From Ehretia macrophylla (taxonomy: Eukaryota > Streptophyta > Magnoliopsida > Boraginales > Ehretiaceae), in NCBI GenBank assembly GCA_037974665.1, contig CM075773.1, positions 49,492,080-49,556,079 of the forward strand: DNA of 64,000 bases, given 5' to 3'. Positions 1 to 64,000 of the stretch are shown here, piece after piece. Under the pieces are notes generated by a model. It saw only the letters and a list, made by a program, of their open reading frames with translations. It was not told the DNA's origin and searched no databases. Both the position numbers and the translations under genes were made by a program. Every line of letters starts with the position of its first letter. Within the stretch, counting starts at the first letter, position 1.

Positions 1-69
1 CTCTCTCTCGAATTTCTCAGATAAAAGTTGTTCGCGGAAAATTTTTATGTAAATAACTGATAAATAAAG

Positions 70-2895
70 ATGCATAGAGAAAAAGGAGGAGGTTCGAAGG
101 CGGAGGAGGGACACGTGGCAACATCGGCGGCCGGTTCCAGAAGCTTCAACGGTGAGGATAATCATAATCGTCACCGAGATTCTCGTCCCGCCCCCATCTC
201 CGGTGGTGCGTGTATAATACAGTGTCATATACATACATATATATAATGGGAGTACTTTTTTGTTGATTAATGATTCACTTCAATTTTCATTGGATAATTT
301 TCGAAATGAACTGTGTTTTTATATTTCTATTACTATATTGATTGAATTTCAAAATGCTATTTGGTGGCACTGTAGAAAGCTGATATTAATTTATAGGGCA
401 GTCCAGCACACGAAGCTCAAGAGCATCAGGAAGCGTTGGACCTACTTTCATGCATCGAAGTTGCATTTTTTGCAAGTTTGTTTTCACTACTCGAACTTGT
501 GAACACTGCGATTATTCTTATAATGGGGGGAGAATATAATAAAATCTGCTTGCTCCAACCTTTTTCTTTTATTCTCTCGTGGTGATTTTCCTTAATTGCT
601 TGATAATATCGTAAAGGTCTTGAGTTAAAGGTGCGATTTTTTTTTTAAAAAGAAAAAAATTGGTCTTCCACAAGTTAATTACTTAGGGAGCTTGAAACTT
701 CACGCGTAAGGCTTCGTTATACTGCCTATTTGTTGCATTTAAGAGCAGTTAGATTGGATATATTATCAATCATGTATAATTGTAGCATACCAGATAGTTA
801 GATCCCTGGTATGTGTTAGTTGTCCAGATAGGATATGTGGTCGTGTTGTATATTCACTGAGACTGATCTATCATGGCAGTGATGTAACTTAGGGCATGTT
901 GGACTAGTATTACGTTTGGTTACTAAATTTTGTTTGATGGAAAAAGTTCAGTTGCTAGAATTTTTTTTCTCATTCTGGATTTTTTTGTTTATTTGAGGGA
1001 GGGGATTATGAAGTAAGGTCTTGGCCTTCTTCTCGTGTGATTGCTGATATATATGATAAGAAAGAGAATGTGTGTTAAATAGAAGGGAGGAGCAAACTTA
1101 CTCACTATTAAGCATTCAAAACGGAGTGAATTTTTTGGGGAAAGAGCAATATTACCTATTTGATGGGTGTGCCTATTTGAGATTGGAGTGCATAGAAGAA
1201 CAAATTCAGAAGTACTATATTTAATTTATTTTTGGTAGGCTGTGTCTTGACAATATGACTGGCTCATGTTATACATTATGCTCTTACACGGTGCTTTTGA
1301 CCTTCAGATTTCCTTCCATTTTTATCGCCCCTAGTTTCTGATGGTTATTGTTGTGACATCTTTTCTGACACTCTTTTCCTATTGCATTTGCAGCAGAAAA
1401 ATCGGAAACAGATAGTGAGGAGTCAAATTTTAGTGGCTCTGAAGGGTATGAAACCTCTTGGATTTCTTGGTTTTGCAGTCTGCGTGGCAATGAGTTCTTC
1501 TGTGAAGTTGATGATGATTACATCCAAGATGATTTTAACCTCTGTGGTTTAAGCAGCCAAATCCCGTATTATGATTATGCACTTGATTTGATTTTGGATG
1601 TTGAATCTTCTCATAGTAAGTTATTACATGGATTCAGACTTATGCTAGAAAGAGACAGAATATGTCGGTTGCATCAGTTCTTCAGGAAACTTGAGGATAT
1701 ATAATCTAGTTAGCTAGACATATCTGCTGGTAATATTGTGTTATGCGGTTCACTCTCACCATTTTAGGTTTTATGGGAAGGAATTGATATGTGTATTCAC
1801 TTAACATCCATATGTTTGATATGTTATACAACAATTACTAAGCGCCAGCTCCCTTGCCTCCTGTAAGTTACATCATTTGTTGAATATCAATATGTGAATG
1901 CTCGCACTATTCAAAATCATATATTAATCTTGGTTTTCCCTTTTGGCATGCTTTTAGCAAAATCTTCTCTGCAATTAAGCAAATGAAGATGCTGCTGTCT
2001 TTGAAGGATTTGAAAAGAATTCAGGGAAAGATTATTTTCTGTGATCTGATAAAAAAGTACTAATTTACAGTAGTATATTCTATATGAAGAACATTAATGT
2101 CAAATCAGCTAAGCCGGAGAGCATTTTGTCAACTTTGCCTTCACAATAAGAATGCAGTGCTATTTTTCATCTTATTCCAGCTATGTATTTGTGCATTCAT
2201 ATCATTGAAATTTCACCAAAGCCAAGAAAATGGGAAAAATTAATGCAATTCTCATGTTGTAAGATTTGTGTTTTAGGAGCTAATATCAGATTTGTAGTGT
2301 TCTGTATCTGAGCAGATACTATTTTTGGAGACCTGACCCTATAGCAGTTTTAGAGATATGAAATGATAGCATTTTAAAAGATGTACTTCAAACTTCTATT
2401 ACTTTACATTTTGTAGCCTCTACCAACTCTTCAGTCTGTGAAATTCATATTGCTGACTAGAATTGCTGAAATCTGTAGGTGATGTGTCTACAGAGGAACA
2501 GAATGAACAAGTTGAATCAGCTGCTGAGATGCTTTATGGTCTTATACATGCTCGATACATATTAACAACTAAAGCATTGGCTGCTATGGTGAGAACATGT
2601 TTCATCATTTTACCAATTGTGCTTCCACTGGTGTTGTAATGCGGGCAAATCTGACCTTTTACAGCTTGTGAAGTACAAGAATGCCGTGTTTGGGAGATGC
2701 CCTATAGTTTGTTGCTGTGGACAACCCTGCCTGCCTAGTGGTCAATCAGAAATTCCTCGTCAAAGCATGGTGAAAATCTATTGTCCCAAGTGTGAAGATA
2801 TTCACACTCCTCGATCAAGGTCTCAAGATACTATCCTTTTCAAAATTTTTGTTTATTTTGGTTTCTCAGCCTTCAGTTTAATTGTTTCTGTTTAA
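70..2895 (+). CDS. CKB: Casein kinase 2 beta subunit, 3'-truncated gene (exons 70-202, 1394-1615, 2479-2588, 2665-~2826)
   Basis: Regulatory beta subunit of protein kinase CK2, which docks substrates and stabilises the CK2 tetramer. Exon 1 starts at the ATG at 70 (MHREKGGG, later [11 protein letters not shown], like the variable plant N terminus). Exon 2 carries [28 protein letters not shown] and [13 protein letters not shown]. Exon 3 gives [19 protein letters not shown]. Exon 4 gives the zinc finger, with GRCPIVCC and KIYCPKC supplying the four expected cysteines. Introns are GT-AG and phases match (1, 1, 0); exon 1 could also end at 205 and exon 2 start at 1397. After PRSRSQ the reading frame runs to a stop at 2895, and the expected last exon (NIDGAYFGTTFPHLF to the C terminus, which holds dimer and CK2-alpha contacts) is absent before a CACTA end at 3706. 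Roughly 60 residues are missing, so this is probably a pseudogene or captured fragment. Family identity is very secure; function is doubtful. Confidence 0.9.
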
Positions 2896-3257
2896 GTTTC
2901 TTTTGCTTCTTTCAGATCTGATTTGCGTACAGGAAGCTGCAAATTATGACAATGGGAAATCACATCATGTCCCTCAAAGAATGGAAGGAATTTGATATGC
3001 AAGTGTTGGGTAGGAAATATTAGGGCTTATGCATTTAGTTATACATATGTGATTGTTCAAGAATATATCGCGCTACATATGTAATTTTAATAATTTGTAA
3101 TTTTAAATTTATGTTTTATGAGTATTTAATTTTAATTTTAATTTTGATTATCAACGTTTTAATTAAATTTTTTATATGAATTTGACATTTCAAAAAAACT
3201 TTTAATTTTGTTATTCTAATTATAAAAATCTCTCAAAAAAAATTATTTAAAAATTAG
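2827..3257. other. Degenerate stretch after the last CK2 beta exon
   Basis: The expected terminal CK2 beta exon is not found in any frame. A possible acceptor lies at 2914-2915 (TTTCAG), but the sequence after it reads only a short unrelated peptide. The rest is AT-rich with no recognisable gene. Confidence 0.5.
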
Positions 3258-3706
3258 AGATTAAATGGAGACGACAATTCTTGGAGATGGTTTGAAGACG
3301 ATAATTTTTAAAGACGGTTTGGAGACAATAATTTTTGGAGACTACAACTTTTGGAGACGATAATTTTTAGAGATGGTTTGGAGACGATAATTTTTGGAAA
3401 CGATTTGGAGACGACAATTTTTTGAAACGGTTTGGAGACGACAACTTTTAGAGACGTTTTGGAGACAACTTTCGGAGACGGTTTTGAAGACAATAATTTT
3501 TGGAGACGGTTTAGAGACGACTTTTGGCGATAGAACGATGATGAGAAAAATTAGTCGCCAAAGGAGATGAATTGACAACGGAAATTGAAATTGGCGACGA
3601 TTCTTTTGACGACGGACGATTTTTGTCCCTTTGCCGTCAAATACCCTTTTGGTGACAGCAAGGAGGCAGATTTTGGCGATCGCTTTTGACAGTTTTTTTT
3701 GTAGTG
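3258..3706. mobile_element. CACTA (CMC/En-Spm) transposon end with subterminal repeats
   Basis: The right terminus at 3692-3706 reads CACTACAAAAAAAA on the minus strand, the diagnostic CACTA end. It is preceded by more than ten degenerate copies of a roughly 20-bp unit containing GGAGACGA and ATTTTTGG (about 3268-3530), typical of CACTA subterminal repeats, then GGCGACGA-type units. I see no matching left terminus in the window, so the element either extends left through the CK2 beta fragment and off the window, or is a truncated end. The 3-bp TSD would be TTC at 3707-3709. Confidence 0.75.
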
Positions 3707-3709
3707 TTC

Positions 3710-4024
3710 AGCTTTTTCAATAGCTGGATTTTTTTTGCATTTTGTGTGACCCTGAGATCTGATACTATGTTGAAAATTGAATTGTGCACACAAATGCAAT
3801 TAAACATGATATTTTTAACGTGATTCAAACTTTATTACAGACACCCAAACCTCGATACATTTTTTGAGTCCGGTATCCAACCGGCTTTTATAATTACATT
3901 GTTTGACTAACTTGAGCTACTTTGATACAAAATCATAAAAGACTATTTATAGCCAAAGTTACTTGAGAACTTGTGGCTATAATTTAATTTGGCCTAATGT
4001 CATCCACTAATAGTTAGGTCATGC
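3710..4024 (-). other. Possible remnant of an LTR element (PBS-like motif)
   Basis: GATCTGATACTATG at about 3754-3767 is close to the reverse complement of the tRNA-iMet primer-binding motif TGGTATCAGAGC. No second LTR or coding part was recognised. Treat as a weak fossil trace only. Confidence 0.2.
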
Positions 4025-4026
4025 CA

Positions 4027-4498
4027 TTTATAGTTTGTTTGGATTCACATTTTTAAAGGAAAGTAAAAGAAGGGGAGGGGATAAGGAACCTTTTCGTTTG
4101 TTTGGATTATAATTTTGAAATAAGTAAAAGATATAGAGGGGTACGAAAATTCTTTTATTTTCTTTAATTGGATGGGTTTTTCAAACCTTCCAATTTGGAG
4201 TGTTTGGAGGGGAAATGAAAGATTTCACCATAAAATGTCTTTTTTGTCCCTACATATTTAATAGTTATAAAAATAAAAAAAAAGATACTTAAGTAATTTT
4301 GCATTTAAAATTATCTTTTTCATTTCCTTTCCTTCTCTAATCCAAACAAAAAATCATAAGATTATTTCATTTTCTTTTCATTATTATTTTTTTACAATCC
4401 AAGCAACGTAATTCACTTCCTTTCCTTTCCTTTCCTTTATTTATTTTTACTCCACTTTACCTTCTTTTCCTTTCCTTTGTGCAATCCAAACACTATGT
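4027..4498. mobile_element. MITE with TGTTTGGATT terminal inverted repeats
   Basis: The left end (ATAGTTTGTTTGGATT) and the reverse complement of the right end (CATAGTGTTTGGATTGC) form an imperfect TIR. Both are followed inward by AAAGGAAAG-rich sequence (left on plus, right on minus), so the whole unit of about 470 bp is roughly palindromic. No ORF. A clear TSD could not be fixed. Confidence 0.55.
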
Positions 4499-5730
4499 TA
4501 GTATTACTGGAGATGAGTCATATATCCACCAGAGATACAATTTTTAAACCTAGAATCATCTTCTACAAGGATTTTCACCTTTCTTATATGTGAAAAGATA
4601 TCAATAGCAAGTGAAGAACAAATAGGAGGAGATAAAAAATGTTATAGAGACCAAAGAAAACAAATGTGGTACGTTATAAATATACAACAATTGTTTTTAC
4701 CAATGACATAAGTAGAAGAACGAGTTTAATATTATAAATTTCGTTATATGCTGCATTAAAAATCAATAGTAGAAAATTTTTGAAGAAACATTTTCGTTGC
4801 AAAATTGCTAAAATGAGTAGTGGAGGATGGTGAACTTCCGGTAGAAAGGGAAACAAAGGAATAAATGGGGGCAGTTGAAGGAATTGAAAGAAGGCAGAAA
4901 AGAGATAATTAAATTGAATTCATCAAAGGAAATTTGATTATATTTTATCTCGATCTATTAAGCTTCTCTCATGACTATTAATGAAAGTACGACGTTAATA
5001 CTATTTTAAATGTTTAATTATCGTTAGAAATAAATATAATTAGTGAACAAATATTATGCACATTAGAAACAATATAATTTAGGGAAGAAATATTATGTTT
5101 AAATATAATTTAGACTTACTTAAATGCTTTATCTTCCTTTTGTTCATAATCACTTTTCTAGAAAGTACTTGTTAGCTATGTACTTATTGAGAATCACATT
5201 CCATAAATTTGTTTTTTCTAACTTTTTATTAACAAATAGCTTTTCCTGCATTAAATCCATTCAAAATCATAAATTTTGTGGCATGAGACGTTCCAATACG
5301 AATTTGGATTCTCTCATCTATTTAATTTTTTATCATGTAGATGGAGTGCATTATGGGCCATGAGATGGTTTATATATATATATGTATGTATGTATGTAAT
5401 GTATTAAGAAATTGAAATGAATAACTCTCTCTCTTCGCAATAGAGAAAAGAGGAACCACCAATTCTACTAATTATACACATAAATCTAATCATAATAGCT
5501 CTTGGAATGGCCAATTTAAAATCTAACAAATATTCAAACAAAATGCACAAGGACAGTCTAATTATTTGCATCTTATTAGTAAAACTAAATACTTGAAATT
5601 CAACAGACCTTCTATTTTCTTTCGAAGAAATAATTAAAATGAATGAATTTTTTTACCATAAATTGACCCTCTCCTATTTAAAGATATGAATTTTACCGAT
5701 CAGTAATAATAATGCTAGTAATTTAAATGT
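4499..5730. other. AT-rich intergenic DNA
   Basis: No coding similarity, RNA gene or bounded repeat recognised. A short TATG/TGTA microsatellite lies at about 5371-5402. Confidence 0.5.
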
Positions 5731-5736
5731 GGTATA

Positions 5737-6685
5737 TACCATAATTTTCGTAATTGTACGATTCGCGATATGAATCATACAATTCGGTTCGATTCAGGCA
5801 AAAAACAATTCGAATCAGTTAGCGAATCATTAATTAAGGTGAATCGGTAAGTGAATCGTATGATTCGGCGAATCGTGAACGATTTGAATCAAACCAAAAA
5901 AAGCCCAAAAAGTCCAAAAAAAAAAAATTAAAAACAAACCACTTCAATTTTTTTCAAACTATATACAATTAGTGCATTTTTTAAAAATATTAACAAACAA
6001 AATAAAAAAGCCCATTTATGATAAAAACATCAACCTTTTAACTATAATTACAAAAATCAAAATGCTAAAAGCCTTAAAAAAGAAAAAAGAAAAAAAGAGA
6101 GAGAGAGAGAAAAAGCTTCTCATCTGTTCACGATCGAAAAGCTTCCGCCGATTAAAAAGGTTCGTGGATCAAAAAGTTTCACGTAAGTGAGCTGCTGATC
6201 TTGCTCTTTCTTTACATTTTGCAACTTTGCCGTTTATTTCTATTTACCTTGTCTTTATTGAGTGACTTACATTTAATAGCCTTGGTCCTTGTCTTTACTG
6301 AGCGGCTTACATTTAATAGCCTTGGCCTTGGTTTTGTCTTTGCTTACTTTTGTTTTTATTGAGTTGAATGGCTAATGCTTAAAAGTTTTTGTCTTTAGTC
6401 TTTGTTTTTGTATGGTATTAAGTTACAATTAATTTTCTTGTAAATTAAACTACTAAAGTCTAAATATAATTTTTCAATGTCTAATTGCTTTGATTGCTAG
6501 GGACAAGTAAAGTATTGAACCATCTAAAAAAGTAACAAAAAACATATATTTATATCCATTTAAATGAAAATTTTCAATTAAAAACTGTTAATGAAAACAT
6601 AATATATCAAATCTCATCTAGTTTCAAAATTTGTGACTGAATCGATATGATTCACGATATGATTTATGATTCGCAAACTATGGTA
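5737..6685. mobile_element. Non-autonomous TIR DNA transposon (about 950 bp)
   Basis: The left arm from about 5741 (CCATAATTTTCG, then repeated GATTCG/ATGAATCATAC motifs) is the imperfect inverted copy of the right arm ending at about 6683 (reverse complement CCATAGTTTGCG, then AATCATAAATCATATCG). The arms are about 50 bp. The short flanking repeat TATATA/GTATATAC is itself palindromic, so the TSD length is ambiguous. Inside is a tandem pair of about 50 bp containing CTTACATTTAATAGCCTTGG (6240-6330). No transposase was seen. Confidence 0.55.
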
Positions 6686-7669
6686 TATACATAATCTGAA
6701 TTTATTTATGAATTCTTAAAATGCAAATTCTAGGGTTTGTGAAGCTAAAAATTGAAATGTCAAACACCGTACCAGCTTTCGATGAGTAGGAGAGAGAAAA
6801 GAGTCGCTTTGAGCTTTCAGTGGTCCATTAATGGAGGTGTAGAGTTAATAAAGTGAGAGAGTAGTGAAGGAAACGATAAGAAGGCCTCTGTATACTGGTA
6901 GAGTTTAAACTATGAAGAGGTCTTCATATATTGATGGAAGAGGTCTTTGTGTATTGAATAAGAAAATAGAAGACTTTAAGAAACGTTTTAGTCTAACGTA
7001 CGCAATAGTAAATAAGATACATAAGTTGTAAATTTTGATTTGAAAAGCAAGGTTTTAGTCTTAAGAGCATATTTGATATAATTAATTTTAATTTGATAGA
7101 CTATTTTAAAAATCATAAATTATTGTAAAACAAAAAATTGTAGTAATTAAAGTTAACAAAGTTACATAACTTGGATATTGCGACGGTAAGTAAATGTTGC
7201 TAAAAGTTTTAATTTTAAGTAAAGGTTAAAAAATCGTTGCAAAAAAGACCTACATGGCAATAGTTTTTTATTTTTCAATGTTAGTGTTGCGACAGATCCA
7301 AAATATAATAGTGTGAGCCTAATAAACTAACTCAAAATATTTAAAAACTCGTGTTGATAGAAGTAAAACTAAGTCACTATAAATAGAACATATATCTTTT
7401 ATAGAAGTGATGAGAAACGGGGTCACAAACTCTCTTTTAAATACACGATGTCATCATTCCACCATACAAAGTATAACTATAGTCTAGAATGCCTGATAGC
7501 CTGTTATAATCCGCCTAGCTATAATGATCCAGGCCTGACTTGCCAACATATTGAACCTTATCAACTGATTCAAAAAATTTAAACACATGTTGACAATAGT
7601 TTCGAATATCAGCTTTTATAAATGGTTCACATATCTGTTACAAAAGAGATTCAAGACGGGTATTAGGAT
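6686..7669. other. Intergenic DNA with a weak direct repeat
   Basis: No gene recognised. Two loosely similar stretches at about 7318-7430 and 7556-7665 share ordered short matches (ATTTAAA, ATAAATAGA/ATAAATGGT, ACATATC) and may be an old duplication. Confidence 0.3.
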
Positions 7670-8400
7670 TGTTAAAAGTTTCACATGGTAAACTATGGAG
7701 CAAGGAGACAAGTTTATACCACATAGAAAGATTAGGAGAAGAATGAGTCATTAATAAACATGTGTAGGTTCAAGATCCAATAGCTTAAACTTTAGATTAA
7801 TAGTTGAGTTCTATATATGTGGATTAAGGCCCATTTTCTTCTCGGATTCTCTGGGCTAGCTACAACAAATTGGTATCAGAGCTGATGGTTTAATGATCTT
7901 GGCCCGGACTCTCAAAGAATTATGGTACACTATTGTGACGGGCTCTCGGTGGAGCTTGGCAGCAGGGCTCGAAGGATAGAGTAGGGTCACGATAAGCATA
8001 ATTTTTGGATTGTACTCTCAAAGTTGTATGAGGTTATAGTAACACGATGGAACAAGGCATGGTGATCTGGGCAATCCCAAGCGGGCTCGTACAAGAGTAG
8101 GATCGTGGAGACTCATGGTTGATCTAGTTGCACGGAGAAGAGCTATTGGAGCCACCACGGTAGTTAAGGTGCAAGGAGATCTAAAAGCTTGTGAGAGTAG
8201 TGAAGATGGATCCGTCCGCAATGAATCAAGGGGGAGTTAAGGCTCAATATAGAGTTTATATGTGAAAATGGAGAGATTTGTTGGAAGTTTGATATAGTGA
8301 ACTAAGGAGCAATGAGACAAGTTTCTCCTATATAGAAAGATTAAGAGAAGAATGAGCTATTAATAAATATGTGTAGGCTCAAAACTCAATAATTTGTTGT
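7670..8400 (+). mobile_element. TRIM-like small LTR retrotransposon (fossil)
   Basis: The left LTR (7670-7867) starts TGTTAAAAG and ends ACAACA. A tRNA-iMet primer-binding site TGGTATCAGAGC lies at 7871-7882. The right LTR begins TGTTGGAAG at about 8279 and matches the left over about 120 bp (AAGATTAGGAGAAGAATGAG against AAGATTAAGAGAAGAATGAG, then the ATTAATAAA-TATGTGTAGG block), after which it diverges or is cut short. The internal part is about 410 bp with no protein similarity, so this is a non-autonomous element. It looks old and incomplete at its right end. Confidence 0.65.
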
Positions 8401-8449
8401 TAGCGTCTCTCCTTTGTCTTTTGGACCATGTCGGGGGTGGGCCAGACGT

Positions 8450-8602
8450 GGCAACATTTACTACCACACTAGCCATAGCGCTCAAGTAAAGTAGGCTTAC
8501 ACTACTTTAGTTGTCAACGATGTAAAAAAGGACTAATGTGACCAACGAAAGTAAAGCCTACTTTTCTTGAGCGTTATGGCTAGTGTGGTTGTAAATGTTA
8601 CC
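8450..8602. repeat. Hairpin MITE-like inverted repeat
   Basis: GGCAACATTTACTACCACAC and the following CTAGCCATAGCGCTCAAG pair with the right arm, giving arms of 50-70 bp with few mismatches. Half-copies of the same sequence (GTAGGCTTACGTTGGCCACA at about 11369; GTAGTCTTATGTTGGTCACA at about 39127) occur in both duplicated segments, so it is a dispersed family. Confidence 0.6.
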
Positions 8603-9469
8603 AAAAGGGTTTATAAGTAAAGTACATCTATGATCTTGTTCCATAAGAAAATAAGTAATGCTATATGGAGGGACGTATTCAGAATTATTATTTAATTCAA
8701 GCTGACAATAAGTAATTTAATATTCATATATAGATAACTTATTCAGAATTATTATTCACTTCAGGCTGACAGCAAATAATTTGATATTCATATATGGATA
8801 ACTTTTTCCAGTTGAGTTAAATTAATTTTTCTATTTCTTGCGTGTACCAATTGAAGTATTAACCTAAAAAATGTAACCACAACTCACTCTTTAATAACTC
8901 TACTCTTGGAGGGGGCTGCAACCCTGCTTCTTGGTGAATGGATCCACACTTGATTATATGTTACTCCGTATGTGATACTTATATCATTCACCTTTTATGC
9001 GCCTCAAATTTACAAATTCCTAGGGGTCCTCAGGCCCTACTTAGTTAAGTGACAATGAAAAGGTGTCATCGTTGAGATTTGATTTCTCGCCTATGTCACT
9101 TTTGATGAAGCAACTCTATATGATTTGTCATTTGTTCAGATAAGACTTGGAAAGGTGACACATATCTATCAATGCGTTTTTTTTTTTCTTTCAAATAAAT
9201 TGATTCCATTTATATAGGATTATTTGATATAAGATGCCAAATAAAAAGTAAAATTGGATAATATAATTTGGATGATATAAATCATTAATATAAAATACAA
9301 TGGTTTGTTGTCTGTGTGGTGCTCAATCGACACTCCTTGAAAGTTCCGAACATCCAAATAAAATTATTAATTCACACCTTGTTTAATTGCCATTTGCTAG
9401 CAAACTAACCTCTCTAGGAGATGAGTTGAACTAATTACTCTTTCCATTTCAAAATGAGCGTGAACCTTT
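8603..9469. other. AT-rich intergenic DNA
   Basis: Contains a short tandem similarity (TTCAGAATTATTATT and following bases, at about 8676 and 8740). No gene or bounded element recognised. Confidence 0.4.
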
Positions 9470-10856
9470 TTTTCTTTAATTTTTTTTAAAAAAATCTAAT
9501 TTAATTTTACATCACAAGAATATCGTACACTTTTAAAATTAATTTTAAAATTAAAATCAAGTCACAGACCAAATGACCAGTAATAAATAAATATGCACTT
9601 CCTGATTGATTGTACCAACTTCTAAAATAATAATCTACATAAAATTTCATTTCTTTGGGGCACTAATGTCCTGTTGTATAAGTTTCAAAAGAAAACCTAA
9701 GGCCCCACTCTATACCTTGTATGACACAATTTCTAAGTCTATCCTTTCATGTACATCACATGCCAGTGTGAAAGTGGACATTCATTCTCCGAACAGAGGA
9801 ATGCGCGTTTTGGGTAAACAGTGCCAAAGGAAAAAGTGATAATTGCCACCCTTATGGAAGATAGCAAGTGTTTCAACCCGCCACTGATCCTAACATTTTA
9901 TTGGCTTGCATGGTCAACATGCCTAGATAAATTTATTTTTATTATTATTATTATTTTTTTGATCTAGTAAATTAGTAAAAACGATATACTTTGTAATGAC
10001 GGAAAAAAATTATCGGCCATTCAAAAGGACATGTGATGGATGAAGTGACAATCCACTAAAAAAAACTACTTGGCTCTCAACTCAAAATGAATTATCTTTC
10101 TCTTCTTAGTGCCTTGGTATATTCTTCAAAAGAAATATCTTATTTTAACGTCACTAAATTTTTCACTTTTAAGAATATTCCAGCTGATTCAATTAATAAG
10201 GAAATCATGTATAGATTAATTAATTAGTTTCAGATGATCTTTCCAGCTGATATGTACATATAGCTATATAAGTATAAAATTTGAAAGTAAAGAAAATTAG
10301 TTTTGCAGTTAATTTATGCGCTACGTTTCCTATCCATGAACTACCTTGTTTTCTTTGTTTCCCCCCTCGACTACTTGATATGCCCTGCATGTTCAAACTA
10401 AATTCATATAAAATCTTGGGTTCTTGCTCAAGAGTTTTTATTTTACTGTGTTTGTCATATATAGTTTAGTTGTAACCATGGGTAGGCACTTGGTCTACAT
10501 TTTAATATCAACTAATTAAAGATATTCCCTCTATCTTCTGAGAACTGAGTATCTTGTCCCAATGTTTTTGCACTAGTTAAAAGTTTAATGTAGAGATTTT
10601 GAGTTCGAACTATGATTTTAGCTTCCGTTGTAACAAAAGGAAGGAAAAAGAGTATCTTTTGGCACTAAAGTGCAAGACTTCTTTAAGCAATACATACTAA
10701 TTACGAAAAGCAGAAATAAATTTTTTGATATGACATATTTATATTATGGAACCCTATAATTAATATTTTCTTAGGAATTCATTAGGAACTCGGAATAAGA
10801 GTCCTTTAGGGATTAGGAATAATTAATGTTAATTATTAGGGTTTCCTAACAATTTA

Positions 10857-11275
10857 TGAAAGTGAAGCATGCCAATGAACTTACTTATTTTTTGTTTGTG
10901 GTCTACATATCAATCTTAGTCACCAAAAACCTATATACATTCATTTATTGGTTATTTGAAATCTTACGTCCAAATTAAAATTTTCATGGATATAGTGTCT
11001 ATCTTAAGAATATCATGAAAACATAGCAATTAAAAGCTTTTTTATGATCAAGTACCCTAACGATTTTTCGAAATTGAAGTATGACATTGAAGTTATGCAT
11101 TCTTTTTTTATAATTACATATCAATTTTAGTCACCAAAAACCTATACATATTCGTTTAGTTTTTTGAAATCTTGCATCCTAATTAAATTTGTCATGGATA
11201 TAGTGTCTACTTTAAGAAAATCACGAAACATAGCGATTAAAAACTTTTTAAAGATCAAATATCAAAATATTTTTT
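10857..11275. repeat. Tandem repeat, two units of about 215 bp (copy 1)
   Basis: Both units contain CACCAAAAACCTATA, TTCATGGATATAGTG or TGTCATGGATATAGTG, and AACATAGC-ATTAAAA in the same order. Copy 2 has three units (38398-39020). Confidence 0.8.
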
Positions 11276-11800
11276 TTAATTATATTCATGGGAATCACAT
11301 TCCCCTCAAGAATGTGATCCCCCAAAATGAAAAATCATTATGTTAACCAAATGTCCCCTTAAAGTAAAGTAGGCTTACGTTGGCCACATTAGTCCTTTCT
11401 TCTTCTTCTTCTTCTTTTTTTTTTTTTTCTTTTGTGTCAATTCCTCACATTAGATTTTGTGTTAGTTAGATGACATCGTTAATACTGATTTCGACGTAAA
11501 TTTGTTATCCTAGTATTCAATAATTGAGCCAAAATAAAATTTTAAAAAAATGGTATTCATTAGTAGTGAAGCATAAAACTGTAAAAATGCCTTCTGCAAA
11601 TTGTTGGCAAAAGTGAAAGAGATGTGAACTTTTTCAAAACTCTGCAAGAAGCTTCGTCGAAGCTTCATGTGGTGATGACAAACACCTTCCAAAATAAATA
11701 TTACCCCCTCCCAAGTCATAGCCTCCTATCCCCCTATTGGATACAAAATACTAGCTAGCTCTTCTCACAATCCTTTGTTACAATAAATTCGAACAAAGAG

Positions 11801-12334
11801 ATGCATATAGACTGCGTTGCCGATTCAAGATTTGCACTTCCACCAGTGATTAATATCTTGGTGTACCTCGTCCTGTATTCTGAAGCAGGCAATAATAATA
11901 TTTGGGATAGTGATGAAAACCCACCAGCGAAGATGGTTTTACTCATCCTTGGCTTCATCGCCATCTTTCTTCTCATATCTGTCAAAGTCAAACTCTCCCT
12001 AAGGCTAGTTGCAGATCGCATCAGCTTGCAATTTGGAAACTTCGAGTTTTCGCCCACCCTTTCAACGTTATTGCTGGTATCGTTTCTCCTCCCACCACCA
12101 CTCTTTTGGTATGCTTATCTCGTTTGTGTTATCATCTCTCCGTGGTCCTCTTCGATCTTTCGCATGCTTGGGCGTTTCGTTCGAGAAATTCCTACTTGCA
12201 TCCTCAGTTGCTACCCTGTGCAGCAAGAAGCCACTGACGACATTGCGCACGTGATGAAGATCATGAGCTTGCTCTTGATAACCAACAATATTTTCCGAAC
12301 CAACCGCCAAATATCGCAGAGGGCGAACGCGTAG
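11801..12334 (+). CDS. Unknown small multi-pass membrane protein, copy 1
   Basis: An ORF of 177 codons that I do not recognise. Hydrophobic segments lie at about residues 16-27 (VINILVYLVLY), 45-61 (MVLLILGFIAIFLLISV) and 86-112 (from TLSTLLLVSFLLPPPLFW), so two or three membrane passes are likely. The basic stretch KVKLSLRLVADR sits between the last two. The ATG at 11801 opens the longest frame; the internal ATG at 11933 (MVLLILGF) is the start shared with copy 2. After IAHV copy 1 lacks 10 bp present in copy 2. Its last 28 residues are therefore out of frame, while the copy-2-like tail (NQPPNIAEGERVEILYGHA) stays readable in another frame. That points to recent protein coding in the ancestor and possible decay here. 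A single exon is assumed; introns cannot be excluded. Confidence 0.5.
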   Translation: MHIDCVADSRFALPPVINILVYLVLYSEAGNNNIWDSDENPPAKMVLLILGFIAIFLLISVKVKLSLRLVADRISLQFGNFEFSPTLSTLLLVSFLLPPPLFWYAYLVCVIISPWSSSIFRMLGRFVREIPTCILSCYPVQQEATDDIAHVMKIMSLLLITNNIFRTNRQISQRANA

Positions 12335-12794
12335 AAATACTGTACGGTCATGCATAATAGATTCTGTACCATGACCGTATAAGCAGCCGCGGAGCTACAT
12401 GAGACCGAACGGGAGTTGCAAAAAATGTTAAAATTTTATGTATTTTTAGTTAAAAAATTCATTAACCACCACTAAAAAAATATATGTTTATATAATTAAA
12501 ACATTATTTATTTTAGTCCCAAAAGAATTCATGAATCCGCTCAAGTATAAGTTGTTATACGCACTATACGGTCATACTTCATTGTTATCACGTTTGTTGT
12601 AAGTCAACCTCTCACTCTTTGTATTAAAGGATCTCTCAGTAAGAAAACTTTTTAAAAAGTTTGACTCAGCGGTCTATTAAAACTTTTATTTACATGAAAT
12701 GGTCTCTACATGTATTTGGGCCCCCCATGTTTTGTAAGTAAAATTCATGACTGACCGGTCAGTTAAATTTTTTTAAAAATTTTCCCTCTTAATC

Positions 12795-13560
12795 ATCTAT
12801 AAGAACGAAAGCCAACAATTATAATGTCCTCGTTATTTCTGTATAATTATTTTATAATTTATTATTATTGAATGACATAGTGAGCAAATCAAATATAATA
12901 TTAATGTTATAAATACATTTATTCTCATTTGTTGACCCCTCTTGGCGTCTGACAGCTTTTTGGGCTCAGGTGATCAAAGTCAAAAAGTATAAATTTTTCA
13001 AAGTAGAAAGCCGTTGGTTTTAGTGTGGTCTGAAATTATATCTTTTTATGGAAAAGTACTAAAACGACGCAGTTATAACTACGATAAGACAGATGTTGAC
13101 ATGATTACGAAAAGATAGACATCCTTTATGTCCTTATATTGAAACTTCTTCTAAAACAAAAAAGGAAATTTTTTTTATGAGCCATGTAATAAATTTATCA
13201 CAATCACATATTAAATTGTGTTATATGTCAAGTTATTATTTTATGAGATTAATTTACGATAGTCTGTATTATACAGACATGTCATGTTAAAATATCATAA
13301 ATTTTTTTTTTTTTTATTAATTTTGTCTTACAGAGTTTTAAATAAATTACTATAATATTCCAATTTATGACAATTAATTAATATTTGTTAACTAATTAAA
13401 ACACTTTTTATCCATATATCACATAACTCATAGAAGAAGAACCAACAAATAAATAATAAAAGACGCAGTCATGAACTATGAAAAGACAGATTTCGAATCA
13501 TTGCGAAAAGAAAGCTTTTCCTTTTTGCTTGTCATTGACTCAAACAATTGGTTCATTACT
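12795..13560. repeat. Segment with a duplicated block of about 90 bp (copy 1)
   Basis: GACGCAGTTATAACTACGAT (about 13064) and GACGCAGTCATGAACTATGA (about 13463) head two versions of the same block; copy 2 also has two (about 45290 and 45680). No coding similarity was recognised, although LGSGDQSQS-like reading survives in copy 2. Confidence 0.55.
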
Positions 13561-13645
13561 AAAAAACAGAAAGAGTGTTCGGTTGGTCTTAGCAAAAAAT
13601 TGTGAGCGTACAAGAGGGAAATTGAGGGTGGAATTTCGCTACTTA

Positions 13646-14448
13646 GAGCAAGGCTAACAGCATCGCTATCCTACTTCCTTAGCCAAAGTAACGAGCCAAA
13701 TCAACTTTTTTTCCTCCAACAGGCTCTTTACTCCCCTCGCCAATTTTTGTCCTCTCGCCATTCCGCTGTACTACTTCACCAGATGTGGCGAGGAAGTCTT
13801 GCTCTCCATTTCAGTCTCAAATGCAACAATGGTCAACATTGACCATTGGTCTTTCATCCAAAACATATATTTCAACCCAAACTGTGTTGTGGTTATAGTG
13901 TTTTGAGCATTTTGTTTGTAAATGTTGGAGTGGGTTCTTACTCAAAATTTAGTTTTTTTTTTTTTTGTTGATGCTTATATTCTGTTCAATAAAATGCCTG
14001 ATAAAATTTTGATTACTTATCCAAATGAGCTGTAGTGAGTTGTAATGCTTGAGCTGTGTGTTTATTCAAATCCGAATGTAATGGTTGAGTTGTGGGTTTA
14101 TTTTGATAGTCTCTTTGGTCATTTATCATGATTCAGGTTTGAATTTTTCTAATTTTTAGTTTTTATTCGTGTAATTTTTTTCTATTTTATATAATCTCTA
14201 CTCATAGATTTCCTCTAGTTTGACTCTCTATCATGATTCAGGTTTGAATTTTTCTATTTTTCTAAAAAAAGACGTTATTAAATAAGTTTAGATAAAATAT
14301 AAAAAGTTATTGGAGTGAAATTAAATAGAGAGTCTGAAATAAAGAGTGTTATTGGAGTAAAACTGAAATAGAGAGTCTGTAAAAATAAAGAATTGCTAAT
14401 TTGACTCTCTATTATGAAAAAAAAATAGAGAAGCTGTTGGACTTGCCC
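13646..14448. mobile_element. Tourist-like (PIF/Harbinger) MITE, copy 1 only
   Basis: TIRs GCAAGGCTAACAGCATCGCT and (reverse complement of the right end) GCAAGTCCAACAGCTTCTCT, flanked by TTA on both sides (13643-13645 and 14449-14451), the PIF/Harbinger target. About 803 bp, no ORF. Copy 2 has a matching unfilled region near 45975, so insertion followed the duplication or was never shared. Confidence 0.75.
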
Positions 14449-14563
14449 TTATATTAGTAATACATGTTCTAAGGCTTTGAATTAAAAAAGAAAAAAAAGT
14501 AAGCGTGGCTCTCAATCGTGCTCAGCCCAGTACCTTTAATTAGTTTGTTTAGTACATATTATA

Positions 14564-14569
<6 letters not shown>

Positions 14570-14638
<69 letters not shown>
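14570..14638. repeat. (TA)n microsatellite
   Basis: About 33 uninterrupted TA dinucleotides. Absent from the matching part of copy 2. Confidence 0.95.
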
Positions 14639-14640
<2 letters not shown>

Positions 14641-15379
14641 CACAAAAAAAAAAAAAAAAGACTGACCCAACTTAACTCAGCTCGTGACCCATGATAGCGG
14701 GACTCGTGGACCGAATTAAGTCCTGTATTTTAAAAAAAATGAGTTCAATTCACCTCAATTCACTAAACATCTGTGCCGAGTCAAGCTCAACTTTTTCGAC
14801 CTATGACTCGATAAAGCATGGTGAATTGTACCAGGCTAGTCCATATGCTAGCTTTAGTCACAACAAAAAGATGTGAGCGCTCTTGAAAAAAATACGATAT
14901 TCAATTTTATTAATTAAATTTGTAATATATATTATACGATTTTAAATTTAAAAAAAAAAAAATAAACGTCGCGCTCAGCCATCTAGGTCACATGGTTTTG
15001 TTTGGAAGCTTTTCTCTTTTTGACTTTTCTATTTCCAAGGATAGAACAGCTTTGTTAAGAGAATTTAGACTGGGGGCCACACTTTTGGTGGTGATCGTCA
15101 CTTTGTGGGCCACATCTAGTCACAGTTGCTTGCCCAGAAGTCAAGAAAAAGAGAGTTAAAACGTTACCTTGAAAAACGTGCCAGCCGACATGCAACTTAT
15201 TCTTTTATTTGTTTGAGTCGAAGAATGGATTAGAGTTGCCTCTGATAGGATGTCTACAGCAGTGGACTGAAACTTATGTAAAATCGTATTTTTTTTTTTT
15301 TTGGCATCATTTAGCACATCACATTTTTTTCAATTTTATCCAATTTTGTTAGTTACATTTGTAATACATGTTTTGTAAT

Positions 15380-15876
15380 ATATATTTTGGTCCCCATTAG
15401 TTTTGGTCCCATCTTTAAAAATCATACAGTTAATCCCATTTTTAAATTTTGGTCCTCATTAATTTTTAATATTTCGTCGTTGTGATATTTTGCTCTTTAA
15501 TTTTTTAAAAATGAACCTTTTAGTCTTTAAAATCAATTTAGTAACCCTTTAATCTCCATAGCAAAATCCATCTATTTTTTATGACTTTATCACATGGCTA
15601 ACACATGATGCCTTACCAATCAACATGCTGCAACCTCAACCAACAATACTGATAGCATGATATTAATCCGCAAGCTGCAACTTCAACTAACAGAATTGAT
15701 AGCGCAACTTTAATAATAATGTGTCAATCACATGATAATGCCGTAAAAAAATAGACGAGTTTTACTATGGTTCCCACTATATCAACTTTAAAGACTAAAA
15801 TGTTCATTTTTAAAGATTAGGAACCAAAATTTCACAACGACGAAACATTAAAGACTAATAATGACATTTACTCAAT
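15380..15876. mobile_element. MITE with TTAATTTTTAATATTTCGTC arms, copy 1
   Basis: The left arm (TTTTTAATATTTCGTCGTTG) pairs with the right arm (CAACGACGAAACATTAAAGA) and continues through TTTAAAAATGAACCTTTTAG against its complement. The orthologous element in copy 2 is 46487-46884, so it predates the duplication. The left edge is blurred here by a local duplication of the arm. Confidence 0.65.
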
Positions 15877-16837
15877 TGTTTTTTATTTGACACAAAAAAA
15901 AAAAATTACAACGTCACCAGTCACATGAATACGAGTGAGAGGAGTTGGGTTTTAAAACATTGGGCCACATGAGAAACATGTACAAAACACAAACTCCCTA
16001 ATTATTTGGAACGATTATTGAACTCAAGCTTTCTTTCGGACGAGAGTCTTAAACTTTATTTTTGGTTGAATTTTGTTATAATTTGTTTTGTGAATATTCT
16101 ATTCACTGTTTATAATAATTCATGTGGCATCTTGGATTTTTGTTAGTCTTGAAGTTAATATGTGATGCATGTTCTGACACCAAGTATCTAAAATATCTAG
16201 CTGGAAACCAATATAGATGGAGTGATACCTGAAGGAGGGAGTCAAGTTTTATGCTTTGAGGATGGTTCATGGTCTCTGTCTTGAAGGTAGGTAGAGAAGA
16301 GATGATGTGGGCCTGAGAATCGCAAGTGTACTGCAAATGTTCGCACCTCCTGCCCAAGAACCCTCAAGCCGCTACAAAAGTTCAAACCATTTGCCTCTTA
16401 TCATCTATGTCTACTACCTAGTCGACCCCTATGTCCTAAATGATTATACCTGGCAGCTTTTGTAAGATATCTCGAATCCAAGAGTTACCTACCTAAAAAA
16501 GAAAAAAGAAAAATCAGCATTTACGGGTGAAAGAAGAGAGAGATAGGACCAATTAAAATTCTCGAAAACCAACCATCTTACTAACCCTAGTCTTTCTTAG
16601 TACGTAAGCTTAGTAGACAATAAGATAAATATTAAATATCATTTAATTTTTATTACTCATTTATTACTTCTCATATGTTTGTTTAATTAAACGACATATA
16701 AAAAGAAGAGAAAAATAAAAAAGTTAGTATACCCAAAAATTCGGTATATAAAATAATTAAGACTTGTTATAATCAAAAATTAATTTTCATTCAAATCACA
16801 TTTTTGTCTCTATTATATAAAAGAAAATAATAAAAAA

Positions 16838-17066
16838 TTAATTATTTTGCATCCTATCTCGATGTACGCGTGGTACCCAACCACCTAAAGAAATTACATT
16901 GTAATTGTGATTAGGGTGCTGGAAACGCTACCTATCGTGATTCTTAGCACAAAATTTTTGACCAGGAATGCTGTATAGTGTTCATGCCGTGTAGCATCTA
17001 ACCAATGGCAAAATAAGGCCTTCAAGCTGGCTTGATGAAAAATTCCATGCATTAAGAGTTAAGTAA
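16838..17066. other. Substitution-free conserved non-coding block, copy 1
   Basis: From ATTATTTTGCATCCTATCTC to TTAAGAGTTAAGTAAA every base matches 48458-48716 except one 16-bp tandem duplication in copy 2 (in the AATGGCAAAAT stretch). Sequence on both sides shows many substitutions and indels. No ORF spans it. Two possible hairpins are visible: GTGCT/AGCAC at 16916-16950 and ATGCT/AGCAT at 16968-16997. Function unknown; it could be a promoter, a non-coding RNA or a gene-converted patch. Confidence 0.6.
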
Positions 17067-18249
17067 ATTGCCAAAAAGTGATCCGTTAAAATAAGATGTT
17101 ATGTGTTTAAATTAAGGTTTCGAACTTTATTAATAAAAAATATATAATTTTTGACAACAAAAAAAGGGTTTGATGAAATTTTATTGTACCTTTTATGGTT
17201 TCCTTTTTTTTTTTTTTTCTGTAAGTTTTCTCTGAAAACTTTCAATACGTCCAATTTTTCAATTTTCCTCTTAATATTTTCACTACTTGGTACATCAAAT
17301 TCTTAGTTAATTTCATTTTCACGTTCCTTCCTAGACTATAATCGTCTCTTTCATCTTCTGACTCACGTTCTCATTATTATTTTTATTATTCAAAATGTTT
17401 TATTGTTCAAAATCAGAGATTAAAGTATGAAAAATGGAAGAAACATGAAGGCAAAATAGTATCACCAGGTGGTTTTTTTTTTTTTTTTTTTCTCTTTGTA
17501 TATGAGAACGTCCTTGTAGAATCATTACTGCAAGTTCACCAAGTTTACTTCTGGTCTTCGAAGCTCTATCTCATGGCTATTGGCATACCTAGTTCGCAAC
17601 AAGTTTCAAAACACAATTCCCATTGTTCGATTCTTTTCAGATATTTTATTGTTGTTTTCTTTCTTTTAATTGTTTTTTTTAGGACGAAGAATTCACTTTA
17701 AATAAGATTATATCGAAATCACCCTCAAAGTTTTAAATTCCGTGGTATAGGATGAGTCCCAACACATACTCTAAATCATTCAAAAATTAGACAATTATTT
17801 GTGATAGAGAATGTTCTAAAATGAAACATTTAATCGCAACAAGTCTACTTTTTATTGTACTAAAAGAAAGAAGAAAATTTATGGAGAGTTGCAACAACTT
17901 GAGGCAAAAAGTTTACAAGATACGAATCAGTGTATAGAAGAACCCCCTATATCATACCTTCAACAATTCTACGTCAAATCATGGCAATGCAACTAAGGAC
18001 AGTAAGCAGTTTGAGTGCACTCCCTGAGTTTGGATGTCTAGATCCGTCACCGTAAATGAATATAGACATATTCGGCTCATAAGTTCATGAATAGTGTTCG
18101 ATGATTATAATATATACATGTGTTTGTGTATGTATATATGTATGTATGAGTGAACATATGTATGAATTTGTATATTCATGTTGATATATGTATATTTGTT
18201 TCTTATAAATTATATGTATTTGTATATAAGTACTAGCTATTTACCAATG

Positions 18250-18644
18250 GGATAAAATAGTTTTATGACCACTACGCTATCTCTTCATTTTTGTTATGGC
18301 CATTCAATTATTTTTAGTCTTAGTTTGGTCATTCAACAAACAATTGAGTTTTATTTTGGCAATTCTATCAATTTTTCTAATAAAATAGACTACTTGTGAA
18401 GGGCAAAATCGTAAAATTAGTTAAATAAATTATATTTTTTCCACCATTTTAAATTTATTTGCAAATTTAATTGATTGATTTTACGAATTTACCCTTAACA
18501 GTTAGTCTATTTTTACCAAAAAATTGACGAAATGGCTAAAACAAAACCCAATTGATAGTTGAATGACCAAAATAGGACCAGAAAAAGTTAGATGGCGAAA
18601 ACAAAACTGAAGAGATAGTTAATAACCATAGAAAGATTTTACCC
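18250..18644. mobile_element. Mutator-like MITE with 9-bp TSD, copy 1
   Basis: Flanked by TTACCAATG at 18241-18249 and 18645-18653. Ends GGATAAAATAG and ATTTTACCC; internal arms repeat TTGGTCATTCAAC-type units in inverted order. The same element sits at 49870-54733 in copy 2 (there filled by later insertions), so it was present before the duplication. Confidence 0.75.
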
Positions 18645-21600
18645 TTACCAATGAAATGCATAAAATTTCTTTATTAATTGTAAACTTAGTACCAACCTTG
18701 CTCCAAGTTTAAGTTTTAATAAATTCTCTTTTTTTTTTATTATTATTACCAAGTAAGTACGTGCTCCATGATCAATATCCTTACATAGTATCACTTACAA
18801 ATTAACCTATTTAGAGAGTTGCCACAAAATCGTTGGTTCACAGTAAAGTCTATAGCACAAATTGATCTGAAGTGTAGATCGTTGTGAGGTCTTTTAAATT
18901 TCAGAAGTGTGGTTATTTCCTAATTTGACCATGAGTCACGTTTTCAAAATAAATAAATAAAAATCCAAGTGCGCACACACATACACATGTTATATTATAC
19001 ATACATTGTGGGGGGTAAAATGATATTAATTTAACATTTTGTAGTTGATGAGTATGTTAAATACCCCTAGCCTTTTCGAAATTTCTTGTTTTGGAACATG
19101 GTTAGGTTGCTAGATTTGTTATAATCTATTTTGGAAAAAAATGTATGTTATATAGTAAAAGAATGATGTTGGAACGGAGACATATAACTTATGGATGCAA
19201 TTGTAAAAGAATGTTTAATGTATATTTTAGTTGCGTTGTATGTTGTTAACTTGATTGTGGAGTTGGTTGTATGATGTTCCAAAGAAGTTGGTTTAGAGCC
19301 TCGGTATCCAAGTTACTGTCGTTATACTACCATAATTTCGTTGCGTCCTGACTGATCGTAGGAGGGGTTGAGTTGGGGTGTGACATTAAGTGGTATCAGA
19401 GCGCATATTTAGCTGTCAGTCGGGGTATCCTCGGAATGTGGGTAGTGGTCTAAGCATGCAAGTATTTATCAATTGAAAGAAAAGTGAAACATATGTTAAT
19501 ATGTTTATGTGATTAATTTACTTATATGTCTAACTTTCTATGTGATTAATATGCTTTATGTGTTAAGTGAGTCAATATGTTTTATGTGATAACGTGTCTT
19601 ACGTACTCAATGTGTTGTAGTTAATATGCATTTTGTGATTAATGTGTATTATGTGACAAATGTGTTTTACATGATTGAAGTGTCTGTGTGAAGTTAGTTA
19701 TTCATGTGGTTTTAATTGTTTATAACTAGCTTATGTGCAACAACGTGCTTTAGGTGCTCAATGTACTTTAAGTGACCAATGTGAGTTACGTGATCAACTT
19801 GTCTTATGTGAAGTTTGTTGCTTATGTAACTTTAATTGTTTATAACTTACTTATGTGATATAACCTGTTTATGTTATGTTGCCTTCTTATATGCTGAATT
19901 GTGTGTTATGTGATAATGTTGTAATATATGATAATCATGTAATATGTTGGTACTTGTTTCATGAGATATAATTGTATATATGCTATAACTGTGGGTGATT
20001 CTTTTGGGTGAAGTAAGGATGACTGCAAGAGTTTTCGGAAACAGAGGTAGGCCATGATTTTGAATTATTATTATTCTAGTAGTTTATTAGTGAGATTTTG
20101 ATTGTTATGTTTATGGATTTTAGTCTCAGTTTAATGGATCTGTTCTTGATGTTCCTTTAGCGAGAATGAAGTTGTTGGAGGAAATAGCAATATATCTTGA
20201 TGATTATAATTACTTTTCTTGCCCTGTTTAACTTCTTATTACTTGGAGATGGATCATAAGTTGAGGTTTCCGTGAGGTTGTGATTAGATACTTTTGGAGT
20301 CTCAACTCAGATTATACTTTCTTGAGGTTATTTTAGAATTAATTTATTTGAGGAATTAGTGATGTATATTTGTGAATAGAATGAAGTGTGGTATAACATG
20401 TGAATATTTCTACTATTTGGGATTGCTATATTATTAATGGATATTTTGGAGTTTTGATCTTTAAACCTTGGAGACAATTGGAGTAATTCCTGACTAAAGT
20501 TACTTTATTCGAAGATGTAATTGTTGGGAGAAATAATTATTTGAGAAAATAAGAATGCATTTTGGTGACTGAACATTTACTTGCCTACATCAAACTTTTG
20601 AGTTCTAGGTGGTATGACTTTCTAAATTGTTGATTGGGGATTCTCTTGTGTTATAATGGGTTAGTATGAATCTATATTGTGTTATCAGATTTTGGAGTCT
20701 TCATCAGTCAATCTTGTTGGGTACTTGGTGATTTATCTTGTTTAGTGATTGGTCTGGTGCAGAATATAAATTTTGGAGTGATTGTATGACTCCTCAGGTT
20801 CTCTAGATCTCCTTAGTGTCTTGTTTTGAAGGGAAATAAATTGAAAGATTTGAGTTGTTGTGTTTAAGTGTGTAGGTGGGACATTCTTCTTGTGCTTCAT
20901 AATTTTATCGGTCTTATTATTCTCTTTTACTCTATTCTCACTTATTTGAGAGAGAGTTACAATTTTTTAGCCTATCAATTTATTTCTTGAAAGTTTGCTT
21001 ATAGGATTAATGGATCCTCTAGTCAATTGACATTGTTTCTATTCTTAACATTCATATTTGCTTCTTATAGCAATGTCGCTTATTGGAGTTAAGGTTTGAC
21101 ACTTCTATATTTCATTCTATATCTCCAGCCATTGGTTTCAATATTTCATTTCATCCTATTATTGTTCATTTTAAAGTAATTTTTCCTTTGGTATACCATT
21201 TTACTTGATCGAATTTCACTGGCTTGATGTACTCCTTACCTAAGTACATCATTGTCATTCTTGTTGATCTTTGCTAATCCTATTATTTTATTATTAAATC
21301 CTAAGCCATTACTTTACTTGTAACTGCTCATTCAATATACTCAGCACTGTCCTTTCTTATTTATACTTCTTTGGTTATTGCGTGCTGAGATACTCATTAT
21401 CTTGACAATCATATTGATGGGTGCTTAGCTTAGGATAAAATTAAGGTCAATTCTAAGTCAAGTTTTAACTCGCAAGTGCACGAGTAATTGTAGCGTAGTG
21501 TGCTAGTGCGAGGTCGAATCCACAGGGAGGCTATTTGAAAGTTTGTAGAAAAGTGTAAGTAAAGTGCCTAAGTAATTAAACTAAATTAAATTGTAAATTG

Positions 21601-24463
21601 TATGATTTGAATAAAAGTTAACTAAAAATAAAATAAAAGTGAAATTAAATGCGAAAACTAAAATTAAATATGAAAGTGGAAATTGAAGTTTGATCACTAT
21701 TGGGAAAGATTTAGGGATCGGATTCCTATGCAAAGTTGAATTCTAGGCACGAACTTAGGATTTCGTATTTTGATGCAAAATTAGACTACAAGCCTAATTA
21801 ATTAAATAATCACCTAAAGTTAACTAATTAACGGGTTAGACCTAGTTTAGAGGTGCAACGCTATCTCCAAGTCCTTTATCTAGCCGGAGTGTAGATTTGT
21901 CCTAAAATCCTAGACAAACACATTAACTAATTAAGTGAAGGAAAACTATGGTACAACCTATAGTTTTCACAATCAATCCCAATTTATATATTTGATCTAC
22001 CATATGAATTCCTATTAATTACTAGCTACAAGCATAATAATTAATAGAATAAATAATAAAGCATGTAAATCAAATATATAAGATTAGCATCAAAATAATC
22101 CAACCAAGTTCAAGACCATAAAATTAAATTATTGCATAGTAATCCTACCCTAAACAATGAATTAAGTGTTCATGTTCAACAAAACTGAATCAACATTATA
22201 AAAAGAAAATAAATTAAACTTCTCCATAAATTGATTTGAATATGTTAAAAATAATAATTTAATCTGAATCCCAACTGAAAATTGAAGAAGAATTTATGAA
22301 AAGAAATAAACCGAACTTGCTGCTGTTTTTTTTCTCGTTGTCAAAGTTTTTTTTCTCCTTCGCTGCTCACTGGTTGCTCTCTGCTTTTTTCCTTTTCTTT
22401 GTTCTGTGCTGCAACTCATATATATCTCGCGTCTGCTGCTGTGCTGCTTTTATAGAAAAATTGCACCGCCCTATTCATGTGTTGAATGGGCTTACTTTGC
22501 TGCCAAAAAAATAAAAGGCCATGTGGACCAAGGCTTTATTTTATTATTTGTGTAAGTTAAGTCCAAATTGGACTTGTTTGGTCCACGGTCAAGGCTTGTA
22601 AGCCTTGATCAACTTTATTTTCTTTTTTTTTTTTTTTTCTTTTCTTTTCTTTTTCTTTGCATTTCTTTCACCATCTTTTGATTCTTCCGCGAACAATTCT
22701 TTGTTAACATTTTTTTCATCCAATTTGACTCCAAATCTTCTTTCATCATTCAATTCCTACATGCACAAAAAATGCAATTAAAGTGATCAAACATTATAAG
22801 TAATATGCATAATTAATTCTAAAAAGCAAAGAAATAGGCCTAAAAATATAAATATATCAACACTCCCAAACCTACCTCTTGCTTGTCCTCAAGCAAGACT
22901 AGGATCTAAGCAAATCTCCAAGTTATCAGGACGTTGCTCTAATTAATCAATCAACTCTAGTAAAAGGACAAGGTTCGGGGAACAATTGATCCTATGGTGT
23001 AGTAGTGAAATGAACTCATTCAGATTTCTCTTTAAAGACAAAGCATGTTTACTACAAAATTACACCAAACACGATCAAGTCTCCACGTAACTAAGCAGCA
23101 AGACAACTTAATACAATTAGATCATAATACTTGCACCCCCATTGCCCTTATAATCCTCCATACATGCCTTTTATCCTTTTTCCTAGAACATAAAAGTAAA
23201 CATATTTCATCTCTCTTTATTAGGTGATTGGTCCCTGACGGTAACACCCAACACCCCATGTAACGAGCTTTCGAGGACATCAATCCCAACCACTTAAGGC
23301 TTACGTTGATAGGCTTTGAAAGGCCCCATGCATACCCTACTTGCTCGAAGTGTTGAGCACCGAAACACCACACACCTTAAGCACATATCCCTAAAGATAG
23401 ACAATAAATATAAGGACAGTGGTGCTAAGAGATAGAAGTAAAGAATTTCTTTTGTTTTTTTTTCATCATTTTTTTTGTTTTTGTTTTTTTCTTCTCTCTT
23501 TTTTTTTTCACTATAAAGGCTCAGGCACACAAATAAGACTACTCAAGCGAGGGTACTCATATCACAACCACATTATATCACATCATCTTACAACCAAGTC
23601 ATGGGACCACAATAGCCTAGGCATAATCTCACAGTCTCCACGCCTCGTATTCATCAAAATCAATCCTAAAAATTCAACTCAAAACTACCTCATAAAATCA
23701 AGAACCACCTACTCTCCTCAATCACTTCATAAGAGCTAATCAATACACCATCACAACTCCTCAATTACCAGAAAATCTATCTCAAATCCACAAATAAACA
23801 AAAACATGAAAAAATATTTTCACATTTTTTTTCACATTTTGTTCAAGTTTTCCCCAAAACAATAATGGACACAATTAAACAACCACACCCCCAAACCTAA
23901 AGTTTGCTTGTCCTCAAGCAAATAAGAGTAAAACATGCTTAGGGTTTGCGAAGGGGAAAATATCAGATAATGAGAACCCAATAGTGAAAATGCATGAATA
24001 GAAAACAATTAAGAGAAATAGAGGGAGTAGATGGACATACCTGAAGTGATCGATAATGAAAAGAAAGGTAACATTTCACATCTACAACTTGTAATTAAGC
24101 TCAAGAGCAAAACGATAGAGAATAAGGCAAAATAAAATGAAAATACAATAAAATAATAAAAATATTTTTTACTTTTTCATTTTTTATATATTTTTTTGTT
24201 GGCCGACCCTATTTACATCCCCATACAAAGGCTCCGAACTCTGGGAGGCACTAAAGCCGACTCACTAAAAATAAATAAGCACAATAAAACAATTTAAATA
24301 AAGAGAGCTAGAATGCAAACACCTGGATCCATTTAATGTCAGCTAGTAAGACAAATCTTGTGAAACTTCAGAAATGGAGTTAACTAAGTACATTATAAAT
24401 GCGGAGGAGAGGCCATTAATTTCAAACCAAAAACGTACTCAAACCCCAGACATCTTCCCATAC

Positions 24464-26746
24464 TTACGAAGGAAGGCCAGGCATTACGCTTTCGGCCAGT
24501 GATTTTACTTTCATAGTATCCATCCTAATTAACCCCAAGACTTCCATTACACAAGATAATCCATTTTCGAGAAAATGGTAAAGCCCACTATAACCCAGTT
24601 CATTACACAGGATGTATGATCTAAACTTATCAAGGGAGAAAACTACAACTAGTAATTCCTTTTCTGTGGTAGTGTAATTCTTTTGAGCATCATCTAAGGT
24701 CTTATTAGCGTAGTAGATCACACATGGCAACTTATCCCTACGCTGTCCCAAAACAGTCCCTACTGCGTAGTCGGATGCATCACACATAATCTCAAAAGAG
24801 AGGCTATAATTGGGAGGCTGGATGATAGGTGCGGAGGACAATAAAGACTTCAGCTTCTCAAATGGCTTGGCACACTCGTCATCAAAATAAAATGGAGTAT
24901 CATGTGCTAGGAGGTTGGAGAAGGGTCGAGCAATGTGGCTAAAGTCCTTGATGAAATACCGGTAGAAACTGGCATGACCAAGGAATGATCTAACGTCACA
25001 CACTATTTTTGGTGCTAGGAGTTTCTCTATCAACTCAACCTTGGCTGGGTCTACATGGAGACCATCCTGAGATACAACATGACCTAGTATTATCCCCCGT
25101 CTAACCATGAAATGACTTTTCTCCCAACTAAGCTCCAAATTCATCTGAACATAACGCTCTAGCACTAGGGAAAGGTGTGTGAGACACTCATCAAATGTAG
25201 CTCAAAAAACTAAAAAATCATCTATAAATACCTCTAGAAACTTCTCAATCATATTAGAAAAAATGGCCATCATACACCTTTGAAAGGTCGCTGGTGCATT
25301 GCATAAACCGAAGGGCATACGACGATAGACAAAGGTCCCATATGGATAAGTGAATGTGGTCTTTTCTTGGTCCTCGGGGAAGACTAGGATCTGATTATAC
25401 CCGGAATACCTATCTAAGAAGCAGTAGTAGCCCTGTCCGGCTACTCTATCTAATATCTGGTCAAGAAAGAGTAACGGGAAGTGGTCCTTCCGGGTCTTGG
25501 CATTGAGCTTTCTATAGTCAATACAGACACGCCAACCAGTAGTGGTGTGCGTAGGAATAAGCTTACCCTTATCATTAGGGAGTACCGTGATCCCAGACTT
25601 CTTCGGTACCACCTGCACCGGACTGGCCCATGAACTATCAGAAATCGGGTATATGATACCCGCATCAAGCAGCTTAATGACTTCCTTATAAACAACCTCA
25701 GTCATGTTTGGGTTCAGCCTCCTTTGCATCTCGCGGGAAGGAGCATCACCCTTTTCTAAGTGAATCCGATGCATACACAACAAAGGGTCTATTCCTCTCA
25801 AATCAGAAATGGTCCACCCTATGGCCTTTTAATGATCACGAAGGACTCCTAACAATCTCTCATCATGCTTAAAGGTCAGGTCTGATGCGATAATTACTGG
25901 GAGGGTATCATTAGGTCCTAAGTACACATATTTAAGGTGCGCAGGCAAAGGTTTGAGCTTTAAAGTTGGAAGAGACTCAACCGGAGGGGTATCCTGACAA
26001 ATTTTGGATGGAAGGTAGCTAAGAATATCATTAGCCTTGTCAGGACTAGGATCAGAAACAATAGAAGTAGAAGCTACTAGCTCTTTCACGAATGAATCAG
26101 AGTTAAATTGAGTCAAGATTGTCTCAAGCTCTGCGAGCTCATCATTGACAGTCAACATTGAATGGGCATGTTCCTCAACACAAGGGTCAATGATATCAAC
26201 CAGGAAGCACTCATCCTCAGAATGTCTACTTACTCGATTAGCAGCCTCTGCGACCCTCACCTTAACTCTTATATTCCCAAAGGTTAACTCAATCATCCCT
26301 GTCCTACAATATATCACTGCATCAGCTGTGGCCAGAAAAGGTCTCCCTAGAAAAACTGGTGTTGCATGCCCAGTGTCTAGTCCTGAGTCCATGTCTAAGA
26401 CAATGAAGTCAACCGGGAAGAGAAATTTACCAACTCTAACTAAGACATCCTCAATTATCCCTCTAGGTCGTCTCTCAGATCGATTTGTCAACTGAAGTGT
26501 AACATTTGTGGGAGTCAACTCCCCCAAACCTAAACGCTCATATACTGCAAATGGAATGAGATTCACACTAGACCCTAAGTCAAGGAGGGCATGGTCCACT
26601 TGTTGATTTTGAATGATACAAGGAATGGTGAAGGCTTCGGGGTCACTAAGCTTGGGCGGAAGGCCCTTAGTGCATATACTACTCAATTTTTCTATGAGCC
26701 TCACCTTCTTTGGAATGTGGGTGGATTGCCTCTTCCTAATGCACAA
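24464..26746 (-). pseudogene. pol: Athila-type pol remnant (protease, reverse transcriptase, RNase H)
   Basis: The protease-like part shows the aspartic-protease-like DLGSSVNLIP and the downstream FLGRPFLATADAVI. The reverse transcriptase shows SWASPVQVVPKKSG, WRVCIDYRKLN, DRYSGYNQI, MPFGLCNAPATFQRCM and the FIDDFLVF catalytic region. RNase H begins at FEIMCDASDYAVG and TTEKELLVVV. The integrase part is not seen. Fossil, broken. Confidence 0.88.
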
Positions 26747-27299
26747 GTGTTTGAGGAATTTGGCATAAGTCGGTATCTACTGGATAACTTCAATAAGAGG
26801 CAGGTTTATCTTAATATCCTTCAAGTGGTCTAATACCCGAGACTGTTTATCATCTTTCCTAGGTCGCTCTAAAGCAGTAGGATAAGGCACCCTAGGAGGA
26901 CTATCATCACTGTGATCTACAACCTACTTCTCATCTTTCTGTGAAGGAATGGTGTTTTCTCTACTATTCTCTATTTCATCTCCCAACTCACTTCCTACTC
27001 TCTCAACCTTTTCCTCAACCTCTTTTGTATCCCTACTCTTGTCACTCGCTCTCTTTTCTCCATTAGACTCATCCACCTGATTATCTAACTGGTAACCACT
27101 CCGAAGGGTGATAACAGCTTTGGTTGCTCATGGGTGGTCTCATTGTGGACATTGTTACACTGGCCACGTGGATTCTCGACAGTCCGAGCAGGGAGCTTAC
27201 CCTCATCCCTCCTAGTAATTTGTTGGGCCAGTTGCCCAACTTGAGTTTCCAACTTAGCAATAGATTGCTGCTGAGCATGAATTACTTGAAGTAACTTGT

Positions 27300-28623
27300 C
27301 AAACTTATCATCAGGCTTGTTAGGAGGAAGATGAGGGCTAGGCTAAAATTGATTCCCTAGTTGTGGTTTAAAGTGAGGCCCATTAGACACATGATAATAT
27401 CCAGGAGGATTAGATTGAGGCTTTTGCACTTGAGCCTGCGAAAATGAAGGGTCATGATTTCCTTGACGCCATGAGAAAGCTGGATGATCTCACCAACCAG
27501 GATTATATGTATTCGAATATGGATTGTAATTGCGAGAATAACCCTGGGCAGCATAAACCTGTTCCTGAATAAATTCAGGGAACTGAGAGGCAAGAGGACA
27601 CCCTAGTATGGGGTGGTCCACTGCAGAACATAAGGCACAACATTGAACATTTGGTAGGGCAAGTGAAGAAGTAGACCCTAAAGATATAAACTGATCAAAT
27701 TTCTTGGTCAAAGCTGCCACTTGTGAGTTTAAGTCCCCATTTGTGCTCACCTCATATAGTGTCCTCCTAGAAGTGGGCTTACCCATTCTATCCATTGTTG
27801 AGTCTTGAAATGAGTCTTTGGCAATACTGTCAAGTCGGGCCCATGCCTCATTTAGGGTGAGGTTATAAAACCCTTCATTACTCATTGAATTCACCATCGT
27901 TTTCTGCTGTGGTGTCAATCCTCTATAGACATACTGAAGCAACCTAGGTCTATCGAACCCATGGTGTGGGCAGTGACGAATGAGTTCATTAAACCTATCC
28001 CAAGTTTCATGAAATGACTCTAAATCGGACTGGGAAAAAGTCATGATGTTCTCTTGAAGAGATGAGGTCAGGGCCATCGGAAAAAATCTAAATAGAAATT
28101 GAGTCAACAGTTCTTCCCAAGAAGTAATGGTTCCCTCTTCAAGGGAATGAAGACATTCTTTAGCTTTGTCCTTAAGAGAAAGTGGGAAGAAACGCAATCA
28201 AATATTTTCTTGAGTAACATTTTGAACATGCACAATGGTACATATCTCAAGAAAATCACGAATATGCGCATGTGGATTTTCATTGCTTTTCCCGTAAAAT
28301 GATGGAAGTATTGCTATCGTACCAGGTTTCATGTCAAAGTCCACATTATGGATGGCAGGTGGTCGGATAGCAATATTCGGCTGATATGTGGTCGGGAGAA
28401 AATGCTGCCTAAGAGGTATATCATCAGGATCAGGATTATTGGGGACAATGGGAAGTTGGGGAATCCGAGGATCATTAGCATTTTGAGGCACATTCAGATT
28501 TCCTTCATGCTCCGCCATGATTGTAGTTAAGACCTTCTGATTCCTATGGTGTGGGATTCTTTGTGGCTCGGGGTCAAAGGGTTCTAAAGGCAATCCTAAA
28601 GAACGACGTCCAAGCATACACAA
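27300..28623 (-). pseudogene. gag: Athila-type gag remnant
   Basis: Nucleocapsid/capsid precursor region of the nested element. PLSLKDKAKECLHSLEEG, FFPMALTSSLQENIMTF and HETWDRFNELIRHCPHHG are the conserved plant gypsy gag block, followed by a CCHC knuckle (CALCSAVDHPILGCP). Fossil, broken. Confidence 0.85.
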
Positions 28624-31154
28624 AAAGCCAAACTAATGGGAAACTAACTAAATTGCAATAAAATCCTAAAACTAGAAATAAACTATTTAAGTAAAATAAC
28701 CAACTAGGAAACAGATAAATAAATAATGAATCAATAAAATAAATGAACTATTGAAAGAAAAAAAAGAAATAAAATTACTAAAATAATAAAGAAAAAAAGT
28801 AAAGAATTCAAGATAATTATTTAAACTAAACAACTAATAAGACAATCTAAAAATAATAAAGCAAAACAAGAAAAAGAGAATTTTTTGCAAAAATAACTAA
28901 TTAACTAAAAACTAATACTTAAACAAAATACTATACTAGTCCAAAAACAATACCATGCCTCCCCGGCAACGGCGCCAAAAACTTGATTGGTGCTTAGCTT
29001 AGGATAAAATTAAGGTCAATTCTAAGCCAAGTTTTAATTCGCAAGTGCACAAGTAATTGTAGCGTAGTGTGCTAGTGCGAGGTCGAATCCACAGGGAGGC
29101 TATTTGAAAGTTTGTAGAAAAGTGTAAGTAAAGTGCCTAAGTAATTAAACTAAATTAAATTGTAAATTGTATGATTTGAATAAAAGTTAACTAAAAATAA
29201 AATAAAAGTGAAATTAAATGCAAAAACTAAAATTAAATATGAAAGTTGAAATTGAAGTTTGATCACTATTGGGAAAGGTTTAGGGATTAGATTCCTATGC
29301 AAAGTTGAATTCTAGGCACGAACTTAGGATTTCCTATTTTGATGCAAAATTTGACTACAAGCCTAATTAATTAAATAATCACCTAAAGTTAACTAATTAA
29401 CGGGTTAGACCTAGTTTAGAGGTGCAACGCTATCTCCAAGTCCTTTATCTAGCCGGAGTGTAGATTTGTCCTAAAATCCTAGGCAAACACATTAACTAAT
29501 TAAGTGAAGGAAAATTATGGTACAACCTATAGTTTTCACAATCAAGCCCAATTTATATATTTCATCTACCATATGAATTCCTATTAATTACTAGCTACAA
29601 GCATAATAATTAATAGAATAAATAATAAAGCATGTAAATCAAATATATAAGACTAGCATCAAAATAATCCAACCAATTCAAGACCATAAAATTAAATTAT
29701 TGCATAGTAATCCTACCCTAGACAATGAATTAATTGTTCATGTTCAACAAAACTGAATCAAAATTATAAAAAGAAAATAAATTAAACTTCTCCATAAATT
29801 GATTTGAATATGTTGAAAATAATAATTTAAACTGAATCCCAACTGAAAATTGAAGAAGAATTTACGAAAAGAAATAAACCGAACTTGCTGCTGTTTTTTT
29901 TCTCGTCGTCAAAGTTTTTTTCTCCTTCGCTGCTCGCTGGTTGCTCTCTGTTTTTTTCCTTTTCTTTTTTCTGCGCCACAACTCCTATATATATCTCGCG
30001 TCTGCTGCTGTGCTGCTCTTATAGAAAAATTGCACCGCCCTATTCATGTGTTGAATGGGCTTACTTTGCTACCAAAAAAAATAAAAGGCCATGTGGACCA
30101 AGGCTTTATTTTATTATTTGTGTAAGTTAAGTCCAAATTGGACTTGTTTGGTCCACGGTCAAGGCTTGTAAGCCTTGATCAACTTTATTTTCTTTCTTTC
30201 TTTTTTTTTCTTTTCTTTTTCTTTGCATTTCTTTCACCATCTTTTGATTCTTCCGCGAACAATTCTTTGTTAACATCTTTTTCATCCAATTTGACTCCAA
30301 ATCTTTTTTCATCATTCACATGAACAAAAAATGCAATTAAAGTGATCAAACATTATAAGTAATATGCATAATTAATTCTAAAAAGCAAAGAAATAGGCCT
30401 AAAAATATAAATACATCACATATTTTCTATTGAATTGATCATCTCTTATTTCTTAATTTTATCTTGCCCAAGTACAACTTACTTGTTGGTTCCTTGAACA
30501 ATCATCGAGAATTGAACTGTTTACTTGTTTATGAATGTTTGTTCAACATACTCAGCACTGTTTTGACTCGTCATCATCCTTTGTTCGTACCTACTTAGCT
30601 GATAGTTGCTGAGACATTCGTTGTCTTAGTTATCACACTTTCTTATTAAACTATTAGCCACTTGATTCTCTAACTTGTTTGACCTCTTGTTCACTTGATT
30701 GTTGGCTCGAATATGACTTTTCATATCCTTATTTCCTTATAAATTTCATAAGAGCCATATTCTGATCAATGTCACTTTTGAGATATTCCCTTGATTAGTA
30801 ATCATTCATGTTATCGTGAATGAGTTTTTAAACCCTCGGGGTGTTCATAGAGCTCTTTTGTATAGTAGGGGATGATTGATAAGTAGCGGTGTCATGCTAA
30901 GACCTTGAAGTTGCAATTTCTTTCATATGCAATATGATGTTAGGTGGGAGAGAATTATGAATTGAAGATTGTCTTGGAATTATGATCATCAACTTGCTGT
31001 CAACAGAGTTTATTTCAATTGCGGTCTTTGTTTAGGTGTTATCCTAAGAGATAAATGGGAATTAAGAGAAGTATTATTAAGTGTAACGATTGAGGATTTA
31101 ATTGTCTGTCAGTTCGAGAATTGCGCGGACGCAATTTCTTTAAGGGGGAGATAA

Positions 31155-33779
31155 TGTGAGACCCCATATTTTGTCTTTACTTTGATTTGCGTGTTTTGTC
31201 TCGATTTGCGTGATTTGACCTGTTTATATGTTATATGAGTTAGAATGCGCTAATTCTGTGATTTATATTCCTATTACATGCTAAGTGTGCATTCATGAAA
31301 TTTTTATTAAAAACGGCATTGAAAATTTTATCGTCAGTTTTTATGAATAGTATTTTGAATGCACGTCCGCTAAAATTTTTACATAGGTGTTTTAAACGTC
31401 TTCAAACCTAGTCCTCTATTATTAATAGACCCATGTTTGAAAAAAAATTGATTCTGAAATGGAATAGGAATTTAAATAGATTTTTCGGGCGAAAAGTAGC
31501 ATTTTTGAGCTAAATGGTGATTTCTTCTAAACCCGATTCTTGCATTGACTTTCGTTGACCTAGTATATATTAATATAAATGTATTTATATGTGGTATTAA
31601 ATGATTTTAGATTAATTGTGCATTCAAAAGACATTTGAAAACAAATAATATTACTTTTCACCTTTTTTTGCAAAAATCGAGTTTTTAACCGAGTCGGGTG
31701 TAAGTCTATGCATGTGAAACTTTTTGTCACTTAAAAATATACTACTTAAAAATATTCAAAGTGTTAATTGCATTTGGGTGAACAAAAATAGGATAAAAAT
31801 AATTAAAAGACTAAAAATACTAACTTTGACTTTGCAAATTTTGTTGACCTTGAGCTTATATCATCAACACACATTAAAAACAAAACAAACACACTCACAA
31901 AATACACACATTACCGAAAATCCATGAGGGAGAAGAAAGAAGGCATTTTCAAGGTTTTTCAAAACATTTTTCACATAGATTTTGCAATTCAAAGCCGAAT
32001 TAAGTCATTCAAAGATTGAATTCACTTGTTGGGCTTCCATTCTACATCTTTCTTGCATCAAAACACATCAAAAGTGAGATAAAAATTCTAGATCTCAAAA
32101 TGTGATGTTTATGTTTTTGCATATAATTGAATTTTGAACCGTTAGAATGTTGAATTGATGTTATATTATTGTTCAGTGCATGCTAAGGATCGTTTATATG
32201 TGGTCATATAAGTTTTGAATCGTTGTAGCATGAAGTTTTATTTTTCGGGTATTAAAATTGAGTAGTTGGCTATTTGTTGAATAATTGGAGTTGTGGTGGT
32301 TGGAATCGATTGCTGTTAGATTTTAAAAGTTTGTTAAATACGTGGTAGTGATGTTGTAATGCCGAAATTTTGATTGTGATGTCGGTGTGAAAGTCCAGAA
32401 ATTTCAGCCATGGTGCATTGAGGTTTTAGGGTTGTTGGGCTTGATTTTTATGGATTATGGTTGGTTTCCAATGAGGCTAATGTTGTTGATTGAGTGGGTG
32501 AGTGATAGAAATTTGTTTGGAGGTTATTGGATTAGTAGAATGTAAGTTATGACTTTTAGAAGTTCGGTTTGTCTTTCTTTAAGATGTTGAATTATGCCTT
32601 TCGATGTTTGGGTGGTGTTTGAGTGAATGAATTGAGAGTTGCTGATGGTTAGACTAGGGTTTGGTTGTGTGTTAATGCGTGTTAAGTTGGATGACCTACT
32701 TTGTCATCTAACTTAGTTGTTGTTGTTTATTTGATTAGTTGTTGTTATGTTGTTAAAATGATGATTATTGATTGATTATTGATGAACCGGGAGATAGGCA
32801 ACCTACTTTGTTGTCCTCCTATGATAATTGGTAATTGATGAGCCAGGAGATAGTCAACATGAAAGGTTGTCCTCCTGAGATTTGAATGATTATTGTTATT
32901 GTCATGAGTCTTGATATATGTGTGCCACCTCTCGGGCAGCGTCGGGCTGTCGGGTTGAAAACGGCATGACTATCATAGGCTACCCCCAGCTCGCATGATG
33001 GAGGTGTCATGGAGGGAAGGGCTCGAGAGGTACCTCGGGTGCATGAGTAATGGGGAGTTATAAGAAGAACGCTTGAGATCATGATGACATTTGGAGCTAC
33101 ACCAACTAGAGTATCCTTTATTGATTGGTCATTATAATTAATGTGCTTATATTGTTATTGATGATTATTGTGTATTTACTGCTCAAAGAATGATTTCTAA
33201 GGAGTATAGTAAATACTGTTAGAGATCTATTGAATCCTTACTGGGCTTGTTTTATATAAGCTCACTCTCAATTATTGCATGCATACAGGTGATATTAATC
33301 AAGATTACGGATACGTGCCTCAGAAGCTAAGAATGTGCTTTATGTGTACGGGTCTTGGGTGCCGGAGTCGTTGCCATGAATTTGTCTTAATTGTTGTAAT
33401 ATGTTATATTGTATAACTTACTCAATTATAAGACTTATGTATATTGCTAATTTAGTAGTCTTGTTTTGGAACATGGTTGGGTTGCTAGATTGGTTATAAT
33501 TTATTTTGAAAAAAATATATGTTATATAGTAAATGTATAATGTTAGAACGGAAGCATATAACTTATGGATACAATGGTAAAAGAATGTTTAATGTATATT
33601 TTGGTTGTGTTGTATGTTGTTAACTTGATTGTGGAGTTAGTTGTTGATTTGTGGAGTTGGTTGTACGATGTTCCAAAGAGGTTGGTTTAGAGCCTTAGTA
33701 TCCAAGTTACTGTCGTTATACTGTAGAAATTTCGTTACGTCCTGACTGATCGTAAGAGGGGTCGAGTTGGGATGTGACA
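31155..33779 (+). repeat. 3' LTR of the LARD-like element
   Basis: About 2.6 kb, TGTGAGACCCC to TGTGACA. Its last about 320 bp match the 5' remnant at 19084-19385, with one extra short tandem (GTGGAGTTGGTTG type) at about 33630-33662. No ORF with recognisable similarity. Confidence 0.8.
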
Positions 33780-34486
33780 TCCGAAACCAGATTTTAACAC
33801 ATGAAGCATAATGATAATATAGAACTAAAATCTGTCATCTCAAATTAGCTAGCCCAAGAAGGATACAAAATTAGGAGAATTAATTAACCTCCCTAAGTAT
33901 CAATCCAACGACACAAAAAATAGACCATAAAGATGACCTACTACTTTATTATGCTAGCTGACTTTACATCTGAACACCTTGGTTGAAATTCAGAAGTGCA
34001 GTAAAGGTTGAGGGAACAAGAATATTTTGGTAAAAACATTTGAAACTTGATAACAACATGTACCAGTACCCAAAAAAAACAGAGATGGCAATAAACAGAT
34101 CCTATTGTTCAATCTTCCCTTTTTCTCTTTTTCAATTTTTCTTTTACGCAAGGATTTCAGGAAGAGAGGATAAGCTTGTCTACATTCTGAAAATTAACTA
34201 TTTATTTCATTTAAATTGCAATGTAACTAAGAAAATTAGAAATATCTAAAGGTTAAGATATCTATCACAAAGTAAAACTGTTAGACATAAACTTACATAT
34301 TTTCTTTTCCCCCGAGTAGATTGCAGCAAACAACAATCAAGATATGTAAAGAAGTAATCGACATAGACCACAAAAGATAGCCACTATACCTAGTTAGTAC
34401 TCATTTATCAGTTCCAAGGAAGCATCACTACATATAAGTCTTTCAGTATATTGAAAAGACCAGTAAATAAGGCACACGAGAAAACT
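33780..34486. other. AT-rich segment, probably intronic sequence of the captured eRF3 fragment
   Basis: No exon recognised. CACTACATATAAG occurs at about 34428; it begins like a CACTA terminus, but its neighbour triplet (CAT) does not match the AAA at the right CACTA end, so I do not call it the left end. Confidence 0.3.
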
Positions 34487-34509
34487 TGGGATAAAAAGAT
34501 TATCCTACC

Positions 34510-35140
34510 TACATGGCCAATGAATAACACATTCAAATGTTTGTTTCTATTGCTTTCAGCCTCATCTTCAATATCTTCATGAACCAGGACTTTTTTCACT
34601 GGACAATCCCGAAAGAAGTATAAGGATGTGAAATTAGAAAAAGAAAGGAATCAGAGGAAGAAAAAAGGCATTTCAAGTTCATGTCATAAGCAATATAGAA
34701 TCACCGTCTGAACGAGAACTCTTAACGATATTTGACAATCAATCTCGTATCCTCCTTGGTGTCCAAAAAGAGAACCACTATTTTTTCTCATCTTTTTGGG
34801 TGTTTAAAATATGATCCACTCATTTGTGTACCAACATGCTCTTGTTTTATGATTTTTCTTCCAGAGGAAACATTTATTTCTTACTAAGTTAAAACCAAAT
34901 AAAAAAACCACAACCAAACACATAAGGAAGCAACGCATGGTTTAAAAAATATTCCCTACTTAAAAGATATAAGACTCATAGTAATTATATCTCTGCACAT
35001 CAAAGCAATACGTGGTTCAAATAAATCAAGTTCAACAAGAATCAATCAGAAAGTATACCTTCTTCCTTCACATCAAGTTTCTCCACTTCCCTGCGTTTCC
35101 TATCTTCTGCCATCACATTATCATATGCTAAATTTTAATA
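34510..35140 (-). pseudogene. eRF3 (release factor GTPase subunit) fragment, two exons
   Basis: Minus strand. The exon at about 35060-35139 reads AYDNVMAEDRKRREVEKLDV-KEE, with acceptor TTTAG and donor GTATAC. The next exon at about 34510-34601 reads VKKVLVHEDIEDEAESNRNK then HLNVLFIGHV, with acceptor GTCCAG and donor GTAGGA. The two join in phase. This is the acidic linker plus the start of the G1 motif (FIGHVDAGKST) of eukaryotic release factor 3, a translation-termination GTPase. The DAGKST exon and the rest of the GTPase (over 400 residues) are absent, so it cannot be functional. It lies on the same strand as the eS17 fragment and next to a CACTA end, which fits capture by a transposon. 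Confidence 0.75.
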
Positions 35141-36544
<1,404 letters not shown>

Positions 36545-36759
36545 AAAGGAGATCTAATTTAATTTTACACACTTTTAATATTGAATGTGAGATCTTTCAA
36601 ACTTGAAACTAAAATTAAGTCACTAGACCAAATCACCAGTAGTGATAAATAAATATGCACTTCCCTGATTGAAAACTTGTACCAACTTCTAAAATAATAC
36701 TCGACGTGAAATATCATTTCTTTGGAGCATTAATGTACTATCACATGTTGTATAAGTTT

Positions 36760-37305
36760 GGGAAAATTTCACATTTAGTTTCTATTATTTAAAAAAAAAA
36801 TTAATTTCATCTCTATTATTTCAAATGGCTCAATTTCATCTTTATTATTTTTCCAAAAGTTTTAATTTCACCCCTATTATTTAAAATTTCTCAATTTTGT
36901 CCTTATCATTTCTCAAAAAGTTTCAATTTCGTTCCTATTATTTTTAAAGAGTTTTAATTTCGTCCATATTATTTTTCTAAAAGTTTTAATTTCGTTCATA
37001 TTATTTTATTAAAGTTTCAAATCCGTCTCTATTATTCGAAGACTAAATTGAAATTTTCTAAGAAATAATAGAGACGAATTTGAATTTTTTTGAAAAATAT
37101 TAAGGACCAAATTGACTAATTTTAAATAATAAGAAAAAATTTGAAACTTTAAAAAAATAATAGGGACAATTAAAACTTTTTAAAAATAATAGGGATTAAA
37201 TTAAAATATTTTTAAAAACAGTAGGGACAAAATTAAAATATTTTAAATAATAAAGACCAACTTAAAACTTTTAAAAATAAGAAGGATTAGATGTGATATT
37301 TTCCC
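36760..37305. mobile_element. Mutator-like MITE with 9-bp TSD and empty site in copy 1
   Basis: TIRs GGGAAAATTTCACATTTAGT and (reverse complement of the right end) GGGAAAATATCACATCTAAT; TSD TATAAGTTT at 36751-36759 and 37306-37314. Copy 1 has a single TATAAGTTT at about 9677-9685 joined to the same flanks (CTGTTG and CAAAAGAAAACC). The interior consists of degenerate units of about 40 bp (TTTCATCTCTATTATTT type) in inverted order. No ORF. Confidence 0.88.
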
Positions 37306-37647
37306 TATAAGTTTCAAAAGAAAACCTAAGGCCCCACTCTATATGACACAATTTCGAAGTCTCTCCTTTCATGTATTCCGCTGCAATAAGACTTGGAAAA
37401 GTGGAATACGCGTTCGGGCAAAATGTGCCAAAGGAAAAAGTGATAATTGGCATTGCCACCATTATACATACCTAAGGTGCATACTTGTGGCAAAGGACAG
37501 ACGGATATGGATTATGGCAAGTGTTGCAACCCGCCACTGATCTTAACATTTTTTAAGCTCTTCCATAGTTAACATGCCTAGATAAATTTATTTTAATTGT
37601 TTGTTTTTTAATTGGTCTACAAAATAAAAACATGTACTTTCTTTTTT

Positions 37648-37654
<7 letters not shown>

Positions 37655-37678
<24 letters not shown>

Positions 37679-37705
37679 CGGGGGTGCGGGGAGCGGGGGG
37701 TGTGT
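37655..37705. repeat. Poly-T/poly-G tract
   Basis: A long T run followed by about 20 G and then G-rich sequence; copy 1 lacks it. Length may be unreliable in an assembly. Confidence 0.8.
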
Positions 37706-38397
37706 TACAAGAAGGCCTTAGCCAAGAAGAAAATCATAAAACTATTCGAGAGAATTTTTCATCTTTTTTATCCCTATCTAGCAGTGGTAAGAATCCTTCT
37801 GGGGCCAATTAAGTACATACTACAATCCTAAATTTGGAAGGAAACAGCACAACGTAATTATTGGAGCACTTCATACATCTAGAATATAAATGAGGTTTTT
37901 ACTACAACCAAAAAGAAAAATAACTGTGTAGTTTATGCGCTAGGTTTCCTAACCCCGAATTACAACAACACACCACCCCCCCCCCCCCAAGTACTTGATA
38001 TGCCCTGCATGTCAAACTATATTAATATAAAATCTTGGATTCTTGCTCTAGAGACCACGGGTATAGCAATTGATTTTAATAAAAGATTTTGAGTTTGAAT
38101 TGTGCTGTAACAAAAAGAAGGAAAAGAGAACATGTTTTGGAAAAGAGAACATGTTTTGGCACTAAACTGCCAGACTTGTTTAATCAATAAATACTAATTA
38201 CGAGAAGCAGAAATAAATTTATTGATATGACTTATATTTATATTAGGGAATCCTATAATTAATATTAATATAGCTTTGAATAAGGTCCAAATCTTTTGGA
38301 AAGACTTTTTCTTAGGAATCCATTAGGGACTAGGAATAAGAGTTCATTAGGGATTAGGAATAATGAATGTTAATTATTAGGGTTTCCTAACAATTTG

Positions 38398-39020
38398 TGA
38401 AAGTGAAGTATGACAGTGAAGTTGTGTATTTTTTTTTTTTTTTTTTTTTGTCTATAATCTACATATCAATCTTAGTCACCAAAAACCTTCATATATTCAT
38501 TTAGTTCTTTTCAATCTTACATCCTAATTAAATTTGTCATGGATATACTGTCTATCTCAAGAATATCATGAAAACATAGCAATTAAAAGCTTTTTTTATG
38601 CTCAAGTACCCTAACAATATTTTATGAAAGTGAAGTATGACAATGAAGTTATGTACTTTTTTGTTTATAATCTACATATCAATCTTAGTCAACCAAAACC
38701 TTCATATATTCATTTAGTTTTTTGCAATCTTACATCCTAATATTTGTCATGGATATACTGTCTATCTGAAGAACATCATGAAAACATAGCAATTAAAAGC
38801 TTTTTAATGATCAAGTACCCTAACAATGTTTTATGAAAGTGAATTATCACGATGAAGTTATGTATTTCTTTTGTTTATAATCTACACATCAGTCTTAGTC
38901 ACCAAAAACCTACATATATTCATTTAGTTTTTGCAATCTTACATCCTAATTAAATTTGTCATGGATATAGTGTCTATCTTAAGAATATCACAAAACATAG
39001 CAATTAAAAAATTTTTACAA
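38398..39020. repeat. Tandem repeat, three units of about 205-225 bp (copy 2)
   Basis: Each unit runs GTGAA(G/T)TAT, then ATCTACA-ATCA-TCTTAGTCA, TTTGTCATGGATATA and AACATAGCAATTAAAA. Copy 1 holds two units (10857-11275), so the array gained or lost one unit since duplication. Confidence 0.8.
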
Positions 39021-39232
39021 TGAAATACCAAAAAAAAAATTAATTATATTAATGGAAATCACGGTCCTCCCAAGAATGTGATCCTCAAAAATGAAAAATC
39101 ATTGCGTGAACCAATCTCTTAAAGTAAGTAGTCTTATGTTGGTCACATTAGTCCTTCTTTTTCTTCTTTGTTTTTTTTTTTTTGTCAATTCCTCTCATTA
39201 GAGACTCTTATAAATTCCCATAGAAAAGGAAA

Positions 39233-39662
39233 GGGCAAATTAGACAAATAGTCCTTATTGTTTACATGTTTTGCACAAATAGTCTCTATTATTTTAGAAG
39301 CCACGCGGTTAGTTCCTATTATTTGCAAAAGTCCCACCAGTAGTCCTCATTATTTCAAAAGTCACTTATTTAGTCTCTATTATTTGCAAAAATCTCTCCA
39401 TTAGTCCCCAATATTTACAAATATATCTCCATTAGTGGTGAGACTTTTATAAACAATAGGATTAATGGTGAGACATTTTCAAACAATGGGGATTAATGGT
39501 GAGAGTTTCACAAATAATGGAACTAACCGCGTGACTTCTGAAACAATAGGGACTAATGGTGAGACTTTATAAACAATAAGGACAAACTGCGTGATTTTTA
39601 AAACAATAAAGACTAATTATCTAAATCAGATAAACAATAAAGACTAATTGTGAGATTTGCCC
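39233..39662. mobile_element. MITE with GGGCAAAT terminal inverted repeats
   Basis: Left GGGCAAATTAGACAAATAGT; reverse complement of the right end GGGCAAATCTCACAATTAGT. The flanking duplication is AAAAGGAAA (39224-39232, and right flank AAAAAGGAAA), about 9 bp, as in Mutator-like elements. The interior has repeated TCC(A/T)TTAGT-type units in inverted order. Absent from copy 1. Confidence 0.7.
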
Positions 39663-39960
39663 AAAAAGGAAACTTCTTGCAAAGCTTCAGGGAGTCGGAT
39701 GTCGCTAATATTTTAAAGAAATAATTCAAACCTCCCAAAGTAAATATTACCCCTCCCAAGTGTTAGCCTTCAATCTCTATTGGATAAATAAGTATACTCT
39801 TCTGATCACATTCTTTTCTTACAATTCGAACAAAGAGATGCATATAGACTTCGTTGCCGATTCAAGATTAATTTCACTTCCACTAATGATTAATATCTTG
39901 CTGTACCTCGTCCTGTATTCGTAAGGCAATATTTGGGACGGTGAAAACCCACCATTGAAG

Positions 39961-40395
39961 ATGGTTTTACTCATCCTTGGCTTCATTGCCATCTTTCTTC
40001 TCATATCTGTCAAACTCAAACTCTCCCTAAGGGTAGTTGCAGATCGCATCAGCTTGCAATTTGGAAACTTCCAGTTTTCGCCCACCCTTACAACGTTATT
40101 GCTGGTATCATTTCTCTTCCCACCACCACTCTTTTGGTATGCTTATCTAGTTTGTGTTATCATCTCACCGTGGTCCTCTTCGATCTTTAGTACGATTCGG
40201 CATTTCGTTCGAGAAATTCCTACTTGCATCATCAGTGGCTACACTGTGCAGCAAGAAGCCACTGACGGCATTGCGCACGTACTGAATCCTGATGAAGCTT
40301 ATGAGCTTTCTCATGATAACCAACAATATCTTCTGAACCAACCGCCAAATATCGCAGAGGATGAACGCGTAGAAATACTGTATGGCCATGCATAA
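39961..40395 (+). CDS. Unknown small multi-pass membrane protein, copy 2
   Basis: 144 codons from the ATG at 39961 (MVLLILGFIAIFLLISVKLK). Paralog of 11801-12334, with most residues identical over the shared part. Hydrophobic segments at about residues 1-17 and 42-68 (TLTTLLLVSFLFPPPLFWYA onward). The C-terminal tail is polar and acidic: NPDEAYELSHDNQQYLLNQP then PNIAEDERVEILYGHA. The upstream ATG used in copy 1 (here 39838) leads to a stop at 39922-39924, so only the short start is open. Many differences between copies are conservative, which suggests past selection on the protein. No family recognised and no known neighbours; the start and any introns are unproven. Confidence 0.5.
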   Translation: MVLLILGFIAIFLLISVKLKLSLRVVADRISLQFGNFQFSPTLTTLLLVSFLFPPPLFWYAYLVCVIISPWSSSIFSTIRHFVREIPTCIISGYTVQQEATDGIAHVLNPDEAYELSHDNQQYLLNQPPNIAEDERVEILYGHA

Positions 40396-40497
40396 TAAAT
40401 TCTGTACGATCACTGTACGCATAAGTAGTAACACGTACTATACGGTCATACTTCATTGTTGCCGCGTTCGTTGTAATCTATGGGTTGGTGTTGGGTA

Positions 40498-40523
40498 CAT
40501 CTGCGGCTGTTCAGCCGCAGATG
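40498..40523. repeat. Perfect 12-bp-arm palindrome
   Basis: CATCTGCGGCTG, a TT spacer, then its exact complement. It is GC-rich in an AT-rich setting, located just where copy 2 loses similarity to copy 1 (about 40480). Confidence 0.9.
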
Positions 40524-40678
40524 ATCTTGGCGATCCCTCCTTTTTTGTGATTAATTTTGATCGTTGATCTCAACTCAAATTTTAAAAAAAAATAATTATT
40601 ATATGTAATGACCATGTTGCCCTTTCTTTTATTAAATACATGCAAGACCCACTAAATATTATATGTAGTGCTAAAATA

Positions 40679-41737
40679 GGGTAAATATCACTCCGCCACC
40701 CCCCCTCCCCCCCCCCCTCCCCATCCCCGGGTGAAATTCATATATATCAGTCTGCCCCCTGTGTTCATAAAACTATCAAACACTCCTCTGTATTTTTTAA
40801 AACAAAATACACCGCCCCTTTCCGTCTATTTTAAACTAACACTGTTATAATTTTTGTTAAAATGACATTTTTACCCTTATATTATACATTTTTTTCCCTT
40901 TTCTTTATTCTCTTCCCATTCTTTTCACCAATAATAAAAAAAAAATTATCATCATCTTCATCCCACCCTGCACGCCCCACCCCTACCCCCCGTCAACACC
41001 TCCACCCTACCCCACCCCACCCTACCCCACCACCGTAATAACCGAAGAACAAGCTTACTAAGATTCAAGGATTAGAATACAAAAATTACAAAGCATAAGA
41101 ATAATTACAAGTATACAACCATTGGCGTTTTCCCTCCCTTTTAGTTCTTCATCGTCAGAGCAGCAGCAGCCCACCCAACAAAAAAAGAAAAAAAAATTAT
41201 TCCCCAAATTTCCTTCCCCATACGTAAATCCCTCATTGCCAAACTTTAATTGAATCTTCGACAAAAAAAAAAAAAAAATCCAAATCAGCACCAACCAATA
41301 TCGTTGATGTTACCAGAAAAATCCGCCAATCAACGGCGTCACCCCCAATTGTGCGTGCTGTTCTTTCTTTTTTAGTGTGTACTTGTGTACTTGTGTAGGT
41401 GTGCTATGTTGTGTGAACCAGTGTGTATGGTGTGGGTGGATGGTGGGGGTGGTGACGGGTAGGAAGATGATGAATTTTTTTTTTTTTGGATAAGGATAGG
41501 TACAAGGGTATTTTAATCAATAGCTTAACTCACATAAAGTCAAAAAGCATACCTAGCTGCACAAATGGCGTGTAGGATGCACTTTGGATGGAAAACCAAA
41601 CGGACAACAAACAGAGGGGGGGGGGGGGTAGCGTGATGTTTTTTACAAATCATAGGGGGAATGTTTGATAGTTTTATGAACACATGGGGCGGGCTGATAT
41701 ATATGAATTTCACAAGGGGGCGGAGTGATATTTACTT
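40679..41737. mobile_element. MITE of the GGGTAAATATCAC family, full copy (about 1.06 kb)
   Basis: Left GGGTAAATATCACTCCGCC; reverse complement of the right end AAGTAAATATCACTCCGCCC. The 9-bp TSD GCTAAAATA is at 40670-40678 and 41738-41746. Inner arms carry CCCCC/GGGGG-rich blocks and TTCATATATATCAG. Non-coding. Same family as 47219-47850. Confidence 0.85.
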
Positions 41738-42381
41738 GCTAAAATATCTTCTTTAACCTTTTGAGTTGCACAATGACTCAAATATCCTTATCAATAACAA
41801 CTAATTTGTATTTATAAATTTACTATTATAACCTGTTAAGATATATTATATGTAGTGCTGAAATGGATTCTTTAACCATTTTCATTACCTATTTAACCAT
41901 ATTCCCTCATTTATGGTATATGAAGGTTCAATTACTGTAAGTACTATTTGAATTACTATAAGTACTATTTCAATTACAAATTGTTCGCTTTTTCTTTTTT
42001 TCTTTTTTTTAAGATAGTTTATTCGTGCTACTTTAGTCAAAATATAATATGAAGAATGCTATATGTCAACCCATATTAGCCAACCATTTAACCATATCCG
42101 AATTTTAAGGTATATGAAACTTCACCGGCCACTTAACCATATGTGAATCAACGGTATATGAAAACTCGATTACTAAAGATACTATTTCAATTGCATATTA
42201 TTCATTTTTTAAGATACAGTATAACATCTTTAAATTAATAGTGTTGGGATCACTAATTTCTATTAATTTAACGTGATATTAATTTATTGATAAATTAACG
42301 ATTATTAATTTGTAAAGATAGACATGTCATTAATAAATTGAGGGTACTGTCAAACTGAATTGTGTAATATGGTCATTACGT

Positions 42382-42387
<6 letters not shown>

Positions 42388-42439
<52 letters not shown>

Positions 42440-42450
42440 ATATATATATT
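42388..42450. repeat. (AT)n microsatellite
   Basis: About 30 AT units with one TTA interruption. Confidence 0.9.
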
Positions 42451-42724
42451 AATTAGATAAAAAATCCTTAGAACACCATTTATAAATTTTATCATTAGGA
42501 GTAAGGATATTAGTGACAGAATCTATATTCATAAATATGTTCTAAAAGTTGTCCTCGATCATAGGATAAATTAATTTGGCGTTAGTTTATCAGAATAGAT
42601 TGAATTACAGTCTACTAATCAAATTATATGAGATATTAGTTTAGGCGATTAGTAGTACTTGTTAGTGAACAATTGACTAGACTTGACCACCAATACAATG
42701 AATTACATGGATCAATCAATTCGG

Positions 42725-43047
42725 CGCAACAACGTGGTGGGTAGGGTGGGCAAGGGGGATGAGGGTAGGGGGTAGGGGGTAGGGGGGAGGGGGTGGGGAT
42801 GGTGGGGAAGATGACCATTTTTTTAATTTTTAAATTTTTTTTATTTAGTGGTAAATAAAAAAATAGGTGGAGATAAAGAAAAAAAAGAAAAAAAATGTAT
42901 TATAAAATGTTAAAAACATCATTTAATAGCTTAGAGGGGGTAGTGCGAGGATTTTTTAATAATACATAGGACTTTCTTAGAATTTTACGAATACACAGGG
43001 TAGAGTGATTGTTTCACATATCACAGGGGGGTAACGTAATATTTATC
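42725..43047. mobile_element. Partial MITE of the GGGTAAATATCAC family
   Basis: The right end (reverse complement GGATAAATATTACGTTACCC) and the AATAGGTGGAGATAAAGA and TTAAAAACATCATTTAATAG stretches match the right half of 47219-47850. The left half is missing or unrecognisable. A G-rich minisatellite (GGGTAGG type, 42738-42812) lies inside. Confidence 0.6.
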
Positions 43048-43250
43048 CAAAAATTAAATTAATTTTAGGATCGTCCTAATATTAATTTAATTGAGCTCGT
43101 AATAATTAGACATTTGATCTGGTTATTAAGGAGTCCCAGTCTTGTCAATTTAATTAGATTAAGTTATTATATGCTTTAAATATGCGTAAATAACCATGAA
43201 CGGATACATGTAATTATTTTATTGCGTAATTAAAATTTTAATTATCATGT

Positions 43251-43553
43251 ATGTTTTGTAACAATAATATTGTTAAGCAAATATCTTTTAAAGTTTTTAC
43301 GTTTATAAGGGATCCGAATACTAAGACGGAAGAGTCTCTTAAGAGTTTGTGCAAAATTTTGCATGGCAAGTTGGGATATCACCCTATGATCCGTAAAACT
43401 CTATGTTGTCCACTTCATGACGTACCCAAGATGATAATGACGGGTTGGCTTCGGATTGAGGACTATGAGCCAATACACAAAGAATGCAATAGTTGTCTAT
43501 GTGACGTACACATTATGAAATTGTGTCGTATCTTTTATCTTTTAATCGTGTAA
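43251..43553 (+). CDS. Unrecognised 100-codon ORF
   Basis: It reads SLKSLCKILHGKLGYHPMIR, KTLCCPLHDVPKMIMTGWLR, IEDYEPIHKECNSCLCDVHI in succession. Composition looks more protein-like than the surrounding AT-rich DNA, and a Cys/His pattern (CCPLH ... ECNSCLCDVH) is visible. No family recognised. It lies in the part of copy 2 that has no counterpart in copy 1, so it may be part of an unclassified insertion. Confidence 0.2.
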   Translation: MFCNNNIVKQISFKVFTFIRDPNTKTEESLKSLCKILHGKLGYHPMIRKTLCCPLHDVPKMIMTGWLRIEDYEPIHKECNSCLCDVHIMKLCRIFYLLIV

Positions 43554-44121
43554 TTAAATGTAAGAAATATTATACATTTTGTTTTATAATATGTCAAATT
43601 CAAATTTATATATTTTTTCCTATATTTTGTGAATTGTTACATTAAGAAGAAAGCACAAACATACCAAAAGGGTACTTTCATCTATTCGAACATATCTCAT
43701 TTAAAAAAAAAAAATACAACACAACCTGATTGTTTATCATTGAGGGATGTTTTGGACTTTCGCAATGCTATTATTTTTTCGTTCAGGGGTGTATTGGTCT
43801 TTTGGAATGCCACTTTTGTCTTCTTTCAATAATATAATCATATTATTAATATAAAGAATAGAATGGTCATTCAGTTCTTTACCATGATTGACACACAAAA
43901 CTCGTTGCCACGTGTCACGCATCTACTGGTCAGCTTGTCTTGTCTCATGCGGCATAATAGAAGCAGATGGACCGAAGATTTTCCCGTAATCTATTATAAC
44001 CTTGTGAACAAAAGCCAACAATTATGATGTTATCGTTATTTCTCTATAATTATTTAATAATTTACTATTATTGAATGATATGATGGGCAAATCAATTATA
44101 ACAACAATGTCATAAATAGAC

Positions 44122-45088
44122 TTAGGTTAATACCCCATGAGTCTTTTATCTTTTCTAGTTTTGTCTATTTGTCTCTTATTTTTAAAATGATCCCTTATTT
44201 TTATCTTTTGTACCAGTACTATTAGTCCTTTTGTCATATTTGTAACGATTTTAGCGTGTGCAATGCACGTGATAGGTAATTTCAGCAATTTAGACGAGCA
44301 AATCCGTTAGCACAAAAACTTAACCTATATGTCAGTCATGACCTTCTATTATTCACCCATTTTAATACCCATTTACAATCCCTAACCCCTAAATCCCCAA
44401 TTTCCAAATTCCAAACCCTAATCCCTAACCCTAAATTCAAAACCCTAATCCCTACCCCTAAATCCTAATACATATTTCATCAATATAAGAGGTGCAATTT
44501 CCATCATGCCTCAACTGTGAAGCTTGACCCTAGGATTTTAGAGTAAGCATAATGCCTCAACTATGAAATGGTGATGGAGGCTAAGATGTGATTAAGGAAG
44601 CTGGCCTGGGTCTTTAAGTTAATTAAGATAGAATGAATCTTCTATTACATGCCATGATTTTTTTGGCCTGGGTCTTTTTTTTCGACATTCAAAAACTTCC
44701 AACCTATTTTGTTCCTGGAGTGCCTATATATACAAGTGTTGAAACTTACAAACAATGACGTCGCGACTGTGGTTGCGGATTTGGGGGTAGCGAGTAGGGT
44801 TAGGGATTTGGGAATTGGGGGTTTGGGTTCAATGTGTTCTAAAATGGGATAGTAATCAAAGAGGGGGTAAGTGACCAACGTTTGATGTATGTGTTTTTTT
44901 ATGCATTGACAGATATGCCTTCCAAAAAAGCTATCAAGTTCATTGCACATGCAAAAATCATTAGAAATATGATAGAAGGATTAGGGTGACATAAAAGAAA
45001 AAAATAAGGGACCAATTTATAACCATTTTAAAAATAAACAAACAAATAAATAAAACTAGAAAAAGATAACGGATCCATAGAGGAATTA
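44122..45088. mobile_element. MITE-like element with about 90-bp inverted arms and telomere-like interior
   Basis: The left arm (GGTTAATACCCCATGAGTCT, later TTTTCTAGTTTTGTCTATTT) pairs with the right arm (AAATAAAACTAGAAAAAGAT, later GAATTAACAC). The flanks repeat CATAAAT. Copy 1 shows an unfilled site at about 12909 (ATAAATACATTTATTCTC). The interior holds irregular CCCTAA/CCCTAAA repeats (44385-44470). Confidence 0.65.
44385..44470. repeat. Degenerate telomere-like (CCCTAAA) tract
   Basis: Irregular runs of CCCTAA, CCCTAAA and CCCTAATC. Short and impure, inside the MITE-like insertion, so not a chromosome end. Confidence 0.6.
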
Positions 45089-46486
45089 ACACATAAATTT
45101 ATTCTCATTTGTCGACCCCTCTTGGACCAACAAGAAGATTCCGGTGACAGCTTTTTGGGCTCAGGTGATCAAAGTCAAAGTGTAAATGTTTCAAAAGTAG
45201 AAAACCGTTGGTTTTATGCTCCAGCGAAAAGTTCCAAGAAGTCCGTCAGTTATGGTAATTATATTTTTTTCTGGAAAAATACTAAAAGACGCAGTTATGA
45301 ACTATGAAAAGTCAGATTTTGGCATCATTGGGGAAAGACAGATTTTCCTTTTATCATTGCCTCAATTGCGGACCCAATTGCAAAGAGTCTATTCTAATTA
45401 GATAAGGCAAGTAGAGTACAAGAGCAGCGAATAACTGCGTATCAAAGTCCACGCACAAAGTATCAAAATATGAATGGAGGTTCACCTCTAATATTATGTT
45501 AAAAAATATGAGATTTCATCTCAAAATTAATTAATACTGAGAAAAGTAGTCTAAAATTTTATAAAATAATATTAAATTTTCTTATTTTATAATGTAAAAG
45601 AAATATATATTCTGGTGAATTCAAGCAACCAAAGTTTTACTCTTCTGATAATTATATTGAAATTTGTTCTGAAAAAAGTACTAAAAGACGCAGTTATGAA
45701 TTATGAATATACAGATTTCGAATCATTGCAAAAATACAGATTTTCCTTTATGTCTTATCATTGGATCAGTTGAGGACAGTTGCTTCATTGACAAAAGGAA
45801 AAAATTTTGGTCATCGCCCTAAAGACATAATTTGAGTCCCATTGTGAGATTTATGAGTACGTTGATAGTTAGTTTGGGTTAATTAAAGAATTACTTTTGA
45901 AAAAAAAAGTGTGCAATTGGTTTTAGCAAAAAGATGTGAGCGTATTTGAGAGAAATTACGAGTTTGAATTTTACTAGTTATATTTGAATTAAAACAAAAA
46001 AATGTTAGCGTGGAGTTTTTTTTTCTATGAAATAATTTTATATTAGGCTGTAAAATTAAAAAATGCAAAGAACTCACTCTTATGAAAGAAGAGTTGTCTC
46101 GGAGAAAATTTACTAGTTATCGTGGCGCTGAGCTTGTCGGTCACATGGTTTTGTTTGGCATCTTAAAGGATCTATATCGTTTTGGCAGTGTTTATAAAGA
46201 AGGGGCCAAAGCTTAGTCAACTTGCGTCAGCAATGTAAAAAACCTTACATCAACATTGACGTTAACCTTAAAAAAGTGCCTGCCGAGTAACATGCGAAGA
46301 AGCTGCCAGGAAAAATTACACGGAGACTGGATTGGAGATTTTTTTTTTTTATTATTATTATTATTTTTATTTATTTATTTATTTTTTAAGTCGAAGTCTG
46401 GATTAGAGACTGGCCTCTGGTTGGATGTCTATAATAGTGGACTGAAACTTATATAAAAGCAATTTTTTTTTTCATCCAATATGTTT

Positions 46487-46884
46487 GAGTAACTGCCCCT
46501 ATTAATTTTTAATATTTCGTCGTTATAATACTTTAGTCCTTGATCTTTAAAAATTAATATTTTAGTCTTTAAAGTTAATTTAGTCAACACTATTAATTCT
46601 TATAGCAAAATTTGTCTTTTTTTTTTATATGATTTTATTAGGTGGGTAACAGGTAACGACTTACCAATCTACAAGTTGCAACTTCAATCAAAAAAAATTA
46701 GTAGCGCAACTTTAACAGTCACGCGCCAACCACGTGATAAAATCATAAAAAAAAAATAGACGGGTTTTACTATGGGGATTAATGTTGGCCTGCTAAATTA
46801 ACTTTAAGAACTAAAATGTTTATTTTTAAAGATCAGGGATAAAGTGTCACAACGGTTAAACATTAAAAATTAATAGGGGCACTC
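46487..46884. mobile_element. MITE with GCCCCTATTAATTTTTAAT arms, copy 2
   Basis: Left GAGTAACTGCCCCTATTAAT; reverse complement of the right end GAGTGCCCCTATTAATTTTT. Ortholog of 15380-15876, with cleaner ends here. Confidence 0.7.
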
Positions 46885-47218
46885 ACACTGTTTTTATTTG
46901 AAAAAATATATATATATATGACAGTCACCACCCACCTGGAATATGATTGAGAGGAGTTGGGTTTTGAAACAATTGGGCTACATAAGAAACACGCACAAGA
47001 CACAAGCTCTCTAGTTGTTTGGAACGATTATCGATCTCAAATTTTCTTTTAGGCCAGAGTCTTAAACTTTATTTTGGTTGAATTTTGTTATAATTTGTTA
47101 TGTGAATATTCTATTCACTGTTTTCTATTTTAAAATGGTAATACACGTGGCATTATAGATTTTTGTTAGTCTTGAAGTTAATATGTGATGCATGTTCTGG
47201 CACCAAGTATTTAAAATA

Positions 47219-47850
47219 GGGTAAATATCACTCTGTCCTCTATGATATACGAAACTATCACGTTACTTTTATGTATTTATAAAATTATCACAACCCTCCC
47301 TGTATTTTTAGAAAAATCTTACACTACCACCCTCTATGACATTTTTACCATTTTATAATTTATATATGTATTTTTTCTTTTTTCTCTTTATTTTCACATA
47401 TTTTTTATTTATACTAAAAAAATTAAAAAAAAAAAAAAATTTCCCCACCCTACCCTGACGGAGTAGCAGGATCTCACTGCTGCTCCGACGGATCAGTGTC
47501 GCTACTGCTTTTGTCGGAGCAGCAAGGGTTGCGGTTGGGGTTGGGGTGGGGGTTGGGGTGGGGGGGATGGGTGTGGGGGGTGGTGTAGGGGGTGAGGGTG
47601 GGGTGGGAGAAGTTGAAAAAAAAAATTAATTTTTTTTTTCTAATTTTTTAATTTTTTTAGTATAAATAAAAAAATAGATGAAAATAAAGAGAAAAAATAC
47701 ATATATAAATTATAAAAAGGTAAAAATACCATACAAAGGAGTAGTGTGAGGTTTTTTTAAAAATACAAGGAAAGTTTATAATAGTTTTATATACATAAAA
47801 AATAACATAATAATTTCGTATATCATAGAAGGATGGACTAATATTTACCC
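47219..47850. mobile_element. Mutator-like MITE, GGGTAAATATCAC family, with empty site in copy 1
   Basis: Left GGGTAAATATCACTCTGTCC; reverse complement of the right end GGGTAAATATTAGTCCATCC. TSD TTTAAAATA at 47210-47218 and 47851-47859. Copy 1 has one TCTAAAATA (16187-16195) with the same flanks (CACCAAGTA and TCTAGCTGG), one base changed. The interior is GGGGTTGGGG-rich and non-coding. Confidence 0.88.
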
Positions 47851-48457
47851 TTTAAAATATCTAGCTGGAAACCAATGTAAATGGAGTGATCCCTGAAGGA
47901 GGGAGTGAAATTTTATTCTTTGAGAAGAGATGATGTGGGGCAGAGAATCGCAAGTGTACCACAGATGTTGGCACATGCTGCGCAAAAATTCTCAATCCCC
48001 TACAAAAGTTCAAACCTTTTGCCTCTTATCATTTATTTCTACTACCTAGTCGACCCCCATGTCCTAACATGATTACACCTGGCCGCTTTTGTAAGAAATC
48101 TCGAATCTTAGAGTTACCCACCTAGAAAAAGAAAAAAGAAAATCGGCATTCACGGGTGAAAGAGAAGAGAGAAAGGATCAATTGAAATCCTCAGTGATGT
48201 CCAACCATCTTACTGAGCTTAGTCTTTCTTAGTACGTAAGTTTTCTAGATAATAAGATAAATATTAAATGTCACTTAATTTTTATCATTCATTTATTACT
48301 TCTTATATGTATGTTTAATTAAATGACATATGAAAAGAAGAGATGAACAAAAAAGTTAGTATACCCAAAAATTCTGTAAAATAGTTAAGACCTATTATAA
48401 TCATAAATTAATTTTCATTCAAATCATAATTTTTGACTATGTTATATAAAAATAATT

Positions 48458-48716
48458 AAAAAATAATAATTATTTTGCATCCTATCTCGATGTACGCGTG
48501 GTACCCAACCACCTAAAGAAATTACATTGTAATTGTGATTAGGGTGCTGGAAACGCTACCTATCGTGATTCTTAGCACAAAATTTTTGACCAGGAATGCT
48601 GTATAGTGTTCATGCCGTGTAGCATCTAACCAATGGCAAAATCGCAAAATGGCAAAATAAGGCCTTCAAGCTGGCTTGATGAAAAATTCCATGCATTAAG
48701 AGTTAAGTAAAATTGT
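48458..48716. other. Substitution-free conserved non-coding block, copy 2
   Basis: Matches 16838-17066 base for base apart from an added 16-bp tandem duplication at about 48642-48657. See the copy 1 entry for visible hairpins. Confidence 0.6.
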
Positions 48717-51117
48717 CAAAAAGTGACCCGTTAATATAAGAGGTTACGTATTAAATTATGGTTTCGGACTTTATTAATAAAGGGTTTGATGAAATTTAAT
48801 AGTACCTTTTATGATTTCCTTTTTTTTTTCTGTAAGTTTTCTCTTAAAACTTTCAATACGTCCCATTTTTCAATTTTCCTCTTAATATTTTCACTACTTG
48901 GTACATCAACTTCTTAGTTAATTTCATTTTCATGTTCCTCCCTAGACTATAATTATCTCTTTCATCTTCTGACTCGCGTTCTCATTATTATTTTTATTAT
49001 TCAAAATGTTTTATTGTTCAAAATCAGATATTAAAGTATGAAAAATGGAAGAAACATGAAGGCAAAATAGCATCACCGGGTGGTTTTTTTTTTTTTCTCT
49101 TTGTATATGAGAACGTCCTTGTTGAATCATTACTGCAAGTTCACCAAGTTTACTTCTGGTCTTCGAAGCTCTATCTCATGGCTATTGGCATACCTAGTTT
49201 GCAACAAGATTCAAAAAACAATTCCCATTGTACGTTTCTTTTCAGATATTTTATTGTTGTTTTCTTTCTTTTAATTATTTTTTTTAGGACGACGAATTCA
49301 TTTTAGATAAGATTATATTCACTCCAAAGTTTTAAATTATGTGGTATAGGGGTGTACGTGTCCCAACACATACTTCAAATCACTCAAAATTTAGACAATT
49401 AATTGTGAAAGAGAAGATATAAGTTCTAAAATAAAGTATTTAATCGCAACAAGTCTACTTTTTATTGTACTAAAAGAAAGAAAAAAAATTAATGGAGAGT
49501 TGCAACAACTTGAGGCAAAAAGTTTACAAGATACGAATCAGTGTATAGAAGAACCCCCTATATCATAACTTCAACAATTCTACGTCAAACCATGGCAATG
49601 CAACTAAGGACAACAAGCAGATCAAGTGCACTCCCCGAGTTTGGATGCCTAAATCCACCACCGTAAATGAATATAGACATATTCGGCTCATAAGTTCATG
49701 AATAGTGTTCGATGATTATAATATATACATGTGTTTGTGTACATATGTATGTATAAATGTATATATGAGTGAACATATGTATGAATTTGTATATTAATTC
49801 ATGTTGAATGTATATTTGTTTCTTATAAATTATATGTATTTGTATATAAGTACTAGCTATTTACCAATAGAATAAAATATTTTTATGGCTACTAATCTAT
49901 CTTCTCATTCTTGTTATGGCCATTCAATTTATTTTAGTCTTATTTTGGTCATTCAATTAACAATTGAGTTTCATTTTGGCAATTCTATCAATTTTTATGT
50001 TAAAATAGACTAAAGCTCTGTTTGGCCTGTAAGAATTATTGTGGCCCATGTGTAAATAAAAGGGCCTTGTGATTTTATTAGATAATTATTTATCTAATAA
50101 TTAAAGGGTTTAATAATATAAATTGAATGGTTAATTTTTATTGGTTAATAAAAAGAGGTGTCTCTTGTGATTGGGTGTCTTGATGGACGACACCTATTCA
50201 TGCTTTATATATGCAAGACCTGGTCTTCTCTCTGCACTGATTATTAAACGTATGGTTTCTCCATCAAAAGCTTACATAACAATAAAGTGAGAAAGCGAGA
50301 GAAATCAGTTGTTCCAAATTGTAGAATAAAGGTCCGTATGAGAGAACTACAATTGATCAAAGTACACATCTCTTTCGTTAAAGTATGTGAAAATCATAGA
50401 GTTCTTAAGTTTTTGGACAGTATAATGATTTATATATAATAGTTTGCACATAAATTATTAAAGAATTTCTTACATGTGGTATCAGAGCCTAGTTTGAGAA
50501 CTTGTGATTTTCCATTAGAATTATTGTTTTCCTCTATTAAAGATGAACACTAAATAACATTGATGCATGTAAATATAATACTGTCAATTCCAGAATGTTA
50601 TTGGATAAATGTAGGATCTGTTCGTTCGTTTACACGTTATCATTTATTTATCCTACATGATGCTTTTCTATATTATTCTTGGCCCAAGGGCTTTGTAAAG
50701 TCTAAAGCGGAGGGATTAAGGCCAAGAAGTTGAATTCAAGCAGTGCATATTTTACGTTTTAAAGTTATTGTCATTCTCTAACATCAAAACTTTTTCAGGG
50801 CTTTTATCCTAAACGTCGCACCGACCAAGATGATACGAAAAAGTTATGCAATTGCTTGAGTTCGGTTATTTCAATTTGATAATAAAACTCAAATGCTAAT
50901 ATAATAATAAGGCTAAAGAAATTTATGAAAGGCAATGAAAAGCATCTTCTTTTGTTTTGATTACAATTTGCTGCACATTAAATTGCATTGAATCAAGAAG
51001 TAGATGATAGACGAGAGACGATAAAAGCTGTCGTCTCGCTTGCTTGACGTTTGCAATTCACTGATTGATCTGGTGACATAAAAAAAATAAAAATAAAAGT
51101 GCAGCGTTGCCCCTAAT

Positions 51118-51172
51118 GGATTTGAACTCACGTCGTTTCAAATTGCAAGGCAACGTTTAACCACCAAGCCAT
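51118..51172 (-). ncRNA. tRNA-like module 1 (A-box and B-box)
   Basis: On the minus strand TGGCTTGGTGG (A-box-like) is followed 43 bases later by GAGTTCAAATCC (B-box), the spacing of a tRNA internal promoter. CGTTGCC downstream of the A-box can pair with GGGGCAACG after the B-box. It is the best preserved of four similar modules in the copia element; probably tRNA-derived, not a working tRNA. Confidence 0.45.
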
Positions 51173-51569
51173 GTGCATCATCAGTTGGTTATCAAAATTG
51201 CTCTTCTTTGTTTACTGTAAATGCTTGATTGTTTGTTAAACAACCTTTTCATAGAACAAAGAAGGCATTAAACAGGTTTAGGTTTCAGACTCAGTGACCT
51301 TTAAGCCTTATTGCCGCTTCTTAAATGCTATACTAAATGGATTCTTTGTTCTTTATAAAGTTTTCATGTGCTATTATCCTAGCATGATTATGGTTAGGGC
51401 ATGACCTGTTCTTTTACAGGTATAATTCTAGTGGAGATACAATTATATAAAGTTTAAACACATAGAAATTCTGTAGTATAATGCCAAAGTCACAACTCAT
51501 GTTCATCATGCTTGACGTGATAGTTCTTTGTGTTAAAGTGATAACGTCAAAGCAGTGACTGTTGATAAG

Positions 51570-51623
51570 GGGTGACTGTTCGTGTTATAACAGTTGGTAC
51601 ACAGTAATTACACCAATAAGCCA
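51570..51623 (-). ncRNA. tRNA-like module 2 (degenerate)
   Basis: TGGCTTATTGG on the minus strand (51613-51623) matches the A-box of module 1; the B-box position is eroded. Confidence 0.25.
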
Positions 51624-51768
51624 CTAGTATCTTTCGTTCATTATAATCATTTGGCTTATATGATATTCTCTGTAACTCCTGGACTGCAACTATGAGATGC
51701 AATTAATGCCTTTTGTTCATTCTGGTCTGCAAGTATGACACGGAAACAAAATTAAAGAAACGACATAA

Positions 51769-51822
51769 TCTCATAAACTCATGTCGCTTAGTATTACAAC
51801 ACAATGCTTAACCAGTAAGCCA
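51769..51822 (-). ncRNA. tRNA-like module 3 (degenerate)
   Basis: TGGCTTACTGGTTAAGCATT on the minus strand, then CGACATGAGTTTATGAG at the same offset as CGACGTGAGTTCAAATCC in module 1. It aligns with module 1 without gaps over about 50 bases. Confidence 0.4.
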
Positions 51823-51918
51823 TTGACTTCACTTTGGCATGTAACTGTTTGTCCGCATTATAGTCTAGATGTGTTTGATTATAAAGAAAATTAAAGAAGA
51901 AAGGACGCAATTGAAGAG

Positions 51919-51972
51919 TTTTCATCTCGCATCCTTCAACTCTTATGGAAGTACTGGTGAACCACTGTGCTA
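51919..51972 (-). ncRNA. tRNA-like module 4 (degenerate)
   Basis: TAGCACAGTGGTT (A-box-like, minus strand 51960-51972), followed at the right distance by GATGCGAGATGAAAAC, a decayed B-box region. Confidence 0.35.
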
Positions 51973-54900
51973 GACTACTCCATAAGATTATCATGTTATC
52001 TTTATACATAATAATGGCCATGACCTGATTTGGCTGCTTAATATATATATATGATTATTATATTTTAAGCAATAAATGGGCCAGTCAGATCAGAGTATGA
52101 TTTCTCCATATTAAATTATACTTGTTGCACATGGCTGTTTTAAAGTGTAAGAAATTTACACATATAATTGTTGGAAATAACAGTATGTTTCCAAATATTA
52201 ATATTTTACAATTTATGAAATTCTATTAATGATGGTTTGTTAGTCACCAAAGTGGCCAAATCTTATAGTGTAGTGAATTTCAAATTGGGAAAATTTTCAA
52301 TTACCCATAAAGTTTGATGCTTTTAAACTACATTAAAGGTTACTTATTTGTGGGTAAATTAAAGTTTTTTTAATTATAAGACAATTAGGGATCGCCCAAA
52401 GGTTGATCAATTTGTTCTTATGATTTAATCTAAAATATTTATAATTAATATGTTTTGTTAGATTGTTATGTATATCCAAAGATAGCAAACACATCTAATT
52501 AAAGCATATGTAATTATCAAATTAAGTTTTATTAGCATCATTATGGTTATGTTTGTATATATTGGTATTTCCCAAAGGAAAACTTTGATATACACTTATT
52601 GTTTACCTCCATTATTTATTAATGATAGATATGAAAAAAAATTGGATTTTTTAGCGATCAGTGTTTACTTTATTGGTTATCCAGAAAAATCCAATGGATA
52701 TATTTTTTATTGTCCTACTCATAGTCCAAGAGGAGTATAACCTGAAAATGGCAGGTTCATTGAGAATGATGAAATTAGTGGGAGTGGAGAATCATGTGAT
52801 GTGGTCATTCATGAAATTAGGGTGAAGATATCTTTATGTGTAACTTCTAAATTTGTTGTTCAACCTAATAATGTTCAAGAACAACAAATGAATGACCAAA
52901 ACACTCCAACATGAAAGATATCATGGAAAAGTGTGAAGCAGTCTGTCATTGTTGCATTCACTATAGAGGTTGAATTTGTGGCATGTTTTGATGCCACAGT
53001 TCACAAATTATAGCTGCAGAACTTTATTTGAGGGCTTGAAATTGTCGACATTATTGTCAAGCTGCTGAAAATTTATTGTGATAATTCTGCATCAGTATTG
53101 TTCTCAAAGAATAACAAGTATACAAATGGTGCAAAACTTATGGAATTTAAATACTTTGTCATTAAAGAAGAAATAGCATATCCATTAACAAAAAAATTGC
53201 TACCCAAGACATTTAATGTGCATGTTGAAAGAATAGGCATATAACTGGACGTCATCATTGATTTTGTATTATGGCTTTATAAGTTTATCTAGTTGATACG
53301 CTTGAACTCACTTATGGGTTTCTGATTTATCTGTTTTCTATATAGTATACATAATTGATATAGATAAAAGATAACAGATATAGTCTCGAATGAAGACATT
53401 ATAGTTGGACCATTAATTTACCTCTTATTATGGATCATATTGAGTAACGAGTTAATGTTGTAGTACATGGAAAGGACTATGTTAGAATTAATGACGTACA
53501 ACCGCCATGACTCCCTTTAGCTTATTACTTAATAATGATATTACGTGGCCAATTAAAGAAGGATTTAAAGATATATATTTTTGTGCACATTATGGTATTA
53601 TTAAACCATAACGAATGTCACATAGGCCAAGTGGGAGAATGTAAGAATTATTGTGGCCCACGTGTACATAAAAGGGCCTTGTGATTTTATTAGATAATTA
53701 TTTATCTAATAATTAAAGGGTTTAATAATATAAATTAAATGGTTAATTCTTATTGGTCAATAAAAAGAGGTATCTCTTATGATTGGGTGTCTTGATGGAT
53801 GACACATATCCATGCTTTATATATACAAGACCTGGTCCTCTCTCTTCACTGATTATTAAACGTATGTTTTCTCCATCAAAAGCGTACATAACAATAAAGT
53901 GAGAAAGGGAGAGAAATTAGTTGTTCCAAATTGTAGAATAAAGGTCAGCATGAGAGAACTACAATTGATCAAGGTACACATTTCTTTCGTTAAAGTATGT
54001 GAAAATTATAGAGTTCTTAAGTTTTTGGGCAGTATAGTTATTTATGTATAATAGTTTGCACATAAATTATTAAAGAATTTCTTACATGGCCTAGCTGTGA
54101 AATTTTAGCGCTTGAGTTGTAAAGCTTTTAGAGTATAGCTTTTGCAAAAAGTGCTGTTGAACAAAAGCCGTTGATTGTTTGGCCTGTGTTAGACAACGTA
54201 GAGCTTTTAAAATTTTTGAGGATAATACCAGACTTTAAAAATATGAAGGGTTAAATTTGAGAAAAAAGAAAAGAAAAACAACTTCCTGCATTATGTAAAA
54301 CAGTTTCGCAAAAGCCTTTTTTGAAAAACTCTAATTTGGAGCTTCTCAGTTTTTAACTTTTTTCAACTTCAGCTTTTACCTAAAAACACTTTTAAAAATG
54401 AGTCAAATAAGTTATTTTAGCTTCTAAACTCACAGGAAGCGCTTTTGAGTGTTTAAAAGTTAGGCTAAACAAAGCCTAAATGTGAATGGCAAAATCATAA
54501 AATTAGTTAAATAAATTATATTTTTGCCATAATATTAAACTTATTTACAAATCTAATTGATTAATTTTACGATTTTACCCTTAACAATTAGTTTATTTTT
54601 ACCAAAAAAATTGACGGAATGGCTAAAATAAAACTCAGTTGATAATTGAATATCCAAAATAGGACCAGAAATAGTTAGATAGCCAAAACATAATTGAAAA
54701 GATAGTTTAATGATCATAGAAAGATTTTACCCTTACCAATGAAATGCATAAAATTTCTTTGTTAATTGTCAACTTAGTACCAACCTTGCCCCAAGTTTAA
54801 GTTTGAATAAATTCAGTTTTTTTTTTATTTTTTATTTTATTACCAAGTAAGCAAGTGCTCCATAATTTCAATATCCTTACATAGTATTACTTACAAATTA

Positions 54901-55170
54901 ACCTATTTAGAGAGTTGCCACAAAATCGTTGGTTTACAGTAAAGTCTATAGCACAAATTGATCTGAAGTGTGGAACATTGTGAGGTCTATTAAATTTTTG
55001 AAGTGTGGTTATTTTCTAATTTGACCATGAGTCACGTTTTCAAAATAAAAAAATCAAAAAATTAAGTGCGCACACACACACACACACGTTATATTATACA
55101 TACATTATGGGGATAAAATGATATTAATTCAACATTTTGTAGTTGATGAGTACGTTAAATACCCCCTAGC

Positions 55171-55533
55171 CTTTTCAAAAGTTTGAGCTCTCTGAATCAA
55201 GGTTTCAAAGTTCAAACCCTTAATCTCATATGTATTGAACCAAGTTCTTATCCTAAAATTATCTTTAGCGCTTTCATTAATGTTGCATGGGCTTGCAACA
55301 TTGAAGATACTCTTGCATCTCAAAATGAACATGCTTGGAAAATAGAAATTAAAGCTTGTGCCAAACTATGTTGATTAAAAAGAACAAATTTATTGTATAT
55401 ATTGTTTCCTCTCTATTAAAGGCTTTGAAAAGTATAAAACACTCCTTATTTATTACAAGCTCACGACATAAGTAACATCTAAGAAACACTTTTAGACCTT
55501 TATTATTGTTTGAAGTTTCTTCATGTTTTTTAT
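55171..55533. other. Upstream region of the prolamin-like gene
   Basis: The sequence beyond the duplication edge is unique in the window. No other gene recognised; short open frames on both strands have no similarity I know. Confidence 0.4.
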
Positions 55534-55541
55534 TATATAAA
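55534..55541 (+). promoter_or_regulatory. TATA box of the prolamin-like gene
   Basis: TATATAAA, 88 bp before the ATG at 55629, followed by a plausible leader with CATCCAACAGTCATC. Confidence 0.55.
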
Positions 55542-55628
55542 TCATATCAATTCTCTTCAAACAGCATCCAACAGTCATCTCTCAATTGTAGGTAAAAGAG
55601 GTATCATAGCAGCATTAAGACAAAAACC

Positions 55629-55988
55629 ATGGCAGCTTTTAAGTCATTACTTATGATGGCGTTGTTTCTAGCCAATGCAATTTTCGTGACCTCCTCTTTG
55701 ATTACTGCCAAGAACAAAAAATGTGCCAGGAAGTTGTCATTTGCATATGGGGCTGAGATATTGGACAATGTATTTGAGAAGAAAGCAGTTAGTAACCATT
55801 GTTGTAATCAGCTTGTGAAAATGGGATTTAACTACTATAAGAAAGTGGTTACAATACTGATAGTAGCACCTCGAGTTAAAGGAGAAGCAGAGAATATTTT
55901 GTTCAATATTATGAACACATGGGATACGTACATATTACAACATTATTATTTCCTTCCCCCAAGTCTCTCTCAAAGTTCCTCTCCATAA
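55629..55988 (+). CDS. Secreted prolamin-like (ECA1/DD11-type) protein with reduced cysteines
   Basis: 119 codons, ATG in good context (AACCATGGC). Residues 1-27 form a signal peptide (hydrophobic LLMMALFLANAIFV). The rest fits the plant prolamin-like domain of ECA1/DOWN-REGULATED IN DIF1-11 proteins, small secreted, often egg-cell or seed-expressed: KKCARKLSFAYGAEILDNVF, then SNHCCNQLVKMGFNYYKKVV. The usual pattern is six cysteines (C, C, CC, C, C). Here cysteines 1, 3 and 4 remain, while positions 2, 5 and 6 appear as Tyr (FAYGAE, FNYYKK, WDTYIL), each a single G-to-A change from a Cys codon. The frame is open and a TATA box is present, so it may be a recently relaxed gene or a diverged ligand. 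The family call rests on motif memory, without a search. Confidence 0.6.
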   Translation: MAAFKSLLMMALFLANAIFVTSSLITAKNKKCARKLSFAYGAEILDNVFEKKAVSNHCCNQLVKMGFNYYKKVVTILIVAPRVKGEAENILFNIMNTWDTYILQHYYFLPPSLSQSSSP

Positions 55989-56004
55989 AATATATTCATT
56001 TACA

Positions 56005-56350
56005 TATTAGTTTAGATATCTTTGACTTAATTGACAAAGTGGTCTTTTATTTTCAAAAGTAATACATTTCAATTTTTTATTTTTTGTCCGAGTGACACCG
56101 TTAGTTCTTTTTAGTAATTTTGTTAAAAAATTGACAGAAAACGCACGTGATTAGCATGTTTCTCTTATTTATCCAAAATTGCACATGATTAGCACACGCA
56201 TTTTTCATCAATTTTTTAACGAAATCACTACAAAGGACTAACGGCGTCACTCGAACAAAAGATAAGGGACTAAACTGTATCACTTTTAAAGATAAGAGAC
56301 CACTTGTCAATCAGGTCAAAGATACAAGACCAAATTGGATATTAACCCAA
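56005..56350. mobile_element. Palindromic MITE
   Basis: The left arm (ATCTTTGACTTAATTGACAA, later CGAGTGACACCGTTAGTTCT) pairs with the right arm over about 150 bp (AGGACTAACGGCGTCACTCG, later TTGTCAATCAGGTCAAAGAT). It lies directly after the prolamin-like gene and may supply its 3' end. No ORF. Confidence 0.7.
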
Positions 56351-56457
56351 TAATATATTTTCAGGTTAATAGATTTCCATACCTAAGGCGATCTCTTTCT
56401 CTTGTGCGTGTATATTTTTGAAATAACTCTAGAATACTGTGGTACCTTTTTTGTTTT

Positions 56458-58381
56458 TGTAACGCCTCGGGGAAAAAAATAAATAAATAAAAGAAAAGTA
56501 GTGGGACCCTATTTTAATAAGTAAAATTAATGTGGTGGAAAAGAAAATATAAAGAAAGAAAAGGGGTTCAACCTAAAGTAAATTTCCTAGTAGGGATAGG
56601 ACTTTAACTGAGTATAGAAAACCTAAAGTTTTGAACGTGTCTAATATACTTAGAATTATTTTCAGCAGTCGACGCTCAGGAAACAGGGAAGAATCCACGT
56701 GAGAACTCTCAGGCTAGTGCGTGAAGTCAATTTTTATCGCTAGGCAATAGGTGGAGAGAAAGGTCTTGGAAATCTTGGAACTTAGTTAGGATTTGCTTAA
56801 AAGGTAAGTTGGCTGATTTTTGTTCTCAAATTTTTGCCTTATGATTTGTTTTGTTTTGTCCATAACTTCTGAAATCATTGAACTATGTGTTTCTGAAGAA
56901 CATGTCATGTGTGTTCGGAGATTCTTGAGAGTATTTTCATATTAAAATGTGGAATCAATATGCCAAAAACTTTTGTCACAATCTAGTACATGAATGCTTG
57001 CATGAATAGAGCTTTAAAATAAATAAATAAAAGGGTACAAATGTCGAACAAAAAAAAAAAAGATGCCATGGTGAACAGTGATGTCACTGTTTAGACATTG
57101 CTGGGTAGGAGACTTAGGTTTATTTTAAAAGAAAAGTTGAATGAGGAAACGAAACAGTGAAGCCACTGTTTGTGAACAGTGACGTCACTGTTCACTTGGT
57201 TTTTGAAAATAAAAAAGAATTTTAAGAATTGTGGCAAGTATTTTAGGGCTTAGTGTGTGGTGTTGATTATAATTCTTCTTATACTTCCTCTAGGGAGTTG
57301 GAATGAACTAATTTTAATGTTATCAATGTAGACTTGTTTTTTTAAAAAAAATAATTAAAGGATATAGGAATGAAAAGAAATTAAACTCAAATGCTAAACT
57401 AAGCTTAGTACGTTTTTTTTTTTAAATGGCCCAAAAGAAAAATATAATAGTTTGACACTTAGAGTGTTTGTCAGGCAAGATATGACTACTGAACCTCTGA
57501 ATGAACCTTAGGTGATTACAATTTTGAAAAGACTATGAAATCTTGACCCTTTGTTGGCTGGGGATAAGTGCCAATACTTATGACTCTATGACGGAGGATA
57601 AATGCCAACACTTATAACACTATGGCGGAGGATAAATGCCAACACTTATGACTCTATGGTGGATGATAAATGCCAATACTTATGACTCTATGGCGGAGGA
57701 TAAATGTCAATACTTATGACTCTATGGCGGAGGATAAATGCTAACAAAGCCTACTTGGACTTTTGTATTAGAAGAATTGTTGGACCATGATTACGGCACC
57801 ATGAAATCCTAGCATATGAATTTTGATTTGGCATGAATTCTCTGGTTCCGATTCCTTGACATTTGTAAACTGTGGTAATTTGACACTGCATGCTTACCCG
57901 AATCCTTTGAGGGACCCAAAACATTTTCTTAAGGATCGCCTCTTACTGAGATATTCTTCTATCTCATTCTCTCTTATGAACATTGCTTGCAGAAGGTGAG
58001 GAATAGGTGTTGAACTTGACTTGGCCAGGATAAAGGCCCTTTGGACTGGATTTGAATAAAGCGCTTATGCTACGTAGTAATGAACAATTTACTTTATATT
58101 TGTTCCCTAGTTTAGACTCATAAAGTTGATAGAAAATTGATTAAGACTTGTAATAGTCTTGTACTTGGGTGAACGATTTCATTTCTTCATTAGCTTGGAG
58201 GTTTAATGATGTTGTGTGGCTATTGGTTATGAATGCTCTAATTTTTTTTATACCTATTAAATGTTATATTATGGGTTTGGATGCATCCGAATAGTGCCTT
58301 GCGTATTTGAAAATGTCATTCATTCTTATTGCGTGGCATGTTACGTCTTAGGGTTTTCCTTGGTAAACTCAAGGCGTGACA
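56458..58381 (+). repeat. 5' LTR of the Tekay-type element
   Basis: Contains a palindrome centred on TGACGTCA (57172-57195) and a five- to six-copy 34-bp tandem array (57562-57742). Matches 62771-64000. Confidence 0.9.
57562..57742. repeat. 34-bp tandem repeat in the LTR
   Basis: Five to six units of the type GGATAAATGCCAACACTTAT plus GACTCTATGGCGGA, with small changes. No spacers, so not CRISPR-like. Confidence 0.9.
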
Positions 58382-58505
58382 GGTTTGGTATTAGAGCCAG
58401 GTTTGATGTATACATAGACTCCGTAGGGGAAGTCTTATGTTATCTTCTAAGTTTTCACGAGTTTGTGATATTGACTATTAAGTGTGGTTGTATTTTAGGA
58501 AATCG

Positions 58506-61500
58506 ATGGCCCCCAGGAAGAAAAGTGTCGCGAGTAGCAGTAATGCATTAGCTTCGGAATTTGATGATGAGCATATACCTATTGATGAGTTTGCTAAGCA
58601 ACCTATGATCCCTGAAGAGGTGGAAGATAGTGGAGAGGAATCTGATGGGATTGCTAAGACCATTTATCGACGTTTGGCAAATAAGGTGCGTCGTGAGCCC
58701 GGGGTAGAATTAGATGAGCAAACGACACTAGGGAAGTTTATGAACATGCATCCATTGCTCTTTGAAGGAAACAAATATCCTCAAGAGTCTAGCAAGTGGT
58801 TGACCACCATGGAGGGGTTGTTTCGGACCTTGAGACTAAATGAAGATAGAAAAGTGTGTTTTGGTACCCACATGTTACAAGATATAGCTCTAGACTGGTG
58901 GAATATGAAACTTGAAGAGATGGATAGGGAACCATCCAGCTGGGCAGAGTTTCAAAAGATGTTTGAGGCTGAGTTCTACCCGCGTTCATACCGTGACGAA
59001 AAGGTAACCGAGTTTATGAACCTAAGACAAGGGGATATGACCGTGGCAGAGTATTCAAGAAAATTTACCGAGCTGGCTCGCTTTGCCCCATATACGGTTC
59101 CTGATGACTACGAGAAAGCTAAAAAGTTTGAGCGGGGGTTAAGGGCTGGAATCCATTTACATGTTGTGTCTCGCTTGCATAATACCGTGAGAGAGGTAGT
59201 TGGGGTAGCTACTATGGTGGAGAGAGAACTGAAGTTGATGCAGAGAGGTACTACTAACACCAACAAGAGAAATGATGGGAATAGTTTCAATCAGAAAAGG
59301 GATGAATCATCTAAGAGACCATATTCAGCTGTAAGGGAAGCACAAGTAGAGACTAAGTGTACTAGGTATGGGGGTTCTCATGCATTAGAGCAATGTCGTT
59401 GGACCACTGGGTCGTGTTTCCGTTGTAGGGAGAAGGGCCACAGGATCAAAGAATGCCCCATGATGGTGGAGGATGCCAAGAATAATGGGCCAGGGGTTGA
59501 TGGAAATAAACCACAAAATCGCACTCGTCTTTATGCACTTACCAACGGTGATGCTCAGGCATCCAAAGATGTGGTATCAGGTATTGTTTATGTTATGTCA
59601 GCTTATGCTCATGTTCTCATAGATTCTGGCTCAAATTACTCTTTTGTGACCCCATCTTTTGCCTCCTTATTTAAAATTATGCCTGTTTTGCTTGAACCTG
59701 AATTGTGCATTAAGACTCCAGTGGGGAAATCTGTTGTTGCTAATATAGTGTACAGGGGGTTCCTAGTTTTAGTTGGGAACCATGAATTGCTTGCTAATTT
59801 GATTGAATTAGAAATGAAGGATTTCGATGTTATCCTTGGGATGGACTGGTTGGCCTCGTATCATGGCCACATCGACTGCTTCCAAAAAAAAGTGACTTTT
59901 TGTATGCCTGACAAAGCTAAATTTGAACTAATTGGGAGAAGTCAGCAAGCACCTAGGTTTGTGTCTGCATTAAAAGCTCAGAAAATGTTAGCTAAAGGGG
60001 GTATCGCGTATCTGTCATGCATTGTGACTTCATCAACTGATGAGCCCAAGTTAGAAGACATCATGGTAACATGTGAGTTTCCTGATGTATTTCCTGAAGA
60101 CATTACAGGCCTTCCTCTAAATAGAGAAATAGAATTCGAAATTAACTTGGTCCCTGGAATTGGACCTATTTCTAAGGCTCCATACCGAATGGCACCGGCA
60201 GAGCTTAAGAAGTTGAAGGTACAGTTAGAAGAATTATTGGAAAAGGGGCAAATTCGCCCTAGTATGTCGCCTTGGGGCACTCCCGTGCTCTTTGTGAAGA
60301 AAAATGATGGGAGTATGCAGTTGTGCATTGATTACCGTGAACTGAACAAGGTAACCATCAAGAATAGATATCCACTTCCAAGAATAGATGACTTATTTGA
60401 TCAATTGCAAGGGTCTAAAGTATTCTCGAAGATTGACTTGAGGTCAGGTTATCACCAATTGAAGATCAAAGCTGAAGATATACCTAAGACGGCATTTAGA
60501 ACAAGGTATGGCCACTATGAATTCATTGTGATGCCATTTGGGTTGACTAACGCTCCAGCAGCATTCATGGACTTAATGAATCAAGTCTGCAAGCCATTCT
60601 TGGATTAGTTTGTGGTTGTGTTTATTGATGATATCCTTGTGTTTTCCAATAGTCACGAGGAGCATGAAACCCACTTGAGGACTATGTTGCAAGTTTTGAG
60701 GGAAAATGAGCTATATGCAAAGTTAAAAAAATGTGAATTTTGGTTGGCAGAAGTAGCCTTCTTAAGGCATATGATTTTGGTTGGCAGCCCCCGTGCTTAC
60801 CCTCCCTAATGGTACAGAAGGGTTTGTTGTGTGCAGTGATGCATCTCGTAGTGGACTTGGTTGTGTTTTGATGCAGCACGATAAGGTCATCGCATATGCC
60901 TCAAGACAATTGAAAAGTTATGAACAGAATTATCCAACACACGACTTAGAATTGGCAGCAGTTGTTTTTGCTTTGAAAATATGGAGACATTATTTTTATG
61001 GGATGACTTGCGAGATTTTTACTGATCATCAAAGTCTGCGGTATCTCTTTACGCATAAGGAATTAAACTTAAGGCAACGCAGGTGGTTAGAGCTCATAAA
61101 AGATTATGATTTGAGGATACAATATCAGCCCGGTAAGGCCAATAAAGTGGCTGATGCACTCAGTAGAAGATCTCATGGTAGCATGGCCGCATTGATTACT
61201 TCACAAGAGAAGCTAATTAGAGAATTTGAGAAATTAAGAATTGAGGTATCTCGTAAGTCTAAAGGGTCGGTCTTGGCTCGTATTATTTTGGAACCCACAT
61301 TGTTGGAAAGAATAAAAGCTGCTCAAAAACAAGACCCATACTTATAGAATGTTCTAAGTGAGCTAGAAGGCGAACAAGATTTCTACCTTCAAGTTCACGA
61401 TGATGACACCTTGAGGTTTAGAGGAATAATATGCATCCCTGAAGACCCAGCAATTAAGAGGGAGATTCTTGATGAAGCCCATGGGTCGCGATTTTCTATT

Positions 61501-62735
61501 CACCCTGGAGGAACCAAGATGTACCGCGACTTGAGAGATCACTTTTGGTGGAGGAATATGAAGAGAAAAATTGGGGAATATGTATCTAAGTGTTTGACTT
61601 GTCAAAGGATCAAAGCTGAGCATCAAAAGCCTTTTGGACCATTAGAACCACTGGATATCCCCGAATGGAAATGGGAATGTATTTCTATGGACTTTGTGGT
61701 GGGGTTGCCCAAAACTCGGGATAAGAATGATGCTATTTGGGTAATCGTTGATAGGTTGACAAAATCAGCACACTTTCTACTGTATCAGTCGGGAACAACA
61801 ACAGGAAGCCTAACTGACTTGTACATTGCACAGATAGTGAGACTTCATGGGGTACCGAAGGAAATTGTCTCTGATCGGGACACGAGGTTTACCTCTCATT
61901 TTTGGAAGAGTTTTTAGAAAGCTTTGGGGACGGAATTAATGATGAGTTTGGCTTATCACCCTCAAACCAATGGGCAGAGTGAAATGACTATCAAATTCTG
62001 GAAGACATGTTGCGAGCATGTGTATTTGATTTTGGAAATTGTTGGGATAAGTACATTACCCTTGTGGAGTTTGCTTACAATAATAGCTACCAAGCAAACA
62101 TCAGAATGTCTCCCTTTGAAGCACTTTATGGGAGAAAGTGTCGTACCCCTTTATATTGGGACCTTGGCAAGAAGAAACTATTGGGACCACAATTGATTGA
62201 GGAGACAGAAGAAAAGGTCACAATGATTAGAGAAAGGATCAAGACAGCCCAAGATCGCCAAAAAAGTTAGGCTGATATTAAGAGGAAAAAATTAGAATTC
62301 GAGATAGGAGACCATGTATTTATAAGGGTATCCCTAATAAAATGGGTCGTGAGATTTGGAAGTCGTGGTAAGTTAAGCCCACGAAATATTAGACCTTTTG
62401 AGGTGTTGGAAAGGATTCGAGATGTTGTGTATCGACTGGCCTTGCCACCCTCTCTCGCTAGCATTCACAATGTCTTCCATGTTTCCCAATTGAGAAAGTA
62501 CTTGGCAGATTCGAGCCATGTGTTACGGCATGAGGAGGTGCATGTGAGAAAAGATTTAACCTATGATGAAGAACCCCTTAAAATTATGGATCGTAAGGAG
62601 CAAACTCTTAGAAGAAGGGTTATTCCCTATGTTAAAATTCAATGGAAAGGTCGATCAGAAAGGGAGGCAACATGGGCATTGAAGACTGACGCTCGCATGA
62701 AGTATCCGCACCTATTTCTAGCTCAAGGTATGTAG
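58506..62735 (+). pseudogene. gag-pol: Tekay-type gag-pol remnant
   Basis: Gag at about 58506-59460 ([40 protein letters not shown] knuckle [15 protein letters not shown]). Protease about 59600-59700 ([12 protein letters not shown]) and the clade-typical [17 protein letters not shown]. Reverse transcriptase about 60060-60780 ([40 protein letters not shown]). RNase H about 60820-61160 ([14 protein letters not shown]). Integrase about 61480-62200 (CLTCQRIKAEHQKP; SMDFVVGLP; YHPQTNGQSE). Chromodomain-like tail about 62560-62735 (KIMDRKEQTLRRRVIPYVKI; EATWALK). Domain order is that of a chromovirus. All main parts are present, but the frame is broken about half a dozen times. Confidence 0.9.
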
Positions 62736-62770
62736 TTTCGAGGATGAAACTTGGTTTAAGGGGGGGAGGA

Positions 62771-64000
62771 TGTAACGCCTCGGGGAAAAAAATAAAAAAA
62801 TAAAAGAAAAGTAGTGGGACCCTATTGTAATAAGTAAAATTAATGTGGCGGAAAAGAAAATATAAAGAAAGAAAAGGGGTTCAACCTAAAGTAAATTTCC
62901 TAGTAGGGATAGCATTTTAACTAAGTATAGAAAACCTAAAGTTTGAACGTGTCTAATATACTTAGAATTATTTTCAGCAGTCGACGCTCAGGAAACAGGG
63001 AAGAACCCACATGAGAACTCTCAGGCTAGTGCGTGAAGTCAATTTTAATCACTAGGCAATAGGTAGAGAGAAATGTCTTGGAAACCTTGGAACTTAGTTA
63101 GGATTTGCTTAAGAGGTAAGTTGGCTGATTTTTGTTCTCGAATTTTTGCCTTATGATTTGTTTTGTTTTGTCTATAACTTCTGAAATCAATGAACTATGT
63201 GTTTCTGAAGAACATGTCATGTGTGTTCGGAGATTCTTGAGAGTATTTTCATATTAAAATGTGGAATCAATATGCCGGAAACTTTTGTCACAATCTAGTA
63301 CATGAATGCTTGCATGAATAGAGCTTTAAAATAAATAAATAAAAGGGTACATATGTCGAAGGAAAAAAAAAAAAAAGATGCCATGGTGAACAGTGACATT
63401 ACTGTTTAGGAACAGTGACGTCACTGTTCACATTGCTGGGTAGGAGACTTAGGTTTATTTTAAAAGAAAAGTTGAATGAGGAAACGAAACAGTGAAGCCA
63501 CTGTTTGTGAACAGTGACGTTACTGTTTGTGAACAGTTACCCAGCAGACTTAGGTTTATTTTAAAAGAAAAGTTGAATGAGGAAACGAAACAGTGAAGAC
63601 TCTGTTTGTGAACAGTGACGTTACTGTTTGTGAACAGTGACGTCACTGTTCACTTGGTTTGTGAAAATAATAAAAAAAAAAAGAATTTTAAGAATTGTGG
63701 CAAGTATTTTAGGGCTTAGTGTGTGGTGTTGATTATAATTCTTCTTATACTTCCTCTAGGGAGTTGGAATGAACTAATTATAATGTTATCAATGTAGACT
63801 TGTTTTTTTTAAAAAAATAATTAAAGGATATAGGAGTGAAAATAAATTAAACTCAAATGCTAAACTAAGCTTAGTACTTTTTTTTTAAAATGGCCCAAAA
63901 GAAAAATATAATAGTTTGGCACTTAGAGTGTTTGTCAGGCAAGATATGACTACTGAACCTCTGAATGGACCTTAGGTGATTACGATTTTGAAAAGACTAT
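62771..64000 (+). repeat. 3' LTR of the Tekay-type element (cut by the window end)
   Basis: Begins TGTAACGCCTCGGGG like the 5' LTR. Between about 63385 and 63655 it carries extra tandem copies of the AACAGTGACG module and a second copy of a roughly 100-bp unit (GACTTAGGTTTATTTTAAAA). Confidence 0.9.

Follow-up and report, generated by a model that had tools for sequence, protein, structure and literature searches.

A substitution-free non-coding block in a diverged tandem duplication, tentatively read as a gene-conversion tract

Introduction

Long identical runs between duplicates are the signature used by GENECONV-type tests of gene conversion, as set out in passages of PMC3966223, which count 526 conversion events in 7829 duplicate pairs of C. 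elegans and suggest that the proximity of linked paralogs may favour the process; exchange within a plant gene family is the subject of PMC6771003, as its cited portion presents it. A second described system is that of the plant conserved non-coding sequences (CNS), for which excerpts of PMC4202324 report a drop in A+T at the border, small on average (flanks 56%, elements ~54%), and mention an earlier comparison of Arabidopsis with grape in which only 36 elements reached at least 85% identity over more than 55 bp. Box H/ACA snoRNAs, a third, are defined in passages of PMC4660826 and PMC8575768 by an ACA that lies three residues ahead of the 3' end, past the second hairpin.

Here we describe a block of DNA that recalls each of these systems in part. 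Like an interlocus conversion tract between tandem paralogs, it is a long, sharply bounded run of identity in linked duplicates that have otherwise diverged, but its edges fall near those of an island of differing base composition, and there are two copies here, with no third copy or outgroup to give direction or date. As in plant CNS, the block is non-coding, unusually unchanged, and marked by a fall in A+T at its border; however, its conservation is known from two paralogs of one genome, it has no known target gene, and its A+T drop is far larger than the reported average. With box H/ACA snoRNAs it shares a pair of short hairpins as well as a hexamer of the ANANNA type, but it lacks an ACA box, a significant fold and an Rfam match.

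Results

The window, by which we mean the whole stretch of 64,000 nucleotides analysed here, is AT-rich (33% GC) and looks like plant nuclear DNA by its gene content. Fragments of a gene for the casein kinase II beta subunit lie on the + strand at 1369-1701 and 2593-2892 (Pfam CK_II_beta, both frames scanned), and retrotransposon open reading frames (ORFs) with gag, protease, reverse transcriptase and integrase domains (Pfam) occur in the window. Self-comparison reveals a direct, tandem duplication broken up by insertions, with unit A at approximately 9441-19084 and unit B at approximately 36504-55183, the latter including an inserted element at 50028-54088. The units are ~90% identical, and their longest homologous stretch, 16189-18392 against 47853-50012, contains the block, whose two copies stand ~31.6 kb apart. 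The element in unit B has 449-bp end repeats, 94% identical, and begins ~15 bp past this stretch. The homology of unit A ends at 19084, the first base of a 300-bp direct repeat (19084-19386 and 33459-33780, 85%); the repeat pair surrounds a second repeat-bounded element at 21414-30418 (end repeats 96%), and the whole of 19084-33780 looks like a nested retrotransposon insertion. Directly past unit B is a small Prolamin-like ORF (55629-55988, Pfam), which has no counterpart among the listed self-matches longer than 120 bp.

Global alignment of the two members of the longest stretch places the block at 16839-17070 in copy A and at 48467-48715 in copy B, with not one substitution in 232 aligned sites where ~21 would be expected at the ~9% divergence found outside. 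The sequence-only reading had reported just such an unsubstituted patch amid frequently substituted flanks, and the alignment bears it out on both counts; its start in copy B, given as 48458, lay nine bases too far left. The stretch as a whole carries 170 substitutions in 2117 aligned sites, and its longest substitution-free run after the block spans 89 sites. When substitutions were placed at random, none of 20,000 trials reached a run of 232 sites (maximum 198); a block bootstrap drawn from the sites outside gave 0.0002 with 50-site blocks and 0/20,000 with 100-site blocks. Identity along the stretch, which the same reading had proposed as a check, separates under change-point segmentation (one penalty setting) into three segments, diverging by 13.0% on the left, 0% in the block and 7.1% on the right. 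In three further aligned parts of the units, taken outside the repeat-rich 10643-11454, divergence is 9.9%, 18.8% and 9.5%, and the longest free runs are 38, 44 and 46 sites. The zero-substitution patch is thus confirmed as a real observation: the duplication, its 9% background and the sharp quiet tract are all seen directly.

Could base composition alone keep such a block quiet? We tiled the aligned parts into 45 tiles of 75 sites, leaving aside the 18.8% part and 10643-11454, and set apart the four tiles that touch the block. Divergence is the same in the 18 GC-rich tiles (123/1350) and the 23 GC-poor ones (157/1725), 9.1% each, so that composition offers no explanation and was ruled out as a cause of the low divergence; none of these 41 tiles is free of substitutions. 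The second-quietest part of the homology region, at ~17345-17578, has five substitutions in 226 sites, and Pfam matched neither of the frames scanned in it (17342-17698 and 17520-17666).

The copies of the block do differ by two gaps, one of 16 bp at 17003/17004 and one of 1 bp near 17065, within the A run that lies by the right edge, both adding to copy B. The larger had been noticed from the sequence as the only difference and as a tandem addition; its size was right, but it is an indel at 11-bp direct repeats rather than an exact tandem, and the 1-bp gap makes a second difference. In copy B the additional bases can be placed at 48632-48647, an arbitrary choice within the repeat. Because AATGGCAAAAT occurs twice there, 16 bp apart, and once in copy A, a single repeat-mediated deletion in copy A would explain the gap most briefly.

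The same gaps bear on the reliability of the sequence itself. Tandem copies this alike are difficult to assemble, and assembly or polishing may have put sequence of one copy in place of the other; yet the flanks diverge normally on both sides, and the gaps of 16 bp and 1 bp between the blocks show that they are not plain copies of one consensus. We regard such an artefact as improbable. Even less probable is that a small mobile element was recently inserted into both copies. The block does differ in composition from its flanks and holds a 9-nt inverted pair (16842-16850 and 17008-17016), but short inverted pairs are numerous in this AT-rich stretch (at least 12 were listed), no target-site duplication was visible by eye, and there is no sign of independent insertion: both copies have the block at the identical site with both flanks aligned, which makes transposition unlikely. 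Nor did self-comparison turn up the block anywhere else in the window. Selection, gene conversion and a transposed patch had all been offered as causes in the sequence-only reading; the first two still stand, while the aligned flanks in both copies speak against the third.

Beyond the window, we found no homolog of the block in plasmids, and one pattern scan each of genome contigs and of viral contigs returned no match to its pattern, all three being collections without plants. A 17-mer of the block did match eight viral contigs, but the best similarity was the same 18 bp in all eight and the remainder had E values of 0.5 or worse; we therefore take these matches as chance and do not count the contigs as homologs. 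A search of 5.39 million papers with six short strings found no printed occurrence of the block's sequence.

In its extent the block is almost the same as a GC-rich island. GC in copy A is 38% within the block against 15-22% across the adjoining 100-150 bp on each side, and the maximum-likelihood GC-rich segment is 16849-17085 (0.41 inside, 0.19 outside, tested over ~16600-17250), its edges lying 10 and 15 bp off those of identity. Plausible positions are 16843-16860 for its start, a range that leaves the identity start at 16839 just outside, by 4 bp, and 17030-17105 for its end. The corresponding segment of copy B is 48477-48730 (0.40 inside, 0.20 outside, tested over ~48220-48900), and its contrast is weaker, 0.10-0.11 against 0.12-0.17 in copy A by the smaller-contrast measure. 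Between 0.5 and 4.4% of random 232-bp placements have a GC contrast as great as that of copy A, a range covering three flank lengths, two measures and three regions for that copy, with placements overlapping the block included. The block of copy A thus has, at its border, the A+T drop described for plant CNS.

A TATATAA, a putative TATA-like element, lies on the + strand at 16814-16820, starting 25 nt ahead of the block in copy A, and its counterpart in copy B (48443-48449, + strand) starts 24 nt ahead. Copy A has two more TATATAA within 16700-17600, absent from copy B. With both motifs chosen post hoc, TATAWA starting 25-40 nt upstream is found for 4.2% of unit A positions, and TATATAA 28-36 nt upstream for 0.8%, the latter spacing being measured to the GC-rich start and not to the identity edge; the usual plant TATA-to-start distance forms the background to these figures. 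Inside the block, motif scan and self match pick out CCAAT-type, CGCG and palindromic motifs. Among them are AACCAATGG (17000-17008, + strand), a candidate NF-Y (CCAAT box) site by match to the consensus string used in our transcription-factor scan, and the dyad AATTACATTGTAATT (16892-16906), found by self match and hairpin fold and bordered by CCTAA and TTAGG.

The block is unlikely to encode a protein. It had been described as covered by no ORF, which is nearly right: the longest ATG ORF in copy A is 52 aa, on the minus strand from 17052, and in copy B it is cut to 28 aa because of the 16-bp difference. It is this break in the sole such frame that makes coding improbable; the 52-aa ORF also has no Pfam match up to E 10. 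The ORF tests comprised Pfam searches with sets of 10, 8 and 7 reading frames, unit ORFs 43251-43553 and 44645-44950 lying outside them, and PDB searches with two. In or near the block they yielded a single sub-threshold Pfam match, at 17820-17993 (E 0.043, 14.2 bits against a cut-off of 22.6), a frame that has a stop in copy B when the alignment is read by eye.

Elsewhere in the units, a small duplicated ORF, membrane-protein-like by eye, lies at 11933-12331 in copy A and 39961-40392 in copy B. Its pN is 0.054 and its pS 0.051 over 106 codons, counts that omit the one codon with more than one change, so that the one duplicated ORF tested shows no visible constraint. A 10-bp gap shifts its frame near the 3' end in copy A; no Pfam family scored above cut-off, and copy A has no PDB match.

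The sequence-only reading had likened the block to a hinge-type small RNA, and this likeness finds no support on closer comparison. Two short hairpins can be drawn on the + strand, the first (GTGCT/AGCAC, 16916-16950) picked by eye and folding alone at z -2.50, with 6 of 200 shuffles folding as well, and the second (ATGCT/AGCAT, 16968-16997) at z -0.67. The supposed hinge ACAAAA (16949-16954), an ANANNA-type hexamer, lies at the end of the first hairpin and overlaps its final two bases. Folding of the two-hairpin core is on a par with that of its shuffles (z 0.04 and -0.48 for its two strands), and that of the whole block slightly better but not clearly so (z -1.00 and -1.43; 33/200 and 19/200 shuffles as good). 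Of 500 shuffled blocks, 141 show the hairpin-ANANNA-hairpin pattern and 57 show it as often as the block does (twice); it is also present in 109 of 275 tiles of the window. As had been suspected, there is no clear final ACA box: the part of copy A's block beyond the second hairpin, from 16998 onward, contains no ACA. Rfam covariance models had no match in the window at gathering score, and a relaxed-score search of 16700-17200 gave two matches only, with E values of 2.5 and 4.5; between identical copies there is no covariation to be read. Given the weak fold, the lack of an Rfam match or an ACA, and a pattern so common by chance, a box H/ACA RNA is unsupported, and we hold it hardly credible that the block is a gene for an RNA of this or any other structured kind.

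Discussion

What, then, has kept some 230 bp free of substitutions between two copies that otherwise differ at about one site in eleven? Two explanations, recent gene conversion and purifying selection, are nearly tied, and we choose conversion, as a tentative preference, quite possibly right yet well short of assured. We posit that a break in one copy was repaired with the other, ~31.6 kb off and ~90% identical, serving as template; that copying over roughly 230 bp would have wiped out the substitutions there; and that the later changes would be indels only, namely 16 bp at the direct repeats and 1 bp in the A run. It would then be a copying event, we infer, rather than selection that made the patch, and no function would be needed for the block. 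Conversion is a known process in linked duplicates, and what we see between these diverged copies is its usual signature, an identical run longer than the divergence of the flanks predicts (0/20,000 shuffles, and three segments with sharp edges by change-point). The block is quiet over its full length, spacers included, no coding or structured-RNA signal was found in it, and the one duplicated ORF tested is without constraint.

Not everything sits easily with such a copying event. Its tract need not follow base composition, and yet the identity edges lie within ~15 bp of those of the GC island; a conversion tract might, however, stop where AT-rich flanks match poorly, and the argument from the island would then be weaker. 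The upstream TATATAA common to both copies goes unexplained. It is slightly awkward, too, that a tract too young for any substitution should already have one or two indels: the 18 gap openings of the whole stretch would lead one to expect ~2 in the block without recent copying. And the comparison rests on two copies, without an outgroup.

Purifying selection on a functional non-coding element in both copies is a serious contender, if a somewhat less probable one. Such an element could act as a module of a promoter or enhancer, or could be the first exon of a transcript, non-coding or untranslated, that starts soon past the TATA-like box. The near coincidence of block and discrete GC island, together with the common upstream TATA-like motif, is what favours it; the border and the non-coding nature agree with what excerpts of PMC4202324 describe for plant CNS, the CCAAT-type, CGCG and palindromic motifs lie inside, and the usual 9.1% divergence is seen in the GC-rich tiles of the rest of the unit. 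On the other hand, having none of ~21 expected substitutions would require nearly every base to be constrained in both copies, within a block that contains a 16-bp indel and in a neighbourhood where a duplicated ORF is unconstrained. The GC contrast is weaker in copy B, and the published A+T drop, from 56% to 54%, is itself small on average in those excerpts, which also cite the earlier Arabidopsis-grape tally of no more than 36 elements. A bolder version, unlikely though worth stating, is of a plant non-coding element of ~230 bp under exceptionally strong constraint, which would have remained free of substitutions in both duplicates while the surrounding DNA, the tested duplicated ORF included, drifted neutrally; it might supply the core promoter or first exon of a non-coding transcript not yet described.

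The two explanations lead to different lessons. If the block was made by conversion, tandem duplicates have given one more small and clean tract, which cautions against taking identity between paralogs for selection. If it is kept by constraint, a 232-bp element free of substitutions in both duplicates, close to an ORF that shows no constraint, would be a notable candidate for a plant regulatory element or non-coding RNA.
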